Part shown: one piece after another, positions 1 through 64,000 of the stretch
Layout: every line of letters begins with the position of its first letter
Numbering within the stretch: the first letter of the stretch is position 1
From: an uncultured Eubacteriales bacterium
Lineage (GTDB): Bacteria > Bacillota > Clostridia > Peptostreptococcales > Anaerovoracaceae
Length of the DNA stretch: 64,000 nucleotides
Direction of reading: 5' to 3'
NCBI GenBank assembly: GCA_902786855.1
Contig: CADAEH010000002.1
Location: 62,001-126,000 of the forward strand
Position numbers and translations under genes: made by a program
Notes under the pieces: generated by a model
What the model was told of the DNA's origin: nothing
Databases searched by the model: none
The model's input: the letters and a program-made list of their open reading frames with translations, nothing else

Positions 1-183
1 AAAACTCTCGCGTGTACCGTCTTTCTTTACGACCACAAGCAGAGAATTCTCTATCTTCTCAAATGTCGTAAATCTCTTGTGGCACTTAGTACACTCTCTT
101 CTTCTTCTGGTGGCCAGTCCGTCTTCTACAGGTCTTGAGTCTACAACCTTTGTATCCTCATAATTACAGTACGGGCATTTCAT
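1..183 (-). CDS. nrdR: NrdR, ribonucleotide reductase repressor (C-terminus beyond window)
   Basis: The first 61 residues are visible. They begin MKCPYC and carry the complete zinc ribbon with two Cys pairs (CPYC and CTKC) and the RRRREC signature, followed by the beginning of the ATP-cone domain ([16 protein letters not shown]). In this family the protein binds zinc and (d)ATP and represses ribonucleotide reductase genes by binding NrdR boxes. The start is set by a GGAGG at 193-197. An upstream promoter overlaps a match to the NrdR box, so autoregulation is likely. The gene runs off the left edge of the window, so the ATP-cone cannot be judged. Confidence 0.95.
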
Positions 184-262
184 TGTAAATTTCCTCCGCT
201 TACATATAGCACCCTAGTCAATTTCCGGATAGATGGTCATCAAAAAATGATATTCCTAATAG

Positions 263-291
263 AGAATATCACAATATATAGTGTTTTTCAA
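263..291 (-). promoter_or_regulatory. nrdR promoter overlapping a NrdR box
   Basis: On the minus strand TTGAAA (286-291), a 17-nt spacer and TATTCT (263-268) form a sigma-A type promoter about 80 nt before the nrdR start. The spacer contains ACAATATATAGTGT (271-284 as read on the plus strand), close to the known NrdR box consensus ACACwATATcTwGTGT. Only one box is clear; NrdR usually binds pairs of boxes. Inference: NrdR represses its own gene. Confidence 0.6.
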
Positions 292-327
292 GGATACAGG
301 AATACCATACTCCTCGGTCATTTCTGC

Positions 328-365
328 AAAAAACACACCGGACCATTACCTGAATGATCCGGTGT
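328..365 (-). terminator. Rho-independent terminator of the infC-rpmI-rplT operon
   Basis: An imperfect 13-bp stem (335-347 with 353-365, one mismatch) is followed on the minus strand by a U-run (the A-run at 328-333). It lies just after the small membrane protein gene, so that gene belongs to the ribosomal protein operon. Confidence 0.85.
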
Positions 366-373
366 AATCAGTT

Positions 374-559
374 CTACTCTGTATCAGTATCTTCTTCAAC
401 TGCTTTTCTTGCAGCAGCTGCAGCTGCTTTCCTCGCCTCAGCACGCTGTCTTTTGAGCCTGGCGTTCCTGTCAGTAAGATACCACCATGCCACGGCGCAT
501 ACAGCAACAAAGCATGCAGCGATAAAGATGACGCCTAAATGGCTTACAAAATAGTCCAT
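374..559 (-). CDS. Small single-pass membrane protein after rplT
   Basis: A 61-residue protein I do not recognise. Residues 6-28 form one hydrophobic segment (HLGVIFIAACFVAVCAVAWW), followed by a basic, alanine-rich cytoplasmic-type tail (KRQRAEARKAAAAAARKA) and an acidic end. It starts 15 nt downstream of the rplT stop and ends just before the operon terminator at 328-365, so it is co-transcribed with infC-rpmI-rplT. The reading frame is open with a start close to the upstream stop, which supports a real gene. No function can be assigned; a role in membrane-associated ribosome or translation biology would be speculation. Confidence 0.65.
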   Translation of the reverse strand: MDYFVSHLGVIFIAACFVAVCAVAWWYLTDRNARLKRQRAEARKAAAAAARKAVEEDTDTE

Positions 560-574
560 ATCAATATAAATTGA

Positions 575-928
575 TTAGCAGTACTTCTTAGCTGTCTCAC
601 AGAGTGTTGCGAAACCTGCTGCGTCATAGATAGCCATTTCGGAGAGCATCTTGCGGTTGATCTCAATGCCTGCCTTCTTAAGGCCGTTCATGAGCTTGCT
701 GTAGGAGATGCCGTTTGCTCTGGAAGCAGCGTTGATTCTTGCGATCCAAAGTCTTCTGTATTCTCTCTTCTTGTTCTTGCGGCCGACGTATGCAGATCTG
801 AGGCTTCTCATAACTGCAGGGTTAGCTGCTCTGAAAGTGTTCTTTCTTCTGCCGTAGAAACCCTTTGCCTGCTTCAGTACCTTTTTATGTCTCTTATGAG
901 CGTTTACGCCCTTCTTAACTCTTGCCAT
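575..928 (-). CDS. rplT: 50S ribosomal protein L20
   Basis: A 117-residue basic protein of the usual length, beginning [18 protein letters not shown] and containing the family hallmark [13 protein letters not shown] and [16 protein letters not shown] segments. L20 binds 23S rRNA early in large subunit assembly. In many Firmicutes it also represses its own operon by binding a leader RNA that mimics its rRNA site. It is the third gene of infC-rpmI-rplT, in the canonical order, and lies 18 nt after rpmI. The leader described at 1711-1858 is the place where such control would act. Confidence 0.98.
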
Positions 929-946
929 ATCTCTAAACCTCCTGAA

Positions 947-1147
947 TTACTTAGCCATTGATCTCAGCATACGCTTCAGATCTGCACTTGTAAGAGTAGT
1001 TGCCTTACGCAGGCCTCTTTTTCTCTTAGCTGTCTTCTTGGTAAGAATATGGCTCTTATATGCCTTGTTTCTCTTGACCTTGCCGGAGCCTGTAACGTGC
1101 AGACGCTTCATAGCGCCTCTGTGTGACTTCATCTTGTTCTTAGCCAT
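947..1147 (-). CDS. rpmI: 50S ribosomal protein L35
   Basis: A 66-residue very basic protein starting [15 protein letters not shown] and containing the conserved [16 protein letters not shown] segment. Length and sequence are typical for L35 of the large ribosomal subunit. It is the middle gene of infC-rpmI-rplT with short spacers on both sides (32 nt from infC, 18 nt to rplT), so it is translated from the same polycistronic message. Confidence 0.98.
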
Positions 1148-1179
1148 TTTGGGTCTTCCTCCTATGTGAATGTTTTTTC

Positions 1180-1710
1180 TTACTTCTTATCCTTCCTCGG
1201 CGCGAGGAACATGTTCATCCTGCGACCTTCCATCTTGGCCGGCTTTTCGATAACACCATATTCTGAAACCAGATCAGCGAACTTTTCCATCGCGTCATAA
1301 CCAAGCTGTGTGTAATCACGCTCTCTGCCGCGGAATCTCAGGCTGACCTTGACTTTGTCTCCATCCTGCAGGAACTTGATCGCATTCTTGGCCTTGACCT
1401 CAACGTCATGATCCTCGATGGAAGCACTGAGTCTTATCTCTTTGATCTCAGTTACATGCTGATTTTTCTTAGCAGTTTTCTCTTTCTTCTGCTGCTCATA
1501 ACGATACTTTCCGTAATCAAGTATCTTGCATACAGGAGGAACAGCATTAGGCGAAATATTGACGAGGTCAAGATCTGCCTCTTCAGCAAGTCTGAGAGCT
1601 TCGTCTATGCTGACGATGCCTACCATTACGCCGTTCTCATTGATAAGACGTATTTCAGATGCTCTGATTTCCTCATTGATCTGTGTCTGTTTGTTGTCCT
1701 TGGTACTAAT
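1180..1710 (-). CDS. infC: Translation initiation factor IF-3, AUU start
   Basis: A 176-residue IF-3. It shows the N-terminal domain ([35 protein letters not shown]) and the C-terminal ribosome-binding domain ([28 protein letters not shown]). IF-3 binds the 30S subunit and proofreads start codon selection. The frame is open further upstream to 1875, but that part crosses a terminator hairpin and has no family similarity. A strong UGGAGGU (1718-1724) lies 8 nt before an AUU codon at 1708-1710, exactly where the conserved protein begins ([14 protein letters not shown]). An AUU start is known for infC in E. coli, where it gives IF-3-dependent autoregulation. I therefore choose AUU. Confidence 0.92.
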
Positions 1711-1858
1711 CGTTCTTACCTCCAAAATTCTATCAGGGGACCAGTACATATAAAAAATTGCGGACACACAAGCATCCGCAACAATAGAATCTGTCTTACT
1801 ATTGAGCCCTACCAACGCTAGTCTGTAAGGCGAGAAGCGGATAACTTCTGCTTTAACC
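1711..1858 (-). promoter_or_regulatory. infC-rpmI-rplT leader with transcription attenuator (L20/IF3-leader type)
   Basis: The roughly 150-nt untranslated leader holds a terminator: stem 1758-1764 with 1775-1781 plus the U-run made by the A-run at 1752-1757. Seven nucleotides on each side of it (1727-1733 and 1784-1790) are complementary and could form an enclosing helix ending just before the infC ribosome binding site. L20-responsive leaders with attenuators are well known upstream of this operon in Firmicutes. The match here is to layout, not to a checked covariance model. A further small stem (AGAAG/CTTCT) lies near 1833-1849. Confidence 0.75.
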
Positions 1859-1864
1859 TCAAAT

Positions 1865-1893
1865 ATTATATTCATTTGTCAGAATGAAGTCAA
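1865..1893 (-). promoter_or_regulatory. Consensus sigma-A promoter of the infC operon
   Basis: On the minus strand: TTGACT (1888-1893), a 17-nt spacer, TATAAT (1865-1870). This near-perfect promoter sits upstream of the leader and fits a highly expressed ribosomal protein operon. Confidence 0.9.
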
Positions 1894-1968
1894 CAGATAT
1901 TTTGTTATTTTTCTTGCCGGATCAGGATGTTTCTATACTGATTTGCCCGATCCATTAGATTCATTGTT

Positions 1969-4900
1969 CTATGCGTGGCGCTTCTTCATCATTATACTAA
2001 GTAACAATGTGCTAAGTGATAAAACCCCTGCAAGCAGCACCAGCTTATTTTCATCGCCGGTTTTAGGTGATGACGGGAAAGTATACGTTTGATCCTTGTC
2101 AGACAAATCGGTATGCTTTCCGACAAGTGTCTTCTTTCCTCCTTTCCCTATTATATACAGATGTTCATAAGCCACAACTTTACCGTGCCCTCTGTCTGAA
2201 TCAAGTTCAACTTTAGTTTCCCCATCAGGAGCAGACGGAGTAAATGTAATGCTTCCGGATGAGCCCGGGACAGGTCTCCCGTCATCCTTTTGTACAAGAT
2301 ATCCTGAAACTGTATATGTTCTGCCCGAGATCAGATTCTTATATCTTACTATATCTGTTATGATGCCATCGTTTATCCCGCCTAATTTTGTCTTTATCTC
2401 GGGGATGTAGACAGTCTGATCAGTATCATCAGGATTTTCATGCTTATCTATCTCAACACCTTTATGTTTCAGCTTTTCAAATGCTACAAGTGTATGTCCA
2501 TTCATTTTCGAAGCATCAAATTTGAACAGAACTATTACACTTCCGCTTGAAGAAGCCGGTCTGAAAGGTGCCTCCGCAGTAACGCCCGTCAGTTTTCCTG
2601 TAGTCTTGTCATAAAGTTCGCCTGTTAATGTATATTCTTCTCCGGCTACAAGTCCTTCATAGGTGACAGTGTCAGTTATTACTGCATCCGGTCCTGCAAG
2701 TAAATTGTGATCGAGACTCTGCCCTTCCTGTGCAACTGTCTTCATCACCTGCCCATACCATACAGTCTGGTCATCATCGTTCAGATATTCATGACCAGCG
2801 ATAAGTATTTCCCTGATGCCTTCAGTATCTGCGTCATTCTCTTCCTCACCAGGCTGTTCTCCAGCATCTTCACTGTTCTCTTCTATCCTGTACAGCTTTT
2901 CGAATGCTACAACAGCAGTGCCTTTTTCCAGGCATGATGAGTCAAACCTGAAGACGATCTCTGCAGTACCATCTGAGGTCTCTGCTGTAAATATTTCTGA
3001 TTTTGCAGTGATTTCTTTTCCTTCCTTATCCAAAAGAGGCTTACCTGTCTTTTTATTCATCAGGGTACCATGAAATCTGTATTTGTTCCCTATCTTCAGA
3101 TTCTCATACTTTATCTTGTCTTTTATACCTGAATCTTTTTCATAGAGTCCGACATGTGTCCCTGTATTGATGTCTAACGCCGTAGTCCCGATTTTTATAG
3201 GTTTGTTATCCATATGGATGTCCTGTCTGACCTTGTTATCTACGATTTCAAACTCTGCATCTTCTGCCTGTTCATATCCATAAGGGGATGTGATCTCTCT
3301 CAATATATATTTTCCGGCAGGCATAGCTTTAATAGTATGTGGTGTTACTGTAGATACCCACTGATCGATAATGTTCCCATCCGTATCCAGTACTTGCAGT
3401 GTTGCTCCGGGCAGCTCAGGACAGTCACCTGTTATATCTGTTTTGTGAAAATAAGGAGTAATAGATTTCTCCTCTGATACCACTTCGTAGTTGTATATCA
3501 GCTGCTGATTATCATCGTCTATCCTTGCTACTACGATGTGCTGACCATCTTCAAATACATCTCTTTTTTCTTCGGTTGTATATTTATCAGCAAGATAGCC
3601 CGGCGGCGCCTTTATCTCCTTTATAAAATACCTTCCCGGCATAAGCGGCAGTCCGTTTCTGTGACTGTCTTCCGACAGCTCTCCATACCCGTTTTCATCA
3701 GTGATTATCTTTCCGACTTTAACATTGTCAGGATAATCAGGATCTTCCATATACACTTCATACTCTGCGCCTGCAAGAGATCCTTTTGAATACTCCCTGT
3801 CCGTGCCCTGTGCATAAGACTCTCCTGTATCCGCATCGATCTTGCGTATCTTTAAGACTATATTCTTTTCCGGGTCGATATCTACAAGGCTTATGCTGCT
3901 GTTACTGAGCCTGACACTGAGGTCATCAGACCCATTGATTCTGCATACAGCCTGCTCCCCATTGGCTGGCTGACGGACTGCTCCTATGTAAGTATTCGGA
4001 TCAGCTCCTATACCGACCGGTGGATCTGTTTCCTTAAGTGTAAATATGCCTCTTGGCATAACTGCCTGTCCATTTATCCTTAACATATCTCCACCGCTTA
4101 CAGGCTTATCCTTCGAAAAGTCTATCATTGCAACTTTCTTTCCTTCTGAATCCTTGCCCTCTCTTGTCCGGAAGGCCCATGTTCTGACTGGGTTTTTTCC
4201 TGAAATAACAGATGGGTCCGGATCACTATTGCCATAACCAATATCAATATCATAATAAGAAAGAGTGAATTCTGTACCGAGAAGTCTCCTGTATCCGTAC
4301 TCGTTGTTTTGCTTGATCAGATTCATGCTGAAAATACCGTAACATGGCTCTTCTTTACTGTGAATTACTGTACCCGAATCTGAATAAACACTGTATGACC
4401 TGCTTTGAACATTCTTATCTATAAGAAATCCTTTGCTTGAAGTTACTTCTTTTACCCAGTATGTACCCGGTTCTATTTCGACTGTACCTGTTTTGCCCTG
4501 AGCATCTGTCGTAAATGACACAGGTTTTCCCTTTATATCTGAAGCCATTACCGTACAAGCTTCGTCAGAGTAGAGATTATACACAGCACCTGCAAGGCTA
4601 TAGTTGTTGGGTGCAGCTTTTATGAAAAGTGATCCTGTGTCTGATGCTGATTTCTCCAGTGTGATCCTTCCGGGCGGCATCACTCTGTAGAATATAGCTA
4701 TCTGCTTTTTACTCGCAGCTCCCTGTGGATACCATACAAAGACCTTGAATCTATCCTTTTGCATTGCAGCCGCAGTTTCAGCATCGGTATGATTAAGATA
4801 AGTGTCAAGGCCTTGATTTTTGGCATATTTGCTCTTATCGCCCATGTCATTGCTTACCCATTCTCTCAGTGCGTCATTTCCGGATATCCAGTAAGTGCAG

Positions 4901-5658
4901 ATCCTGTGAATGGCAAGATGGGTTTTAGCCTTGCTGACGGTATTGTCTTTATATTCACCCCAATACATAAGCTTCATAACATCCATGTAATGGCTGCTAT
5001 GTTTCATCACTGACGTAGAAAACTCCTGTATCCAGCCTGTAGAACCTTTCTTTGCTGCATTTCTCTTATCATAAACACATATGCCATGTCCCAGGTATTC
5101 ATCACCAGTATCATTTCCTACCCTGAATGTGAAACTTCTGGTTTTGTCATTACCCTGATATACAATTACTTTTGAACCGATAAGTTTAGCAAATGTGGCT
5201 TCTGCAGGTGCCGGGGGATTGTCTTCCGGTGCATCCTCCGTCTCTGAATCGTCCTCATCGTCGTCTTCGTCGTCTTCGTCGTCTTCATCATCCTCATCAT
5301 CAGGTTCTTCTTCATCAAGCTCTTCCGAGTCTTCCGACAATGATATTTCCTTAGTAAAACTGCTTTCTGCCTTTCCGGCAGTACTGTTTTCGTTTTCCAG
5401 TTCTTTTGACTGTTCCTTTGTTTCAGGCTCCGCTTCACATTCTGCCGCCTGGCTGTCTTCTTTTGTCTGGCCTGCATCTGCATCTGCCAATTCCTCATCT
5501 GATGCATCTGAATGGTCAGTCTGATCTTCTAAAACAGCAGAAGGATCACCTGTTACATCTGATTCACCTGCTGCGAATGTCATTGGTCCGTTTGCTGTAA
5601 TGACTATGATCATTGCCATAAGAAGAACAAAGAACTTTATCTTTGCTTCTCCACGCAT
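1969..5658 (-). CDS. Sortase-anchored surface protein with TED-like, Cna-B/SpaA-like and VaFE repeats
   Basis: A protein of about 1229 residues. Order: signal peptide; long acidic Asp/Glu stretch; an N-terminal domain resembling thioester (TED) adhesin domains (GHGICVYDKRN); several prealbumin-like SpaA/Cna-B modules (GTYWVKEVTSSKGFL, GRYFIKEIKAPPGYL, GKYILREITSPYGYE); three VaFE-type T-Q ester domains (VVAFEKL, LVAFEKL, VVAYEHL); and a C-terminal SPKTGD sorting signal with hydrophobic segment and KKRHA tail. It should be covalently attached to peptidoglycan and act as a fimbrial shaft or adhesin. I choose the ATG at 5656-5658 because it has an AGGGGAG ribosome site; a GTG at 5691 extends the frame. 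No sortase gene is in the window. The His where TEDs usually have Gln is discussed as a finding. Confidence 0.9.
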   Translation of the reverse strand: MRGEAKIKFFVLLMAMIIVITANGPMTFAAGESDVTGDPSAVLEDQTDHSDASDEELADADAGQTKEDSQAAECEAEPETKEQSKELENENSTAGKAESSFTKEISLSEDSEELDEEEPDDEDDEDDEDDEDDDEDDSETEDAPEDNPPAPAEATFAKLIGSKVIVYQGNDKTRSFTFRVGNDTGDEYLGHGICVYDKRNAAKKGSTGWIQEFSTSVMKHSSHYMDVMKLMYWGEYKDNTVSKAKTHLAIHRICTYWISGNDALREWVSNDMGDKSKYAKNQGLDTYLNHTDAETAAAMQKDRFKVFVWYPQGAASKKQIAIFYRVMPPGRITLEKSASDTGSLFIKAAPNNYSLAGAVYNLYSDEACTVMASDIKGKPVSFTTDAQGKTGTVEIEPGTYWVKEVTSSKGFLIDKNVQSRSYSVYSDSGTVIHSKEEPCYGIFSMNLIKQNNEYGYRRLLGTEFTLSYYDIDIGYGNSDPDPSVISGKNPVRTWAFRTREGKDSEGKKVAMIDFSKDKPVSGGDMLRINGQAVMPRGIFTLKETDPPVGIGADPNTYIGAVRQPANGEQAVCRINGSDDLSVRLSNSSISLVDIDPEKNIVLKIRKIDADTGESYAQGTDREYSKGSLAGAEYEVYMEDPDYPDNVKVGKIITDENGYGELSEDSHRNGLPLMPGRYFIKEIKAPPGYLADKYTTEEKRDVFEDGQHIVVARIDDDNQQLIYNYEVVSEEKSITPYFHKTDITGDCPELPGATLQVLDTDGNIIDQWVSTVTPHTIKAMPAGKYILREITSPYGYEQAEDAEFEIVDNKVRQDIHMDNKPIKIGTTALDINTGTHVGLYEKDSGIKDKIKYENLKIGNKYRFHGTLMNKKTGKPLLDKEGKEITAKSEIFTAETSDGTAEIVFRFDSSCLEKGTAVVAFEKLYRIEENSEDAGEQPGEEENDADTEGIREILIAGHEYLNDDDQTVWYGQVMKTVAQEGQSLDHNLLAGPDAVITDTVTYEGLVAGEEYTLTGELYDKTTGKLTGVTAEAPFRPASSSGSVIVLFKFDASKMNGHTLVAFEKLKHKGVEIDKHENPDDTDQTVYIPEIKTKLGGINDGIITDIVRYKNLISGRTYTVSGYLVQKDDGRPVPGSSGSITFTPSAPDGETKVELDSDRGHGKVVAYEHLYIIGKGGKKTLVGKHTDLSDKDQTYTFPSSPKTGDENKLVLLAGVLSLSTLLLSIMMKKRHA

Positions 5659-5710
5659 TTTGCTCCCCTTTCTGAAATGCTGCACTCTCACTGCAGCCCG
5701 ATTATGATTA

Positions 5711-5739
5711 TTGCTTCTTATTTGTTTTTTTCTTATAAT
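5711..5739 (+). promoter_or_regulatory. Probable maf promoter
   Basis: TTGCTT (5711-5716), a 17-nt spacer and TATAAT (5734-5739) on the plus strand, about 65 nt upstream of maf, in the spacer shared with the divergent surface protein gene. I see no equally clear promoter for the surface protein. Confidence 0.55.
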
Positions 5740-5805
5740 TGAGACGCTTGAATCAGCTCATATTTACAACACTTTTGGCCATAAAGGCATATTTATCACT
5801 GCCCT

Positions 5806-6375
5806 ATGAAAGTAATACTTGCTTCTAAATCACCAAGAAGGATAGAGATACTGCATAAACACGGTATAGACGCTGTAGTTATCCCCGCCGAAACCGATGA
5901 AAGTCTCCCGGACGGCATCGGAATGACTGAAGCTGTTGAGATGCTCGCAAAGCGCAAAGCTATGGCATGTTATGATGCAGTCCATAACGAATATCCGGGT
6001 CACATCATCATCGGAGCAGACACGATCGTCTGGAAAGATCAGATCATGGGAAAGCCCCGGGATCATGAAGATGCCTATCGCATGCTGGATAAGATCCGTG
6101 GAACTGTCCATTATGTCGTTACAGGTGTCGCTCTCATCGACACCGACACGGGCAGCTGCAGGGTCCTGAGTGACATTACAGAAGTCCACTGCGTAAACTA
6201 TTCAGATGCAGATATCCTTGATTATATTTCTCGCGAAGAACCTTATGACAAAGCCGGTTCATATGCGATCCAGGGCTATTTCGGCAGATATATAGATCAT
6301 ATAGACGGTGACTATGAAAATGTTGTGGGTCTTCCTTTTTACAGAATAGAGCCTTTTATCAGAGATTATCTCTGA
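5806..6375 (+). CDS. maf: Maf family nucleotide pyrophosphatase
   Basis: A 189-residue protein of typical length with the Maf signatures: LASKSPRRIEIL at the N-terminus (S-x-S-P-R-R), the acidic substrate site ETDES, and the GADTIVW and GKPRDHEDA motifs. Family members hydrolyse dTTP/UTP or modified nucleoside triphosphates to monophosphates and are linked to septum formation and house-cleaning of the nucleotide pool. Maf proteins have two substrate classes and I do not assign one here. It stands alone on the plus strand between two minus-strand loci. Confidence 0.93.
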   Translation: MKVILASKSPRRIEILHKHGIDAVVIPAETDESLPDGIGMTEAVEMLAKRKAMACYDAVHNEYPGHIIIGADTIVWKDQIMGKPRDHEDAYRMLDKIRGTVHYVVTGVALIDTDTGSCRVLSDITEVHCVNYSDADILDYISREEPYDKAGSYAIQGYFGRYIDHIDGDYENVVGLPFYRIEPFIRDYL

Positions 6376-6393
6376 TCATCTGCCTTGAGCTGA

Positions 6394-6927
6394 TTATCCG
6401 GCTTTTTTCAATGATCTGCTTTCTATCCTTAGGATCTGTTTATCAAGGAACATCTTTCCTTTGTTGATATCATCTGTTTCCATGATGTCTCTGAAAATCG
6501 TCAGCAGCTCATTTTCATCTCTTCTGTGTTCATCTCTGATGCGTTCTGTAAAGTGCATCATTTTTTGAGGAAAACCAATCCTCCGGATATCAGGGTAGAA
6601 CAGAACTTTTAAATCTTTTGCCAGAGTACTGTTTCCGGTTGAATAGATCAGTTCAGGCTCGATCAGGTAATTTTCTGCTCCGATAAGATAGTTTCTGGTC
6701 ACCTCATTTATTGTCATCACTGATCTTAGTAGAAGAAGCTTTCCATAAGCATCAAGTGAAGTAAGATCCAGCCTTTTCAGATTTCCCGGTCTGTATGAAA
6801 AGCTATATGAATCCCCCTCACGCACCATTGTCATCCTTACAAAATACGGGCAGTAATTATGTGTAAGGATCTCTTCTATATAGGCGGGAATATGATGTCC
6901 CCTCATTCCATGTTTCAATGTATTCAT
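6394..6927 (-). CDS. DUF6382-like protein at the end of the tad operon
   Basis: A 177-residue soluble protein without membrane segments or signal peptide. The sequence (YIEEILTHNYCPYFVRMTMVR at its start, then YLIGAENYLIEPELIY) resembles the DUF6382 domain that in Clostridia often precedes an FHA domain in Tad pilus loci. No FHA domain follows here. The ATG at 6925-6927 has a strong GGAGG five nt upstream; an earlier ATG at 6988-6990 lies inside the preceding gene and lacks a good site. It is the last gene of the pilus operon, and its role in pilus assembly or signalling is inferred only from position. Confidence 0.7.
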   Translation of the reverse strand: MNTLKHGMRGHHIPAYIEEILTHNYCPYFVRMTMVREGDSYSFSYRPGNLKRLDLTSLDAYGKLLLLRSVMTINEVTRNYLIGAENYLIEPELIYSTGNSTLAKDLKVLFYPDIRRIGFPQKMMHFTERIRDEHRRDENELLTIFRDIMETDDINKGKMFLDKQILRIESRSLKKAG

Positions 6928-6943
6928 CGTTTCCTCCGCAGTT

Positions 6944-7768
6944 CTAGCCTCCGCACTTTGAGCACGGAGTATATCCTCTTTCAATTGCATCTCTCTTATC
7001 TATTTCTATAAAATTACGCTGAAGCGCTGAGCATCCAGGCAGATGATAATCCTCCCCTGCTGACGGGAAATAATAGATCCGAGAACCTTTTTTGGCTTTT
7101 CCGCTTCCGCAGAGCGGGCAGGACTTATACTTTTTCTTTACAGATGAGTTCAATACCCCGGAAGTAGATGCAGCTGTAAGAAAGCCGCATCCTTCCGAGT
7201 GATATCTTTCTCCTCTTTTGGGAAAGATAAATACAGGCTCTGAATCTGCACCTGACATCTCATCTGCCGACATAGCAGGATTGTCACGTATCTTTCCCAC
7301 ATAAGCTCTGGTGACAAGTGAAAGGTCGTAATCAGCTTTTGCCCTGATACCAAGCGGATTTGCTGTCTTAAGTCTCATATCGATCGTAAGAGCGATAAGT
7401 TCATCCTGTCCCCATCTTGATTCACGATATCCGTAATCTGTTACTCTTGTGCTGTCTACCTGTGAGTGTGTTTTTTCTATTTCCTTTTTAAGCCTGTAGG
7501 GCATAAGCATATATGTATCTGTATATATTGCTTCTGCTGCACATTTCCTCATCTCTACGGCGGTCATAAAGCTACAGTTCTCTATGCATGCATACATGAG
7601 TATTACTGAACTCATGACCATAACTGCTATGAAAAAGACCGGCAGTACTATTGTCGATTCAACAATATAACTTCCTCTCCTGTTCTTTAAAAATCGTCCA
7701 ACCGGTATATGTTCTTCACGCGATATTCTTTTATCTGTAACTGTCCTCAAATACATAATTCCTGCCAT
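6944..7768 (-). CDS. TadE-like pseudopilin with two C-terminal Cys/His modules
   Basis: About 270 residues. A TadE-like class III signal and transmembrane segment lies at about residues 30-58 (KNRRGSYIVESTIVLPVFF with Glu after the Gly), followed by a conserved extracytoplasmic region. The C-terminus has two tandem modules: YHSEGCGFL...CPLCG and YHLPGCSAL...GYTPCSKCGG. Each has one His and three Cys and should bind zinc. Similar YHxxxC...GYxPCxxC ends occur on unrelated secreted nucleases and surface proteins. The start could be the ATG at 7754-7756 instead. It overlaps the preceding TadG-like gene and so is translationally coupled to it. It is likely a minor pilin or pilus tip/assembly component. 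Confidence 0.7.
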   Translation of the reverse strand: MAGIMYLRTVTDKRISREEHIPVGRFLKNRRGSYIVESTIVLPVFFIAVMVMSSVILMYACIENCSFMTAVEMRKCAAEAIYTDTYMLMPYRLKKEIEKTHSQVDSTRVTDYGYRESRWGQDELIALTIDMRLKTANPLGIRAKADYDLSLVTRAYVGKIRDNPAMSADEMSGADSEPVFIFPKRGERYHSEGCGFLTAASTSGVLNSSVKKKYKSCPLCGSGKAKKGSRIYYFPSAGEDYHLPGCSALQRNFIEIDKRDAIERGYTPCSKCGG

Positions 7769-9029
7769 CTGCCGTTATCGCATATCTGACCCCTGTGTAA
7801 TATTCCATAAGATTGAAGTCTCTGTAATATCTGAATTTCATATTGATCTGGACTATGTCCATCAGCCTGAGGAGCCTTATATTTTTGTTCAGACACATTA
7901 TCATGATCATCAGATGTTCATCATAGCTCAGTCCTTCGGTCAGGACTTCAGCTACCTTTCCGGCTCCGGGTAAATTATTGAGTTCCTCTCTGTTTTCATC
8001 GAGAAGCTGCCTTGATTCTTCATCCAGTTCTTTACGGACCTTATTGCTATCCAGCACTGATAAAAGATCCGTCTGCCATTGATCAGATGTTTTTATCACA
8101 GGAACCCTTCCGTTACTGTACAGGGTCTTAAGATCCTCTTCTGTTTCCAATGCAGCCCAGGCTTCTGCAATCAGGACCTGTGTTGCTGCTCCGAGCGGTC
8201 CGGGTGTTATAAGTTCTGCAGCTGTTGATATGAGCTCGACCTTAGTGCTGTCCTTATAAAGTGAGACAAGATTGAGCGTATTTCTCATCAGGAAAATCCT
8301 TCTTCTGCATGCTGTATAATTGACTTCGTCATCGGGACTGCCTCTTATTACATATTCAAGCTCATTATTCAGATAATGCGGTTTGTCATCAGCAACTGTT
8401 ACGCAGCTTGAAAAATATTTCCAAATGAATGCGGCTTCTGTTCCGGCCGATGCAGCAGCACTCCTTACACCCTCTTCATCTCTGAGAGATCTGGCACGTT
8501 CTGTGAGTAAATCACCACTTACAGTGCCTCTTATCCCTCCCGACGGGAGAGTGTCAAGGACGACAGTATTCCCTATACTACGGCCTTCAGGAGATTCGCC
8601 AGGTTCTGTTTCGGCATCTGTTTGCCTCGCTTTTCTGCTGTCTCCTGAAAAAAAGCTCTCTGCAGCAGAGGCGGCAAAGCCCTTTTTGAGTGCTGTGCTG
8701 AAATTGGCAGGATCTCCAAGCTCATAGCCTGTCAGATCGGAAGCGGTACTTCCTATTCTTATGTTGAGCTTGCCTGCAGCTGAATAATCAAGATATGAAT
8801 CTATTTTTTTGTTTACCTCAGCTTCATTTCCCCAGAAAGCCATCAGACAATAATCATCCAGCAGGTGTTTGTCATATTCAGACAGGATAGCTTTTGTCCA
8901 TACCCGTCCGAAAGCCTGACATTCGCTCATTACCGTAAGCTTTCTCGAAACTCCTATACTGCCTGCTATGCATATAGCAAATGTAACAAAAGCCATTGCC
9001 AGAAACACAGTGGACGAGCCCCTCTTCAT
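7731..9029 (-). CDS. TadG-like protein (DUF5702-like)
   Basis: A protein of about 432 residues starting MKRGSSTVFLAMAFVTF, with one N-terminal membrane segment whose Gly before the hydrophobic stretch resembles a Tad-type signal. A large extracytoplasmic domain follows (LLDDYCLMAFWGNEAEVNKK near the start). This layout matches the DUF5702/TadG-like proteins of Firmicute Tad loci, thought to help pilus assembly at the envelope. The ATG at 9027-9029 is chosen because AAAGGA lies just upstream; the frame is open to 9068. It lies between two TadE-like genes in the pilus operon. Confidence 0.7.
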   Translation of the reverse strand: MKRGSSTVFLAMAFVTFAICIAGSIGVSRKLTVMSECQAFGRVWTKAILSEYDKHLLDDYCLMAFWGNEAEVNKKIDSYLDYSAAGKLNIRIGSTASDLTGYELGDPANFSTALKKGFAASAAESFFSGDSRKARQTDAETEPGESPEGRSIGNTVVLDTLPSGGIRGTVSGDLLTERARSLRDEEGVRSAAASAGTEAAFIWKYFSSCVTVADDKPHYLNNELEYVIRGSPDDEVNYTACRRRIFLMRNTLNLVSLYKDSTKVELISTAAELITPGPLGAATQVLIAEAWAALETEEDLKTLYSNGRVPVIKTSDQWQTDLLSVLDSNKVRKELDEESRQLLDENREELNNLPGAGKVAEVLTEGLSYDEHLMIMIMCLNKNIRLLRLMDIVQINMKFRYYRDFNLMEYYTGVRYAITADGRNYVFEDSYR

Positions 9030-9051
9030 CCGGATTTCCTTTGTTTGAAAC

Positions 9052-9441
9052 TTATTCAAAGGCCCCACCTGCTCTCACCATAAAGTCCTCATTGATCATA
9101 TATGTCCTCGTTCTGATGACCTTGGTCAGATCCTTCTTAAGCAGCCCTCCCTTTAACATTTTTACTTCCGTCTCACTGCTGTATCTTCTGAGCCCGGAAC
9201 CTTTATAGCTGTCCCAGGCTTCAAGTGCAGACATATGTTCACTTATACCTGTGCTCAGTATTTCCAGATAGAAAGTAAACAGTCTAAGCAGCAGCATTGC
9301 TGTCAGTATCAGGACCGGAACACAGATCGCGGCCTCAACCATCTCCGAGCCCCTTTTGTTGAGGACTTTTTTCTCCAAGCTGCCAGGCAGCCTGCTTCTT
9401 AAGCGTCTGCAGCAGGACAAGTGTAATGATCTGATATACAT
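9052..9441 (-). CDS. tadE: TadE-like pseudopilin
   Basis: About 129 residues. A basic N-terminus (SLHLSCCRRLRSRLPGSLEK) leads to a class III type signal KRGSEMVEAAICVPVLIL and one membrane segment, then a short extracytoplasmic part. The Gly followed by Glu at +4 or +5 and the long hydrophobic stretch are typical for TadE/TadF pseudopilins, which are processed by the prepilin peptidase and needed for Flp pilus biogenesis. AAGGAG at 9449-9454 supports the ATG at 9439-9441. No prepilin peptidase gene is seen in the window. Confidence 0.75.
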   Translation of the reverse strand: MYIRSLHLSCCRRLRSRLPGSLEKKVLNKRGSEMVEAAICVPVLILTAMLLLRLFTFYLEILSTGISEHMSALEAWDSYKGSGLRRYSSETEVKMLKGGLLKKDLTKVIRTRTYMINEDFMVRAGGAFE

Positions 9442-9494
9442 CTTCCATCTCCTTACCTCTCGTTTCTTAAGAAATTTTCTGATAGTTAATACCA

Positions 9495-9680
9495 TCAGAA
9501 ATTGGCCGCATCCAGATTTCCAAATACGCGATTGACAAAATCAGTAACAGATGACTTGAAAATGATACCGACAACCACTGCGATCGCAATAAGTATTGCG
9601 ACCTGGACCATTTCCATGCCTTTTTTGTTTCGAAGCGCCATATTCAGCTTCAGCAGTGACTGATTTACCTTGTTAAACAT
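9495..9680 (-). CDS. flp: Flp-type type IVb major pilin
   Basis: A 61-residue protein: a basic leader ending in KKG, then MEMVQVAILIAIAVVVGI, a hydrophobic stretch with Glu near the start, and a short polar tail ending VFGNLDAANF. Length and layout fit Flp/type IVb prepilins, cleaved after the Gly and polymerised into the Tad pilus. A strong AAAGGAGGG precedes the start, fitting high expression. It lies directly after tadC in the pilus operon, and its size is typical for the main pilin. Confidence 0.85.
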   Translation of the reverse strand: MFNKVNQSLLKLNMALRNKKGMEMVQVAILIAIAVVVGIIFKSSVTDFVNRVFGNLDAANF

Positions 9681-9710
9681 GATTCCCTCCTTTTCTTTTC
9701 TGCTCCGGTG

Positions 9711-10724
9711 CTACATATTGAGCATAGCCGGAGCTACAGTGATAACTATCAGCAATATGAGCAGCAATGCCAGTGGCCATGACATTTTAGTGTCTATCAT
9801 GCGGCCGCTCTCTCTGGCGACTATCTGCCTGTCATCCCACAGATATTTGCTCTCTCTGCTCAGGCTTTCTATAACATCACTTCCCCGTCTCTCATTTTCT
9901 GTGAGGATCGTTGCTATCCTTACCAGTTCCTTTACATTGTGCTTCGCAGCATATGAGTTGATAAGTGATGCTGTGCTTATCCTGTGGTCTTTGTTTTCTT
10001 CGCATATCTCGGTCAATTCTCTTTCAAATACCGACATATTCTCTCTTCCGTACTCCATATAGCTTTCGCATATTCTCTCAAATGCGTCACTCAGTATCAT
10101 TCCTGCATTCATCATAAGAAACAGCTGATTGCAGAATCTCGGAAGTCCTCTCATGATTTCTCTTCTGGCTTTCGACTCACCGTCTGAATCGGCATCCAGT
10201 CCGGACTTGATAATGACTGAAACCAATGCGATGTAGATAAAAGGGATCAGTATCAGGCCACTGCGATCTTCCTGCTTTCTTGCTTTCCATGTCACCTGTG
10301 TGCCATCTGACAGCCTGCCCGGAAGGTCTATACTTTCTCCCTCAGAGAATTCTATTTCAGTAAGCATTCTGTCTATCTCTCCATCTATTTCAGCTTCCCG
10401 GTTCTCCTTTTGTTCACCCGGGACAGGATCACCACGGCCCACATCTTCAGAAGCTCTCAGTGTTATCGTCACATCTTTTCTGATCTGTTTTCCACCGTCA
10501 TTTATAAACAATGTTACGTCATATCTTTCCTGTGAGGATACGGAATGCCTATGTATCCCGGTCACATTCCCCCCGTTATCCGTCACAAGGCGACCTTGCT
10601 CTTCAGGTCCTTTTACTGTCAGCACAAGTATGATGAGTGCAGCGGCAAATGTGACTGCATACAGGCGTTTAGTTATTACAGGGTCTTTGATTATCCTTCT
10701 GAATGCTTTTACTGCTCTATCCAT
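9711..10724 (-). CDS. tadC: TadC-like inner membrane platform protein (T2SSF)
   Basis: A 337-residue membrane protein with N-terminal (about 19-37) and C-terminal hydrophobic segments and the GspF/TadC core (GLPRFCNQLFLMMNAGMILSD, then LTENERRGSDVIESL). In Tad systems TadB and TadC form the membrane platform on which the TadA ATPase works. It has an unusually long region between the first membrane segment and the core (about residues 38-150), rich in charged residues. It abuts tadB with no gap, so the two are probably translated together. Confidence 0.85.
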   Translation of the reverse strand: MDRAVKAFRRIIKDPVITKRLYAVTFAAALIILVLTVKGPEEQGRLVTDNGGNVTGIHRHSVSSQERYDVTLFINDGGKQIRKDVTITLRASEDVGRGDPVPGEQKENREAEIDGEIDRMLTEIEFSEGESIDLPGRLSDGTQVTWKARKQEDRSGLILIPFIYIALVSVIIKSGLDADSDGESKARREIMRGLPRFCNQLFLMMNAGMILSDAFERICESYMEYGRENMSVFERELTEICEENKDHRISTASLINSYAAKHNVKELVRIATILTENERRGSDVIESLSRESKYLWDDRQIVARESGRMIDTKMSWPLALLLILLIVITVAPAMLNM

Positions 10725-11468
10725 CTATATCTCTATCCTTACTATTTTCTGTATCATTGAATAGATCCCTACCGCACCGACTACTACTGTTGTCATAATG
10801 ATCCTGCCGGCAACAGTCTCATACAGAGGCGATATGTAGTCGGGAGCAAAAATATTGAGAAAAAGGATCACCGCAACAGGCATCAGGAATATGATCATGC
10901 CTTCATTTTGCTTCCTCTTAACCAGCTCCTGCACTTCTCTTTCTATGGTCATTTTGTCGATGATCACGCTTGCAGCTTTGCTGAGCGCTATGATAAGACT
11001 TGCGCCTGTAGACTTGCATATGGAGTAAATAGTGACAAAGTCGTATACATCCTCGATTCCGCTTGATAGAGCCAGATCCATAAGTACTGTTACATCGTTT
11101 TCACCTCCTATTTCCATGCGTTCAAATGCTTTATCGAGTTCTCCCGCAAGTATCGAATCGTTGCCATGAATACTTCTGAGAGATGGTATGGATTCAGCTA
11201 TTGCATCTTTCATTGATCTGCCGGCACCAATCGCTGTAGAGGCCATGAAAAGAAAATCTTTGAACTCATCCATATACCTTTGTCTTCTTCTGTCTGCCAG
11301 TACAGTCTGTGCCATGTTCCTTAATCTTGGCGCAAGTGGAATTATTACTAAACCGAACACCAGATTTCGATACATCAGATAAGACACCAACAGTCCTGCC
11401 AAAACGATGCCTGATACAAAAATTATGTTTTCTGATCTGTTGAACCGGTAAATTCTAAGGTCTGTCAT
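10725..11468 (-). CDS. tadB: TadB-like inner membrane platform protein (T2SSF)
   Basis: A 247-residue protein. N-terminal membrane segments (about 18-55) are followed by the T2SSF core (FKDFLFMASTAIGAGRSMKD, GDVYDFV-type helices) and two C-terminal membrane segments (about 194-210 and 222-240). TadB partners TadC in the Flp pilus platform. The start overlaps the end of tadA by 14 nt, typical of translational coupling. It is somewhat shorter than many TadB proteins but the core is complete. Confidence 0.85.
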   Translation of the reverse strand: MTDLRIYRFNRSENIIFVSGIVLAGLLVSYLMYRNLVFGLVIIPLAPRLRNMAQTVLADRRRQRYMDEFKDFLFMASTAIGAGRSMKDAIAESIPSLRSIHGNDSILAGELDKAFERMEIGGENDVTVLMDLALSSGIEDVYDFVTIYSICKSTGASLIIALSKAASVIIDKMTIEREVQELVKRKQNEGMIIFLMPVAVILFLNIFAPDYISPLYETVAGRIIMTTVVVGAVGIYSMIQKIVRIEI

Positions 11469-12705
11469 TCATCCTGTCTCCATATCCTGCTCTTATCAGT
11501 CTTTCTCTGTCATCAAGTCCGTTTCCGGTGTTCACCAGAATTCCATTGTTATCAGTTCGATACATGTAGCTGATAATATAATCCGTTCCGTCAAACCCGA
11601 TCATTTCCGCTACCTCACATACTCTGCGCTTTCCATCTGCATCCCTTCTGAGATGCACGAATATATCAACAGCATTCGCTATCTGGTTTCTGACTGAAGG
11701 AACACTTACCTGAGAGTCAGTAATATACATGGTCTCCAGTCTGTTCAGCATGCCCTTTATCGAGTTGCCGTGACCAGTGCTCATACTCCCGTCATGGCCG
11801 GTGTTCATCGCCTGCACCATGTCCACAACTTCACGCCCGCGAACCTCTCCTACAATGATCCTGTCCGGTCTCATTCTGAGACTGGTCCTTATGAGTCTTT
11901 CCATGGTTACTTCTCCTTTGCCCACAGAATTCGCTGCTCTGCATTCAAGGTGCACTTTGTTCTCAAGATGTGTGATCTGGAGTTCAGCTGAATCCTCTAT
12001 GATGATCACTCTCTCCCGCGAGTCGATTGAAGCTGTAAGAGCATTCAGAAATGTCGTTTTACCGGAAGATGTCCCCCCGCTGATAAAAATGTTATAGCCA
12101 CTCCTTACCAACGCTCTCAGGTCATCAGCGCATTCCTGCGTGATGCTTCCGTAAGAGATCAGATCTTCCATTTCTATTTCTTTCTCTCTGAATTTTCTGA
12201 TCGTCAGTATCGGTCCATTCAGTGCGACTGCACGAAGCACTCCGTTGACCCTGTATCCTGAAGGAAGCCTTGCATCCACGATTGGATTTGCTTCGTTTAT
12301 TTCCCTGTGAACATCCGATGCGAACATCCTTATTATGTCTTCAAGCTCTTCACACGAAGTAAAGGAATCATCCTTCTGAATGAGCTGTCTGTTCTGTTCT
12401 ACGAATATCATGTCAGGCCCATTGACCATGATCTCGTTGACTGATGGATCTTCGAGCAGACTTTTGAGTAACCCATATCTGTCTGACACTCGGTCATAAA
12501 CTGCTGAAATGATGATCCTCATTTCATATATTTCTGCATATGATGCCAGTTCTGATGCAAAGAATACGTCCTCCGTCCGGGTTTTGATCTTGTCCGCATC
12601 CGGAGCTTCTGATGATTCTGTGATCCATCTTCTGATGTCTTTTACCATTTCATCAATTTCTATGTGATATTTAAGGATCGTTTCACGTCTGAGCAGATTC
12701 TCCAT
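11455..12705 (-). CDS. tadA: TadA/CpaF secretion ATPase
   Basis: A 416-residue member of the type II/IV secretion ATPase superfamily. The N-terminal domain (LLEDPSVNEIMVNGPDMIFVEQ) is the CpaF hallmark. Walker A is FISGGTSSGKTTFLNAL. The Asp box (RVIIIEDSAELQI), Walker B-like region (MRPDRIIVGEVRGREVVDM) and His box (MNTGHDGSMSTGHGNS) are all intact. It powers Flp pilus assembly from the cytoplasmic face. It overlaps both tadZ-like and tadB genes by a few codons, which places it in one operon. Confidence 0.95.
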   Translation of the reverse strand: MENLLRRETILKYHIEIDEMVKDIRRWITESSEAPDADKIKTRTEDVFFASELASYAEIYEMRIIISAVYDRVSDRYGLLKSLLEDPSVNEIMVNGPDMIFVEQNRQLIQKDDSFTSCEELEDIIRMFASDVHREINEANPIVDARLPSGYRVNGVLRAVALNGPILTIRKFREKEIEMEDLISYGSITQECADDLRALVRSGYNIFISGGTSSGKTTFLNALTASIDSRERVIIIEDSAELQITHLENKVHLECRAANSVGKGEVTMERLIRTSLRMRPDRIIVGEVRGREVVDMVQAMNTGHDGSMSTGHGNSIKGMLNRLETMYITDSQVSVPSVRNQIANAVDIFVHLRRDADGKRRVCEVAEMIGFDGTDYIISYMYRTDNNGILVNTGNGLDDRERLIRAGYGDRMNDRP

Positions 12706-13600
12706 CTCTGTAGATCCCCCTTACAAAGTCGTCAACAGCAATTGCCTCGTCTTTTGCATCTGATGATTCTATACGTCTTGTTCTTTCTGACTGCTTTTTT
12801 CCTATGTACCCTTCAAGTGGCCCGATTCGTCTTCCGTTTCCGAAAAAGAGTATGTCGTTAGAGCTATTTATCAGCTGTACATTAACTTTGCTGAAACAGG
12901 TTCCGACATCGAGTATCACAGTATCGAAGTGTTTTCCTACACTGTTTATCAGGTTGCTCAGGTACCTGTGGTCAAGCTCTGCTATAGGATTGATACCTTC
13001 AGGCAGCATCAGGTAACTGATGCCATAGCTGTCAGTAACAGTAAAACAGTCAGATGAATAGTCTTTCTTCTCATCTATCATGTACATAAGGCGCCTGAAT
13101 GCTCCTGTATCATCGGACATGATCCTGTGATGATCATTAACATATCCCAGAGGGATCACTATAACTGAGCCGCCATGTATGTATAGGATCTGTGCTGCAA
13201 GGGCACGGCATCTTTCAGAACACATCTGGTCCGATTCGCTTATTACGGCTATGACTTTCGTTGACAGGCTTAATGATCCTTTATCACCTGACCACTCTGA
13301 GTGGACTGCAGAGATCTCAGCAAGTATTTTGGAAATACTGCTGTATTTGAATAAAATATGCAGATCTTTATCTTCTCCGCTTGTCACAGGCAATGGTGAA
13401 AGAAAAACAGTCCGTCTTCTTAGCTTTATCAAAGAGCTCTCATCGATATCTGATGGCGAAATATCAGTGAGTATCACTGATTCCCGGTCCACGCCTCCGT
13501 TGCCGGCAACCTCTACAAAGATGTCCCGTCCTGTCTCAGACAGCATTTCCGCTATGGCATCCCGGTATTCGATATCTCTCATCATGATCCCAACTCTCAA
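12683..13600 (-). CDS. tadZ: TadZ/CpaE-like protein with degenerate Walker A
   Basis: A 305-residue protein at the head of the tad operon. The N-terminal part looks like a receiver-type domain (MRVGIMMRDIEYRDAIAEML) and the rest like the MinD/ParA fold of CpaE/TadZ: a beta strand VIAVISES at the P-loop position and FDTVILDVGTCFSK at Walker B. The nucleotide-binding KGGxGKT signature is replaced by ESDQMCSERC, so it probably does not hydrolyse ATP. TadZ proteins localise the Tad machine in the cell, and some archetypes are known to be atypical ATPases. Assignment rests on position and weak fold cues. Its end overlaps tadA. Confidence 0.65.
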   Translation of the reverse strand: MRVGIMMRDIEYRDAIAEMLSETGRDIFVEVAGNGGVDRESVILTDISPSDIDESSLIKLRRRTVFLSPLPVTSGEDKDLHILFKYSSISKILAEISAVHSEWSGDKGSLSLSTKVIAVISESDQMCSERCRALAAQILYIHGGSVIVIPLGYVNDHHRIMSDDTGAFRRLMYMIDEKKDYSSDCFTVTDSYGISYLMLPEGINPIAELDHRYLSNLINSVGKHFDTVILDVGTCFSKVNVQLINSSNDILFFGNGRRIGPLEGYIGKKQSERTRRIESSDAKDEAIAVDDFVRGIYRDGESAQT

Positions 13601-13670
13601 TTTCTGTTTCCTCCCGTATGCGAACTATACCTCTTTCCTTTCTTCGATTCAGTACAGATTTCGGCATCAT

Positions 13671-13705
13671 AAAAACACCGGAAATCATTGATTGTCCGGT
13701 GTTTT
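13671..13705 (-). terminator. Rho-independent terminator between hflX and the tad operon
   Basis: A 9-bp perfect stem (13674-13682 with 13695-13703), with A-run on the left and T-run on the right, so it can work in both directions. It closes the hflX transcript, which is read leftwards. The tad promoter must then lie between it and 13600; I see no clear one. Confidence 0.85.
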
Positions 13706-13752
13706 ATATGATGTTTGGCGTTTGTCCTTTTGTTTACCCTCACAAAGTGAAG

Positions 13753-14997
13753 TTATTTGTACAGTCTGTTAGCTATAGCTGCAGGCACATATGCTGTGAT
13801 GTGTGTACCTTCTGCCTCAAATTCCTCGCTGAGCAGCTGTCCGTATTGCCTTATTTCTGCTATCACTGCTGCATCTCTGTATGGGATGACCATGTCGATA
13901 TATGTTCTGTTCTTTTTAAGTATCTCACCAAGGGCTAGGTAAAACGCCTCTATCCCTTCACCTGTTTTAGCTGAGATCCTGACCGATGCGTCAGCATCAA
14001 AGTCCCTGAACGATGCGCCCGGATCGGTCAGATCACACTTATTCCACAGAGTGATCACAGGCTTGCCGGTTATATTGAGTTCTCTCAGCGTATCGTTCAC
14101 AACCTGCCTGTGCAGATCTGACTGCTCATCTGATGCATCTACTACGTGTATTATCACATCTGCATATCCGGCTTCCTCAAGTGTTGAGCGAAAAGCATCT
14201 ATCAGATTGTGAGGAAGCTTATTTATAAAACCGACAGTATCAGTAAAAAGCACCTTCTGTCCGTCAGGCAGTACGGCTGCTCTTGTAGTCGGATCCAAAG
14301 TTGCAAAAAGCTTGTCCTCTGATAAAACATCTGATCCTGTGAGCCTGTTAAGCAGAGTGGATTTGCCTGCATTAGTATAGCCCACTATCGCAGCAACCGG
14401 CACAGGATTGACTGATCTTTTCCTTCGGGCCGTATCACGTGAGCGTTTCATAGAATCGATATCATCTGAGAGGATGCTTATCCTTTTCTGGATCACTCTC
14501 CTGTCAGTTTCAAGCCTCGTCTCCCCCGGTCCTCTGGTTCCTATTCCGGCACCAAGCCGCGACAAGGCTTCCCCCATGCCTCGCAGTCTTGAATATCGGT
14601 ATCTTAGCTGCGCGATCTCGACCTGAAGTTTTCCTTCGCGTGTGCCTGCGTGTGCAGCAAAAATATCCAGTATAAGCATTGTACGATCAAGGACCTTGCA
14701 ATCTGTAAGCTCTGACAGGTTCCTGAGCTGTGACGGGGAAAGTTCGTCATCGCAGATAATGCCATCTGCTTCGTACATCTCTATCATTTCCCGAATCTCA
14801 GATGCCTTTCCCCTGCCTATATATGTGCTTCGGTCAGGCCGCTGCAGTCTTTGCACTACATGGCACACAGTCTCACCACCTGCAGTGTCAAGAAGATCCG
14901 ACAGCTCATCAAGAGATGCCCAGGCTTTCTCCTCGTCAGGTGCCGCGGCTACAAGTATATATCTTTCTGCTCTTTCTATTCTTTCTATATCTTCCAT
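13753..14997 (-). CDS. hflX: GTPase HflX
   Basis: A 414-residue protein with the HflX N-terminal domain (CHVVQRLQRPDRSTYIGRGK, then DELSPSQLRNL) and the glycine-rich linker GAGIGTRGPGETRLETDRR. The TRAFAC GTPase motifs are G1 GYTNAGKS, G3 DTVGF and G4 NKCD. HflX binds ribosomes and splits stalled or damaged 70S particles, notably under heat or antibiotic stress. Length and motifs are complete. It is monocistronic, divergent from the DUF3810-like gene, and ends at the terminator at 13671-13705. Confidence 0.96.
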   Translation of the reverse strand: MEDIERIERAERYILVAAAPDEEKAWASLDELSDLLDTAGGETVCHVVQRLQRPDRSTYIGRGKASEIREMIEMYEADGIICDDELSPSQLRNLSELTDCKVLDRTMLILDIFAAHAGTREGKLQVEIAQLRYRYSRLRGMGEALSRLGAGIGTRGPGETRLETDRRVIQKRISILSDDIDSMKRSRDTARRKRSVNPVPVAAIVGYTNAGKSTLLNRLTGSDVLSEDKLFATLDPTTRAAVLPDGQKVLFTDTVGFINKLPHNLIDAFRSTLEEAGYADVIIHVVDASDEQSDLHRQVVNDTLRELNITGKPVITLWNKCDLTDPGASFRDFDADASVRISAKTGEGIEAFYLALGEILKKNRTYIDMVIPYRDAAVIAEIRQYGQLLSEEFEAEGTHITAYVPAAIANRLYK

Positions 14998-15060
14998 AAC
15001 AGCATAATATCATATCCATTGAAAATAGTCGCGTACTTGAATAACACAGCTTGTGGAATT

Positions 15061-16167
15061 ATGATTTATAACATGAAAGATAAAAATAGGAAAAACACAC
15101 ATGCAGCATATATAATATCTATCTTTTTTCTGATCTTCTCAGGACTGCTTTTGGCTGCCGCACGCAAGATCACGGGATTCGCTCCCTGGTATGCAACATG
15201 TATCTATCCTGTATTAGAGGGAAGTCTGGGAAGAATTTCCGGTATGCTTCCTTTTTCATTTTCAGAAATGTTATGTGCCTCACTCCCTGTGTTGCTTTCA
15301 ATCGATCTTGCAGTCTGCATTGTAAAAGCCTTGAAAGGTCATTTCCGTATGCTCACAGGCCTTCAGCATTTTTTAAAGCATCTCATATTGCTTGTTTCCG
15401 TGCTTGTATTCCTTTACTCAGCAAACTGCGGGGTCAACTATTACCGCGATCCGTTTATCAAGCCCCAGGACTATGCAGACACAGTATTCACTGAAGAAGA
15501 GCTTTCATCATTCTGTGAATATACAGCTTTACGTCTCAATGAATGTTATGATGTCTCCGGCGATGTGCCTGTTTATCCTGACAGCAAAGAACTTGCAGAT
15601 GCTGCCGTCGGATCGATGCATGACCTTTCGGCAGATCATCCTGCTCTTGCAGGCTTTTATCCGCGTCCGAAAATGCTTACATTTATGTCAGGGCTGTTTT
15701 CCAGTATGGGCGTGAGTGGAATTTATTCACCTTTCACTATAGAGGCAAACGTAAACGGTGAGATGACCGGTCTTGAAAAGCCTTTCACAGCATGTCATGA
15801 ATTGTCGCATCTCAAGGGTTATATGAATGAAGGTGAAGCAAACTATATAGGCTGGCTCGCATGTATAAGTTCAGATCATCCTGCTTTCAGGCGAAGCGGC
15901 TGGCTCATTGCATGGATCTATGCCGGGAGTTCACTCAGACGCACAGATCCCGACCGTTTTGCATCTATATATCAGAAACTACCTGCCGGAGCTATTTCGG
16001 AACTGAAAGAAAACAGCGAATTCTGGGCAGAACATGAGACAAAAGCATCAGAATTACAGGATAAGGTCAATGATACATATCTTAAGTCAAATGGCCAGCC
16101 CCATGGCATACAGACTTATGGAACTCTCACCACATTTATGCTGATGTGGCAGCGCAGTATACAGTGA
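15061..16167 (+). CDS. DUF3810-like membrane protein with zinc-metalloprotease motif
   Basis: About 368 residues. Three N-terminal membrane segments are followed by a domain with CHELSHLKGYMNEGEANYIG. HELSH matches the HExxH zinc site, and the downstream EGEAN could give the third, Glu ligand of a gluzincin. The sequence fits the DUF3810 family. The active site position relative to the membrane cannot be told without topology prediction. I set the start at the ATG at 15061 (a second at 15073) because the frame upstream to 14851 lies over the hflX start and is not protein-like. The substrate is unknown. It is a single gene ending at the bidirectional terminator at 16180-16212. Confidence 0.7.
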   Translation: MIYNMKDKNRKNTHAAYIISIFFLIFSGLLLAAARKITGFAPWYATCIYPVLEGSLGRISGMLPFSFSEMLCASLPVLLSIDLAVCIVKALKGHFRMLTGLQHFLKHLILLVSVLVFLYSANCGVNYYRDPFIKPQDYADTVFTEEELSSFCEYTALRLNECYDVSGDVPVYPDSKELADAAVGSMHDLSADHPALAGFYPRPKMLTFMSGLFSSMGVSGIYSPFTIEANVNGEMTGLEKPFTACHELSHLKGYMNEGEANYIGWLACISSDHPAFRRSGWLIAWIYAGSSLRRTDPDRFASIYQKLPAGAISELKENSEFWAEHETKASELQDKVNDTYLKSNGQPHGIQTYGTLTTFMLMWQRSIQ

Positions 16168-16179
16168 ACTATATTCTCT

Positions 16180-16212
16180 AAAAAAAACAGCGGCTTCAAA
16201 AGCCGCTGTTTC
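16180..16212. terminator. Bidirectional Rho-independent terminator
   Basis: A stem of about 12 bp (AAACAGCGGCTT with its complement, loop CAAA) is flanked by an A-run on the left and TTTCTT on the right. It serves the convergent DUF3810-like gene (plus) and the glucosaminidase gene (minus). Confidence 0.9.
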
Positions 16213-16230
16213 TTCATGTCATAATAATGA

Positions 16231-18525
16231 TCAAGGAAGTTTTGTCTTATCAGGCATTCCGGTGAAAACCGGAATAACGAAGGCGAGAGGTTCATTTGTG
16301 ATACCCATCTTTGCATATGACTTTTTTGTAATATATGCTTCGCTGTACGGAGCCATGACATTGGTCATATACTGATGTGTACCAACTTTTGAAGCACCGT
16401 TTGCTACGTTGAATTTCTGTAAATACAGAGTATTTTGTTTCTTATTTATATATCCGCTTGCTATATATGAAGCTGCACCGTTAACTGCCTTTTCAGGTGT
16501 AGTCCAGCCCATTTTCTTTGCATATGCAAGTCCTTTTGATACTGCATTTTTTCCGGAAGCGCCGATATTAAACGGGTTGTAAACTACTGTTCCGCCTGAC
16601 TTTGATCCATTCACCGAAGCGCTGTTTCCTCCTGTTTCCTGAACCACTCTTGCCGCGAGGAACACCGGACTGACTCCGTTATTCTTTCCTGCTTTCATGA
16701 AGATGTCAGTAGTGAAACCGTATTTTGCGAGTTTGGTCGGTCCTATGATCTTGTCAACTGCTGCCGCTGTCTGATATTCGGATCTGAAAGAAAGATCCTC
16801 GAACATGTAGACCCTGTCCTCGTTCAGGAAGTTCCTTGGATCCATGAAGTATGCAACAACATAGGCACTTGCATTGTACCATCCTTTTTCGATCTGATAA
16901 TATGCATTCTTCGCATCTCCGGATGTTACAAGCTCAAGATCATCATCGTCTTCAGAAGAAAGGCTCTCTGCGTCAGATTTAAATGAAGAGGTATCAGAAG
17001 CCAGAATGATATTCTGTGCTATCTTTTCTTCTTCTGACTGTTCATCCGGTGCCGGTCCGCCTGCAGATTTTTCTTCCGGACTTTCATCTGATGCCGTATC
17101 CGGATCATTTTCATCATTATCATCTGCATTGTCTGCATACTTCGCGTCTGTGTCATCGCCCAGAATTACTTCTACATCGCCGGCTTTGACATAACCTTTT
17201 ACAGCTACAGGAATGTTTCCCTCTATCGCCTCGTCTGATGCTTCGTCGTCTTCAACATCTTCAGCATCAGGAATCTCATCGTCATCCGGATCTCCCGCTT
17301 CAAGAAGTGCCTTTTCAGCAGCTTCATTTGCTGCCTCAAGATCTTTATCTTCTGAATCTGCAGCATTGGCATATACAGGCGTCTGACCGCCAGTTGACTT
17401 ATCTGTGATTATCTCGATCTCGTACCACTTCTGAGAGGATTCCTGACCGTTTACTGCAGCCTTGATGCTGACTGTGCTTCCCTGCTCGAGACTGGTTAAA
17501 ACTGCAGCATCAGCATCTATACCGTCAAATGCGTTAGCATTATCCGCCTTTACTGTTCCGGTAACAACTTTTGAACTTGCAACTGCTGACTTCACATCTT
17601 CGAAAGATGCAGGTGCAGGAGTTTCAGCAAGTGCACCGGCGGCCTTTCCGCTTTCCGCTGTCATTGAATATGAGCTGAAAGAATCCTTTGATGTTGATCT
17701 GTATGATTTCGGAAAGCTTTTGCTTACCAGAGACCTTTTATATTTTGTCTCGCTCTTCATGGCATCTATCCAGGATATGCCTGTATTGAGTGCTGTGAAA
17801 GACCAGTTAGGATGTGCAGCATGAAGTGCCCTCAGACCAGGCTTGTAAGATTCCGGGAAACCCTGTTGATTCAGGTAAGCTTCAAACTGCTCCGGAGTCA
17901 TTTTACTGAAATCGTTAGGTGTATATGAAGAATTATCATTCTTCAACGCAGCTGAAGCCGCTGACACTGCAGTACCCAGCTTAACATTCTTTGAACAGAT
18001 GTAGCCGTTTTTACCGTTTGCAGACACCCTGTACCATGTCTTGCTGCTGCCCTTCGTAGATTTGACCGGATTGGCATCAATGTAGACCGTGATTTCGGCA
18101 CCTTTTTTCAGGGTGCCTTTTTTCTTCATTTTGACGCCCGGACCTTTTCTGAAGGCTGATTTTTTAGTTACTGTTGCAGAGACCGCACTGTAACTAACAT
18201 TGTTTACGTAATCAGCCCTTACGAAACCTGTCTTTCCATCAGCTTTAACCTTATACCAGACTTTACTCTTTTTAGTGCTGGTCTTACTCTTGAATACCTC
18301 TTTCAGGATCGTTAATTCCGTATCGTCAGCAAGAACAGCGACCTGTTTACCATTCATAGATGCTGACTTTCGCAGGTTTACTCCTGTTGGGGCATTTACC
18401 AGACCTTTAGCTTCCGTACCTGATGCAGCAAAAGTATGGACAGGAAGGATCAGCATGAACGCAGCCAGAAGCAGGATCACTACCGCGGTATGCAATGCAG
18501 TTTTTCTGTGGTCATATGTCATCAT
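16231..18525 (-). CDS. Secreted SH3-domain glucosaminidase (GH73-type)
   Basis: A 764-residue exported protein. The signal peptide (residues 1-34) is followed by two SH3b repeats (about 40-110 and 115-185, each with GVNLRKSASMNG/AFRKGPGVK type motifs). A linker contains the Clostridial motif FPESYKPGLRALHAAHPNWSF. A strongly acidic insertion lies at about 390-540. The C-terminal glucosaminidase domain includes VVQETGGNSA and the YNPFNIGA motif. It should cleave N-acetylglucosaminyl bonds in peptidoglycan and act in cell separation or turnover. The acidic insertion between cell-wall binding and catalytic parts is unusual in length. Confidence 0.88.
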   Translation of the reverse strand: MMTYDHRKTALHTAVVILLLAAFMLILPVHTFAASGTEAKGLVNAPTGVNLRKSASMNGKQVAVLADDTELTILKEVFKSKTSTKKSKVWYKVKADGKTGFVRADYVNNVSYSAVSATVTKKSAFRKGPGVKMKKKGTLKKGAEITVYIDANPVKSTKGSSKTWYRVSANGKNGYICSKNVKLGTAVSAASAALKNDNSSYTPNDFSKMTPEQFEAYLNQQGFPESYKPGLRALHAAHPNWSFTALNTGISWIDAMKSETKYKRSLVSKSFPKSYRSTSKDSFSSYSMTAESGKAAGALAETPAPASFEDVKSAVASSKVVTGTVKADNANAFDGIDADAAVLTSLEQGSTVSIKAAVNGQESSQKWYEIEIITDKSTGGQTPVYANAADSEDKDLEAANEAAEKALLEAGDPDDDEIPDAEDVEDDEASDEAIEGNIPVAVKGYVKAGDVEVILGDDTDAKYADNADDNDENDPDTASDESPEEKSAGGPAPDEQSEEEKIAQNIILASDTSSFKSDAESLSSEDDDDLELVTSGDAKNAYYQIEKGWYNASAYVVAYFMDPRNFLNEDRVYMFEDLSFRSEYQTAAAVDKIIGPTKLAKYGFTTDIFMKAGKNNGVSPVFLAARVVQETGGNSASVNGSKSGGTVVYNPFNIGASGKNAVSKGLAYAKKMGWTTPEKAVNGAASYIASGYINKKQNTLYLQKFNVANGASKVGTHQYMTNVMAPYSEAYITKKSYAKMGITNEPLAFVIPVFTGMPDKTKLP

Positions 18526-18549
18526 TCTGTCTCCCTTACCTTTACTTTA

Positions 18550-18759
18550 TCAGTATTTCACAAAACGATTCTCATGGATGAAAATCTCTTCAAGCCTGAG
18601 GCCAAGCAAATCTGCAAGGTCCAGAGCAAGTTCAAGCGACGGCGTACATCTGCCGTTCTCGATAGAGCTTATAGTCTGTCTGCTGACTCCGAGCATATCT
18701 ACAAGATAGCCCTGCCCTATCTTTTTCTCTTTTCTGATCTGTGCTAATTTGTTTTCCAT
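18550..18759 (-). CDS. Small XRE-family transcriptional regulator
   Basis: A 69-residue protein that is almost entirely one helix-turn-helix domain (LAQIRKEKKIGQGYLVDMLG, VSRQTISSIENGRCTPSLE), matching the short YozG/Cro-like regulators common in Firmicutes. It sits just outside the integrated element, on its left. The upstream DNA (18799-18905) has repeated half-sites that could be its operators. The regulated gene is not evident. It might be autoregulatory or act on a neighbour beyond the original tRNA locus. Confidence 0.85.
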   Translation of the reverse strand: MENKLAQIRKEKKIGQGYLVDMLGVSRQTISSIENGRCTPSLELALDLADLLGLRLEEIFIHENRFVKY

Positions 18760-18796
18760 AACTACCTCGATCTGTATATCTCATACAAAACATTAG

Positions 18797-18906
18797 CATA
18801 CAGGTAAAATAAACTTTCCCTGTTTAGTGGTATGCACATTTTAGGATCAGACCTAAACAGTGTCAATTAAACTTTACAGGTATTAAGCCTATCCTTAACA
18901 GGTTTA
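18797..18906. promoter_or_regulatory. Repeated motif region upstream of the XRE gene
   Basis: Three copies of ACAGGT (near 18800, 18876, 18898), two copies of TAAACTTT and an 8-bp inverted pair CTGTTTAG (18820-18827) / CTAAACAG (18853-18860) cluster in about 110 bp. This is compatible with operators of the adjacent XRE protein. No binding evidence exists, and I mark it as a candidate only. Confidence 0.35.
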
Positions 18907-18971
18907 AATGTTAAGAGCACTTTACATTTCAAAAAGCAAAAAAAATGCCCAAAAAACACTATTCAGGCAAA

Positions 18972-19003
18972 ACAAAAGACCCTGATATCAATCAGGATCT
19001 TTC
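18972..19003 (-). terminator. Original terminator of the tRNA array, now cut off by the element
   Basis: On the minus strand AAAGATCCTGATTGATATCAGGGTCTTTTG forms a stem-loop with U-rich tail directly after the tRNA-Phe 3' end remnant at 19004-19040. Before integration this would have followed the intact tRNA-Phe. The element has moved it 12 kb away. Confidence 0.7.
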
Positions 19004-19040
19004 TGGTGCCCAGACCCGGAATTGAACCAGGGACACGGGG
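19004..19040. repeat. attL: 37-bp copy of the tRNA-Phe 3' end
   Basis: Identical over 37 bp to 30963-30999, covering the CCA end, acceptor 3' strand, T arm and variable part of tRNA-Phe; the match stops at the next base on both sides. It marks the left junction of the integrated element. Confidence 0.93.
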
Positions 19041-19195
19041 TTTACAAAATGCACATTTCCGCAATCCGTTGCAATTACTTGCTTACAGGCGAAAAAGCTT
19101 GAAATTTCAATACTTTCAGCTTGTCGCACCTTTTTATATCTTTGCGTAACTTTTCATAGTTTTACACACTTATACATAACTTCTGTGCTAAAAAA

Positions 19196-19202
19196 GTGTT
19201 AA
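19196..19202. repeat. Left copy of GTGTTAA, possible integrase arm site
   Basis: GTGTTAATT lies 156 bp inside the left end. The same GTGTTAA occurs three times with 11-12 bp spacing at 30866-30895 near the right end. This is a candidate arm-type site for the element's integrase. Confidence 0.3.
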
Positions 19203-19258
19203 TTATCACCTTATAAAACGAATTGAACCAAGGACTTTTTCTGCCCTTGGTTCTTTTA

Positions 19259-19453
19259 CTACTTGCCTTTGAGATACTCACCTATAGCAATATTAACGAT
19301 TTCATTCACACTCAGACCTGTTTCAGAGGATAAAGCCTTTAGTGTGTCAAACATGGTAGGTGTTACAAGCAGCTGCATCCGTTTTGATCGCGTTTCGGGT
19401 GTACTGTCTGCCAGCCTTTTCAGTTCCTCAATCAACTCCGTAGCTGTCGGCAT
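19259..19453 (-). CDS. Small ribbon-helix-helix (CopG-like) protein
   Basis: About 64 residues beginning MPTATELIEELKRLADS and carrying an RHH-like core: a strand MQLLVTPTMFDTLKALS and helix GLSVNEIVNIAIGEYL. Such proteins are small DNA-binding regulators or antitoxins. AAGGAG upstream supports the ATG at 19451-19453; the frame opens at 19495. It is the gene closest to attL, followed by no toxin on its strand. A role as regulator of the left-end cargo is possible, but no target is visible. Confidence 0.7.
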   Translation of the reverse strand: MPTATELIEELKRLADSTPETRSKRMQLLVTPTMFDTLKALSSETGLSVNEIVNIAIGEYLKGK

Positions 19454-19509
19454 GGTTTGTCTCCTTGTCTCAGTAATAAGCTGATTATAGCACATGGAGA
19501 CTAACTATG

Positions 19510-19785
19510 TTACGCCCTTTCCTTTACAAAAGCATTCAGCAACTCAGATAAGCGCCCTGCACTCTCAATCGGTAAGGATATTCCCCTTGTCATGTTTTCA
19601 TGGTTCTTATCCCATGCGCGGATATCAAGCCTTGGTGTTCCCTTGTTCCAGCTTACAATATTAAGCTCGGTATTCCATCCTGACTCATGCGTACCTATTA
19701 CTCCAAGATATTCCACGATTTCAAAAGTCATAAGTTTGTTTTCCATGTTTCTACTCCCTTCTGTTCTTAACATATACACATACAC
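19510..19785 (-). CDS. YdbC/PC4-like single-stranded DNA-binding protein
   Basis: About 78-91 residues. From MENKLMTFEIVEYLGVIG on, it matches the YdbC family, bacterial homologues of the PC4 coactivator: SGWNTELNIVSWNKGTPRLDIR and MTRGISLPIESAGRLSELL are typical. Family members bind single-stranded DNA as homodimers. The start may be the ATG within MENKLM (19745-19747) rather than the upstream one, as the family begins there. In an integrated element such a protein could help replication or transcription. YdbC genes are also common on ICEs, so it may be cargo. Confidence 0.75.
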   Translation of the reverse strand: MYVYMLRTEGSRNMENKLMTFEIVEYLGVIGTHESGWNTELNIVSWNKGTPRLDIRAWDKNHENMTRGISLPIESAGRLSELLNAFVKERA

Positions 19786-19913
19786 GGTGTGTATACTTAT
19801 AATAACGCTTCTGAACGGCTTTTACAAGCGGAATGAGTATTTATATGGTTTCGATGTAAAAACCGCTTAAATCGTAAAATATTGCCCTGTACGGATTAGC
19901 TGTTTCACCTTAT

Positions 19914-19921
19914 GCTATAAT
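19914..19921 (+). promoter_or_regulatory. Extended -10 promoter of the potassium channel gene
   Basis: TGCTATAAT, with TG one base before a perfect TATAAT at 19916-19921, lies about 36 nt upstream of the channel start. No good -35 is seen, as usual for extended -10 promoters. It suggests the channel is expressed on its own while integrated. Confidence 0.5.
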
Positions 19922-19957
19922 CATTCTTGAAGCTGATAATCAGAAGGGATAATAACG

Positions 19958-20710
19958 ATGCGTAAGAGAATATATGAAGTGATAGAGGTTGCAAAGGAAA
20001 ATGATTTCGCAAGCACTTGCTATGATTGGTTCATGATCCTTGCGATTATAATAAGCATCCTTCCCCTTACCATTAAAGAGCCGGGGGCTGCATTTCAGAT
20101 AGTGGATAAAATATGTGTCACTATTTTTATAATAGATTATCTTCTGAGACTCATAACGGCTGATTATAAATATGGTTCCCATACTATCGGATCATTTATA
20201 AAATACCCCTTTTCCTTTATGGCGATAGTAGATTTACTTTCAATTCTGCCGTCCTTCATCATGATAAACAAAGGCTTTAAACTCTTGCGTTTACTTAGGA
20301 TGACAAGGGCCATGAGAGTATTCAGGGTATTCCGCGCTATACGTTATTCCAAAAGCTTTGATATTATTGCTGCTGCTATCAAAAGTTCCAAAGATACCCT
20401 GCTTGCTGTTTGTGTGCTTGCATTGGGTTATATCCTTGTCTCTGCGTTGATAGTTTTCAATGTTGAGCCTGATTCATTCGGTAATTTCTTTGAAGCAATA
20501 TATTGGGCTACAGTATCATTGACTACAGTTGGATATGGAGATATTTATCCTGTGACCGCTACAGGCAGAGTCATAACGATGATTTCATCCTTTTTCGGAG
20601 TAGCTGTCGTGGCTCTCCCTGCTGGTATCATAACCGCTGGATACATGACAGAACTTGAGAAAAGGAAAAATATCAATCAGGATGATACCTCTCATCCTCA
20701 TAGCTCCTGA
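19958..20710 (+). CDS. Voltage-gated-type potassium channel carried by the element
   Basis: A 250-residue ion transport protein with a six-segment layout. The S4-like helix with Arg at every third position is at 111-129 (RLLRMTRAMRVFRVFRAIR). The pore helix and potassium selectivity filter TTVGYGD are at 189-195. It ends soon after S6 with no RCK or cNMP domain. It should conduct K+ across the membrane in response to voltage. The only plus-strand gene in this half of the element, it has its own promoter, and its 3' end overlaps the HNH gene by 38 bp. A second, RCK-containing channel lies on the chromosome at 41422. As element cargo it might depolarise the host during phage attack, which is inference only. 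Confidence 0.85.
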   Translation: MRKRIYEVIEVAKENDFASTCYDWFMILAIIISILPLTIKEPGAAFQIVDKICVTIFIIDYLLRLITADYKYGSHTIGSFIKYPFSFMAIVDLLSILPSFIMINKGFKLLRLLRMTRAMRVFRVFRAIRYSKSFDIIAAAIKSSKDTLLAVCVLALGYILVSALIVFNVEPDSFGNFFEAIYWATVSLTTVGYGDIYPVTATGRVITMISSFFGVAVVALPAGIITAGYMTELEKRKNINQDDTSHPHSS

Positions 20711-20954
20711 TTCTTCTCAAATAGTTATGCATCTTTATATGACAGGGAGCGCACAGGGTAACAAGGTCAGCCATTACATTTTCATGACCAAGATTCTTAT
20801 AGGTTATGTGATGCACCTGTAAACCGTGCTTTGTCTTTTCCGAAGGTCTGCCACACATCACACACCTATAGGAATCTATCCTCATTCTTTCATGCTCGGT
20901 CTGTTTCCATTCTTCGCTGCGTATATACCTGTTATAAAAATCCGACCTGCTCAT
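20673..20954 (-). CDS. Phage-type HNH endonuclease
   Basis: A 93-residue HNH nuclease. It has the zinc Cys pair CVMC, the catalytic core LQVHHITYKNLGHENVMADL and the second pair CAPCH. Its size and N-terminus (FYNRYIRSEEWKQTEHERM) match HNH proteins coded next to terminase genes in cos phages, where they assist terminase cleavage. It starts with a 4-nt overlap to the upstream gene and belongs to the leftward operon that carries TerS and TerL, though separated from them by six small genes. Confidence 0.9.
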   Translation of the reverse strand: MSRSDFYNRYIRSEEWKQTEHERMRIDSYRCVMCGRPSEKTKHGLQVHHITYKNLGHENVMADLVTLCAPCHIKMHNYLRRIRSYEDERYHPD

Positions 20955-21301
20955 ATTACAGCCCTTGTCAGTTCCAATACATCAACAGGATAAGTTGTGT
21001 TCCGCGCCTTTAAGATTCCGTCCTCTACGATGCTGGCACAAAGATTCATTTTCAATGTACCTGAGCGGTTCAGCATTTCAGCTGGGACTATTGTCATTCC
21101 GTCAGAATCTATAACAGATTCCTTCTGACCAAAATCCGTCCACCAAATAGCGTATACTGTTTCAAACTCATCCCATGCCGATGACAGTTCTATATGTGAT
21201 TCTATGTAGTTGATTGTACCTGTTGCGTATGTCTTGAAATCAGAAATGCGCTCAAGGTCTTGAGAACCAACCGCCTTAAAATCAATTCTTACTTTTTCCA
21301 T
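20951..21301 (-). CDS. Hypothetical protein, baseplate/fibre-domain-like
   Basis: A 116-residue protein without membrane segments. The pattern of beta strands with AIWWTDFGQKESVID and MTIVPAEMLNRSGTLKMNL resembles the small domain found at the N-terminus of phage upper baseplate or tail fibre proteins (a charged strand, then an IPxExL turn). It is coded between HNH and an ArpU-like gene with overlaps to both, so it is part of the late operon. If related to structural phage proteins it could help divert helper particles. The similarity is weak and I do not assign a function. Confidence 0.55.
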   Translation of the reverse strand: MEKVRIDFKAVGSQDLERISDFKTYATGTINYIESHIELSSAWDEFETVYAIWWTDFGQKESVIDSDGMTIVPAEMLNRSGTLKMNLCASIVEDGILKARNTTYPVDVLELTRAVI

Positions 21302-21764
21302 TTTTCTTATCCTCTATTTCTATTCCCTGCTCTCTAAGAACCTTTTTAAGTTCCTTCTTTGCTGCCCATACGACTTTCGGAAGTTCGTGTTCTTTGATGC
21401 ACAGCATTTCGCTAAGTCCATCCCTGCGTTTTTCCATCGGCTTATAAATACCTGCAACGTATATCGAAAAAAGCACAAGCTGATGCGTGGATGACAGTTT
21501 TTTGAGATTTAAGCATAGCTGATACTTGTACTCATTATGCTTGTCAGCTGCCTTGAAATATCTTTCCCTTGCTACGATCACGCTATCCGTCAGCAACTTT
21601 TCGCGGTTGTTTTCTGTTGACTTGTGCTTCAAGCCGTCCTCACTTGCATTAAGGGATGATTGCGGTGAAGTCGCTTTGTCAAAAGCCTGTATATATCGCT
21701 CGTACTTATCCCACATATCAATTTTGAGCCATTCCAAATACCATAGGTACTCATTTACTGTCAT
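21282..21764 (-). CDS. ArpU/DUF1492-like putative late transcription regulator
   Basis: A 160-residue protein with an N-terminal coiled region (YLWYLEWLKIDMWDKYERYI) and a C-terminal part that could form a sigma-4-like helix-turn-helix (LSEMLCIKEHELPKVVWAAKK). This resembles DUF1492/ArpU-type proteins that switch on late and packaging genes in phages of Firmicutes. A run of G just upstream serves as ribosome site. It overlaps the next gene. The assignment is tentative because the HTH is not strongly conserved. Confidence 0.45.
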   Translation of the reverse strand: MTVNEYLWYLEWLKIDMWDKYERYIQAFDKATSPQSSLNASEDGLKHKSTENNREKLLTDSVIVARERYFKAADKHNEYKYQLCLNLKKLSSTHQLVLFSIYVAGIYKPMEKRRDGLSEMLCIKEHELPKVVWAAKKELKKVLREQGIEIEDKKNGKSKN

Positions 21765-21779
21765 ACATAACCCCCGGGC

Positions 21780-22061
21780 TTATTCGCTAAAGAACTTTGA
21801 ACAAGCTTCATCGGTATCACTTCCAGCAGCTCTCAAAAGCCTAATCCTTTTGCAATCCGTCACAAAAGTTTCATTTCTTGGCAGCAGTAATTCATATGCA
21901 AGGCATCTTTTTTTCCTGTAATGTAGGCGAACGGCTATGATTATTCCTATTTTTCCGCTGTTACAAAAACCGTCTGGTCTTATCTGTACGATATCGCCAA
22001 CCTTGTAGTCAAAATCCCTTACAAAGTGTTTATTTTCATTTCCCGAAGTTTTATTGCCCAT
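21780..22061 (-). CDS. Small SH3-barrel-like (KOW-like) protein, copy 1
   Basis: A 93-residue protein whose core FDYKVGDIVQIRPDGF, IGIIIAVRLHYRKKR and LLLPRNETF looks like a small beta barrel with a VGDxV(x)I entry strand. It is clearly paralogous to the protein at 22159-22458 (same order: VGDIVQI, xxIIxxR, xxLxxNEx). The function is unknown; such folds bind RNA, DNA or proteins. The pair sits in the late operon between the ArpU-like gene and a coiled-coil gene. Confidence 0.65.
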   Translation of the reverse strand: MGNKTSGNENKHFVRDFDYKVGDIVQIRPDGFCNSGKIGIIIAVRLHYRKKRCLAYELLLPRNETFVTDCKRIRLLRAAGSDTDEACSKFFSE

Positions 22062-22158
22062 ATTGTTCCCTATGCTTTATTAACTGAGGATGCAGGGTAC
22101 CACCACGACAGCAGCACCCTGCACTTCTGCAATTTCTTTGGATGCATTTATTTGCTTT

Positions 22159-22458
22159 TCAGATTTCTGACAGGTCGTTCTGTTCGCAGCTTCTTATATA
22201 TTCGATATCACACGCGCCCAATGTCAGCGATTCATTATCAGATAGCTTCAGCTGATACGATATATAATCCCTGCCCTTTTTCGATACAAGCGCACGTATA
22301 CCAATAATGACCGCTACACGCCCTGCCTGTTTTCCGTTTAGTATCTGTACTATATCGCCCACATGAAAATCTATTTTCCTTTTAAACTCTGCTTCTGTCA
22401 TCCGTGGTTTTGGGATTTTTGAAGGCATTTCCATTAGTTCGTCTGTGAGTGCTATCAT
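22159..22458 (-). CDS. Small SH3-barrel-like (KOW-like) protein, copy 2
   Basis: About 99 residues, related to the protein at 21780-22061: FHVGDIVQILNGKQAG, VAVIIGIRALVSKKG, YQLKLSDNES. The ATG at 22456-22458 is preferred because AGGUG follows the upstream stop; a GTG at 22467 also opens the frame. Between the two copies 97 bp carry an 8-bp inverted repeat (TGCAGGGT/ACCCTGCA). The duplicated, diverged pair suggests two related binding roles. No function can be named. Confidence 0.65.
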   Translation of the reverse strand: MIALTDELMEMPSKIPKPRMTEAEFKRKIDFHVGDIVQILNGKQAGRVAVIIGIRALVSKKGRDYISYQLKLSDNESLTLGACDIEYIRSCEQNDLSEI

Positions 22459-22467
22459 GGTCAACAC

Positions 22468-23190
22468 CTATACCGTCCAAGGCTTATTGTATTTGATTTC
22501 GTTGTATGCTTCATTCCAAGTCGGAACGGCAAGAGAAGTCAACGCAGAAAACCCTGCTTTGCTGCCTGTCTGTGATATTTCATGGAATGACCTTTTGATC
22601 TCTTCATCATCAACACACTTTGTCTCGTGTTCTCCGTTGTTGATAAGTTCTTCAAGTTCGTTGTAGTAAATCAAAAGCACTCTGCAAATACAATTAACGT
22701 AAGGCGGTAGGTTCTTTAAAACATCATAAGGATTTTTCCTGTTACCTACTGCACCCTCAAACGAATAGCGCAGCATCCTTAACTTTTCAAATTCCGTTAT
22801 ATCCTTTTCGTAAAAATCAACAAACTGTTTAAGCAGCTTAAAAGTTTCCGTCTGAACTTCTGCCTTGATCCTTTCATGCTCTGCGATATATGATGCTGTC
22901 CAATCAGTATATTCTTCGTCTGTTGTTCCCGGCCTTGTCTCGATTAGTGCTGCCTGTCCCTCATAAAGTTCAAGGCTTTTCTCAAGTTCTTCGATGCGCT
23001 TTTCATTCTTGATATATTCTTCGGCTGTCATTGTGCTGACTTCACCCGAAAGCCTGTATCTGATTTCCTTTATTTCTCTTTCGGCATCTTCACACTTGTC
23101 TGCCAATTCAAACAGCCTGTTTGCTTTGCGTTCTGCAAACTCGTTATATTTTGCAAGTAGTTCATTAAATGCGCTTTTTTCTTTCTTCAT
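22468..23190 (-). CDS. Coiled-coil hypothetical protein
   Basis: About 240 residues, starting MKKEKSAFNELLAKYNEF, with long charged helices (KCEDAEREIKEIRYRLSG, IKNEKRIEELEKSLELYE) that predict coiled coil, then a globular part with LPPYVNCICRVLLIYYNEL. No membrane segments. I do not recognise the family. AAAGGA supports the ATG at 23188-23190; the frame opens at 23226, inside the upstream gene. It lies in the leftward packaging/late operon of the element, where scaffold-like or capsid-size-redirecting proteins would be expected, but nothing in the sequence proves that role. Confidence 0.6.
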   Translation of the reverse strand: MKKEKSAFNELLAKYNEFAERKANRLFELADKCEDAEREIKEIRYRLSGEVSTMTAEEYIKNEKRIEELEKSLELYEGQAALIETRPGTTDEEYTDWTASYIAEHERIKAEVQTETFKLLKQFVDFYEKDITEFEKLRMLRYSFEGAVGNRKNPYDVLKNLPPYVNCICRVLLIYYNELEELINNGEHETKCVDDEEIKRSFHEISQTGSKAGFSALTSLAVPTWNEAYNEIKYNKPWTV

Positions 23191-23209
23191 GGTTTTTGTC
23201 CTTTCGCTT

Positions 23210-23416
23210 TTACTTCGCCTGTTCATCTGTAAAAAGGTGAATGTTTTCTTTTATCAGCTTCAGCCGTTTCTGTGAGTCTTTTTCCTCTAAAATCTGCTTT
23301 TTAGTTATCGGTGGATTCATAGCAAAAGCCTTCAGCTGTGCTACATCTTCCCGAAGTTCTTTCAAAATGTCCTGATTTGTTTCTGCTGTTTCGTTTGTGT
23401 TTGTTTCGTTTGTCAT
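23210..23416 (-). CDS. Hypothetical 68-residue protein
   Basis: A small polar protein with a Thr/Asn/Glu-rich start (MTNETNTNETAETNQDIL), then a helical charged region (KELREDVAQLKAFAMN) and LIKENIHLFTDEQAK. It lies 70 bp after terL and just before the coiled-coil gene, with a GAAAGGGAAG ribosome site. No similarity recognised. It could be a partner of the following coiled-coil protein, judged only by adjacency. Confidence 0.55.
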   Translation of the reverse strand: MTNETNTNETAETNQDILKELREDVAQLKAFAMNPPITKKQILEEKDSQKRLKLIKENIHLFTDEQAK

Positions 23417-23486
23417 GGTTTCTTCCCTTTCTCCGCTAATAGTGATATTTATTTAAAGGGCGCTTTATAGAGTGCCCCGGCTCTGT

Positions 23487-24923
23487 TTATCCTATACGCA
23501 TGACCTTTTGAGGATTCCGCTTTGATGTTCTGCACCCCCATAGCGCCAAGCTGGCTGCTTCTATCGGAGCGCTGTCTGAACCACCGAACCCCCAGCCCCC
23601 TGCAATCGGTCTTTTTACTGAGGTTATAGCGCTGTCTCTTAAAGGTTCCTGTTTCTCATACCATGTAACGGTATGTTCATTCAGTTCATTAAGCAGCAAG
23701 CTTGATGCAGTTATGATGTTCTGCGCGGAAGGTTTTATAACCGAACCCTTAAAGCGCCACACTTCGCCGATTTTGTCTATCAGTACATCTGAGCCGTTTC
23801 TACCGTCTATCACGACACAGGATGCCCTTTTGTATCTTTCATTCAGCCAATTAGCAAGCCACGACAGACCGACTCCAAGCGGTTTTCTGTCTATGAGCGA
23901 TATTCTTGAAATACCATCATCACCTATGACCGCACCGCATAACACGACCTCAGAACCATCGGCAGAAAACTTGATGCCGTATGCAGTTTTCCCTTCGGGC
24001 TTCAGCTTATCGCTTTTACAGGAATCCCATAGTGCCGTATCAATGGCAAAATCCGACTCTGTTTGGATATTCGGACTCCATCTTCCTAACCGCTCCCTGC
24101 AAAATCCGTCAGGACTAAGTGTTTTCAATTCTTCCCCTGTAAATTCTTCCGTGAGCCTGTACCCCAAGGCTGGATTACATTCATACCAAAGCGCTTTGTC
24201 ATCTATCTTGATTTTATCTACAGGGTCAGATGGTATGCTCCACTCATGCCAGCAGCTTGCACCGGGTTCATCGGCTGTTATACATCCTTCCCTGAATCTG
24301 CTGAATACTTCTCCTGATGTAGTGGAATAAACAGGCGTACCTATATAAAGCAATTGCCTTATACCTGTGATTGATGCACTCAGCACGGATACAATAGCTT
24401 CCGCTTGGTCATCCGTCAGCTCTTGCGCTTCATCAAATACGACTAAGGAAATGCCTTCATATCCTCTTGCTGTCTGTCGTGACCTTGAAGTGAACTCAAT
24501 AACACCGCCATTATTCAGTTCTATGCATTCTTCACCTATGCCGTACCTGATACGCTTAACAGCTTGCATGACCTCAGGATAACGTTTATCTGTAAACATA
24601 CTCACAAGCCGTCTGAACGCCCTTTTGGTTGTCCTTACCTGATGTGCTGTGTGCAGGATCCTCTCTGCATTTATCATCAAGCCGTAAAATTCTCGCGCTT
24701 CTACGATTACATTCTTTCCGTTTTGGCGCGGTACGGATAGACCTGCACTTGTAACGGTATAGTTTCCGTATCCGTCTTTACCAAGCCATGCATCCAATAC
24801 CAAGCGCTGCCAATCATCCAATATGTAGCCGTATTCTTTCATCAGCATTGCTGCACCTGTACCGTCTGTGCTGGCTCTTTCGGGTTCTATTCTGATTCTT
24901 GGTTTCTGATTGCCCTGCATCAT
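23487..24923 (-). CDS. Phage terminase large subunit
   Basis: A 478-residue TerL. The ATPase domain has a Walker A of the type PRQNGKN at about 65-71 and Walker B VVFDEAQEL at 161-169, followed by the coupling motif YIGTP. The C-terminal RNase H-like nuclease domain shows Asp-containing strands (YGIKFSADGSEVVL, CVVIDGRNGSDVLI). It should package DNA into a prohead using ATP and cut it. Length is at the short end of the usual range but both domains are present. It overlaps the TerS gene by 4 nt. No portal or capsid gene follows, so the motor must work on heads supplied by another phage. Confidence 0.92.
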   Translation of the reverse strand: MMQGNQKPRIRIEPERASTDGTGAAMLMKEYGYILDDWQRLVLDAWLGKDGYGNYTVTSAGLSVPRQNGKNVIVEAREFYGLMINAERILHTAHQVRTTKRAFRRLVSMFTDKRYPEVMQAVKRIRYGIGEECIELNNGGVIEFTSRSRQTARGYEGISLVVFDEAQELTDDQAEAIVSVLSASITGIRQLLYIGTPVYSTTSGEVFSRFREGCITADEPGASCWHEWSIPSDPVDKIKIDDKALWYECNPALGYRLTEEFTGEELKTLSPDGFCRERLGRWSPNIQTESDFAIDTALWDSCKSDKLKPEGKTAYGIKFSADGSEVVLCGAVIGDDGISRISLIDRKPLGVGLSWLANWLNERYKRASCVVIDGRNGSDVLIDKIGEVWRFKGSVIKPSAQNIITASSLLLNELNEHTVTWYEKQEPLRDSAITSVKRPIAGGWGFGGSDSAPIEAASLALWGCRTSKRNPQKVMRIG

Positions 24924-25294
24924 TTCGCTTCTTTCATTTGCCTTACGATATCAAGGGTAGTTCTTCCGTTGTTTATGATTTCGGCTTGCATTTCCCTTGG
25001 TAGGTATGAGGTGTATTTTTCCAATGCTGATAAGTATGTTTTCATAAGTGACACATATCCCTTGAATGCAGGGTTCTCCCTTATGCCTTTCTGACCACCG
25101 CCATTATCATAAGGAACAACTATTCCGCTGCTTTTGATAAGTGCCCTTGAATCATCAAGCTTTATTCTCATCCATGCGAGATTATCAATCACAGGTGCCA
25201 ATACATCCTGTTGCTGTTTTGGTATGTGTGCTTCATCAAGCAATGCATATAAGCGCCTGTATTCGGCTTCTATGCGTGTATCATTAGTAGTCAT
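24920..25294 (-). CDS. Phage terminase small subunit (P27 family-like)
   Basis: A 124-residue protein with the pattern of P27-type small terminases: paired helices (LDEAHIPKQQQDVLAPVIDNL), the conserved GIVVPYDNGGGQ and NPAFKGYVSLMKTYLSALEK segments. It selects the DNA to be packaged and delivers it to TerL. It overlaps terL by 4 nt. In classic phage-inducible islands the element's own TerS redirects packaging to the element genome; here TerL is also supplied. Confidence 0.88.
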   Translation of the reverse strand: MTTNDTRIEAEYRRLYALLDEAHIPKQQQDVLAPVIDNLAWMRIKLDDSRALIKSSGIVVPYDNGGGQKGIRENPAFKGYVSLMKTYLSALEKYTSYLPREMQAEIINNGRTTLDIVRQMKEAK

Positions 25295-25297
25295 TAG

Positions 25298-25411
25298 CTA
25301 CCCCCTAAAATTTCGTTTATCAACTAAATGCGAGCGCTGGCGGCTTGTTGTAGCGCCTGTGTAGGTGTAGGGGACAAGACCGCTCCCCCTAAAACATTTT
25401 TTTACGCTCAT
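25298..25411 (-). CDS. Possible 37-residue protein ahead of terS
   Basis: An ATG at 25409-25411 opens a 37-codon frame (begins MSVKKCFRGSGLVPYTYTG, very basic) that stops 3 nt before the terS start, over the GGGGG ribosome site of terS. This would couple translation of the two. The ribosome site for the small frame itself is weak, and the family is unknown. It may equally be a leader with no product. Confidence 0.3.
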   Translation of the reverse strand: MSVKKCFRGSGLVPYTYTGATTSRQRSHLVDKRNFRG

Positions 25412-25449
25412 TATTTTTTTATTTTTTCTTCCTGTGTCTGCCTGATTAT

Positions 25450-26049
25450 TTATTGTGACAGCAACACCTGAAGCTCTCTGTCTATCCCATTCTTACCCCT
25501 GCGGAGCTGTTCGCTTATCTCTTGTTCAGTTGGTGTTAGTCTTGTTTTCCAATCTGACTCACCAAGCCTTGACCTATCTTGTATCAAGCTATCCAATTCC
25601 TCTTCATATTGCTTTAATATCCAATCAGGGGAGCCGTGTTTCCTTAGTGCCCGGTAGCAAGCGTTCAGCTTATCTATCTCGGTATCTAAATAAGTCCTCA
25701 GCTGCGCTTTGTTTTCTTTATCTGAATCTGACTTGATGCGGTTCCACGTTATCTGTTCCTTGTTTTCCTGTTCGCTGCTTACTGCAATACCGAAGTCATT
25801 TGCCAACTTTATGACAGCATCCTTAAAGTCGATACCGAAATACTGTCGTGCAAAGTCGATGACATCCCCTTTCATATCACATGACCAGCAGCGCCACCTG
25901 TTACCCTTTACGGATAATGAAGGGTGCTTATCGTTATGGAACGGACAAAGCATTTTGCCGTGTATCACCTGCGACCCTGTGTAATATGTGATAACCTGTA
26001 CAGGATCAAGTGTTTTTATTTCATTGATTGTCTGTTCTGTTATCTTCAT
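25450..26049 (-). CDS. CHC2 zinc-finger primase (N-terminal type)
   Basis: About 199 residues. The first 90 form a CHC2 zinc finger domain as in DnaG primases: CPFHNDKHPSLSV, then WRCWSCDMKGDVIDF, with the four ligands Cys-His-Cys-Cys. No TOPRIM catalytic domain follows. The rest is helical and charged (YEEELDSLIQDRSRLG). Such short proteins accompany a separate helicase/ATPase in satellites and conjugative elements. The start is chosen at the ATG at 26047-26049, preceded by GAGG. It sits just downstream of the iteron array and RepA-like gene, so a role in starting replication at that array is likely. Confidence 0.8.
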   Translation of the reverse strand: MKITEQTINEIKTLDPVQVITYYTGSQVIHGKMLCPFHNDKHPSLSVKGNRWRCWSCDMKGDVIDFARQYFGIDFKDAVIKLANDFGIAVSSEQENKEQITWNRIKSDSDKENKAQLRTYLDTEIDKLNACYRALRKHGSPDWILKQYEEELDSLIQDRSRLGESDWKTRLTPTEQEISEQLRRGKNGIDRELQVLLSQ

Positions 26050-26067
26050 ATCTATCCTCATTCACTT

Positions 26068-26157
26068 ATAAAGTCAGAATAGTTAGTAAAGTCAGTAGAG
26101 TTGAAATAGTTAGCAAAGTCAGTATTTGCAAGACTTTTGCGACTTTTCCGACTTTCT
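26068..26157. repeat. 9-bp iteron array, candidate replication origin
   Basis: The intergenic space between the RepA-like gene and the primase gene is built of ten 9-bp steps. Read on the minus strand, six are direct (TGACTTTAT, TAACTATTC, TGACTTTAC, CAACTCTAC, TAACTATTT, TGACTTTGC), one is a spacer and three are inverted (AAAAGTC cores at steps of 9). AAAGTC cores lie at 26070, 26088 and 26115; GACTTT at 26132, 26141 and 26150. In staphylococcal islands the origin is likewise an iteron set beside the primase/helicase gene. Confidence 0.7.
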
Positions 26158-26158
26158 G

Positions 26159-27280
26159 CTACTCGTTAGCGTGGTTATGGTTCGTGAAGTGGTAGTCCTT
26201 TCCATACTTGACAAAGGAAAACCCATCCTCACGCAGCAAAGCTTCATACTTCTTCAAGTCCATTCCAAGCTGATTGGCATTACTCGGGATTGGTGTATTG
26301 GTCTTGTAACTTATCTTGATGAGATCGCTCGGCTTACCATCCCAAGTCACGCTCCATTGAGTAACGGCTTGCAGGGTCTGTCTGATATTTGTCCGCTCAT
26401 ATTCTTTCCGTAGTCTATCGGCTACAACTTCTTCCGTTGTGCTGTATCTTTTCCAAATGAAATTGTCAGTATCGAACTGTATTGCGTACTCCTGTGATTC
26501 AACATCACGCCCCTTTATCTTCAGCACACCTGAACGCTCAGAGTTCTTGTCCTTGGTCAACATCCATATACAATCGGCTGCCGGGTTTATTCCCGACCCC
26601 CTTGCTGAGTCGTAGTCATCCGAATACACCTCACCCTTGACTACATGGTTCACAATCACGACGGATACATCATGTTTATCAGCAATATCCTTCAATACTG
26701 TTACGTCACGATAATCCCATGAGTAAGTATCTTCTCCATTCTTGCGCTTGCTTCTGATTTTGCTGAATACATCAACGACAACCAGCTTTATATTTGTGTT
26801 GTAGTCGAGGATCGCGGTAAGCGTTTCCGCGAAGCCGTTATCTAATGTCAATGGAATGCCCTTATCAGTTGTCAAATTGTTGCGTGTAATGATGTGGCAA
26901 TCATCTGATAACGGCAGCGTTCTTGATATCAAATTAAGTCGGTCATGTGGTCTGCTCTCGCTCGATTCCATGTCAAAGTACAATGTTTCGCTCTTGTCCG
27001 TAGGAAAACCGAAATACTCCATTCCGTTACTTACGGCAGCACACAAGCCAAGAGCAGCAAAGGACTTGAACATCTTTTCTTTTCCAGCGAAGTGCGTTAC
27101 CCCCACAGGCAGGATGCCTTTAACAATCCACTTAGTCGGTGGAATGTCCATTGATGCAAGTTCAAGAGCCCCATACATCATAGGAATATGGATTCCCCGC
27201 CTTTTCAGAAATTCTCTTTCTAAATCAGCATTATGTGTGTTTTCTCCCTTTTGTAATTCCCTGATATCCTCATTTGTCAT
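26159..27280 (-). CDS. RepA-like/AAA_25 replication ATPase
   Basis: A 373-residue RecA-fold ATPase. The Walker A region is HFAGKEKMFKSFAALGL (about 64-80), a variant loop, and the Walker B VVVDVFSKIRS is near 180, with IVNHVVKG and RGSGINPAADCIWML following. This is the arrangement of RepA-like helicases (AAA_25) found in phages, plasmids and islands. The C-terminal 80 residues form a separate DNA-binding-like part. It should load on the origin next to it (26068-26157) and act as replicative helicase or initiator together with the CHC2 primase. Confidence 0.82.
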   Translation of the reverse strand: MTNEDIRELQKGENTHNADLEREFLKRRGIHIPMMYGALELASMDIPPTKWIVKGILPVGVTHFAGKEKMFKSFAALGLCAAVSNGMEYFGFPTDKSETLYFDMESSESRPHDRLNLISRTLPLSDDCHIITRNNLTTDKGIPLTLDNGFAETLTAILDYNTNIKLVVVDVFSKIRSKRKNGEDTYSWDYRDVTVLKDIADKHDVSVVIVNHVVKGEVYSDDYDSARGSGINPAADCIWMLTKDKNSERSGVLKIKGRDVESQEYAIQFDTDNFIWKRYSTTEEVVADRLRKEYERTNIRQTLQAVTQWSVTWDGKPSDLIKISYKTNTPIPSNANQLGMDLKKYEALLREDGFSFVKYGKDYHFTNHNHANE

Positions 27281-27330
27281 CTATTCACCCTGCCGTGCCA
27301 AAAGAAATAACGTTCCCTTGATAGACCTGC

Positions 27331-27537
27331 TCACTCCTGAACCTCATCCCCGTTGAGAAAGTCAATGAAGCGATCAAAATTGATGAGGTACTTATTTCCT
27401 GTCTTCAAGTAAATAATTTTGCTCTCAATACATAGTTGCCTTATGAAGTGATAGGACAATCCTGTACGAGCAGATACTTCCTTGATTGGGAGCATAAGCG
27501 GTACCTTGTGCCGCATTTTCCCTTCATGTATAACCAT
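27331..27537 (-). CDS. Xis/excisionase-like MerR-type HTH protein
   Basis: A 68-residue protein with the excisionase-type winged HTH: LPIKEVSARTGLSYHFIRQL and a wing ending in YLINFDRFIDFL. Such proteins in Tn916-like elements and satellites bend the ends and direct the integrase toward excision, and may also regulate. A GGGGGG run precedes the start at 27537. It is coded right after the Cro-like gene in the leftward early operon. Confidence 0.75.
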   Translation of the reverse strand: MVIHEGKMRHKVPLMLPIKEVSARTGLSYHFIRQLCIESKIIYLKTGNKYLINFDRFIDFLNGDEVQE

Positions 27538-27546
27538 TCAGCCCCC

Positions 27547-27738
27547 CTATTCCTCAAACAAATCTTCGACAGAAAGTTCCAACGCATCCGCTACCTTCTT
27601 CTTCCATCCCGGCCAAAATTCCACTTTTCCATTGATGGCTGCATAAAGCGCCTGTGGAATGATGCCTGACTTGAGTGCAAGCTGTCTGACCGACATTTTT
27701 CTTTGCTCCAATTCCTTTTTTAACCTTACAGAACTCAC
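27547..27738 (-). CDS. Cro-like XRE regulator, GTG start
   Basis: A 63-residue helix-turn-helix protein (LKKELEQRKMSVRQLALKSG, IIPQALYAAINGKVEF, ALELSVEDLF). The start is GTG at 27736-27738 with GGGAGGGG in front. First gene of the leftward operon and divergent from the repressor gene, it holds the position of Cro in a lysogeny switch. A shifted frame over the same DNA is not protein-like and is left out. Confidence 0.8.
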   Translation of the reverse strand: MSSVRLKKELEQRKMSVRQLALKSGIIPQALYAAINGKVEFWPGWKKKVADALELSVEDLFEE

Positions 27739-27789
27739 TTTTCCCCTCCCTGTTCGTCAATTTTCAAGTATTGCAAGCTTACGGTGTTT

Positions 27790-27863
27790 ATGTTAAAGTA
27801 TTCAATGTAATTTATAAATGACATTTGTACACCAATTATCAATATTATGTTAAGGTTGAATGT
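27790..27863. promoter_or_regulatory. Divergent control region of the element with repeated operator-like motif
   Basis: In the 139-bp spacer between the Cro-like and repressor genes, ATGTTAAAGTATTCAATGT (27790-27808) and ATGTTAAGGTTGAATGT (27847-27863) are imperfect copies. They are probable binding sites for the repressor or the Cro-like protein. Confidence 0.45.
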
Positions 27864-27877
27864 GAGGTTTATATAAC

Positions 27878-28774
27878 ATGAAGTACAATCCAAGAACATT
27901 AGGCAAGAAGATCCTCGACTGTCGTGAAGAAAAGGGCTTTACTCAGGCTGCGCTGGGTGAAGAACTTGCCAACCGCATAAAGGATGACCCTGAAGCAAAG
28001 AAATACGATCGCACGACTATATCAAGATGGGAAAGCGGAAACACCTCTCCAAGAGTCAATGAACTTCTTGCACTTTGCGATATCTTTGAATGCGATTTTG
28101 GATATCTAATCGGAGAGCCGGGATATGAAAACAAGACAAGGGCAGCAACAGATATGGCAAAGGAAACCGACCTAACAGGAGAAGCTGCCTATATATTGCA
28201 AAAGTACAAAAAGAGCGCCAGCAAGAGAGAACCATACACAGCAAGCAAATTTCTTTATCCTGATGAATTCATCCCTGCCCTTATCTCATATATGTTGACA
28301 AGTGATGACTTTAATCGGCTTGTAAATCGTATTTGCTCACAGAACTGCAATGCTAATGATTATGATTTGATGCCTGACATTGAAAAAGAAATCGTTACAG
28401 AGGCATATACAGCCGCAAAAAGATTTATCGGATCTGAATCCGTAGCGGATATTTCGTTACTAAGGGTTGGGTATCTTGGAGCGTTGAATATCATCATGGC
28501 AGAAAAGAAAGACGCGATTAGAGACCATATAAAGTCATCAGTAACAGACACAATTAGAAGGTATAACGATACGGATGCAGATAGTTATCTCGCAGAACAG
28601 ACAGATGAGTACTATGAATATGTGTTTACCGAACGAATGAAAGATGCTTTTGACCTTGTAAGCACAGAGGAAAGCGAGGCTATAGAGATGAACAACTTCC
28701 TCAATCAAAAGGACTTGTTCAATATCGTATCTAAATTCATGGAACCAATCACTAAGCACAGAAAAGAGGTGTAG
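27878..28774 (+). CDS. Element repressor (XRE N-terminal domain)
   Basis: A 298-residue protein with an N-terminal helix-turn-helix (GKKILDCREEKGFTQAALGE, RTTISRWESGNTSPRVNELL) and a long helical C-terminal part (VADISLLRVGYLGALNIIM, NNFLNQKDLFNIV) of no known enzymatic type. There is no Ser-Lys peptidase signature, so it is not a LexA/CI-type self-cleaving repressor. Large non-cleaving repressors that are relieved by binding a helper phage protein (Stl in SaPIs) have this design. It is divergent from the early operon and ends 2 nt before the integrase gene. Confidence 0.78.
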   Translation: MKYNPRTLGKKILDCREEKGFTQAALGEELANRIKDDPEAKKYDRTTISRWESGNTSPRVNELLALCDIFECDFGYLIGEPGYENKTRAATDMAKETDLTGEAAYILQKYKKSASKREPYTASKFLYPDEFIPALISYMLTSDDFNRLVNRICSQNCNANDYDLMPDIEKEIVTEAYTAAKRFIGSESVADISLLRVGYLGALNIIMAEKKDAIRDHIKSSVTDTIRRYNDTDADSYLAEQTDEYYEYVFTERMKDAFDLVSTEESEAIEMNNFLNQKDLFNIVSKFMEPITKHRKEV

Positions 28775-28776
28775 AC

Positions 28777-29976
28777 ATGGCAAAGAAAACTAACTGTGTA
28801 ATAAATGGGAAACCGTATTACAGGCTGACCAAGACCATTGGGCGCAAGCTTGTTAATGGAGAAGAGGTCGCTGTGCGTAAATCATTCTATGGCTCATGCA
28901 AGGCTGATGCAGAAGCAAAGTATCAAGCATACTTGGATAAGAAGAATGCAGGGATCGAGACAAAGACTCAGTATTTCGGAGTTCTTGCTGATGGCTGGAT
29001 ATCAGAGTTCTTTGTTAATGACGGTTCATTGAAGGACTCAACAAAAGCGCGTTATGTAGCTGCATGGAACCGCACCTTCAAACCTAAGAACGTAAAAAAG
29101 GCACGCAGCAAACAAGCGCTTGAAATCTATCATAGTTCGCTGGATACCATTACTGCAAAGACCCTGCAATCCATTTATAACGAAATGGCAAAGAACGGTG
29201 TTCCTGTATCTGAGATAAAGACCATTCATAAAATCATGAAGAAGTTTTACAGGTACATAGAATATGAAGGGCTTGGAAGGGATGTTACAGGACCGCTGAC
29301 GATACCTAAGGAAAAGGTAAACGCTGCCGACTCAGAAATCAGAGTGTGGACGGATGAAGAAATCAAGACGATACTAAACAACTTTGACAAGGCAGATAAT
29401 CGCTTCAGGCACCGTTTTTTAATCGTATTGGCATATTATACCGGGTGCCGTAAATCTGAGCTTTTAGCCCTAACTTATGACGATATAACTGAGGACGGAG
29501 TACGAATCACAAAGACCCTTGCAGAGGTTAGTGACGGACTTGTTAACGGAAAGATGAAAACACACTTAGCCGTTACAGACCCTAAGACAAGAAAATCCGT
29601 CAGGACTATCCCTGTTGATCCTGTTGTGCTTGAGGAATTGAAACTTCACAAGAAATGGCATAAAGCTGAGCAATTAAAGAACGGATATCGCAGCAATTAC
29701 ATTTTTACTACTGACAGCGGAGAATTTTATAACAATAAAAATCTCGATGTTGCGATATTCCGTTACTATAAGAAGATTGGTGTTGAGCCTAAGACGATGC
29801 ACACATACAGGCATACATACGCAAGTAATCTATGTCGCTTCGGAGTTCCTATACAGACAGCCTGTGTGCTGCTTGGACATGACTCCATAGAGACTACCGC
29901 AAGATTCTATGTAAATGTTGCCGAAGACTCAAAGCGTAATGCAGCTATGCTGCTGAGGAAGGCAGTTGAAGCATAA
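28777..29976 (+). CDS. int: Tyrosine site-specific integrase
   Basis: A 399-residue tyrosine recombinase. It has an N-terminal arm-binding-type domain, a SAM-like core-binding domain (YVAAWNRTF) and a catalytic domain with R225 (TGCRKSELLAL), H342 and R345 (HTYRHTYASNL), H368 (LLGHDS) and nucleophile Y378. It integrates the element into the 3' end of tRNA-Phe by recombining a 37-bp core (attL 19004-19040, attR 30963-30999). It lies 2 nt after the repressor gene and is transcribed with it toward attR, ending at a strong terminator. Confidence 0.95.
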   Translation: MAKKTNCVINGKPYYRLTKTIGRKLVNGEEVAVRKSFYGSCKADAEAKYQAYLDKKNAGIETKTQYFGVLADGWISEFFVNDGSLKDSTKARYVAAWNRTFKPKNVKKARSKQALEIYHSSLDTITAKTLQSIYNEMAKNGVPVSEIKTIHKIMKKFYRYIEYEGLGRDVTGPLTIPKEKVNAADSEIRVWTDEEIKTILNNFDKADNRFRHRFLIVLAYYTGCRKSELLALTYDDITEDGVRITKTLAEVSDGLVNGKMKTHLAVTDPKTRKSVRTIPVDPVVLEELKLHKKWHKAEQLKNGYRSNYIFTTDSGEFYNNKNLDVAIFRYYKKIGVEPKTMHTYRHTYASNLCRFGVPIQTACVLLGHDSIETTARFYVNVAEDSKRNAAMLLRKAVEA

Positions 29977-29980
29977 ACAA

Positions 29981-30012
29981 AAACCCTGTATCACTACAGG
30001 GTTTCTTTTTTT
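29981..30012 (+). terminator. Rho-independent terminator after int
   Basis: A 10-bp perfect stem (29981-29990 with 29995-30004), loop TCAC, then TTTCTTTTTT. It overlaps the stop codon of the convergent SAP-domain gene. Confidence 0.85.
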
Positions 30013-30761
30013 ACCATATTTTCGCCAAACAGCTTTTCTTCTTTTGCGCCGACTACTTCTTTCCACTCGGAAACATTTTTCCCTTTAAGCAATTTATTTA
30101 TAGACCATACGTTGAACTCATCCCCGAACTGAGAGCCTTCTATAGTTTTGTTTTTATGCTTGTGCATATAAGGTATATAAGCATTTTCCTGAAGTTCTGC
30201 TGTGCCCTTTTCTGTAAGCCTATATTTTCTATTGATTGCATATTTCTCAATTTCTTCACTCGGTAAGGCTGAAAGAACAGTTTTTAATATATCGTCTTTT
30301 TTACCCTTTACAGGTATATCATGTTCTTCGGCTATAGCTTTAAGCTCCGCAACCGTCAGGCGCTTTATAGTGTTCTCCGCGCTATCATACTGTATATAGC
30401 CCCTATCAAGTAATGACTTTAACGCATTGCCTACATCCCTTATTCCGTATTCAAACCACCAAAAGCCCGGGTATCCGTTTTTAGGCTTTGGATATGTGCC
30501 ATATGAACAATATTCCAATAAAAGGTCTTCTGCCACATATAGACCTGTACTTGATGGATATGAGATCGCTTTACGTTCGTCAAATGTGATTACCCTTTTC
30601 TCAAATGGCGTTCCCTGATGTGCAGCGCAGGTATAGTATTCGTCTGCCTGATAATAAGGGCGCTCATCAGCATCTATTGAACTTGAATCTGCATAAGCCT
30701 TTGAAACAGGCGCTTCAGCTTTGACTTCTTTTTTACCTACTAACTTTGAAAATAAACCCAT
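29994..30761 (-). CDS. Cargo gene: SAP-domain protein
   Basis: A 255-residue cytosolic protein. The middle carries a SAP motif (LTVAELKAIAEEHDIPVKG, then KKDDILKTVLSAL), flanked by a compact unknown N-terminal domain (DERPYYQADEYYTCAAHQG, WWFEYGIRDVGNALKSLLD, a winged-helix-like pattern) and a C-terminal region containing YRLTEKGTAEL. AGGGGA precedes the start. It stands alone between int and attR, opposite in direction to int, the classic cargo slot of satellites where defence or virulence genes reside. No defence family is recognised, so the function is open. Confidence 0.65.
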   Translation of the reverse strand: MGLFSKLVGKKEVKAEAPVSKAYADSSSIDADERPYYQADEYYTCAAHQGTPFEKRVITFDERKAISYPSSTGLYVAEDLLLEYCSYGTYPKPKNGYPGFWWFEYGIRDVGNALKSLLDRGYIQYDSAENTIKRLTVAELKAIAEEHDIPVKGKKDDILKTVLSALPSEEIEKYAINRKYRLTEKGTAELQENAYIPYMHKHKNKTIEGSQFGDEFNVWSINKLLKGKNVSEWKEVVGAKEEKLFGENMVKKETL

Positions 30762-30865
30762 GATTTCCCCTGCCTTTATACGAATTAAAGATATATGGTT
30801 CTATTCAATTTTAGTCGCTTATTTGCAGTTAATCAACATGACAGGCTCAAAATATAACAGTATGA

Positions 30866-30895
30866 GTGTTAATGGATGTGTTAAAGATGTGTTAA
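30866..30895. repeat. Three GTGTTAA repeats near the right end (possible arm sites)
   Basis: GTGTTAA at 30866-30872, 30878-30884 and 30889-30895, spaced by 12 and 11 bp, about one helical turn. A fourth copy lies near the left end (19196-19202). Candidate integrase arm-type binding sites. Confidence 0.4.
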
Positions 30896-30927
30896 TTCAC
30901 ATAATTTAGGCATATTTCAAGAAATAA

Positions 30928-30960
30928 AAAACCCCTGAATCCGTTGGAATTTCAGGGGTT
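30928..30960 (-). terminator. Element-borne terminator behind the restored tRNA-Phe
   Basis: On the minus strand AACCCCTGAA and TTCAGGGGTT form a stem ending in a U-run, 2 nt after the CCA end of tRNA-Phe. It belongs to the element and replaces the original terminator now found at 18972-19003. Confidence 0.85.
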
Positions 30961-30962
30961 CG

Positions 30963-30999
30963 TGGTGCCCAGACCCGGAATTGAACCAGGGACACGGGG
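30963..30999. repeat. attR: 37-bp repeat within tRNA-Phe
   Basis: Identical to 19004-19040. It forms the 3' part of the intact tRNA-Phe gene, so integration leaves the tRNA functional. Confidence 0.93.
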
Positions 31000-31038
31000 A
31001 TTTTCAGTCCCCTGCTCTACCTACTGAGCTATCTGGGC
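30963..31038 (-). tRNA. tRNA-Phe (GAA)
   Basis: 76 nt with encoded CCA. Cloverleaf with acceptor GCCCAGA/TCTGGGC, anticodon GAA in CTGAAAA, T loop TTCAATT. Last gene of the leftward tRNA array and integration site of the element. Confidence 0.95.
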
Positions 31039-31049
31039 ATAAATGATTA

Positions 31050-31125
31050 TGGTGGGCCATCTTGGGGTCGAACCAAGGACCTGCCGGTTATGAGCCGGAT
31101 GCTCTAACCTCTGAGCTAATGGCCC
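31050..31125 (-). tRNA. tRNA-Met-type (CAT)
   Basis: 76 nt with encoded CCA, acceptor GGGCCAT/ATGGCCC, anticodon CAT. Elongator Met is most likely; a tRNA-Ile with modified CAU cannot be excluded from sequence alone. It lacks the CCC-start initiator features. Confidence 0.88.
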
Positions 31126-31142
31126 ACATTTATTGAGAAAAA

Positions 31143-31219
31143 TGGTCGGGGTGGCAGGATTTGAACCCGCGGCCCACTGGTCCCAAACCAGTTGCGCTAC
31201 CAAACTGCGCTACACCCCG
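31143..31219 (-). tRNA. tRNA-Pro (TGG), copy 1
   Basis: 77 nt with encoded CCA, acceptor CGGGGTG/CACCCCG, anticodon TGG. Identical to the next gene. Confidence 0.95.
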
Positions 31220-31254
31220 ATATTTTCTCTGTTGTTGTGCTCCTTAAAGAAGCA

Positions 31255-31331
31255 TGGTCGGGGTGGCAGGATTTGAACCCGCGGCCCACTGGTCCCAAAC
31301 CAGTTGCGCTACCAAACTGCGCTACACCCCG
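31255..31331 (-). tRNA. tRNA-Pro (TGG), copy 2
   Basis: 77 nt, identical in sequence to the copy at 31143-31219, a recent tandem duplication. Confidence 0.95.
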
Positions 31332-31338
31332 ATATTGT

Positions 31339-31414
31339 TGGCAGGGGCAGTAGGACTTGAACCCACGGCACGCGGTTTTGGAGACCGCTGCTCTACCAAC
31401 TGAGCTATACCCCT
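31339..31414 (-). tRNA. tRNA-Trp (CCA)
   Basis: 76 nt with encoded CCA end. Acceptor AGGGGTA/TGCCCCT, discriminator G, anticodon CCA in CTCCAAA. Confidence 0.95.
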
Positions 31415-31421
31415 ATATTGA

Positions 31422-31513
31422 TGGCGGAGAAGATGGGATTCGAACCCATGCTGCCCTTATCGAACACTAACGGTTTAGCAAACCGTCCTCTTCAGCCACT
31501 TGAGTACTTCTCC
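31422..31513 (-). tRNA. tRNA-Ser (GCT)
   Basis: 92 nt with long variable arm typical of serine tRNAs. Acceptor GGAGAAG/CTTCTCC, discriminator G, anticodon GCT. Confidence 0.95.
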
Positions 31514-31524
31514 TTGATAATCCT

Positions 31525-31613
<89 letters not shown>

Positions 31614-31638
31614 ACTTACAAGTTGGGATAAAGTGAAT

Positions 31639-31714
31639 TGGTGACCCATCGGAGATTCGAACTCCGGACACCTTGATTAAAAGTCAAGTGCTCTACCGCC
31701 TGAGCTAATGGGTC
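31639..31714 (-). tRNA. tRNA-Lys (TTT)
   Basis: 76 nt with encoded CCA. Acceptor GACCCAT/ATGGGTC, anticodon TTT in ACTTTTA. Confidence 0.95.
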
Positions 31715-31719
31715 ACAAT

Positions 31720-31794
31720 TGGCTGGGGTAGCAGGACTCGAACCTACGAATGACAGAGTCAAAGTCTGTTGCCTTACCGCTTGGCTATACCCCA
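31720..31794 (-). tRNA. tRNA-Gln (TTG)
   Basis: 75 nt with encoded CCA. Acceptor TGGGGTA/TACCCCA, anticodon TTG, discriminator G. Confidence 0.95.
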
Positions 31795-31828
31795 CTATAG
31801 AGTAGTCGTCAAACCGTAGAAAAAAAAT

Positions 31829-31905
31829 TGGTGAGCCCACAGGGATTCGAACCCCGGACACACGGCTTAGAAGGCCGTTGCTCTATCCAACTGAGCTATG
31901 GACCC
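31829..31905 (-). tRNA. tRNA-Arg (TCT)
   Basis: 77 nt with encoded CCA. Acceptor GGGTCCA/TGGGCTC with two G-U pairs, anticodon TCT in CTTCTAA. Confidence 0.93.
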
Positions 31906-31936
31906 ACAGTGCCCAACTTGTGTTATATAAAATAAA

Positions 31937-32010
31937 TGGAGCGGATGATGAGAATCGAACTCACGCTATCAGCTTGGAAGGCTGAAGTTCTACCATTGAA
32001 CTACATCCGC
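31937..32010 (-). tRNA. tRNA-Gly (TCC)
   Basis: 74 nt with encoded CCA. Acceptor GCGGATG/CATCCGC, discriminator T, anticodon TCC. Confidence 0.95.
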
Positions 32011-32016
32011 AAAAGA

Positions 32017-32091
32017 TGGAGCGGAAGACGAGATTCGAACTCGCGACCCTCGCCTTGGCAAGGCGATGCTCTACCCCTGAGCCACTTCCGC
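32017..32091 (-). tRNA. tRNA-Gly (GCC)
   Basis: 75 nt with encoded CCA. Acceptor GCGGAAG/CTTCCGC, anticodon GCC, discriminator T. Confidence 0.95.
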
Positions 32092-32097
32092 ATACTC

Positions 32098-32182
32098 TGG
32101 TCGAGGGGGATGGATTCGAACCATCGAAAGCAGTGCTAACGGATTTACAGTCCGCCCCCTTTGGCCGCTCGGGAACCCCTCG
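32098..32182 (-). tRNA. tRNA-Tyr (GTA)
   Basis: 85 nt with long variable arm as in bacterial tRNA-Tyr. Acceptor CGAGGGG/CCCCTCG, anticodon GTA. Confidence 0.95.
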
Positions 32183-32229
32183 ACAATAACAGTCTTCAAT
32201 TGTGCTGTTTTATATTATTAAACTTTTTG

Positions 32230-32265
32230 GGATTAGATGCAAGCACTTTTTAAAGTCCACTTGCA
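32230..32265. other. Inverted repeat in the gap between tRNA-Tyr and tRNA-Thr
   Basis: AGATGCAAG and CTTGCATCT form a 9-bp perfect stem with a 16-nt loop inside the only long gap (97 bp) of the tRNA array. It could be a processing signal or a weak terminator before an internal promoter (TTGCAT and AATAAT 17 nt apart on the minus strand). Function unknown. Confidence 0.3.
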
Positions 32266-32279
32266 TCTATTCTCAAACT

Positions 32280-32354
32280 TGGAGCTGATGGAGGGAATCG
32301 AACCCCCAACCTGCTGATTACAAATCAGCTGCTCTACCGTTGAGCCACATCAGC
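32280..32354 (-). tRNA. tRNA-Thr (TGT)
   Basis: 75 nt with encoded CCA. Acceptor GCTGATG/CATCAGC, anticodon TGT. Confidence 0.95.
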
Positions 32355-32357
32355 ACA

Positions 32358-32434
32358 TGGCGACCGGGAACGGGCTCGAACCGTCGACCTCCAGCGTGAC
32401 AGGCTGGCATTCTAACCAGCTGAACTACCCGGCC
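32358..32434 (-). tRNA. tRNA-Asp (GTC)
   Basis: 77 nt with encoded CCA. Acceptor GGCCGGG/CCCGGTC, anticodon GTC, discriminator G. First gene of the array. Confidence 0.95.
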
Positions 32435-32452
32435 ATTTTTTGACGCCACATT

Positions 32453-32481
32453 ATATTAGCACAGCATATATTACATGTCAA
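32453..32481 (-). promoter_or_regulatory. Promoter of the tRNA array
   Basis: On the minus strand a perfect TTGACA (32476-32481), a 17-nt spacer and TAATAT (32453-32458), about 19 nt upstream of tRNA-Asp. A TATAAT two bases further downstream is an alternative -10. Confidence 0.8.
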
Positions 32482-32524
32482 CCGGAATTTTGATCTATTT
32501 TTTATTCCTGCAATAAATACTTTT

Positions 32525-33163
32525 TCAGCCCCGGTCAGTTCTGATACGGATAATACCTTTTTCTTCGGAAAGTATCCTGGCCTGCCCGCTTGTCAGATTA
32601 GTCATAAGGCTTCTGATCTCACTTTCATTTTCTGACAGGCATCTGATCTGCGCCCTGACTACATCACTGTATTCTGGATCCGTCAGTTCAAACTTTCCAT
32701 CAGCAGCAAGGTTCTGAAGCTTACTGAGAAAAGAATACTCAAATTCATATCTCAGCAGACTGCTCTCCATTACATCACATCTGCCGGCAGCCTCGATCCC
32801 AAGTCTTGCAGCAGCTGTATATGCCCTTGCCAATCCACCTGTACCGAGCTTGATGCCACCGAAATACCTTGTTATTACTACAGCTAAATTGGTCAGACCT
32901 TCCCCTGCTATCATCTTAAGCACAGGAAGTCCGGAAGTACCGCTCGGCTCACCATCATCGCTTGCCCACTGCACTTCCTGCCCCGGTCCGGTTATTATGG
33001 CAGGAACATTATGTGTCGCATCGCGGTACTTCTCTTTTACTTTCATGACAAAAGCCTTCGCCTCATCATAGGTCTCAACAGGCATTGCCTGTGCGATGAA
33101 GCGCGACTTTTGTATTACATATTCAGCTTCTCCATATCCGTAAAGTGATCTGTAAAGGAGCAT
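32525..33163 (-). CDS. yigZ: YigZ/IMPACT family protein
   Basis: A 212-residue protein with the UPF0029/IMPACT N-terminal domain: KSRFIAQAMPVETYDEAKAF, the signature HNVPAI and ASDDGEPSGTSGLPVL, and VVITRYFGGIKLGTGGLARAY, then the DUF1949 C-terminal domain. The exact biochemical role is not established; eukaryotic IMPACT affects translation control through GCN1. Length is typical. Its stop lies near the tRNA promoter and it is transcribed leftwards, away from hslU. Confidence 0.93.
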   Translation of the reverse strand: MLLYRSLYGYGEAEYVIQKSRFIAQAMPVETYDEAKAFVMKVKEKYRDATHNVPAIITGPGQEVQWASDDGEPSGTSGLPVLKMIAGEGLTNLAVVITRYFGGIKLGTGGLARAYTAAARLGIEAAGRCDVMESSLLRYEFEYSFLSKLQNLAADGKFELTDPEYSDVVRAQIRCLSENESEIRSLMTNLTSGQARILSEEKGIIRIRTDRG

Positions 33164-33197
33164 ACCTACTCTTTCTGTTCCTTCTCGATTTCAGTAT

Positions 33198-34625
33198 CTA
33201 GAGGATATATTTATCTACATCGACTTCTTTGATCTTTTCGTGGAGCTTTTCCTGTACCATTGCTCTGTCGATGATCACGTCTTCTATTTCAGAATCAGGT
33301 AAATTGTAACTGATATCCTCAAGCACGATCTCAAGTATAGTGTGCAGTCTCCTTGCTCCGATGTTTTCAGTCTCTTCATTCATCAGGAATGCGAGATTAG
33401 CAATCTCATCTATTCCGTCTTCGGTAAATTCAACGTGAACACCTTCAGTCTCGAGTAATGCTTTTTGCTGCTTGGTCACAGCGTTTTCAGGGACAGTAAG
33501 GATCTTTTTAAAGTCATCTCTGTCAAGATTTTTAAGTTCTACATTAATAGGAAATCTTCCCTGAAGTTCTGGTATCAGGTCTGAAGGCTTAGAAACGTGA
33601 AAAGCTCCCGCGCCAATGAAAAGCATATGGTCAGTCTTGACCGGTCCATATTTTGTATTTACAACGCTTCCTTCCACGATAGGAAGAATGTCTCTCTGGA
33701 CTCCCTCTCTTGAGACATCAGCACCTGATCTCATGCTGTTTCCGCTGGCTATTTTATCGATCTCATCTATGAAGATGATCCCGTTCTGTTCAGCATTTTC
33801 GAGCGCCTCATCAGTCACCTGATCCATATCGATCAGTTTCTGAGCTTCCTGCTCTCTGAGGATCCTTCTCGCGTCTTTGACCTTGCATTTTTTACGCTTA
33901 GTCTTCTTAGGCATCATATTGTCAAAAATATTGCCAATAGCTATCATGCCCTCATTCTGAGTGTCCAGTTGATTGGTCTTAGGCACATCATCGACTTCGA
34001 TCTCAATGATCTCTTCTTCAAGTACGCCACTTCTCAGTTGTTCTCTCACCTGTTCGCGTGCCATCTGGATATCTGAATACTCCTGGCTCTGCTCGTACTG
34101 TTGTTTCTGTTTTTCTTCGTACTCCTGCCTCTGACTCTTGTACCCGAGGTTGCCGAAAATATTGCCAAGCTGAACACCGCCGCTCTGCTTCTCCTCATGG
34201 CCGCCCGGTATTATAGCTTTTACGATGATGTCCTCGGCGATTTTATCAGCCATTTCCGAGTTCTCATCCATCCTCTTCTGTTTGCTGAGTCTCATGCTTG
34301 CTTCTACGAGATCCCTGATCATTGAGTCAACATCACGGCCTACATATCCTACTTCTGTAAACTTAGTAGCCTCGACTTTGACGAACGGAGCATCCATGAG
34401 CTTTGCAAGCCTGCGTGCGATCTCAGTTTTGCCTACACCAGTAGGTCCCATCATCAAAATGTTCTTAGGAGATATCTCTTCTCTCATTTTCTCAGGGAGC
34501 AGACTTCTCCTATAACGGTTCCTGAGTGCGATGGCTACGTATTTCTTCGCTTCGTCCTGACCGATAATAAACTTATCAAGCTCAGCGACTATTTGTTTTG
34601 GAGTCATATTCTTGATATCTGCCAT
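33198..34625 (-). CDS. hslU: HslU, ATPase subunit of the HslUV protease
   Basis: A 475-residue AAA+ unfoldase (ClpY) starting [20 protein letters not shown], with Walker A GPTGVGKTE, Walker B IIFIDEIDKIA, the intermediate I-domain rich in Glu/Gln/Lys (about 155-240) and the sensor/arginine regions (NIGARRLHTILE). It unfolds proteins and feeds them to HslV. It overlaps the hslV stop by one base and is co-transcribed with it. Confidence 0.97.
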   Translation of the reverse strand: MADIKNMTPKQIVAELDKFIIGQDEAKKYVAIALRNRYRRSLLPEKMREEISPKNILMMGPTGVGKTEIARRLAKLMDAPFVKVEATKFTEVGYVGRDVDSMIRDLVEASMRLSKQKRMDENSEMADKIAEDIIVKAIIPGGHEEKQSGGVQLGNIFGNLGYKSQRQEYEEKQKQQYEQSQEYSDIQMAREQVREQLRSGVLEEEIIEIEVDDVPKTNQLDTQNEGMIAIGNIFDNMMPKKTKRKKCKVKDARRILREQEAQKLIDMDQVTDEALENAEQNGIIFIDEIDKIASGNSMRSGADVSREGVQRDILPIVEGSVVNTKYGPVKTDHMLFIGAGAFHVSKPSDLIPELQGRFPINVELKNLDRDDFKKILTVPENAVTKQQKALLETEGVHVEFTEDGIDEIANLAFLMNEETENIGARRLHTILEIVLEDISYNLPDSEIEDVIIDRAMVQEKLHEKIKEVDVDKYIL

Positions 34626-35176
34626 TATCTGACCTCCCCCAGCTTCTCTACTGAAATGTTGTTGTTGGTGTAAACACAGATACTTGAGGCAATCTCAAGT
34701 GACTTTCTGACGATGGTCTCAGCATCCATATCTGTATTCTCGTACAGAGCTACAGCTGCCGAATAAGCATAGTTCCCACCTGAACCGATAGCAACTACGT
34801 CCTTGTCAGGTGAGATAACTTCACCATTTCCGGATATAACAAGAAGATCATCTGCATCTGCCACGATCATAAGCGCTTCAAGGTTTCTCATAGCCTTGTC
34901 CGTTCTCCAGTACTGAGCCAGATCTACAGCAGCTCTCTTAAGGTTTCCTGCATGTTCCCCAAGCTTATTTTCGAATTTTTCTGTAAGATTGAACGCATCA
35001 GCAACAGACCCTGCAAAACCGGTAAGCACTTTATCCTTATAGATTTTTTTAACTTTTTTTGCCCCGTTTTTCATTATTGTTGTCTGGCCCATAGTGACCT
35101 GGCCATCGCCTCCAATGGCAATATCGCCGCCCGGTCTTCTGACACAGCATATAGTGGTTGCATGAAATTCGATCAT
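34625..35176 (-). CDS. hslV: HslV, peptidase subunit of the HslUV protease
   Basis: A 183-residue Ntn-hydrolase. After the short propeptide MIEFHA the mature end would be TTICCVRR, with the Thr nucleophile. [14 protein letters not shown]-type and [12 protein letters not shown] segments and AIGSGGNYA are family hallmarks. It forms dodecamers that degrade proteins unfolded by HslU. The gene lies 1 nt after topA's stop, in a topA-hslV-hslU order, which is common in Clostridia and Bacilli. Confidence 0.97.
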
Positions 35177-35177
35177 T

Positions 35178-37334
35178 TTATTTCTCCTTATATCTGCACT
35201 CCGGATTGGAGCACTTGAACTTCGAGGTCCTTCCTTTGCTCTCTACTATCATAGATCCGCATTCAGGACACATTCTTCCTGTCGGTTTATCCCAATAAGA
35301 GATATCGCATTCAGGATATCCGCTGCATCCATAGAATACCTTGCCTGTCTTTCTTCCCCTCTTTTCCACGATATCTTTGCCGCACTTCGGGCACTTGATA
35401 CCTGTCGATATTATGATAGGTTTAGTATTTTTGCATTCAGGATATCCCGTGCAGGCAAGGAAATTTCCAAAACGGCCTTCCTTTATCGCCATAGGTTTGC
35501 CGCAGAGTTCGCACACCTCATCAGAGAGCACGACTTCTTTTTCGATTCGCTCTACTTCCTTATCGGCTATAGATAGCTCTTCACTGAACCCTTTATAGAA
35601 ATCCGCGATGACGCTCTGCCATTCAGTATCCCCAAGCTCTATTTCATCGAGCTTATCTTCCATTTCTCCGGTGAACTGTACATCCACAATATCTGAGAAA
35701 TAGTCCTGAAGAATGCCTATTACATCGAATCCGAGCTTGGTCGGCTGCAGGCTCTTCTTGACACGTTTTATATATTTTCTGCCCAAAAGAACCGTTATTA
35801 TGGATGCATACGTACTTGGTCTGCCTATATTCTTATCTTCCATCTCCTTGACAAGACTGGCCTCGGTGTATCTTGCGGGCGGCTGAGTAAACTTCTGTTC
35901 AGTTATCAGCTTAACAAGATCAAGCACCTCACCCTCGCTTATCTTAGGTATGATAACATCCGTTTCTGCAGAATGTGGTTTGTATATCTTACGCCACCCA
36001 TCAAAAGTCATCCTGGATCCATTGGCTCTGAATTCATATCTTCCGTTTTCTATGTCTACCGTGACGGTGTCATACTGTGCCGCTGCCATCTGAGATGCGG
36101 TAAATCTCCTCCAGATGAGATCATATAGTTTAAACTGATCATCTGTAAGGGAGTTCTTTATCATATCAGGTTCCAGTGAAATGTCAGACGGTCTGATGGC
36201 CTCATGGGCATCCTGCATGGACTTGTTTTTATTGGCAAAATAGTTGTTGGCAGTATACTCCTCACCGTATTTCTCACGTATGAATGAATTCGCCATTTCT
36301 TTCGCCTGTGATGAGATCCTGACAGAGTCAGTTCTGATGTATGTAATCAGACCACGCTCGCCGATACCCTTGAGGGAAACGCCTTCATAAAGCTGCTGTG
36401 CTATCTGCATCGTCTTGGATGTCTGGAATCCAAGCTTGAGCGACGCTTCCTGCTGAAGGCTTGAAGTAGTAAATGGTGCATAAGGTTTGGTCTTTCTTTT
36501 GCCTTCTTTTACAGACTTTACGATATATGTGCCTGCGTCAAGTTCTGTGCGGATCTTTTCAGTCTGTTCAGCTGATGTGACTTTTGCCTTTTTTCCTCCT
36601 ATTTTGCTCAATTCAGCAACGAAGCCGTCGCCGAAATCCGCTGCTATATACCAATACTCTTCAGGTATGAAAGCATTGATCTCGTTTTCTCTGTCACATA
36701 TAAGCTTGAGTGCGGCTGACTGGACTCTTCCACCTGAAAGACCTCTTGCTACTTTCTTCCAGAGAAGAGGACTTATCTGATATCCTACGAGTCTGTCAAG
36801 TACTCTCCTTGCCTGCTGTGCATCAACGAGTGCCTTGTCTATTGGTTTTGGCTCCTTTATCGCTTCCTGAACTGAATTCTTATTGATTTCATTGAACATG
36901 ACTCTGCAGTCTGACCCTTCGTCAAGACCGAGCAGATATGCAAGATGCCAGGATATCGCTTCTCCTTCGCGGTCAGGGTCGGTTGCCAGAAGGACTTTTT
37001 TTGCATTTTGAGCTTCTTTTTTGAGTTCCTTTATGGTTTCAGCCTTGCCGCGAATATTGATATACTCAGGCTCAAAATTATTATCCACATCAACACCCAG
37101 TCTGCTCTTAGGCAAGTCTCTTACATGCCCTACGGACGCCATGACCTTGTATTTTGACCCGAGGTATTTGCTGATTATCTTAGCCTTGGATGGGGACTCT
37201 ACCACTAGTAAAGTCTTCTCAGGTTTTTTCTTAGAGGCAGCCTTCCTGGCTGTGCTCTTTTTTGCTGTTTTCTTCTTAACTGAAGCCTTTTCAGCTGCAG
37301 TTGTCTTTTCAGCTTTACTGGTTGCTGTTGCCAT
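35178..37334 (-). CDS. topA: DNA topoisomerase I
   Basis: A 718-residue type IA topoisomerase. A Lys/Ala-rich N-terminal extension (residues 1-37) precedes the TOPRIM domain ([32 protein letters not shown]). The catalytic Tyr is in [14 protein letters not shown]. Three C-terminal zinc ribbons follow ([24 protein letters not shown]). It relaxes negative supercoils. The basic extension is longer than in B. subtilis TopA. A structured RNA candidate lies directly upstream. Confidence 0.97.
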
Positions 37335-37370
37335 TTTTTATTTTCTTCCTTATATATAGATTAGCTTCAA

Positions 37371-37545
37371 CCAGGAGCGAAGCTTCAACAAGCTCGCTTG
37401 ATTGAAGCGAGCGACGCCGTCAACAGACGCCGGGAACTTCAGCTCCTGAGAGCGTCGGTCGGGGATTGTTTACCCGCCACCGACGATTGAAAATGGAACC
37501 CGCCGCCTACTTCGTTGAGGCGGGGGACATCCGGCGTCTGTTATA
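37371..37545. ncRNA. Candidate structured RNA between dprA and topA
   Basis: About 170 bp of GC-rich sequence packed with complementarity. A 12-bp perfect long-range pair AACAGACGCCGG (37422-37433) / CCGGCGTCTGTT (37531-37542) encloses a CGTCGGT/ACCGACG hairpin (37454-37485) and a CCCGCC-GGCGGG hairpin. Outside it GCTCGCTT/AAGCGAGC (37392-37412) forms another hairpin, and CAGGAGC (37372-37378) pairs with GCTCCTG (37442-37448), giving a pseudoknot-like cross. There is no open frame of note. The strand is undecided; on the minus strand it would be a leader or independent RNA before topA. A large Clostridial ncRNA family (for example raiA) should be tested. Confidence 0.6.
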
Positions 37546-37606
37546 TCAGCTTTTTCCTTACGGTGAAATACTTTACTATACGACTGCATCGTTTTGCAAG
37601 CCCAAA

Positions 37607-38470
37607 TTATCCCGCAATAAAAATCTTTCCCGCATATGTCTGGAATAGTCCTTTGATCTCCATGACTGTGACGATGGCATTTACTGCCGCAGCGGTCATG
37701 CCTGTGTCTTCTGCTATTCTGTCAGGAACAGCTCCATTATATCTCTGTACAGCCTCATATATCTTCTTCTCATCACTACCGAGTTTCATTACAGCAGCAG
37801 TCGCAGAAGCTGTATCCTTTCCTATGCACCTGGCAAGATCATCTATCACCACAAGCGGATATGCGCCATCTCTTATAAGAAGATTACATCCTATGCTGAA
37901 TTGACTGTTGATATTCCCCGGTACAGCAAATACAGGTCTTCCCTGCTCCATTGCGTGCTGTGCTGTTATAAGTGAACCGCTGTTCATATTTGCCTCTACG
38001 ACAGCTGTACATCCTCCCAGGCCGCTGATTATACGGTTTCTTCTGGGATATTTCCACTTTTCGGCATGATCGTCAGGCTCATATTCACTTACCATCAGTC
38101 CGCCGCTCTCAAGCCCTTGCCTCATCAGGTCACGGTTCTTTACAGGCACCATATTGTTCAGACCTCCCGGAAGAACGCCTATCACTTTCCCGCCGGCATC
38201 CAAGGCTCCTCTATGTGCAAAAGCATCTATACCATACGCAAGCCCGGATACTACAGGGATGCTGTTTTCGCCGAGTCTCCGTCCTATCATTGTTGCAATT
38301 GTCTTTCCGTAAAGAGTGTATTTTCTTGATCCGACAACTGAAACAGAGTCGGCTTTCAAAAGTGATATGTCACCCATACAATAAAGTTGAGATGGCGGAT
38401 CAGGTATATCTCTTAATCTTGCAGGAAATTCTGATGATTTTATGTCGATTCGCTGTATTTTATATGTCAT
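37607..38470 (-). CDS. dprA: DprA, DNA processing protein
   Basis: A 287-residue protein with the DprA/Smf Rossmann-like domain: VSVVGSRKYTLYGK, VSGLAYGIDAFAHRGAL, GKVIGVLPGGLN, YPRRNRIISGLGGCTAVVEA, VFAVPGNINSQFS, and a C-terminal winged helix (IYEAVQRYNGAVPDRIAEDTG). It protects incoming single-stranded DNA and loads RecA in transformation. The N-terminal SAM-like domain is shortened. It follows comM by 16 nt in the common Clostridial order yraN-comM-dprA-topA. Confidence 0.95.
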   Translation of the reverse strand: MTYKIQRIDIKSSEFPARLRDIPDPPSQLYCMGDISLLKADSVSVVGSRKYTLYGKTIATMIGRRLGENSIPVVSGLAYGIDAFAHRGALDAGGKVIGVLPGGLNNMVPVKNRDLMRQGLESGGLMVSEYEPDDHAEKWKYPRRNRIISGLGGCTAVVEANMNSGSLITAQHAMEQGRPVFAVPGNINSQFSIGCNLLIRDGAYPLVVIDDLARCIGKDTASATAAVMKLGSDEKKIYEAVQRYNGAVPDRIAEDTGMTAAAVNAIVTVMEIKGLFQTYAGKIFIAG

Positions 38471-38486
38471 TTCGGTCTCCGACTGT

Positions 38487-40034
38487 TTAATTATTGACTG
38501 TATCGATCATGCGATAGCTCAGGGCTTCTGCCAGATGATCTGTCTTGATGCATCTGCTCTCTGCTATATCTGCTATTGTCCGTGCGACTTTCAGAGTCTT
38601 CTTGTACGACCTCGGTGTCAACTTCAGTGCATTGAAAGCTTCATTCATAAACCGCTCTTCTTCTTCACCCAGCCTGCACCACTGTTCTGTTTCCTTTTCG
38701 GTCATATCGGCATTGGCAGAAAGCCTGCCTTCGTTTCGGGCAAAACTGATACCTTTTTCTACGATTGCACGCATATCCGAAGTGCTAAGCCCTGTTTTAA
38801 CATTGCATTGACTCCTTAGTTCATCATACTCGATCCTTTCCATCCCTATTCTCATATCTATACGGTCCATCATAGGTCCACTCAGCTTTTTTCTGTAACT
38901 GTCAAGCTGAGCTTCCGTGCATCTGCACATTTTCGTGCTGTCACCATAAAAGCCGCACGGACATGGATTGGCTGCCATTATAAGCTGGAAATTACATGGA
39001 AAAGTATAATTATCGCCCTTGCGGAAATGAACTATCTTCTTTTCTTCTATAGGTGTCCTCAGTGCTTCTATCTTTTCCCTGTCGAATTCACACACTTCAT
39101 CGAGAAAAAGGATTCCGTTATGTGCCAGTGTGATCTCGCCCGGTACAGGTATGCTGCCACCCCCGATCAGTCCCGCCCTGCCTATTGTATTATGAGGGTT
39201 ACGAAAGGGTCTGATGAGCGGGATGTCTCTGCCAAAATTAGTCCTTCCTGCTGCAGAATAAATTATCGCAGTCTCGATCCTTTCTTCTTCTGTCATCGGG
39301 GGCATTATTGCCGGCAGCCTGCTTGCAAGCATGGTTTTCCCACATCCCGGACTTCCTATCATAAGCAGACCATGCCTGCCCGTAACGGCTATGATCAGGG
39401 CCCGTTTTGCGCTCTCCTGGCCTCTGATATCTGCGAAATCTCCTCTTTCCACGGCAGCCTTTTCCATCTTCTCAGCAAGCGTTTTTCTGGCTTCACTGCA
39501 CAGATCTTCAGGCATTTCATGGCTCCAGCCGTTTATCAGTCTTACTGCTTCTATCAGGGTCCTTACCGGGAACAATTCGATCCCGCTGACCATTGAAGCT
39601 TCCAGAACATTATCAGCAGGAATTATCACTTTCTTTATCCCTGCTTTTTTCAGGCATATGACCATTGGCAGCACACCTTCAGTACCGAGAACACTGCCTT
39701 CCAGTGACAGTTCCCCTATAAGGCCATACTCTGATATCTTGCCGCGATCAATGTACTCAAATGATGTAAGAACTCCTGCAGCTATAGGCAGATCAAGTCC
39801 GCTGCCGTTCTTTCTGATGCATGCGGGCGTAAGATTGACCGTTATCCTTCCTCTGGGGTAATCCAGATCGGAATTTATTATCGCGCTTTTTATTCTCTCT
39901 CTTGATTCCATAACCATGGTTGAAGCCAGACCAACTATGTTCATCGCGGGAAGTCCTTTTGAAATATCAGTCTCTACATATACGTTTACGCCCTCTACTC
40001 CTTTGCATACAGCTGTATGTATCCTGCTGAACAT
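38487..40034 (-). CDS. comM: ComM/YifB family Mg-chelatase-like AAA+ protein
   Basis: A 515-residue protein. The N-terminal Lon-like domain (GLPAMNIVGLASTMVMESRER, INSDLDYPRGRITVNLTP) is followed by the AAA+ core with Walker A MIGSPGCGKTMLASRLP, Walker B ILFLDEVCEFD and the C-terminal zinc/lid region (ANPCPCGFYGD, CRCTEAQLD). Family member ComM is a hexameric helicase that helps branch migration during transformation. Together with dprA it suggests competence capacity. It is coded 9 nt after yraN. Confidence 0.95.
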   Translation of the reverse strand: MFSRIHTAVCKGVEGVNVYVETDISKGLPAMNIVGLASTMVMESRERIKSAIINSDLDYPRGRITVNLTPACIRKNGSGLDLPIAAGVLTSFEYIDRGKISEYGLIGELSLEGSVLGTEGVLPMVICLKKAGIKKVIIPADNVLEASMVSGIELFPVRTLIEAVRLINGWSHEMPEDLCSEARKTLAEKMEKAAVERGDFADIRGQESAKRALIIAVTGRHGLLMIGSPGCGKTMLASRLPAIMPPMTEEERIETAIIYSAAGRTNFGRDIPLIRPFRNPHNTIGRAGLIGGGSIPVPGEITLAHNGILFLDEVCEFDREKIEALRTPIEEKKIVHFRKGDNYTFPCNFQLIMAANPCPCGFYGDSTKMCRCTEAQLDSYRKKLSGPMMDRIDMRIGMERIEYDELRSQCNVKTGLSTSDMRAIVEKGISFARNEGRLSANADMTEKETEQWCRLGEEEERFMNEAFNALKLTPRSYKKTLKVARTIADIAESRCIKTDHLAEALSYRMIDTVNN

Positions 40035-40043
40035 ATATGCCTC

Positions 40044-40379
40044 CTATATACAATCTGTGATAAGGTTTGCCGTTATCTCCATTACATCCAGAGATACGTT
40101 TCTCCACATAGCATGTCTGCCTGTAAGATAACATTCAGCCGAGCGTCTTATACTGCGCTGTTTTTCCTCAGTAACAGCATCGGCCGGGTATCCAAAATCA
40201 TCGGCCGTTCTTGTCTTGACCTCGATGAAATGCAGCACACCGTCTTTGATCGCTATGATGTCTATCTCTCCCACTCTGGTACGATAGTTGCGGTCGAGGA
40301 TCTGATATCCTGCATCCTCAAGCATATGAGCAGCAAAGTCTTCTCCGTGATCCCCGATTCTTTTGCAATATTTCCTCAT
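40044..40379 (-). CDS. yraN: YraN/UPF0102 family nuclease-like protein
   Basis: A 111-residue protein with the restriction endonuclease-like signature of the UPF0102 family: GDHGEDFAAHMLEDAGYQIL, NYRTRVGEIDIIA and HFIEVKTRT (the D...ExK site). The substrate is unknown. GGAGG upstream supports the ATG at 40377-40379; the frame opens at 40481, but the extra 34 residues lack similarity. It precedes comM in one operon. Confidence 0.9.
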   Translation of the reverse strand: MRKYCKRIGDHGEDFAAHMLEDAGYQILDRNYRTRVGEIDIIAIKDGVLHFIEVKTRTADDFGYPADAVTEEKQRSIRRSAECYLTGRHAMWRNVSLDVMEITANLITDCI

Positions 40380-40499
40380 AGATATCTTCCTCCATTCAAA
40401 ACTTTTTTCGGTATTGGAATAGTAGCACCAATCAAAAAAACTGTCGAACAGAATAATCACGATATCCTGCAGCGTTTTCACTTAGTGAAAAAAGTGCAC

Positions 40500-40558
40500 A
40501 AAAAAACACGGCTTCAAATGCACGATCTCGCATTGATCATGCATTTCAGCCGTTTTTT
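40500..40558. terminator. Long bidirectional terminator hairpin
   Basis: A long imperfect stem (ACGGCT..AATGCA..GATC with its complement) flanked by an A-run on the left and T-run on the right. It ends the HAD phosphatase transcript on the minus strand before yraN. Confidence 0.8.
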
Positions 40559-40571
40559 CTCTTTATCCAAG

Positions 40572-41393
40572 TTACAGGACGAATCTTTCTATAGCCTGTG
40601 CAACACCGTCTTCATCGTTTGTGCCTGTTATGTAGTCAGCGTGATCAGCTGTTCCTCCCCATGCATTTCCCACAGCAACACCCAAGCCTGCGAATTCCAG
40701 CATTGCAGCATCATTAGGTGCATCACCGCAGCACATAAGTTCAGAGCGGTCAACACCTGTCATTTTGAGCAGTTCGATCAGAGCAGTCTTCTTACTTGTA
40801 TTCGGTCCGCCGACCTCAAGATTATTTGCAAAAGATGAAGTAATCGTGGCATCAGGTATCGATTCTATTTTTGCGCGTGCATCCTCAAGGTCATCTGTTG
40901 ACTTGAAACAGAAATTAACATTTTCAATACATCCCGCATTTTCAAGCAATAGATCAGTTATACCTTCGACCGGTTTACGGCTCCAAAGTACATATTCCAC
41001 ATTGCGATATGCCAGACCGAACTCCTTTATATAATCATAATAGCTCTTATCCATATAAGCCTGACCATCTATGAACACTTCTATCTCTGTATCAAGTTCC
41101 TGATATAGACGTGCTACCTCCGCTACTGCATTTTCTGAGAGAAATGAATCATATACTGCTTCACCTGTGCTCATTAGATTGATGTGAGCGCCATTTGATG
41201 TGATAGCGTATTCAATATATGGAAGTGTTCTCACCTCTTCAGGAAGTGAGCGATATGAGCGTCCTGTGGAAACTACTATATGTACTCTCTTTTCCGCAGA
41301 ACGTGCAAATGCTTTTTTCGTCCGCTCCGTGAGTCTGCCTGCGCTGTTAAGTGTTGTGCCATCAAGATCGAGTGCTACCATCCTGATACTCAT
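40572..41393 (-). CDS. Cof-type HAD phosphatase
   Basis: A 273-residue HAD-superfamily hydrolase of the Cof/YidA subclass. Motif I VALDLDGTTLN, motif II VVSTGRSY, motif III Lys in the cap-to-core return, and motif IV ELMCCGDAPNDAAMLEFAG are all present, with a C2b cap in between. Members dephosphorylate sugar phosphates and related small molecules; the substrate here is not predictable. It is a single gene ending at the long hairpin at 40500-40558. Confidence 0.93.
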   Translation of the reverse strand: MSIRMVALDLDGTTLNSAGRLTERTKKAFARSAEKRVHIVVSTGRSYRSLPEEVRTLPYIEYAITSNGAHINLMSTGEAVYDSFLSENAVAEVARLYQELDTEIEVFIDGQAYMDKSYYDYIKEFGLAYRNVEYVLWSRKPVEGITDLLLENAGCIENVNFCFKSTDDLEDARAKIESIPDATITSSFANNLEVGGPNTSKKTALIELLKMTGVDRSELMCCGDAPNDAAMLEFAGLGVAVGNAWGGTADHADYITGTNDEDGVAQAIERFVL

Positions 41394-41421
41394 AAAGTAC
41401 TCCTGTTTATATCAAAATAGA

Positions 41422-42639
41422 CTAGTAATCTGTATCGTCATCGTAATTTTTTTTGCTCTCTTTGGTGTAGATAAGAAGCTTATCACCTTCCTGCAATACA
41501 AGGTCCCCTTCAGGAATGAGCATTTTATTTTTACGGTCTACAAGAACTATGAAAGACTGTCTTGAGAGATCGATCTCTCGTATCTTCCTGCCGTTCCACC
41601 TGTGATTCTTCCTCAGCTCTACCTCTTTCAAGTCATTAAGGTAGTCACCTTTTACAGCTTCAGCGCATATTACCAGCTTATCCCCGGCCATTATTCCGAT
41701 ACTGCCTCTGGGGATAATGGTCCTATCGCCCCGTATTATGGTAGAAATGATACTGCCCTTAGGCATACCAAGTTCGCTTATTTTCTTGCCTACCCATTTA
41801 TCATCTTCTTTTATTTCTACTTCGATAAAATGAATAGCCTCCTCTTTCTCTATGTCCTGAAGCCTCTTTACCTTCTGGTACTCTTCAACGAATCCTGCAC
41901 TTATGATACCTGTAGGGATCGCAACCAACCCGACTCCGAGGAAAGCTATCAGGATACCCAGTACCTGACCTGCAAGCGTTACGGGATAGATATCACCGTA
42001 ACCTACCGTCAGCAGTGTCGATGTCGCCCACCACATGCCTGAGAATGCATTTCTGAACACATCAGGCTGTGCTTCATGCTCCAGGCTGTACATTGCCAGA
42101 CTGGAAGCAAGGATCAGCATGAATATTATGAAAACAGATGCGAGTATCTGGTTTTTCTTATTCTTAAGTACTCTGCCGATGACTCCGAGAGAGTCATAAT
42201 ATGCATTGATACGGAAAAGTCTGAATATCCTCGCCACTCTGAACAGTCTGAAAGCAGCAGCTCCTGATGGAAAAAACACCGGCAGATAATAAGGCAGGAA
42301 TGAAAGCAGATCGATGATGCCGTATCCTGAGAAAATATATTTCAGAGTTGCAGTACCTTTATCACAATCCGGATAGAGCCTGTCAGCAGTTATAAATCTC
42401 AGAACATAGTCTACTGCGAAGAAGAACACAGTAATAGCTTCCGCCCAGTGCAGAACAGTATAATGTGCCTGATTGAAGTCATCAAAAGTCATGGCAAAGC
42501 TTACAAACAGATTGATAATAAGCATAGCAGTACTTACTATATCATATCCTTGATTGAGCCTGTCATCTATTACTCCGACCGACACCATATTAAACAGACG
42601 GTCTTTTACTTTGGTCTGGAAGTATACTTTTTTGTCCAT
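41422..42639 (-). CDS. Voltage-gated-type potassium channel with two RCK_C domains
   Basis: A 405-residue protein. Six-segment ion channel (residues about 30-245) with an Arg-rich S4-like helix (FRLFRVARIFRLFRINAYY) and selectivity filter TVGYGD, then two RCK C-terminal (TrkA_C-like) domains (IHFIEVEIKEDDKWVGKK; LRKNHRWNGRKIREIDL), each ending in GDKL(V/L)I. RCK_C domains bind small ligands and gate K+ transport. The full RCK N-domain with Rossmann fold is absent. It precedes nothing on its strand closely; its start is 1 nt from the GatD-like stop, so they may be co-transcribed. Confidence 0.9.
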   Translation of the reverse strand: MDKKVYFQTKVKDRLFNMVSVGVIDDRLNQGYDIVSTAMLIINLFVSFAMTFDDFNQAHYTVLHWAEAITVFFFAVDYVLRFITADRLYPDCDKGTATLKYIFSGYGIIDLLSFLPYYLPVFFPSGAAAFRLFRVARIFRLFRINAYYDSLGVIGRVLKNKKNQILASVFIIFMLILASSLAMYSLEHEAQPDVFRNAFSGMWWATSTLLTVGYGDIYPVTLAGQVLGILIAFLGVGLVAIPTGIISAGFVEEYQKVKRLQDIEKEEAIHFIEVEIKEDDKWVGKKISELGMPKGSIISTIIRGDRTIIPRGSIGIMAGDKLVICAEAVKGDYLNDLKEVELRKNHRWNGRKIREIDLSRQSFIVLVDRKNKMLIPEGDLVLQEGDKLLIYTKESKKNYDDDTDY

Positions 42640-43434
42640 TTATTTTTTCTGACTCTGCTGTTTTTTCTTAGATTCTATGAATTCTTTCTTGAGTGCAAAA
42701 GATCTGACCTCAAGTTCATATGCCGGATCTTCCGCTTCTATACTGATCCCCTTGTTCTCTGCAGCTGCCCTTACTATTCTCAAAGTCAGCCATGGATTCC
42801 CTACCAGGATCGGGCCGAGCATATTGGTGAAAATGGAATTGCCGTGTACTATTCCTTCCATGCTGTCTTCACCGTTATTGCCTCTTCCGTAAATCACAGA
42901 GCCAAATCTGTTATACTGTGCGCTTTCGGCAAACCTTATATCAGCCATCTGTATCTGATTGCCGATGAGTTCCATCGAGTATCCGCCGTATTCTGCTCTT
43001 ATGTCCAGATCATCACCGAATACATATTCTCTCTCAAAAGATTCTGCAGGTATTACGCACAGCCCTTCGATGACCTCTCCTATACCGTCATCAGCATCAG
43101 GCGAGAACCTTGTGATCTTCTCCCCGAACATAGACATCGTAGTTCCGGTCGCGATCAGTATCCTGCCCGACGATATATACTCAGCTATACTGCGCTTATA
43201 GCCTCCGATATCGGCCATAACAGACTTGAATGACGAGATCTCACCAGGTCCAAAGAACAGTATATCATATTGCATTGGATCAAAGTCCTTTGTGCCGAGG
43301 TCTACTCTACTGACATGAGGTGCAAGTCCGAGTTCCATTGCATAACGTACAAGAGCCATCAGATTGCCTCTCTCACCATGCAGGTACAGTGTGTCAGGAT
43401 ACATCCATGCTATATTAATCCTTTTATCAGCCAT
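42640..43434 (-). CDS. gatD: GatD-like glutamine amidotransferase domain lacking catalytic residues
   Basis: About 264 residues, clearly aligned to GatD of the MurT-GatD lipid II isoglutaminyl synthase (YDILFFGPGEIS, RFGSVIYGRGNNGEDSMEGI, GPILVGNP). However the Cys nucleophile motif CGGYQ is replaced by TGTTM (about 96-100), and the catalytic His in YLHGP is Leu206 (MLGP). The only Cys is at 126, elsewhere. A glutaminase reaction is therefore not expected. The ATG at 43432-43434, one base after the murT stop, has AAAGGAG. Co-occurrence with an intact MurT ATP site suggests a ligase complex that uses another nitrogen source, or a regulatory subunit. Confidence 0.8.
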   Translation of the reverse strand: MADKRINIAWMYPDTLYLHGERGNLMALVRYAMELGLAPHVSRVDLGTKDFDPMQYDILFFGPGEISSFKSVMADIGGYKRSIAEYISSGRILIATGTTMSMFGEKITRFSPDADDGIGEVIEGLCVIPAESFEREYVFGDDLDIRAEYGGYSMELIGNQIQMADIRFAESAQYNRFGSVIYGRGNNGEDSMEGIVHGNSIFTNMLGPILVGNPWLTLRIVRAAAENKGISIEAEDPAYELEVRSFALKKEFIESKKKQQSQKK

Positions 43435-43435
43435 C

Positions 43436-44803
43436 TTACTTCTCCTTTCGTGCAAATTCTTTCATATGCTCGAACCTGTGAAGCTCGATGGTAAGATATA
43501 CGTTATCACAGCCTGAAGAAGTGATAGCTTTAAGTATTTCCTCCTCATTGCTGGTAGGCAGGACTTCGACTTTAGCGGGATCTACTCCTCCATATATGAA
43601 ACTTATAGCAGCATCATATGCGATGGCATCAGTAACGAATATATATTTCTTCACATTGGACTCTATGAGACCTGTAAAGTCGCAATCAAACGCATAGAAT
43701 GAATTAATATAGTGAGGATCAAAGTCATTTATTGTTCCGAATCCTATCACTACTACTTTTTCTTCCGGATCGGATGCGATCATATTGATGAAATTCTGCA
43801 GTGTCTCAGGATTTTCCTGCTTGAATCTCATATATTTGATGTTCTGTCCCCTGTAATCAATAGAATCTATCCTGCCGCCAATCAGTTTGAACGTTTCAAG
43901 TGCCGCAGCAGACTCTTCCTCTGATACTCCTGCAAGCTCTTTACAGACCGCTGCAGCTGCCGCATAGTTGTACAGCATGTAAGGAAGATCATAAGGCATC
44001 GGGAACGGTACGTCGTTTATTGACAGCTTTTTCTCATCGAAGCTGACAGAATCAACTATGTAATCAGCCTTTTCTCTGCCGTTATTGTTCGTAAAGCCGC
44101 AGTTTTCACATTCAAAGCCACCCATGCCATCATTGTTGAAAAAGTCAATACGTATGCGGCTTGAACATTTCGGACAAGGCATAGTAACAAAAGTGTCATC
44201 CTTGCAAAAGGCCTTCGAGTGTCTGTTTACACCGAAGAATACAGTCTTGTCTGATCTGTCGGCAAGTGAGCATGACCTCGGTTCATCTCCATTAAGGAAC
44301 AACCTCATACCAAATGCATCGATAACTCTTGATATCTTGCGATATATAAAATCCGGATCTCCGTTTCTCTGCACCTGATCTTTCTGGAGATTCGTGACAA
44401 GAAGATTGGCACACGGAAGCTGCTCTCTTATCTTATAAAGGTATCTTTCATCGGTTTCAAAAATATAAAAATCAGCATCGAGGTTGCCCGATAAAGATGA
44501 ACCCTTGATAAGCGCCGTTGCTACACCTGCATCAAGATTTGCGCCTTCTACATTAGAAACTATCTTAAACCCTTTGCTTCTCAGAATATGATTGATCAGG
44601 CTGTTTACCGTCGATTTTCCATTGGTCCCGGTAATAAAAAGCACTTTTTCCGGGTCTATTCCCTTGAAATGAGACAGGAAATCAGGATCTATAAGCATAG
44701 CATGCTCTCCTGCCCAGTTTGTGCCTCTGTTTTTGTCTATTATACTTATCGCTGCATTGCCCAGCTTACCCTTGATAAGCGCTCTTAAAAATTTCAGTTT
44801 CAT
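43436..44803 (-). CDS. murT: MurT, Mur ligase-like subunit of lipid II modification
   Basis: A 455-residue Mur ligase family protein with P-loop ITGTNGKST (57-65), the MurT zinc ribbon (C210, C213, C232, C235: CPKC...CENC) and the C-terminal DUF1727 domain (GGRIDSIDYRGQNIKYMRF). With GatD it amidates D-Glu of lipid II to D-isoglutamine, needed for cross-linking in many Gram-positives. The third residue of the glutaminase triad (Asp in the MurT C-domain of S. aureus) seems not conserved in the segment HYINSFYAFDCDF, though that alignment is uncertain. One base separates it from the gatD-like start. Confidence 0.9.
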   Translation of the reverse strand: MKLKFLRALIKGKLGNAAISIIDKNRGTNWAGEHAMLIDPDFLSHFKGIDPEKVLFITGTNGKSTVNSLINHILRSKGFKIVSNVEGANLDAGVATALIKGSSLSGNLDADFYIFETDERYLYKIREQLPCANLLVTNLQKDQVQRNGDPDFIYRKISRVIDAFGMRLFLNGDEPRSCSLADRSDKTVFFGVNRHSKAFCKDDTFVTMPCPKCSSRIRIDFFNNDGMGGFECENCGFTNNNGREKADYIVDSVSFDEKKLSINDVPFPMPYDLPYMLYNYAAAAAVCKELAGVSEEESAAALETFKLIGGRIDSIDYRGQNIKYMRFKQENPETLQNFINMIASDPEEKVVVIGFGTINDFDPHYINSFYAFDCDFTGLIESNVKKYIFVTDAIAYDAAISFIYGGVDPAKVEVLPTSNEEEILKAITSSGCDNVYLTIELHRFEHMKEFARKEK

Positions 44804-44839
44804 GTTCTGTGATCTATTCTTTATCTATAATTAAAAGGT

Positions 44840-44869
44840 AAAGACCGGACTCGTATGAACCCGGTCTTT
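44840..44869 (-). terminator. Terminator after ispH-rpsA
   Basis: A 9-bp stem AAAGACCGG/CCGGTCTTT lies between the murT start and the ispH-rpsA stop; on the minus strand its tail is ACCUUUUAA, a weak U tract. Confidence 0.6.
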
Positions 44870-44891
44870 GTTACTTATGGGAATATGACGA

Positions 44892-46919
44892 CTATTCTTC
44901 GTCTTTAGCTTCCTCAGCTGCCTCTGCAGGTGCTTCTTCCTCTGCAGGTGCTTCTTCCTCTGCAGGTGCTTCTTCCTCTGCAGGAAGAGCTGCCTTGATG
45001 CTCAGGCTGATCCTTCTCTTCTCAGGATCGATCTCCATGATCTTGACCTTGACTGTCTCGCCGACCTTGAGTTCATCACTTACATTTTCAACTCTCTTAT
45101 TGGCGATCTCAGAGATATGTACAAGACCGTCAAGTCCGGCTTCGAGCTCAACGAATGCGCCGTATTCCTTAGTCTGTACGACCTTTCCGTCAAGAACATC
45201 GCCTACCTGATACTTGTCTCCTACGAGAGTCCAAGGTTCAGGCTGTGTCTGCTTGAGACCAAGAGAGATTTTTCCCTTTTCCTCATTGAGTGAAAGGATC
45301 TTGACATTGATGATATCTCCGATCTTGAGAACTTCTTCAGGATGCTTGAGCTTGCCCCAGGAAATCTCTGAAATGTGAAGTAATCCGTCAACACCGCCAA
45401 TATCTACAAAAGCGCCGTAGTCGGTAAATCTCATTACCTTACCTTCAACGATGTCTCCAACGTTAAGGTTGTTCCATACTTCAGCAACTGCCTTGCGCTT
45501 TTCCTCAACTAGTACTGTCTTGCGAGAGAATACTGCTCTGTTACGCTTAGTATCAACTCTGATGACTCTTACATCTACATTCTGTCCGAGGAACTCGTCA
45601 GCATTCTCAACGTATCTGTCTGAGAGCTGGGACATCGGGATGAAACCTGTGATTTCCTTGTAAGCTGCAATAACACCGCCATTAACGGCTCTTACCAGCT
45701 TAACGTTGATAACATCCTTGTTCTCCATAGCCTCTTCGAGCTCCGTATAGTTTTCAACTGCTACGAGTCTCTTCTTGGAAAGAAGGATACCGCCTTCCCC
45801 CTCATCAGACTTGATAACCTTAGCCTGAATGTCATCACCCTCTTTAAATATGTCTGACAGCTTCTGACCTTCTTCAAGAACAACCTCATCTGCTCTGAGG
45901 ATTCCGTCCTTCTTGCATCCCATGTTGACGATGACTGCATCGTCCATAACCTGATCAACCTTGCCGTCAATAACATCGCCTGGCTTTGGTAAACGTAAAG
46001 ATTTCTCAATGTCATCCATGAAATCCATCATAGGATTCTGTTCCATATTCTTAGTGACATTTTCGCTCATACTAGAAATAACCTCCTTGATAATCCATTC
46101 GGGCGTAGACGCGCCCGCTATAACGCCAATTTTAGTATATTTTTCCCCATCTTTCAATAGAAAACCTTTCGCATTTTCAATAAATATGCTGTTTTCACAA
46201 TTATTTTTTGCAATTTCAAACAACTTTCGTGAATTCGAGCTGTGTCTGTCTCCTATGACAACCATGAGGTCCACATTCTTTGCAAGCTCCCTGCAGCTTT
46301 CCTGTCTGTCTCGAGTAGCATTGCATATGGTGTGGCGAATGTCATACTCCATTCCTGCCCTGTCAAACTCATCAAGGATATCCTGCATCAATTCAGCCTT
46401 GATGGTTGTCTGACACACTATTACCGGCACGCTGTGATCATGTTCGACTTTCATTGTTGCAGCGTATTCAGCTGCCTCCTGCACGTTTTCAATCACCGCT
46501 GCCTTGTATCCGCACCAGCCTGCAGTCGCTTTGACCTCCTGATGCTCACGGTCTCCTATGACAATGACGGGTCGTCCCTGACTGTGTGCTTCTTTCACTA
46601 TGTCATGTATTTTCTTTACAAAAACGCAGGTAGTGTCTATAAGCACTATCCCGCGTTTTTCTGCTTCTTCGTAAAACTCACGTGGTTCTCCGTGTGAACG
46701 GACGATCACTGTATCACCTGCCGAAGCTTCCTTGAGTGACCCTATGACCGTGACGCCGAGAGACTGAAGTCTTTCTACGACCGCACTGTTATGTATTAGG
46801 TGGCCGCATGAAAGCAGCCTTCCCTTCCGGTCTTTTTTTTCTGCCTCGGTAAATGCCAGATTGATGGCACGGTCAACACCAAAACAGAAACCTGAATGTT
46901 TTGCTCTTATTATCTCCAA
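44892..46919 (-). CDS. ispH: IspH (HMBPP reductase) fused to ribosomal protein S1
   Basis: A 675-residue fusion. Residues 1-285: IspH, with the three iron-sulfur Cys in GFCFGVDRA, DTTCVFV and ICNATRDRQ, and the conserved GDRHSSNSRKL. It makes IPP and DMAPP in the last step of the MEP pathway. Residues about 315-650: four S1 RNA-binding repeats (GDVIDGKVDQVMDDAVIVNMG through GAFVELEAGLDGLVHISE). The tail is a repeated AEEEAP segment. IspH-S1 fusions are characteristic of Clostridia. The linker has an in-frame Met-rich stretch (ENVTKNMEQNPMMDFM), so a separate S1 start is conceivable. Confidence 0.95.
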   Translation of the reverse strand: MEIIRAKHSGFCFGVDRAINLAFTEAEKKDRKGRLLSCGHLIHNSAVVERLQSLGVTVIGSLKEASAGDTVIVRSHGEPREFYEEAEKRGIVLIDTTCVFVKKIHDIVKEAHSQGRPVIVIGDREHQEVKATAGWCGYKAAVIENVQEAAEYAATMKVEHDHSVPVIVCQTTIKAELMQDILDEFDRAGMEYDIRHTICNATRDRQESCRELAKNVDLMVVIGDRHSSNSRKLFEIAKNNCENSIFIENAKGFLLKDGEKYTKIGVIAGASTPEWIIKEVISSMSENVTKNMEQNPMMDFMDDIEKSLRLPKPGDVIDGKVDQVMDDAVIVNMGCKKDGILRADEVVLEEGQKLSDIFKEGDDIQAKVIKSDEGEGGILLSKKRLVAVENYTELEEAMENKDVINVKLVRAVNGGVIAAYKEITGFIPMSQLSDRYVENADEFLGQNVDVRVIRVDTKRNRAVFSRKTVLVEEKRKAVAEVWNNLNVGDIVEGKVMRFTDYGAFVDIGGVDGLLHISEISWGKLKHPEEVLKIGDIINVKILSLNEEKGKISLGLKQTQPEPWTLVGDKYQVGDVLDGKVVQTKEYGAFVELEAGLDGLVHISEIANKRVENVSDELKVGETVKVKIMEIDPEKRRISLSIKAALPAEEEAPAEEEAPAEEEAPAEAAEEAKDEE
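44926..44979. repeat. 3 x 18-bp coding repeat in the IspH-S1 tail
   Basis: Three exact tandem copies of an 18-bp unit encode AEEEAP on the minus strand; a partial fourth follows. Confidence 0.85.
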
Positions 46920-46965
46920 CTAATTATTCCTCGTTATATATTTTTAATACGGTATAAACAGAAAA

Positions 46966-48738
46966 CTAATGATGCCTGATAACTACCGCGGCTGTCATCA
47001 TCATGATCACGAATACGATGACTATTACAGTTACGATATCACCGATCAGCCTGTTTTCATTCTCAAATGAGAAGTTTCTGATGCGTACGCTTCTGCTCTG
47101 CTTTGTCCATAATGAAGGATCGCCGAAGTGCTTTCTCAGATAGGAAGCAAACCTTGCACTGTGTGCATCGCACCATTTGAACATATCTTCAATGACCTTA
47201 GCCAGCCAGAGCATCAGACTGTTAAAAGGTTTCCTGTAGAACCAGTCAAAATCTATGGTTATCTCATTGTGAGGTTTCATCTTCTTCAGATACAGGAAGA
47301 AAGGAACCGAACCGCCGATGAAGATAGCTATATACTCAAGAACATGCCCCAGATGGTATGGTTCAACTATCGTTGCATTAGGCATCAGGCCGTAAAAAGT
47401 CTCCGGAAAGATCCCGATGGCTACTGTAGCTATCGTTCCAAGTATCATAGCGGCATTCATCGTCCATGGAACAGATCTTTTTACTTCAGAAGCATCGCTG
47501 TCATCACACGGACCAAAGAAAACAAACCAGTTGATCTTAAGCGTAATTGACAGCAATGTACCAACACCGCCTGCTGTGAGAAGCAATGCTGCTGTGGTGT
47601 AGCCCGCTTCGTGAACTGCATCCATTATAAGAGCTTTACTCACAAAGCCAGACAGACCCGGAAGTCCAGCTATAGCAAGGGAGGAAATCAGGAAGCACCC
47701 GGCGGTGACAGGCATCTTTTTGGCCAGTCCGCCCAGCTGTGTTATCTTGGTCTTGCCGGTTGAATATATGACCGCACCGGCCCCCATCATAAGGACTCCC
47801 TTGAAAAGGATATTGGTAAATGCATGTGCAGTCGCTGCATCGACTCCGATAGCTCCGCCCGCACCTATAGCAGCGATCATCATCCCAAGCTGGCTGATGA
47901 TATGATATGCCAGAAGACGTCTGATACCATTTTCCATGATCGCCATGCATGCGCCATAGATAGCAACTATAGCGCCTACCCATACCAGGTCGTCCATGCC
48001 TGCAAAGAATCTTATCATCAGATAAATAGCTGCTTTGGTAGTGAAAGATGACAGATAGACCGTACCTGTTGCAGTTGACTCAGGATAAGCATCAGGCAGC
48101 CATGCATGCAGAGGTGGTATAGCCGCATTTACAGCAACACCGACGGCAATCAGCCAGAAACAAGGTTCACCGATACAGTCATTCAGGTGTGAAAGCGTAT
48201 TGCCGTAATGGAACATATAGATGATAAGCCCCGCCAGGAGCATATTTCCGCCGAAGGCATGCACAAGAATATATCTGAATGATGCACGTGCACTTGCTCT
48301 GTCATGCTTGCAGTAAACGACATACATGGATGCAAATGCGGATATCTCCCAGAATATGATAAGCGACAGGCAATCACCTGCGAGGATCACGCCCATGACA
48401 CTTCCTGCATAGATAAGCGACATACCACACTCGTATCTGTGCTGAACACTGAAGCCGTATATTCCATTAAGAACAGCAATAATACAGAACACAAGCATAA
48501 ATGCCCATGCCAGACCATCCATATGAATGAACTCCATTTTGATATAAGAAGTAAGTTCATATGGCAAACTGCTTTCAGTTGTCATCTGCGTAAATGCCCA
48601 TGTAGCAACGAGCGGCGCAATGATACAGAGAGGTTTTCTGCAGCTTCTCGGAAGCAGCATGACAATAAATCCAAAGGCTATCATAATTAACCCCGGATGC
48701 AGCATCAATATTAACTTGTCAGCTGTTATTCCCGCCAT
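46966..48738 (-). CDS. mrpD: MrpD-type antiporter subunit (third copy)
   Basis: A 590-residue proton-conducting membrane protein of the MrpA/MrpD/NuoN family with about 14-15 membrane segments. The conserved charged region of the channel is present (GDCLSLIIFWEISAFASMYVVY; NAAIPPLHAWLPDAYPESTATGTVYL, with the essential Glu and Lys/His positions). A hydrophilic C-terminal extension (about 480-565) ends in one more membrane segment, longer than standard MrpD. Last gene of the Mrp operon. Confidence 0.88.
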   Translation of the reverse strand: MAGITADKLILMLHPGLIMIAFGFIVMLLPRSCRKPLCIIAPLVATWAFTQMTTESSLPYELTSYIKMEFIHMDGLAWAFMLVFCIIAVLNGIYGFSVQHRYECGMSLIYAGSVMGVILAGDCLSLIIFWEISAFASMYVVYCKHDRASARASFRYILVHAFGGNMLLAGLIIYMFHYGNTLSHLNDCIGEPCFWLIAVGVAVNAAIPPLHAWLPDAYPESTATGTVYLSSFTTKAAIYLMIRFFAGMDDLVWVGAIVAIYGACMAIMENGIRRLLAYHIISQLGMMIAAIGAGGAIGVDAATAHAFTNILFKGVLMMGAGAVIYSTGKTKITQLGGLAKKMPVTAGCFLISSLAIAGLPGLSGFVSKALIMDAVHEAGYTTAALLLTAGGVGTLLSITLKINWFVFFGPCDDSDASEVKRSVPWTMNAAMILGTIATVAIGIFPETFYGLMPNATIVEPYHLGHVLEYIAIFIGGSVPFFLYLKKMKPHNEITIDFDWFYRKPFNSLMLWLAKVIEDMFKWCDAHSARFASYLRKHFGDPSLWTKQSRSVRIRNFSFENENRLIGDIVTVIVIVFVIMMMTAAVVIRHH

Positions 48739-49647
48739 TTAGTCTTCTTCCTGTGCGTATATCAGATCAAGTATCATGCGCTTTGTGTATTTCTCAGGTA
48801 CCTCCAGGCCCTTAGAACGTGCGATTTCTGTCAATTCTGCCTTATTCATTCTCATTGAAGGCTTCCGGCTGGTCGTGTATGCCTTTTTAAGACTGTTTCT
48901 GATATCTTCGTATGATTCGTCCCAGCTGCGTTGTTCTTTATCGTCTGCAGCTATCTCCTGTTTAGGTTCAGGGTCCTTAGCTCCGGCCTTTTTTATCGGC
49001 TTCCTCTCGCGCGTAGTCCTTGCGTTGATCCGGAATCCCACTTCGGATGGTTCTGCAGCCCTAGGCTCTTTAACTCTGACAACAGGTTCCGGTTCTGGTT
49101 CTGGTTCAGATTCAGGCACCGGTTCTGGTTCTGGTTCAGGCACCGGTTTAGGTTCAGGAACTGGTTCTGGCTCGGGCTCAGGCATAGGTTCAGAAACTGG
49201 TTCTGGCTCGGGCTCAGGCATAGGTTCGGGAACTGGTTCTGGCTCGGGCTCAGGCATAGGTTCAGAAACTGGAATCTGCTCAGCTTCCAATTCTGGTGCT
49301 GGTTTGTTTTCCTGTATTTCTTCATGAATATGGCCAGTTTCTATGCTTTCAATTACTGATTGAGGTATCTCAGCGAAGATAGGCTCCGGCTCAGCTGCTA
49401 CAAATGCTCCGAGATGAGGCTCAAGATGAGTTTCTTCCATTATCTCGCCTTCAGGCGTGGTCTCATGTTCGCTGGCTAAACTTATTCCCCCGGCGTTGAG
49501 CATCAGTTCCTCCTGGCGGAGTTCTTCAGCATCATAATAGTCTGCAGGTCTCCTGATAAGAGACTGCAGTATTATCTTGCTCATTATGATCAGAAGTACT
49601 GAACTAATGAACGCTATTCCCAGATACTCAAGAGTTTCCGTCAGCAT
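48739..49647 (-). CDS. Membrane-anchored PE-repeat protein with SAP-like C-terminus
   Basis: A 302-residue protein: one N-terminal membrane segment (residues 9-27), a long acidic linker of [15 protein letters not shown] repeats (about 118-190), a basic stretch, and a C-terminal 36-residue domain ([19 protein letters not shown], then [11 protein letters not shown]). That domain matches the SAP/Rho-N type helix-extended loop-helix and is also present at the end of the MrpG-like protein at 54066-54845. It is coded between two MrpD-type subunits. It may be an accessory subunit tethering the antiporter to nucleic acid or to a partner. Confidence 0.65.
49163..49270. repeat. 3 x 36-bp coding repeat
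   Basis: Three tandem 36-bp copies, near identical, encode the twelve-residue [12 protein letters not shown] unit of the membrane-anchored PE-repeat protein; less regular copies lie on its left. Confidence 0.85.
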
Positions 49648-49669
49648 ACCAATTTTATTATGAACACAA

Positions 49670-51178
49670 TTACATCAGCGGTGTGAATATCTGATTCCCT
49701 GCCATTACAGCCAGATCGAAAAGATGCAGGCCGGCGTTAGGTGCGATACCAAGAATAATGGAGATGACAGCAGTTATAACAAGCGGTATAAGCATTGCAG
49801 GCGCCGCATCACCGCCTTCATCGAATTCCGGATTATCAACGTTTTTCTTGAATGCGACAAGTACGACCGGCATCAGATATGTCAGTGCCAGCAGAGCACT
49901 TGCTATCAGGGTCGCAACGAACACAGGCTTGCCCATAGATACAGCTCCCATTATTATGTTAGCCTTGCTTACAAATCCCACGAAGAACGGGAAACCTGCT
50001 ATCCCTATGGATGCGGCAGTAAACGCCATCATTGTCACCGGCATCCTTTTCCCGATACCTACCATTTCGCGTATGTCTTTTTTATGAGTGGTGACGAATA
50101 TAGCTCCGGCTGCCATAAATAAAGTGATCTTCATGAAAGCATGAGCCACGATATGATAAAGCGCACCAGCTGTACTGTACGGAGTCAGTATACAGATGCC
50201 AAGTACGATATATGACAGCTGTCCGACCGTAGAAAACGCAAGTCTGGCTTTGAGATTATATTTTCTCATTGCAATAAACGAAGAAAGTATTATTGTAAAG
50301 ACAGCCATCCAGGCCAAAATATCTGCTCCATAGCATGCCTTTGCCATTTCAGGTCCAAACACGTAGAGCACCACCCTAAGTGTGCAGAAAGCACCGGCTT
50401 TGACCACGGCTACAGCATGCAGCAGAGCACTTACAGGTGTCGGAGCTACCATCGCTGCCGGAAGCCAGCTGTGCAGCGGCATTACACCGGCTTTGACTAT
50501 TCCTGCACCTATCATCATGAAGAACACAACAAGCGCCCACGGCATAGGAAGCATATCTTTTGTGATAAAGCCGCCCGGAACAAAATCCATAGTTCCGGAG
50601 ACCGAATACACGATGACAATAGCAGCAAAGAATATCTGCCCGCTTATGAGCGTATAAGCGAGATATTTTCGTCCGGATACCGTGCCCTCTGCATCTCTGT
50701 AGTGAACGACCAGCGGATAAGTAGCAACTGTCAGCACTTCAAAGAAAATGAAGAACGTGATAAGGTTGCCGGCAAAACACAGTCCTGTCGCTGCGCACAA
50801 GCACATCGCAAATGCAGCAAAATATCCTGTCTGGTTCTGCTCACCATGGCCTCTCATATATCCTATCGAGTAGATCGATGTCAGTATCCACAGAGTCGAT
50901 GCGACACATGCAAATACCATTCCCGCCGGGTCGACATTGAAGGCAAAGGAAACACCCTTGACGATCTTGAATACCTCGAGCTTTATCTCTGTTCCGGCAA
51001 GTACTGCAGGTATCAACGAATATACGATCACTGCTTTGCATACAGCTGCGACCATGGTGATAGCTTCACGGGCATTAGGTCTGATATGCTCTCCGAGAAC
51101 ATATATCAATCCTGATGCGATAAGCGAAACGAGTACCGCATAAAGGGGTCTTAATTCAAGAGCCATGAAATTGATCAT
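49670..51178 (-). CDS. mrpD: MrpD-type antiporter subunit (second copy)
   Basis: A 502-residue proton-conducting antiporter subunit of typical length with about 14 membrane segments ([54 protein letters not shown], with the key Lys, His and Glu). The start overlaps the upstream mrpD stop by ATGA, so the two are translated together. One of three MrpD-like proteins, which probably replace the split MrpA. Confidence 0.9.
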
Positions 51179-52662
51179 AGTCCCACCCCCTCCAGAGTCA
51201 TCAGCAGCACATCGATTATTTTTACGTTAAAAAGACCGATACCGAGAATAGCCAGGAAACATGCGACTATCGGAATGATCAGTGTTACAGGCAGCTCAAG
51301 CACCTCGCTCTCCCATCTTGTTTTAAGATCAGAGCTTTGGCGTATGAATACTTTTTCTATCAGCCTAAAGAAATACACAGCATTCAAAAGGCTTGAAAGC
51401 ACCAGTACAGCAATGTATATCCACTCATGCTGCCCCGCCGCACCGAGTGCGAGATACCATTTGCTGAAAAAACCTGCTGTCGGCGGAATACCTATCATTG
51501 ACAGTGCCGCTATTACGAGCAGTCCGCAAGTCAGAGGCATTTTTTTGTATATCCGGCCGAAATCATTTATATCCACAGTACCGTATTTGTACCTGATAGC
51601 ACCCGTACAGAAGAACAGGCCGCCTTTCATGAATGCGTGCCCTAGCATATGCAGAAAAGATCCGGCCAGAGCTATCGGAGTGCCGATAGCGAAACCGAGT
51701 GATATATATCCTATCTGAGCTACAGATGAGTATGCCAGGATCTTTCTGATATCATTCTGCCCCATAGCCATAAGAGATCCATAGATCATTCCTATGACCG
51801 AGAGTATCCCGAGGAGCATCAGGGCGATCCTGAAAAATCTGAAATCTGTGCCGTATATACAGTAGAAAAACCTGAACATAGCAAGAGCCGGAACTTTTCC
51901 CATTACACCGGTAACAAGCGGTCTGCTGCCCGGTTCTGCATGGGTGTACGCCGATGGCTGCCAGCCATGGAACGGGAACAGTGCCATCTTGATACCGAAT
52001 GCAGGAATAAGGAAGCACATTGCTACAAGCATAGCTCCATCATGACCGCCTTCGTTAAGGATATTACTCATATCTCCCATGTTGAGAGTACCGGTTGTTG
52101 CATACAGTATTCCAATGCCGAGCAGATAGAACGTAGCTGCGATAGTTCCTACAAGCATATATCTGTATGCTGACACAACACCTCTGCTTCCTCCGAGAGA
52201 AATAAGGCAATAAGCTGAAAGTGACGTTATCTCAAGGAAAACGTACAGATTGAAAACATCTCCGGTTGATGTCATTCCGAGTATGCCCGTTATCAGAAGT
52301 GCCAGTTCAGCATAAGCTCCTGCTGTTTTAAAATGATTTTTATTATCACTGAAATTGCCTGCAAATATTACTGTCAGAAATCCCATCAATGAGAAAGCGA
52401 CGAGAAGCACAGCATTCAGAGAATCGATCACAAACTCGATGCCATACGGAACGGCATAATTTCCGATAGCATAATGAATGGTACCGCCTGAGACGACCAT
52501 GCAAAGCTGGATCACGGACAGCACAAGAGAGCCCAGACATGAGATCTTGACCACCAGACTGCCGAGATTCTTACTTACGGCAGTAAGTGCCAGACAAAGC
52601 AATGCTGAGCAGAGAGGCAGCAATATTATCAGAACAGGTGTATTCCCGATCAGATTAGTCAC
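51175..52662 (-). CDS. mrpD: MrpD-type antiporter subunit (first copy), GTG start
   Basis: A 495-residue proton-conducting subunit with the family signatures (FNLYVFLEITSLSAYCLISLG; KMALFPFHGWQPSAYTHAEPGSRPLVTGVMGK). The start is GTG at 52660-52662 with GGAGG five nt before it, overlapping the mrpC stop by 8 nt. In this family the conserved Glu of helix 5 (here FLEITS) and Lys in helix 7 move protons. Confidence 0.9.
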   Translation of the reverse strand: MTNLIGNTPVLIILLPLCSALLCLALTAVSKNLGSLVVKISCLGSLVLSVIQLCMVVSGGTIHYAIGNYAVPYGIEFVIDSLNAVLLVAFSLMGFLTVIFAGNFSDNKNHFKTAGAYAELALLITGILGMTSTGDVFNLYVFLEITSLSAYCLISLGGSRGVVSAYRYMLVGTIAATFYLLGIGILYATTGTLNMGDMSNILNEGGHDGAMLVAMCFLIPAFGIKMALFPFHGWQPSAYTHAEPGSRPLVTGVMGKVPALAMFRFFYCIYGTDFRFFRIALMLLGILSVIGMIYGSLMAMGQNDIRKILAYSSVAQIGYISLGFAIGTPIALAGSFLHMLGHAFMKGGLFFCTGAIRYKYGTVDINDFGRIYKKMPLTCGLLVIAALSMIGIPPTAGFFSKWYLALGAAGQHEWIYIAVLVLSSLLNAVYFFRLIEKVFIRQSSDLKTRWESEVLELPVTLIIPIVACFLAILGIGLFNVKIIDVLLMTLEGVGL

Positions 52663-53068
52663 GCTTTCCTCCGTTCTTTTCTACTCGTGTCATCAATTCT
52701 TCTCTTCTAAGCATGTCATCTTCTTCTATAGTTCCGTACTTTTCCCTGATACGGAGCAGCAGTGACAGACCGACGCCTGTCGTACCAAGGCTGACCACGA
52801 TTGCTGTCAGCATAAGGCCATGTGGCAGCGGATTGATATAATCAGATGCTTTTACCACTGTATCCATAGCGACAGGAATAGTACCGGGACTCTTCTGGCC
52901 CAGACACAGGAAGAAAAATATGACGGCTACCTGCATTACATTCATGCAGATCAGCTTTTTCATATAGTTGTTACACACTATAACACCTGCTACTCCAAGG
53001 GAGAGAAGTAACAGGGTGAGCATGTATATTCCTTTGTCGGCAAGAAATGTGTTAATTAATGTCATCAT
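52655..53068 (-). CDS. mrpC: MrpC (NuoK-like) subunit
   Basis: About 137 residues with three membrane segments in the NuoK-like pattern (GIYMLTLLLLSLGVAGVIV, LICMNVMQVAVIFFFLCLG, then LPHGLMLTAIVVSLGTTGVGLSLLL) including the family Glu-free MrpC core. The ATG at 53066-53068 is preferred; the frame opens at 53095, inside mrpB. It overlaps the mrpB end by 17 nt. Confidence 0.88.
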   Translation of the reverse strand: MMTLINTFLADKGIYMLTLLLLSLGVAGVIVCNNYMKKLICMNVMQVAVIFFFLCLGQKSPGTIPVAMDTVVKASDYINPLPHGLMLTAIVVSLGTTGVGLSLLLRIREKYGTIEEDDMLRREELMTRVEKNGGKRD

Positions 53069-53819
53069 CGAAGGATATCCTCTCCATGAGAGCATTGAGT
53101 ATAGTTATGATCGTTCCCGCGACACCTATAGTGACTCCGATCTCTACGGCGGTGATACCGATAGAGTGAAGCTCTGCCTGATGTATAGGAAAAGGAAACT
53201 TATTGTATTCAAGATAAAGTCCGCCGCCGATGATCGAGATAAAACCTGTGAGTGCATAGATAAATGGACCTATACCTGCTATTGCAGCAGCTCTTTTCTT
53301 AGGCAGATTGAAAATAGGCTTTTCTCTTTTGACCACCATGACATCCAATAGATAAGTCATGCCTATGAGAGCTCCTGCCTGGAAACCTCCGCCCAGACTG
53401 ACTTCTCCATGGAAAAGAACATATATCGCATAGATCAGGATAACAGGCTCTATAATTGAGATCATTACATCCTTGTTCACGGTCTTATATATCGGGTGCC
53501 CGCTTTCCCTGAATCTCTTCAGTGAAGAAGGTGCGAATATCTTCTTCTTAGGCCGGTTGGCTAATATCATAATGACTGAAAGACCTGCGAGAAACATAAC
53601 AGTTGTCTCGAACATGGTATCGAAGGCCCTGTAGTCGACGATGACCGCTGTTACCATATTCGGTGAATTGCACTCATCAATAGCATGTTCAATATAATGA
53701 TCAGACACGTGAGTATTAGGGGCCGATGATGGGTCCCCTATCACGGGCAGAACATTGAATGCTATGAAAGGCACGAAAACTGCCGTTATAAGAAGTATTA
53801 TGGTTATCGTCTTTCTCAT
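53052..53819 (-). CDS. mrpB: MbhE-MrpB fused subunit
   Basis: A 255-residue protein. Residues 1-90 match the MbhE-like/MrpA C-terminal end (VTAVIVDYRAFDTMFETTVMFLAGL); residues 110-250 match MrpB/MnhB (DVMISIIEPVILIYAIYVLFHGE, GGGFQAGALIGMTYLL). In Mrp antiporters these regions sit at the end of MrpA and in MrpB. The fusion is seen in split Mrp/Mbh systems. Overlaps its neighbours by 4 nt and 17 nt. Confidence 0.88.
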   Translation of the reverse strand: MRKTITIILLITAVFVPFIAFNVLPVIGDPSSAPNTHVSDHYIEHAIDECNSPNMVTAVIVDYRAFDTMFETTVMFLAGLSVIMILANRPKKKIFAPSSLKRFRESGHPIYKTVNKDVMISIIEPVILIYAIYVLFHGEVSLGGGFQAGALIGMTYLLDVMVVKREKPIFNLPKKRAAAIAGIGPFIYALTGFISIIGGGLYLEYNKFPFPIHQAELHSIGITAVEIGVTIGVAGTIITILNALMERISFDDDIN

Positions 53820-54055
53820 TTAGTCTTCCTGTCTATTGACTTCAAGATTATTATAAAGAAAACAGTTGAGATCACCCCAATGACAGCCTCCGTGAAGGCT
53901 ACGTCCGGTGCTCCCATTATGTTATAAAGCAGCATAGTGAGAAAGCTGAAAGCACAGTAAATCACGACAGAGATCATAAGATCCTTGCCGAAAATAATAG
54001 CTAAAGTTATTCCGATAAGACCAAGCAGGAGTACTGCCTGCAGTATCAGAGTCAT
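53816..54055 (-). CDS. MbhD-like (DUF4040) subunit
   Basis: A 79-residue membrane protein with three hydrophobic segments and the DUF4040 core LMISVVIYCAFSFLTMLLYNIMGAPDVAFTEA-type pattern (AFTEAVIG seen). This is the MbhD part normally fused inside MrpA; here it is a separate gene. Overlaps mrpB by 4 nt. Confidence 0.85.
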   Translation of the reverse strand: MTLILQAVLLLGLIGITLAIIFGKDLMISVVIYCAFSFLTMLLYNIMGAPDVAFTEAVIGVISTVFFIIILKSIDRKTK

Positions 54056-54065
54056 CTTTTTCCCC

Positions 54066-54845
54066 TCAGTTCTTTTTACTGCTGTATATCAGATCCAGGA
54101 TCTGTCTTTTGGTTGATCCTTCAGGTATTTCCAGACCCATTCCCTCTGCTATAGAGGTGAGTTCAGCTTTATTCATGTTCATCGAAGGCTTTCTCTTGCG
54201 AGGCTTCTTTTTGTTTTGTGGTTTTTTCCCGTTCTTCCCCTTCTTTTTCCCTCTGTCAGATTGCTTCGGGTCATGTTTCTTCTTTTCATCAGACGTTTTT
54301 TCTTTGTCTTTTTCTGAAGCTGTCAGTGCCTCTGGTTCAGGTTCAGATTCTGGCGCCGACTCTGGCTCTGGTTCTGGCGCCGGTTCTGATTCTGGTTCTG
54401 GCGCCGGTTCAGGTTCTGGCTCTGGCGCCGGTTCAGGTTCTGGCTCTGGTGCCGGTTCAGGTTCTGGCTCTGGTGCCAACTCAGGCTCTGATTCGGATTC
54501 ATCTTTATTTTCATACTGGTCAGACGATTCCTCACCCTTCATTTTTGATGCATAGCCCTGATAGTCTACCCTGTTGATCGCTGCTATCATCATAAGGTTG
54601 GTACCAAGAGGATTGGTGAGGACTATTATTATGAAAATGAGGAGTATCTTGACAGAAAGAAGATTAGCCCCGGTCCAGACCATCATCCCGGCAAGGATGA
54701 GGAATGCACCGAGCGTGTCTCCTACTCCCTGTGCATGTAGTCTCGCAAAGAAGTCAGGCAGCCTGATTATCCCGATCAGCGATGCAATCATAAAGAACAG
54801 CCCTACTATTATAAGAGCGACAGCAATGATCATCTGTATCGTCAT
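54066..54845 (-). CDS. mrpG: MrpG with PE-repeat linker and SAP-like C-terminal domain
   Basis: A 259-residue protein. Residues 1-105: MrpG/MnhG with three membrane segments ([24 protein letters not shown], the G-type signature). Then a [11 protein letters not shown] linker of five 8-residue repeats, a strongly basic region ([20 protein letters not shown]) and a terminal domain [20 protein letters not shown]...[11 protein letters not shown], near identical in pattern to the protein at 48739-49647. Normal MrpG proteins are about 110-120 residues and lack these parts. The tail is probably cytoplasmic. Confidence 0.88.
54358..54477. repeat. 5 x 24-bp coding repeat in the mrpG tail
   Basis: Five tandem 24-bp units, the last three almost identical, encode the eight-residue PE-rich repeats of the extended MrpG linker. 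Confidence 0.85.
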
Positions 54846-55108
54846 TTCCTACGCCCTCCTATGTACTTTGCAAGAATAACCGATGTAACAAATCCGAGGA
54901 TCGAATAGCTTAGGGCTATATCGATATACATATCCTCTCTTCCGTCTTTAAAGCCGACAACAAGTATAAGCAATACAATGATCGTATTCATTGCGAAGAC
55001 ATAATTAAGCTTGTCAAGCAGGCTCTTTTTTCTGAACATCATAATCAGCATTATTATCAGTATTATGCCCAGACTGCAGAGTAAACAGTACCAGAAGTTT
55101 GTCATCAT
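54842..55108 (-). CDS. mrpF: MrpF subunit
   Basis: An 88-residue membrane protein with three hydrophobic segments and the MrpF pattern ([42 protein letters not shown]). Start and stop overlap mrpE and mrpG by 4 nt each. MrpF is one of the small core subunits of the cation/proton antiporter. Confidence 0.9.
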
Positions 55109-55773
55109 AAGCTCTTCCTCCTGATTCTGTATTTCTTCGTAACCAGCTCCAGCCTTTTGGAATCAGATTCAATCTTAACATCCTGAGTGTCAACCGGTGC
55201 GAAATCAATCGTCTCTCCATAAAGCCAGGCTACTTTTTTCTGCATAGATCCATCAAGAACGCCCTCTTTCAGTTCCTGTGTAAGCGCATGGACCGAAAAA
55301 AGACCATCTTCAGTTATATCAATAGTGATGGTTCCGGGTGTCAGTGTGATCGAATTGGCAAGCATCGCCCTGGCTGCCGGGTTGTCGTAATCTGCTCTGA
55401 ACCATACTATAGAAGGGTCGACTTTTGACATGTTTGTAAGGGATACTCTTGCAACATAAAAAGCTGCACAGGCTATCTGCCATAGCAACCATACAAAATA
55501 CATAAGTAATCTAGGAATATTGGCACCGATCAGATAATACTCACGGTCAGTCTTTATCCCTTGCATGTTCAGAGTTCTGAGACATATAAAAGCTATCAGC
55601 ATACTGGATGCTGAGCCAAGTATCAGGAATTTGGATTCAGTTTTTCCGGACATAATAAACCACAGTGCCATAAGAAGCACTGCAGTACCAACCCAGTTCA
55701 AAAACTGATGATTTTTACGCACTGTTCTATCTTCCTTTTGATACAATCTTTTGTCCCAATTCAAAGTATACAT
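55105..55773 (-). CDS. mrpE: MrpE subunit, first gene of the antiporter operon
   Basis: A 222-residue protein with two or three N-terminal membrane segments and the cytoplasmic MrpE domain (MLANSITLTPGTITIDIT, FSVHALT). MrpE supports assembly and activity of the Mrp complex. The C-terminal 50 residues extend beyond the usual MrpE end. First gene of ten in a tightly coupled operon; its promoter must lie in the spacer shared with the divergent radical SAM gene. Confidence 0.9.
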   Translation of the reverse strand: MYTLNWDKRLYQKEDRTVRKNHQFLNWVGTAVLLMALWFIMSGKTESKFLILGSASSMLIAFICLRTLNMQGIKTDREYYLIGANIPRLLMYFVWLLWQIACAAFYVARVSLTNMSKVDPSIVWFRADYDNPAARAMLANSITLTPGTITIDITEDGLFSVHALTQELKEGVLDGSMQKKVAWLYGETIDFAPVDTQDVKIESDSKRLELVTKKYRIRRKSL

Positions 55774-55811
55774 TAATACACTTGATAAATCAAAAACTAT
55801 ATCTCCAGTTG

Positions 55812-55840
55812 TTTACAAACAATTGTTCGTATGCTAAAAT
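55812..55840 (+). promoter_or_regulatory. Promoter with LexA (SOS) box in its spacer
   Basis: TTTACA (55812-55817), a 17-nt spacer and TAAAAT (55835-55840). The spacer region contains CAAACAATTGTTCG (55816-55829), whose reverse complement CGAACAATTGTTTG fits the Gram-positive LexA consensus CGAACnnnnGTTYG. LexA bound here would block the polymerase. It drives the radical SAM gene, probably with lexA behind it. Confidence 0.7.
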
Positions 55841-55898
55841 ATTTGTGGCACACTATCAGGTGTATTTTAGTTGCACCTAAATTTCGGGAGTAGAGCAC

Positions 55899-56729
55899 AT
55901 GAAAAAAGATTTCCCTAAGATTGGTCCTACCGTGACCATGTTTGTTCCTTATGACTGCAATAATGCATGTCCATTCTGCGTCAATAAAAAAGAATACCGC
56001 GACACTTCAGGATTTGACCTTGACAGGTGCTTTCAGGCACTTGATCTGATGGACAGGATCTTCCCTCATAACGATGTCGTACTGACCGGAGGCGAACCTC
56101 TAGCGGAGCTTGAGTCTCTTCAGAGCATCCTTGATCATATAAAAAGCGGTCATCATATCTACATCAACACTACCATGCCTGTAGGAGAGGGGCAGACTAT
56201 CCAGGATGTAGCGGATATTCTCAACAGGTATTCTGACAGGATCAGCTGTATAAATGTTTCCAGACACCTCAAACACTATGTAAAGGAATGCTCTGATGAA
56301 ATATTCAGCTTTCTTGATTTCAGGACACGAATCAACTGCGTTGTATTCGAAGATGCAAAGGACCCTGCCACAAGAGAAAAACTCATCAGCTTTCTTGACA
56401 GATTCAAGGGACACGAGATACAGCTGAGAGCCAATTACTCATATCTGACACTTGAAAATGTTTTTGATACAGAAAATGACAATCTGTTCAAACTTATCAG
56501 TGATCTTTGTGAATACAAGTACCCTCTTGAACGCGAAAGATTCCGCACTGGATTCGTATTTGAGCGTGACGGCAGCAAAATCACCTACCACAAGACTCTG
56601 CCTTTTGCAAAAGTTGATGGAATAGTCGGAGATATTATCATCAGACAGTCCGGTCGAATATATGACGACTGGAATGAGTATGGGCAGGAGCTGAACATCA
56701 ATGATCTTGTTACACTTAAGTATAAATAA
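55899..56729 (+). CDS. Radical SAM protein in an SOS-type transcription unit
   Basis: A 276-residue radical SAM enzyme. The [4Fe-4S] motif is C20-x3-C24-x2-C27 (DCNNACPFC), then the SAM-binding GG motif LTGGEPLAE and a TIM-barrel-like pattern. No second iron-sulfur cluster is seen in the C-terminal third. Substrate unknown; no RiPP precursor is apparent beside it. A GGGAG ribosome site lies before the start. It is followed 64 nt later by lexA. Control by LexA is inferred from the box in its promoter. Confidence 0.85.
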   Translation: MKKDFPKIGPTVTMFVPYDCNNACPFCVNKKEYRDTSGFDLDRCFQALDLMDRIFPHNDVVLTGGEPLAELESLQSILDHIKSGHHIYINTTMPVGEGQTIQDVADILNRYSDRISCINVSRHLKHYVKECSDEIFSFLDFRTRINCVVFEDAKDPATREKLISFLDRFKGHEIQLRANYSYLTLENVFDTENDNLFKLISDLCEYKYPLERERFRTGFVFERDGSKITYHKTLPFAKVDGIVGDIIIRQSGRIYDDWNEYGQELNINDLVTLKYK

Positions 56730-56732
56730 AAC

Positions 56733-56769
56733 TGTTATCCGCTCTTAAAAGGGGGTGCGGGCAGATAAC
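56733..56769 (+). other. Short inverted repeat between the radical SAM gene and lexA
   Basis: GTTATC (56734 on) pairs with GATAAC at the end of the spacer, with further partial pairing; no U-run follows, so it is not a standard terminator. It may be an RNA processing site or separate the two genes weakly. Confidence 0.3.
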
Positions 56770-56793
56770 AAAGTATAAATGAGGAGATGTATT

Positions 56794-57435
56794 ATGAAAA
56801 AGAGCGAGCAGCGGCAGAATGACATTCTAGCCTTCATGAAGAAAACGATCGCTTCAAAGGGATACTCCCCAACTGTCAGAGAGATCTGCCAGGCATTAGA
56901 TATCAAATCTACATCTACTGTACATAGTGATATCAAGGCTCTCGAACTAAAAGGACTTGTCCGCAAGGACCCTGCAAAGCCTCGTACAGTCCTGCCATCA
57001 GATATGAAACTCGGAACTGAATCAGCTGACAATTCAGCAGATATCAGCATTGTATCACTCCCCGTTGTCGGTAGAGTTGCTGCAGGCGAACCAATACTTG
57101 CTGAACAAAATATCGTAGACGAGATGCCTGTTCCTGCGAGATTTGTCGGTTCAGGCAACAACTTCATCCTCACTGTCCATGGTGACAGTATGATCAATAT
57201 CGGCATTAATGATGGCGACTATATCATAGTTCAGGAATCACATGAAGCGAATAACGGTGAGATCGTTGTCGCTCTTGTCAATGATGAATTCGAGTCCGGT
57301 GCTACGGTCAAGAGGTTTTTCAGAGAGTCTGACCACATCAGACTTCAGCCTGAAAATGATACTATGGATCCGATAATCTCCAGAGATGTATCAATTGTCG
57401 GTAAGGTCAAGGGCGTATTCAGATATCTAAGTTAG
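56794..57435 (+). CDS. lexA: LexA repressor
   Basis: A 213-residue LexA. N-terminal winged helix (MKKSEQRQNDILAFMKKTI, SPTVREICQALDIKSTSTVHSDI), cleavage site Ala-Gly in VAAGEP, and the peptidase dyad Ser in GDSMINIGINDGD and Lys in GATVKRFF. It represses SOS genes and cleaves itself when RecA filaments form. GAGGAG at 56781-56786 sets the ATG at 56794. Its own promoter is not evident; it is probably co-transcribed from the LexA-box promoter at 55812-55840. Confidence 0.97.
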   Translation: MKKSEQRQNDILAFMKKTIASKGYSPTVREICQALDIKSTSTVHSDIKALELKGLVRKDPAKPRTVLPSDMKLGTESADNSADISIVSLPVVGRVAAGEPILAEQNIVDEMPVPARFVGSGNNFILTVHGDSMINIGINDGDYIIVQESHEANNGEIVVALVNDEFESGATVKRFFRESDHIRLQPENDTMDPIISRDVSIVGKVKGVFRYLS

Positions 57436-57468
57436 TAACAGACCCGTTATAACCGGACTGTTCTATTC

Positions 57469-57496
57469 CGCTGCATGACCAATATTTTGTGCAGCG
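57469..57496 (+). terminator. Hairpin after lexA
   Basis: CGCTGCA/TGCAGCG (57469-57475 with 57490-57496), 14-nt loop, followed by TTATATAT; a weak terminator or part of a larger structure. Confidence 0.35.
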
Positions 57497-57504
57497 TTAT
57501 ATAT

Positions 57505-57592
57505 GCGGGCATTTGCGGATCCGCTTCGATTCCCTCCTTTCTTTATTACCTTGTTGAATCGAGCAAAGCGGACCGGCATCAGCCCGCTTTTT
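57505..57592 (+). ncRNA. Candidate structured RNA or long terminator after lexA
   Basis: A long interrupted stem (GCGGGC 57505-57510 / GCCCGC 57582-57587, then inner pairs CCGCTT and CGATTC with AAGCGG and GAATCG) ends in TTTTT. It is far longer than a normal terminator and could be the end of a small RNA. No reading frame. Confidence 0.4.
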
Positions 57593-57613
57593 ATGCATAA
57601 CTTTCAATATGCA

Positions 57614-57659
57614 TAAATGGTCTGCATTTGAGTTGACCTCAAAATGCAGACCATTTTTG
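57614..57659. terminator. Strong bidirectional terminator between lexA and proC
   Basis: A 14-bp stem (57616-57629 with 57642-57655), A-rich on the left and T-rich on the right. It serves proC on the minus strand and the lexA side on the plus strand. Confidence 0.9.
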
Positions 57660-57686
57660 ATTTTTTCTGTTCAGACTAATTACGAT

Positions 57687-58487
57687 CTATTTACTTTTTC
57701 CAAGTTCCTGAGCCCTTTCAGTAGCTTTTGCTACTGTATCTATGAATGCTCCCCGGACACCATGCTGCTCAAGTGTATTGATTCCGACAATGGTGTTGCC
57801 TCCCGGTGAACAAACCATGTCCTTAAGTTCACCCGGATGCTTACCTGTCTCCAACACCATTTTTGCTGCCCCAAAGACTGTTTGAGCAGCGAGCTTCTGT
57901 GCTGTTGCCCTTGGCAGCCCTTTCATAACACCGCCGTCTGCAAGAGCTTCTATTACAAGATAGATATATGCCGGGCCGGCCCCCGAAAGGCCACAGGCAG
58001 TGTCTATCAGATGTTCCGGCATCCACTCAACTATTCCTATTGATGAAAACAACTTTTCAGCAAAGGCTTTTTCGTCTCCTGTCAGATCTGTTCCTGAGTC
58101 TAGAGCAAATGCGCCTGCCCCTACCAATGCGGGGGTATTAGGCATCAGCCTGAGCAATCTGAAATTTCCTTTAGTCCACTTGCGGATCGTTTCTGTTGTA
58201 AGACCAGCCATGATAGATATCAGAGCCTTTCCATCGAGCGAATCATTAAGTTCTTTCAGCCCGGATTCAGCGTACTGAGGCTTAAGCGCACAAACAACTA
58301 TGTCAGATGCTTTTCCCAGTTCTTCATTACTTCTGACAATATTACAGCCGAGCTGTCTATACTTTTCTTTAATCGTTTCAGAAATATCGTATATATATAC
58401 GTTTTCAGCAGTTACAACGCCTCTTTCAAGAGCACCTGACAGGATCGCTCCTCCCATTGCCCCTGCACCGATAAACCCGATTTTCAT
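57687..58487 (-). CDS. proC: Pyrroline-5-carboxylate reductase
   Basis: A 266-residue enzyme starting MKIGFIGAGAMGGAILSG (NAD(P)H-binding Rossmann motif), with the P5CR C-terminal domain signature LSGAGPAYIYLVIEALADGGV. It makes proline from pyrroline-5-carboxylate. GGAGG places the start at 58485-58487; an open frame reaches 58535. It lies 40 nt after the small exporter-family gene on the same strand. Confidence 0.96.
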   Translation of the reverse strand: MKIGFIGAGAMGGAILSGALERGVVTAENVYIYDISETIKEKYRQLGCNIVRSNEELGKASDIVVCALKPQYAESGLKELNDSLDGKALISIMAGLTTETIRKWTKGNFRLLRLMPNTPALVGAGAFALDSGTDLTGDEKAFAEKLFSSIGIVEWMPEHLIDTACGLSGAGPAYIYLVIEALADGGVMKGLPRATAQKLAAQTVFGAAKMVLETGKHPGELKDMVCSPGGNTIVGINTLEQHGVRGAFIDTVAKATERAQELGKSK

Positions 58488-58527
58488 ATTGATTCCTCCG
58501 TCTACTCTGATATTATGAGAAAATATG

Positions 58528-58986
58528 TTATCCAAACAATTCTCCCGCTCCGAAAGTAAGTGTTGTGACTATAATGCCTGCAACAAGCACACCTACTATA
58601 ATGGCAGGCATAGCCCTCTTGAGCCTCATGTCAAGCATAGCGGCTACAAGTGCTCCCGTCCATGCACCTGTTCCCGGGAGTGGTATGGCAACCAGCAGCA
58701 TAAGTCCGAAAAATTCATATTTTTCTACTAAAGGCTTATTCTTATCCGCCTTTGCTTCAAGTTTTCGTACCATTTTATCGAGCCAGTCACTCTTTGTCCT
58801 GAGCCATTCAAATACTTTCCGGGTGAATACCACCAATAGAGGTATAGGAAGCAGATTGCCGATAACGGCAATAATAAATGCTTCAGGCACGCTAAGACCG
58901 GATACGACTCCATAAGGTATCGCACCTCTGAGTTCCACGACCGGAACCATCGCCATAAGAAATGTAATCAGTCTCACCTTAAGCAT
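58528..58986 (-). CDS. Small multidrug export family protein (COG2426-like)
   Basis: A 152-residue membrane protein with four to five segments and the family signature VELRGAIPYGVV, LPIPLLVVF and PLPGTGAWTGALVAA. It belongs to the Sm_multidrug_ex group; experimental function is poorly defined, so transport is only assumed. Shared strand and closeness with proC suggest co-transcription. Confidence 0.88.
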   Translation of the reverse strand: MLKVRLITFLMAMVPVVELRGAIPYGVVSGLSVPEAFIIAVIGNLLPIPLLVVFTRKVFEWLRTKSDWLDKMVRKLEAKADKNKPLVEKYEFFGLMLLVAIPLPGTGAWTGALVAAMLDMRLKRAMPAIIVGVLVAGIIVTTLTFGAGELFG

Positions 58987-59019
58987 TATGTTGAACTCTG
59001 ATCCTCCTGTACTCTTTTG

Positions 59020-60399
59020 TTATCCTTCTATTAGAAATGCTTTGTATCCTTTATATGCCTCATAGAGATCCGCTTTGCTTATGGTCTCCCACGGAGCATG
59101 CATGGAAAGTACCGGAACGCCACTGTCAATGACCTGCATGCCATAAAGTGACAGAATATAAGCAATAGTGCCTCCGCCTCCTGCATCGACCTTTCCGAGC
59201 TCAGCTGTCTGATAAGCTACATTGTGCTTGTCAAGAATTCCTCTGAGCAGAGCAATGTATTCGGCATTGGCATCATTCGATTCAGACTTCCCTCTGCCAC
59301 CTGTATACTTGTTGAACACAAGGCCGTGGCCGAATCTTGCTGAATTTTTCTTTTCGAATCTGTCAGCATAGATCGGATCGAATGCAGCGCTAACATCGCA
59401 GGAAAGCATCCTGCTGTTTCTAAGGCATCTTGAAAGATTAAGTTCACTGTAAACTCCCAGCCTGTCAAGCACCTCTCTTAACATATCTTCAAAGAAATGG
59501 GATTCCATTCCTGTAGCTCCGACACTGCCGATCTCTTCCTTATCAACGAGAAGAGCACATGCTGTCGTCTTGATATCAGGGTTATCGAGAACTGCCATGA
59601 CGGTTGGATACGCGCATGATCTGTCATCATGACCATAGCCTATGATCATACTGCGATCAAGACCAGCTTCCTTTGCTCTGCCTGCAGGAACTGCCTCGAT
59701 CTCTGCTGATAAGAGATCATCTTCTTCTATGTCATAATTCTCTTTGAGCAATCTCAGGATATTTGCCTTTACCGCATCCTTCTCCTCTCCCCCAAGAGGT
59801 TTAGAACCGATAAGGATATCCAGGTTCTCACCTTCGATCACCTTATCTGCCGTCTTTTGCAGCTGATCTCTGGAAAGGTGGATCAAAAGATCAGTCACCA
59901 TGAAAACCGGATCGCCCTCTTTCTCTCCGATATTGATATTGATAATGCTGCCGTCTGTTTTTGCAACCACACCATGAAGAGCCAGAGGCAATGTTACATA
60001 CTGATATTTCTTGACCCCTCCGTAATAATGAGTATCGAAATATGTGAGTTCATCAGATTCGTATATAGGTGCTTGCTTCAGATCCAGCCTTGGAGAATCT
60101 ATATGCGCTCCGAGGATATTCATACCGTCACGTATTATATCTTCACCTATATTAAGAAGCATGACAGCCTTCTTCATATTGACTGCAAACACCTTGCTGC
60201 CCGGAGCAAGTCTTTCTCCGGAATCTATCACTTCTCTAAGATCTTTATACCCCTTGTCCTTTGCCATAGCAACAATGAGTTCAGTGCACTCGCGTTCAGT
60301 CTTACCGTTACTGATGAAATCAATGTATCCGGCACTGATCTTTTCGAGCTCAGCAAGATCATTGCTGCCATAGGTCATCCAAACATTTTCGTGGATCAT
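59020..60399 (-). CDS. M18 family aminopeptidase
   Basis: About 459 residues with the dinuclear zinc peptidase features of M18: NILGAHIDSPRLDLKQAP (first metal His and Asp), the KEEIGSVGATGM segment (catalytic Glu pair) and VPVLSMHAPWETISKADL near the end. It removes N-terminal residues from peptides in the cytosol. GGAGG sets the start at 60397-60399; the frame opens at 60420. Follows the hydrogenase operon after two terminators. Confidence 0.93.
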   Translation of the reverse strand: MIHENVWMTYGSNDLAELEKISAGYIDFISNGKTERECTELIVAMAKDKGYKDLREVIDSGERLAPGSKVFAVNMKKAVMLLNIGEDIIRDGMNILGAHIDSPRLDLKQAPIYESDELTYFDTHYYGGVKKYQYVTLPLALHGVVAKTDGSIININIGEKEGDPVFMVTDLLIHLSRDQLQKTADKVIEGENLDILIGSKPLGGEEKDAVKANILRLLKENYDIEEDDLLSAEIEAVPAGRAKEAGLDRSMIIGYGHDDRSCAYPTVMAVLDNPDIKTTACALLVDKEEIGSVGATGMESHFFEDMLREVLDRLGVYSELNLSRCLRNSRMLSCDVSAAFDPIYADRFEKKNSARFGHGLVFNKYTGGRGKSESNDANAEYIALLRGILDKHNVAYQTAELGKVDAGGGGTIAYILSLYGMQVIDSGVPVLSMHAPWETISKADLYEAYKGYKAFLIEG

Positions 60400-60459
60400 T
60401 ATTAATTTACCTCCATACATGTAAAAGACTTTACATGTTTTTTTATTTCACGCACAGTG

Positions 60460-60486
60460 AAAAACGCGGCAGACCCTGCAGCCGCG
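60460..60486 (-). terminator. Second tandem terminator after the hydrogenase gene
   Basis: CGCGGC/GCCGCG stem (60465-60470 with 60481-60486) with TTTTT on the minus-strand side. With 60520-60547 it makes a double terminator before the peptidase gene. Confidence 0.75.
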
Positions 60487-60519
60487 ATTTTCATTATAAC
60501 ATTCAGTCATCGCAGTGTC

Positions 60520-60547
60520 AAAAAAGACCCGCTCATAAGAGCGGGTC
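60520..60547 (-). terminator. Terminator of the hydrogenase operon
   Basis: A 9-bp GC-rich stem (60526-60534 with 60539-60547) with a U-run from the A-run at 60520-60525 on the minus strand, directly after the hydA stop. Confidence 0.9.
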
Positions 60548-60575
60548 CTTTGATATTGATCTTAGTGCATGATCA

Positions 60576-62342
60576 TTATTCGTGATCTGCGTTGACCTTT
60601 CTTGCTACATAGGATGTGTGGAGAGCATGATGTGCCTTCTCGCTTCCATATGAGCCATACCACTCATCATAGAGCTTGATGATGCTTGGATTCTCGTGAG
60701 ATCTTCTGAGAGGTCTGTTGGCATCAAGGTCATACAGTCCCTTAGCTCTTACTTCACGAACATCGATGAAGTTCTTGATGCTTGCAGGTACGTGAGGCTG
60801 TCCGCCGCCGTTTACGCATCCGCCCGGGCAAGCCATGATCTCGATGAATGTGTAGTTCTTCTCACCTGACTTGACCATCTCGAGTACCTTACGTGCATTA
60901 GCAAGGCCGGAAGCTACAGCAACGCTTACTTCGAGGTCGCCTACCTTGTAGCTTGCTTCCTTGACACCTTCTACGCCACGGACATCCTTGAACTCAAGGA
61001 GATCCTTACCGAGCTGCTGTCCTGTGATCCACTCAACAGCAGTTCTGAGAGCAGCTTCCATAACTCCGCCTGTAGCGCCGAAGATTACAGCAGCACCTGT
61101 GCTCTCGCCCAGAGGATCATCATAAGGTTCATCCGGCAGATTTACGAAGTCGATACCAGCCTCGCTGATCATTCTGCCGAGTTCTCTTGTTGTAAGTGCG
61201 TAATCGACATCAGGGATTCCAGGGCCGGCTGCCGACTGGTCATCTCTTCCGCACTCAAATTTCTTAGCTGTGCAAGGCATGATCGATACAGAAACGATGT
61301 CCTTAGGATCGATACCCTTCTTATCTGCATAGTATGTCTTTACTACTGCACCGAACATCTGCTGCGGTGACTTGCAGGATGAAACGTTAGGGAGCAGCTC
61401 TGGATAGTAGTGCTCGATGAACTTGATCCAACCAGGTGAGCAGGAAGTGATCATTGGGAGAACTCCGCCCTTGGTAACTCTTCCGATAAGCTCGTTAGCT
61501 TCCTCAACGATGGTAAGGTCAGCTGAGAAGTTGGTGTCGAATACTGCGTCGAATCCAAGTCTTCTCATACCTGCAGCCATCTTACCCTCAACCTCTGCGC
61601 CGATCGGCATGCCGAAGCACTCGCCGAGTCCGACTCTTACGGAAGGAGCAGCCTGTACTACAACGTGCTTTGTAGGGTCTGCGAGAGCAGCCTTTACAGC
61701 CTTGGTCGAATCGTTCTCATGGAGAGCGCCGACCGGGCATGCTACGATACACTGACCGCAGTTTACGCAGGAAGTCTCAGCGAGTGGGAGTTCGAATGCG
61801 CTTCCGATATGTGTATCGAAACCTCTTGCATTAGCTCCGATAACGCCGATGCTCTGATACTTCTCGCATGCAGCAGTACATCTTCTGCAGAGGATACACT
61901 TGTTGTTGTCTCTTACGATGGATGGCGAAGAAGCATCGATAGCGAACTCATTCTTGGTTCCTGCATAGTAGTCAGTCTTCTCAACGCCATATCTCTTGCA
62001 GAGTGCCTGCAGCTCGCAGTTAGTGCTGCGTACGCAGCCGAGGCAGTCCTGATCGTGATCTGAAAGGATCAGCTGCAGAGTTTTACGTCTGTAGTCTTTG
62101 ATCTTCTCGGTACTGGTATAAGCTACCATACCGTCTGTGCATGGGTATACGCAGGCAGCGACGAGAGCTCTTGCTCCAACTACCTCACAAACGCACATTC
62201 TGCAGGCACCGATCTCGTTGATGTCTCTCAGATAGCACAGTGTAGGTACATCGATGCCGGCCTTATGGGCTGCATCCAGTAAGGTGGAACCTTCTGGTAC
62301 AGTAACCGTAATATTATCAACTGTTACTTTGATATCTGCCAT
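60576..62342 (-). CDS. hydA: [FeFe] hydrogenase catalytic subunit
   Basis: A 588-residue group A [FeFe] hydrogenase. N-terminal 2Fe-2S ferredoxin domain (DVPTLCYLRDINEIGACRMC), a His/Cys cluster site (HDQDCLGC), two 4Fe-4S motifs (CILCRRCTAAC, CVNCGQCIVACP) and the H-cluster motifs TSCSPGW, MPCTAKKFE and MACPGGCVNGGGQP. It reduces protons or oxidises H2. With the NuoF-like gene upstream it should form an NAD(H)-linked, possibly ferredoxin-bifurcating complex. GGAGG marks the ATG at 62340-62342. The C-terminal 50 residues resemble those of bifurcating HydA. Confidence 0.96.
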   Translation of the reverse strand: MADIKVTVDNITVTVPEGSTLLDAAHKAGIDVPTLCYLRDINEIGACRMCVCEVVGARALVAACVYPCTDGMVAYTSTEKIKDYRRKTLQLILSDHDQDCLGCVRSTNCELQALCKRYGVEKTDYYAGTKNEFAIDASSPSIVRDNNKCILCRRCTAACEKYQSIGVIGANARGFDTHIGSAFELPLAETSCVNCGQCIVACPVGALHENDSTKAVKAALADPTKHVVVQAAPSVRVGLGECFGMPIGAEVEGKMAAGMRRLGFDAVFDTNFSADLTIVEEANELIGRVTKGGVLPMITSCSPGWIKFIEHYYPELLPNVSSCKSPQQMFGAVVKTYYADKKGIDPKDIVSVSIMPCTAKKFECGRDDQSAAGPGIPDVDYALTTRELGRMISEAGIDFVNLPDEPYDDPLGESTGAAVIFGATGGVMEAALRTAVEWITGQQLGKDLLEFKDVRGVEGVKEASYKVGDLEVSVAVASGLANARKVLEMVKSGEKNYTFIEIMACPGGCVNGGGQPHVPASIKNFIDVREVRAKGLYDLDANRPLRRSHENPSIIKLYDEWYGSYGSEKAHHALHTSYVARKVNADHE

Positions 62343-62357
62343 AGTTCTCACCTCCAC

Positions 62358-64000
62358 TTACTTTCTGCTTATAGCACCGAATGCGCAGTTCTCCATGCAG
62401 GCACCGCACTTGATGCACTTAGCTGTATCAATAACGTGAGGCTGCTTGACAGCGCCGGAAATAGCGCCTGCCGGACAGTTGCGTGCGCACTTTGTGCAGC
62501 CTTTGCACTTCTCAGGATCGATCTCATAGTTGAGCAGAGCCTTGCAGACGCCTGCAGGACATCTCTTCTCAAGGATATGAGCTTCATACTCATCTCTGAA
62601 GTGCTCAATTGTTGAAAGGATCGGGTTAGGAGCAGTCTGACCAAGTCCGCACAGAGCGTTGGCCTGAATGTAGTGTGCAAGTTCATCCAGCTTATCGAGG
62701 TCTTCGATCTCTCCTCTTCCTTCGCTGATCTTCTCAAGGATCTCAAGCATACGTCTTGTACCGATACGGCAAGGTGTACACTTTCCGCAGGATTCGCTTA
62801 CTGTGAATCCGAGGTAGAACTTAGCGATATCTACCATGCAGTTGTCCTCATCGAGTACGATCATTCCGCCGGATCCCATCATGGAGCCGATAGCTTTGAG
62901 TGATTCATAGTCGATAGGTACATCATATGATTTAGCAGGGATACATCCGCCGGAAGGTCCGCCTGTCTGTGCAGCCTTGAACTTCTTTCCGTTAGGTACG
63001 CCGCCGCCGATCTCTTCTACTACCTGTCTGAGTGTAGCTCCCATAGGAACTTCTACAAGACCTGTGTTGTTGACCTTACCGCCGAGAGCGAATACCTTAG
63101 TACCCTTGGATGTTTCAGTACCATACTGGTTGAACCAGCTTGCTCCGTTGAGGATGATCTGTGGAATGTTTGCGTAAGTCTCAACGTTGTTGAGAACTGT
63201 AGGTGCTGCGAACAGTCCCTTTACAGCCGGGAATGGAGGACGTGGACGAGGCTCGCCTCTGTTGCCCTCGATGGATGTCATAAGAGCTGTTTCTTCGCCG
63301 CATACGAATGCGCCTGCACCGAGTCTGAGGTCGACATCAAAGTCGAATCCAGAACCGAAAATGTTCTTACCAAGAACACCGTATTCTCTTGCCTGATTAA
63401 GGGCGATCTTAAGTCTGTCTACAGCGATAGGATACTCTGCTCTGACGTAGATATATCCCTGGCTGGCGCCGATCGCGTAACCAGCGATAGCCATAGCTTC
63501 GAGAATTGAATGTGGGTCTCCCTCAAGGATAGAACGGTCCATGAATGCGCCCGGGTCACCTTCGTCGGCATTGCAGGCTACATACTTCTGGACTTCGCCT
63601 CTCTTGCTGGATGCGAACATCCACTTTCTTCCTGTAGGGAATCCGCCGCCGCCTCTTCCTCTGAGTCCGGAATCGATGACTTCCTGGATGACTTCATCAG
63701 GTGTCATCTCGTTGAGTGCCTTAGCGAGAGCCTGATAACCGTCTCTGGCGATGTACTCATCGATGTCCTCAGGGTCGATCTTACCGCAGTTGCGGAGAGC
63801 CATTCTGAGCTGGTTGTTATAGAATGCGGACTCAACATACGGGATTGTAGTACCGTCTGAGAGTTCCTCTACCATGAGGTATTCTTCAACCGGCTTGCCT
63901 CTGAGGATGTGCTCCTCAAAGATCCTGTCTACCATATCAGGCTTTACTTCCTGATAGAAGACATTACCAGGGTGTACGACCATGATAGGTCCCTTAGCAC
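62358..64000 (-). CDS. hydB: NuoF-like HydB subunit of hydrogenase (N-terminus beyond window)
   Basis: At least 547 residues. NADH- and FMN-binding NuoF core (GLRGRGGGGFPTGRKW, ACNADEGDPGAFMDR, GAGAFVCGEETALMTSIEGNRGEPR), the SLBB-like region, the iron-sulfur motif SCGKCTPCRIGT, and a C-terminal 2x[4Fe-4S] ferredoxin domain (CKGCTKCARNCP, CIKCGACMENC). The frame stays open past the ATG at 63981-63983 to the window edge, in family-like sequence (AKGPIMVVHP), so the true start and the usual N-terminal 2Fe-2S thioredoxin-like domain lie outside. It feeds electrons from NADH into or out of the hydrogenase. Confidence 0.95.
   Translation of the reverse strand, partial: AKGPIMVVHPGNVFYQEVKPDMVDRIFEEHILRGKPVEEYLMVEELSDGTTIPYVESAFYNNQLRMALRNCGKIDPEDIDEYIARDGYQALAKALNEMTPDEVIQEVIDSGLRGRGGGGFPTGRKWMFASSKRGEVQKYVACNADEGDPGAFMDRSILEGDPHSILEAMAIAGYAIGASQGYIYVRAEYPIAVDRLKIALNQAREYGVLGKNIFGSGFDFDVDLRLGAGAFVCGEETALMTSIEGNRGEPRPRPPFPAVKGLFAAPTVLNNVETYANIPQIILNGASWFNQYGTETSKGTKVFALGGKVNNTGLVEVPMGATLRQVVEEIGGGVPNGKKFKAAQTGGPSGGCIPAKSYDVPIDYESLKAIGSMMGSGGMIVLDEDNCMVDIAKFYLGFTVSESCGKCTPCRIGTRRMLEILEKISEGRGEIEDLDKLDELAHYIQANALCGLGQTAPNPILSTIEHFRDEYEAHILEKRCPAGVCKALLNYEIDPEKCKGCTKCARNCPAGAISGAVKQPHVIDTAKCIKCGACMENCAFGAISRK

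Follow-up and report, generated by a model that had tools for sequence, protein, structure and literature searches.

A tRNA-Phe-integrated element of a Clostridial bacterium with its own terminase and no detectable shell genes, a probable member of a new family of phage satellites

How would a 12-kb element that encodes both terminase subunits and no recognizable capsid, portal or tail protein be packaged, and is it a satellite or the remnant of a prophage? The element lies in the window, the whole 64,000-nucleotide stretch of an uncultured Anaerovoracaceae bacterium analyzed here. A first-pass annotation had placed it between 37-bp tRNA-Phe repeats, and both the borders and the empty site in same-genus loci bear this out. 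The two direct repeats, 19004-19043 and 30963-31002, are 98% alike across 40 nt and identical in the first 37 nt, and the right copy doubles as the 3' portion of an intact tRNA-Phe gene. With the flanking HTH gene as anchor, an uninterrupted tRNA-Phe was found within a few hundred bases of its homologue in 10 of 11 same-genus loci; in the 11th, L207, which starts close to the end of its contig, no tRNA-Phe is seen. A further repeat copy at 19220 was rejected as a third att, since by eye it seems to belong to a hairpin. The searches turned up no second copy of the window element. The features are the following.

18550-18759: flanking HTH gene, anchor of the empty-site comparison
19004-19040: attL, 37-bp copy of the tRNA-Phe 3' end (repeat search)
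19259-19495, minus: ribbon-helix-helix (Arc-like) protein, with similar RHH proteins encoded by satellites L002, L003, L066, L067, L074 and L153
19510-19785, minus: PC4-like DNA-binding protein (PF02229, 1.2e-6; phrog_26484, 9e-17)
19958-20710, plus: voltage-gated ion (K+-type) channel, cargo (PF00520, 7e-31); 60% identical homologue in satellite L186/L070
20673-20954, minus: HNH endonuclease (PF01844, 1.2e-8)
20951-21301, minus: p116; 37% homologue adjoining a KOW-like protein in satellite L074
21282-21764, minus: p160, no family match below E 0.07
21780-22061, minus: KOW-like protein 1; DNA similarity to 22342-22386 (repeat D6), weak L074 match
22159-22467, minus: KOW-like protein 2 (PF00467, 7e-4, below cut-off); L074 homologue
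22468-23226, minus: CC252, coiled-coil protein, related to a CC family present in 12 of 20 relatives
23210-23416, minus: p68, putative scaffold C-terminus mimic (CpmB-like), 68 aa
23487-24923, minus: large terminase TerL (phrog_9 of PHROGs, 3.6e-45)
24920-25294, minus: small terminase TerS (phrog_5110 of PHROGs, 4e-6; alignment)
25292-25389, minus: putative cos region, with a GGGGG..CCCC stretch at 25389-25370 and GGGGGTAG adjoining TerS
From 25340, minus: putative cos core CCAGCGCTCGCATTTAG, cut expected before the A at 25338
25450-26061, minus: CHC2 zinc-finger primase-type protein (PF01807, 2e-16)
26069-26155: short degenerate direct repeats, possible iterons/origin
26159-27280, minus: RepA-like AAA ATPase (AAA_25; PF13481, 4e-21)
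27331-27537, minus: HTH_17, Xis-like (0.0018, below cut-off); L202 homologues
27547-27738, minus: Cro-type HTH (PF13443, 3.5e-6)
27878-28774, plus: HTH repressor (PF01381, 6.5e-8)
28777-29976, plus: tyrosine integrase (PF00589, 6e-24)
29994-30761, minus: SAP-domain protein, possible cargo (PF02037, 1e-6)
30963-30999: attR, inside the intact tRNA-Phe gene 30963-31038 on the minus strand (repeat and tRNA search)

Domain or PHROGs matches confirmed the integrase, repressor, Cro/Xis, RepA-like ATPase, CHC2 protein, TerS and TerL of the first-pass annotation, and the absence of capsid, portal and tail genes that it reported agrees with our scan of 19 window ORFs against Pfam and PHROGs, in which no convincing match to these families was detected. 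Since p116, p160 and CC252 are without known function, one of them may be an unrecognized structural protein. From its gene position, p160 may be a late regulator; p116 had no match among phage proteins, p110 of L064 was dropped as its homologue after alignment, and its structure model (mean pLDDT 39) was unusable and left out of the reasoning. Pfam terminase models score below cut-off for TerS and TerL alike. The ATPase and nuclease motifs of TerL, named by eye, are intact. All three genes of a proposed TerS-TerL-HNH set are present, but the HNH gene does not adjoin TerS-TerL and by eye is of another type than the cos-adjoining HNH of relatives. Short repeats were likewise seen at 26069-26122, yet the iteron call is weak because they are short, degenerate 9-mers; TRF reports only 26132-26155 there. 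No peptidase domain is listed in the repressor, in line with a non-cleaving protein, and this would fit PICI-type induction by a phage protein. The K+ channel, SAP-domain, PC4-like, RHH and 68-aa scaffold-like proteins had been missing from the earlier list.

Twenty other elements carry a TerL of the window's family without a portal, namely, 19 IMG/VR contigs, found as entries of a virus database, and one chromosomal island. In the TerL tree, the 18 portal-less elements tested form one clade (100/99) and 33 portal-bearing phages fall outside it; this careful tree has 51 rows, with a bootstrap not fully settled and most inner forks weak, and a quick-method tree of 95 rows agrees on the clade. 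For TerS, the best 80 of 274 IMG/VR relatives were examined: the best 16 have no portal (L069, L073, L075, L079 and L080 being new cuts of contigs already in the set), whereas 61 of the next 64, those after L083, have one; among the latter, L125 has none and L106 and L147 end too early to judge. Homologous phages with portals exist at lower similarity than the portal-less relatives, which indicates that the terminase came from phages. A portal HMM built in this analysis was silent in 20 of 20 relatives, as was a capsid HMM; we relied on our own model because Pfam SPP1_portal, since dropped as a test, matched 0 of 16 satellites but just 2 of 4 control phages. One relative, L153, gave a MuF match: its TerS and TerL are separated by a MuF head protein of 243 aa.

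Several other searches and markers were set aside. The first genome and genus searches gave full-length TerL relatives only beside portals, so that the nearest ones looked like plain prophages and a deleted prophage seemed likely, a reading overturned by L002 and L003 in IMG/VR. TerL had no close relative in a phage collection (1,697 records, all <60% identity) or among plasmids (10 records from actinobacteria, 22 to 33% identity). As a marker, CC252 gave one weak match besides the window when 247 family genomes were searched, and neither IMG/VR nor phages yielded any; RepA, at ~30% identity in relatives, lay beside a TerL of the window's family in 0 of the loci examined. A scan with PriHel returned satellites plus many contigs without a terminase, and PriHel also occurs in 29 plasmid records, mostly Lactobacillus and Streptococcus. 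The full gene order from Int to HNH, which the first-pass annotation proposed to search for, is not conserved; TerS-TerL is constant across relatives, and the modules for replication and integration differ between them.

Eight relatives, 11.0 to 12.9 kb long, are either closed circles or linear molecules that run (nearly) from cos to cos, none with a portal. Four are circles by end overlap (L064, 12,925 bp; L153, 11,831 bp; L082, 11,262 bp; L186, 11,009 bp), three are cos-ended (L003, 11,659 bp; L066, 11,340 bp; L148, 12,777 bp), and L002 (11,792 bp) ends two bases off cos. Most relatives come from metagenomes, and L067, L074, L077 and L151 are short. Only the window element and a member in G187 were found integrated in genomes; the latter, of 9.7 kb, lies in tRNA-Thr between 41-bp repeats, and its integrase is 41% identical to that of the window. 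Relatives with ParA and a Rep initiator occur, and about half of the relatives look like plasmids. The ParA members are judged by eye to be plasmids, and the names of the L074 neck protein, the housekeeping and DnaD-like genes of L202, and the primases of L064 and L186 were likewise assigned by eye.

The contig ends point to a packaging site. Among contigs whose locus reaches the left end in the given orientation, 30 of 79 left ends start at one identical base upstream of TerS (0.21 expected by chance), a count made with an end motif chosen after the contig ends had been inspected; no right end does so (0/52). Most of these left ends are from phages and three from satellites (L003, L066 and L148), and the four phage contigs checked all stop directly behind HNH. 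Judged from these ends, the shared base is the predicted cos of the relatives. In the window, the putative cos is the sole nhmmer match (E 1.9 over both strands) and was not among the six best sites of a 26-nt cos matrix; it appears to be a diverged version of the relatives' cos.

The gene for p68 lies directly after TerL, the place of the portal in phages. p68 matches the very C-terminus of four scaffolds (E 1e-4 to 0.007) over 28 to 29 residues only, and all 8 phage records matched (E 0.09 to 0.7) match in "capsid and scaffold protein"; a search of solved structures gave nothing useful. In 16 of 20 relatives, a scaffold C-terminus is encoded alone (p168). These proteins match scaffold families more strongly than p68 does, and in both of the satellite p168 proteins that were tested the match is confined to the C-terminal part. 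Like SaPI CpmB, the window p68 matches a scaffold C-terminus, another one than the relatives' protein does. p68 thereby appears to be a small protein sharing the capsid-binding C-terminal part of a scaffold, with a match that is short and weak by E-value. The scaffold of L011 has a weak DUF4355/Gp46 match, below cut-off. Satellites of 11 to 13 kb against phages of 29 to 37 kb would fit small capsids.

These data suggest that the element is quite likely an integrated satellite of cos-type siphophages, with its own TerS-TerL, cos and scaffold mimic and a helper's shell. A decaying cryptic prophage, its head and tail genes deleted, could be argued from the descent of TerS-TerL from portal-bearing siphophages, some in the same host genus, from the MuF gene retained in L153, and from the window's own genome (87% complete), in which a search without a positive control found no portal of the window's phage family and hence no resident helper was seen. 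However, the portal-less state is common to a TerL clade that includes closed circular or cos-ended molecules, the TerL motifs in the window are intact, and the lone scaffold C-terminus is hardly repeatable by random deletion. Homologues with capsid, portal and tail genes at the same place had been named as the sign of a deleted prophage; the closest TerS-TerL relatives, closed or cos-ended ones included, are portal-less, and neither the nearest relatives in the TerL tree nor the G187 copy has portal and capsid genes. We therefore regard such a prophage as improbable. It is hardly credible that the portal-less relatives are assembly fragments and the window a unique oddity: mostly metagenomic and some of them short as they are, they include four circles by end overlap, four cos-ended contigs and the G187 copy between att repeats. 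Satellites commonly interfere with their helpers, and a defensive function is conceivable for the ion channel and other cargo. TerS-TerL might have been retained to do something else, for example to act as a decoy jamming the helper's packaging, with the element moving otherwise. This is very improbable, as the first base of satellite contigs L003, L066 and L148 is the cos base itself, which is expected of packaged DNA, and a scaffold mimic would be without purpose in such a scheme.

Known systems were compared through excerpts of the cited papers. Like the window element, Gram-positive PICIs and SaPIs are islands with int, a repressor, a replication module and sometimes terS, and the window indeed has Int, a divergent repressor and a replication module at a specific att site. 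PICIs carry terS at most and use the helper's TerL, whereas the window element adds an intact terL; it further differs in cos rather than pac packaging, plasmid-like relatives, and other repressor and replication genes. In SaPI1, CpmB (72 residues) has a C-terminal helix and hook in common with the 80alpha scaffold (PMC5644958); p68 is its putative counterpart. The cos SaPIs (SaPIbov5 type) share cos packaging and capsid redirection, both predicted for the window element, but as excerpted the cos they carry is that of the helper, on whose machinery they rely (PMC6092414), and their Ccm is a capsid-protein homologue (PMC8569155). Capsid-forming PICIs have HNH, terS and terL of their own, and HNH accompanies TerS-TerL in the window's relatives too; they additionally encode capsid, protease, portal and connectors (PMC10690885). 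A variant of these without the capsid block would make the family an old one, and the Int-repressor-replication layout does resemble PICIs (PMC6092414). We consider this unlikely, though the least so of the alternatives, since no capsid, portal, protease or connector genes were found in the window and some relatives have ParA and a Rep initiator; the separation is by gene content. The Streptomyces satellites MulchRoom and MiniFlayer, which also have their own small and large terminase, are the reverse case as excerpted, with portal, capsid and scaffold present and key replication genes missing (PMC10690885). Pseudomonas AH14b is likewise small, lacks structural genes and is packaged together with a larger phage, but has a P4-like integrase, AlpA and a primase, and the excerpt mentions no terminase pair (PMC4936722). 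P4 can be a plasmid or integrated (PMC7552001) and is packaged by the P2 terminase (PMC10690885), and pDolos is a plasmid satellite that needs ssDNA phages (PMC11389934), unlike the window family on both counts. Because both are known, that plasmids can be satellites is not new; plasmid satellites as such are already known from these excerpts. Siphophages L001, L004, L014, L095, L099 and L101 share TerS-TerL, HNH and cos (6 of 6) with the satellites but differ in having a portal and MuF, scaffold and capsid, and the four measured are 29 to 37 kb cos to cos. They are the candidate helper family, and L014 comes from the same genus as the window's host.

The life cycle proposed for the satellite starts from what can be read in the sequence: borders, empty site, intact genes, TerL clade, portal-less relatives, the relatives' cos ends and the scaffold C-terminus match. 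From these we infer the helper's identity, packaging of the window copy, capsid shrinking and the mode of induction. After excision by its own integrase, the element would be replicated by its RepA/CHC2 module upon repressor relief, probably by a helper phage protein, and would make its own TerS and TerL. These would cleave the element's DNA at the cos that it carries upstream of terS. The terminase would then dock on the portal of a helper from the phage family whose terminase was captured, while p68 would mimic the capsid-binding C-terminal end of the helper scaffold and probably direct the assembly of a smaller shell with room for about 12 kb; portal, capsid and tail would come from the helper.

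The first-pass annotation had suggested a satellite with its own TerS and TerL, maybe of an undescribed family, and the TerL clade and complete portal-less relatives support it. Probably, a complete cos terminase (TerS-TerL plus cos) was captured once from gut-Clostridia siphophages, and its bearers then diversified into islands and plasmid-like circles whose replication systems are unrelated, united by their own terminase, their own cos and a truncated scaffold that would shrink the helper capsid: a whole motor and no shell. No satellite of this kind was found in searches of an open-access library; those in the literature searched use a small terminase or a cos site to redirect the helper's motor, or else come with both motor and shell. 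TerL commonly serves to count tailed phages in metagenomes, so such elements may be counted as phages. If true, a whole motor with a scaffold tail only would mean that motor and shell are separable in evolution, and the TerL-portal interface would be the point where a foreign motor is accepted. The plasmid-like members, with ParA, Rep and cos, would bring a dsDNA example to the short list of known plasmid satellites and hint at a way for non-conjugative plasmids to be carried in particles.

The first-pass annotation had described a 12-kb element bounded by a 37-bp tRNA-Phe repeat, and comparison with related loci bore this out. The element (19004 to 30999) is flanked at both ends by the same 37 identical bases, and the right copy lies inside a complete tRNA-Phe gene, the last of a tRNA cluster. 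In 10 of 11 loci of the same genus, an uninterrupted tRNA-Phe adjoins the left-flank HTH gene; therefore, the window element is an insertion at tRNA-Phe. A Pfam and PHROGs scan of its 19 ORFs likewise upheld the described content (integrase, repressor, Cro/Xis, RepA-like ATPase, CHC2, TerS, and TerL) and gave no convincing match to portal, capsid, or tail families. The genes are arranged as follows:

Integrase and repressor: one reading direction
Cro, Xis, RepA-like ATPase, CHC2 protein, TerS, and TerL, in this order: opposite direction
p68, coiled-coil protein, two KOW-like proteins, p160, p116, and HNH, after TerL: opposite direction
Ion channel, PC4-like, and RHH proteins: far end of the element
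SAP protein: adjoining attR

The first relatives found were prophages with all or part of TerS-TerL-portal-MuF-scaffold-capsid (L001 and L014 to L017). IMG/VR also holds 11- to 13-kb contigs with TerS and TerL closer to those of the window and no portal. A TerS profile scan yielded 274 relatives. Among the 80 best, which were retained, the 16 highest-ranking (L068 to L083) lack a portal, 61 of the remaining 64 have one, and the other three comprise L125, without a portal, and L106 and L147, too short to judge. Among 394 genomes of the order (E 1e-100), the seven matches were the window, an integrated satellite in genome G187, and five loci with portals; among 391 genomes of the class, the two matches were the window and G711, which has a portal. 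The resulting set of 20 portal-less relatives consists of L002, L003, L064, L066, L067, L068, L071, L074, L077, L078, L082, L148, L149, L151, L153, L186, L187, L188, L189, and the G187 element (L202). TerL is present in all 20 and TerS in 18 (the contigs of L067 and L151 stop short of it), while HMMs built for this analysis detected portal or capsid in 0 of 20 and MuF in one. In the TerL tree, 18 portal-less elements, including the window's, form one clade (support 100/99), with 33 portal-bearing phages outside. Judged from these comparisons, the window element is not a lone deletion.

Portal-less relatives include complete molecules. L064 (12,925 bp), L186 (11,009 bp), L153 (11,831 bp), and L082 (11,262 bp) become circles when joined at their exact end overlaps (107 or 127 bp), and the ends of L189 overlap by 24 bp. 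L003, L066, and L148 start at the cohesive-end site (cos) and finish after HNH; L002 starts two bases before cos. The 9,738-bp G187 copy lies in tRNA-Thr, is bordered by 41-bp repeats, and is 41% (integrase), 50% (TerS), and 68% (TerL) identical to the window element.

The motif AGCN[C/G]C, picked after contig ends were viewed, stands at base 1 of 30 of 79 contig left ends (0.21 expected) and starts 0 of 52 right ends. Three of these 30 contigs are satellites (L003, L066, and L148) and the others phages. All four phage contigs checked (29,417, 32,786, 32,602, and 37,249 bp) start at cos and have an HNH gene and a G-run/C-run stretch just before their other end. Such common ends are the pattern expected from cohesive ends of linear packaged DNA. 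IMG/VR contig left ends (n = 30) locate phage cos sites to the base, and contig ends could serve bulk mapping of such sites. Uncut satellite sites, directly upstream of TerS, read AGCGCC..TTTTTAGCGG-like with GGGGTAG downstream; at the equivalent place, the window reads CCGCCAGCGCTCGCATTTAG..GGGGGTAG. With a model built on 14 relatives, the window gave a single match, exactly there, with E 1.9 for a search of both strands, or by our own arithmetic about 0.002 if restricted to the 155-bp gap; the sites listed with a narrower matrix did not include it. The window site is graded as a probable diverged cos.

The window TerL carries RQNGKN and DEAQ, which we take to be Walker A and Walker B, acidic D322, D373, and E455, and a C-terminal MRIG. 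These motifs are almost identical in 16 aligned phage and satellite relatives; deviations occur in L003 (RQNGKS and DEAA), L074 (DEGQ), and the final four residues of L001, L064, and L068. By its motifs, the window packaging motor is intact, and the common C-terminal tail would be compatible with docking to portals of one type.

After TerL, 16 of 20 relatives encode a p168 family protein, whose similarity to phage scaffolds is confined to their C-terminal part and which lacks their coiled-coil N terminus; the screen found none in L064, L068, L074, and L189, and the weakest match was L082. The p168 proteins of L153 and L070 matched PHROG scaffold families at the C-terminal part, and a terminal FAEW-type motif occurs twice in 7 of 14 (loose pattern). 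In the window, this place is taken by p68, residues 34 to 62 of which match, with E 1e-4 to 0.007, the last residues of the scaffolds of L084, L091, L011, and Streptococcus phage Javan149; the next match has E 0.14. Against 50,697 phage records, p68 gave eight matches (E 0.09 to 0.7), all "capsid and scaffold protein." As described in PMC5644958, the 72-residue CpmB of SaPI1 has a C-terminal helix and hook nearly equal to those of the 80alpha scaffold and steers assembly toward small capsids. p68 is also small and matches a scaffold C-terminal end. Two distinct scaffold endings, presumably those of different helpers, thus seem to have been copied, one in the window element and another in its relatives. 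Separately, L074 encodes at 3121-3438 a short protein resembling, by eye, a phage neck/minor capsid stub, and L153 has a 243-amino-acid homolog of MuF head-morphogenesis proteins (11229-11958) that lies between TerS and TerL and spans the closed contig ends.

Other modules vary. Twelve of 20 relatives have a member of the coiled-coil family related to CC252, the window's coiled-coil protein, and six have one of a second, possibly unrelated family, CC194; in L074, a p116 homolog comes after a KOW-like protein. The ion channel of L186 is 60% identical to the window's, and the same type is cargo of two different satellites (window 19958-20710; L186:4091-5092), with a possible role in defence or lysis timing. 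A sigma-70-like factor in five of 20 relatives (L064, L068, L186, L188, and L189; that of L064 scored in Pfam) might drive the satellite's own or the helper's late genes. For replication, the window has RepA and CHC2, L186 a longer RepA-type protein, and L064 a large primase-like protein. Three further loci of the window's genome (L055 to L057, on contigs C14, C28, and C33) carry a RepA-like ATPase and integrase without a window-type terminase. L002, L003, L066, L071, L078, L148, L149, L151, and L153 share a ParA, RHH, Rep, and primase-helicase set; these look like plasmids and would be extrachromosomal. The satellite-type primase-helicase also occurs in L155, where no terminase was detected, and in small Streptococcus plasmids (H59 to H62), which suggests that a plasmid backbone may have acquired a packaging module.

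In mode of action, the window element would be like PICI and cfPICI; however, it has its own TerL whereas PICI use the helper's, and it lacks the shell genes that cfPICI encode. The satellite classes named in a 2024 review are P4-like, PICI, cfPICI, PLE, PICMI, VEIME, Tycheposon, soil elements, and pDolos (PMC11389934). Among the open-access papers listed, titles and abstract openings revealed no satellite with TerS and TerL yet without a shell; VEIMEs, Tycheposons, and soil elements were checked for terminases at that same level.

The window's genome (2.9 Mb, 62 contigs, 87% complete) gave no match to a portal of the family found in the TerL-related phages; therefore, a helper would be external or on missing contigs. 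Satellites measure 9.7 to 13 kb versus 29 to 37 kb for the phages, a size that would fit packaging in small shells. Most likely, the element is silent under its own repressor and would be induced upon helper phage entry or helper induction. It would then excise and replicate, its own TerS-TerL would cut the concatemers at its own cos, and its DNA would fill helper shells made small by p68.
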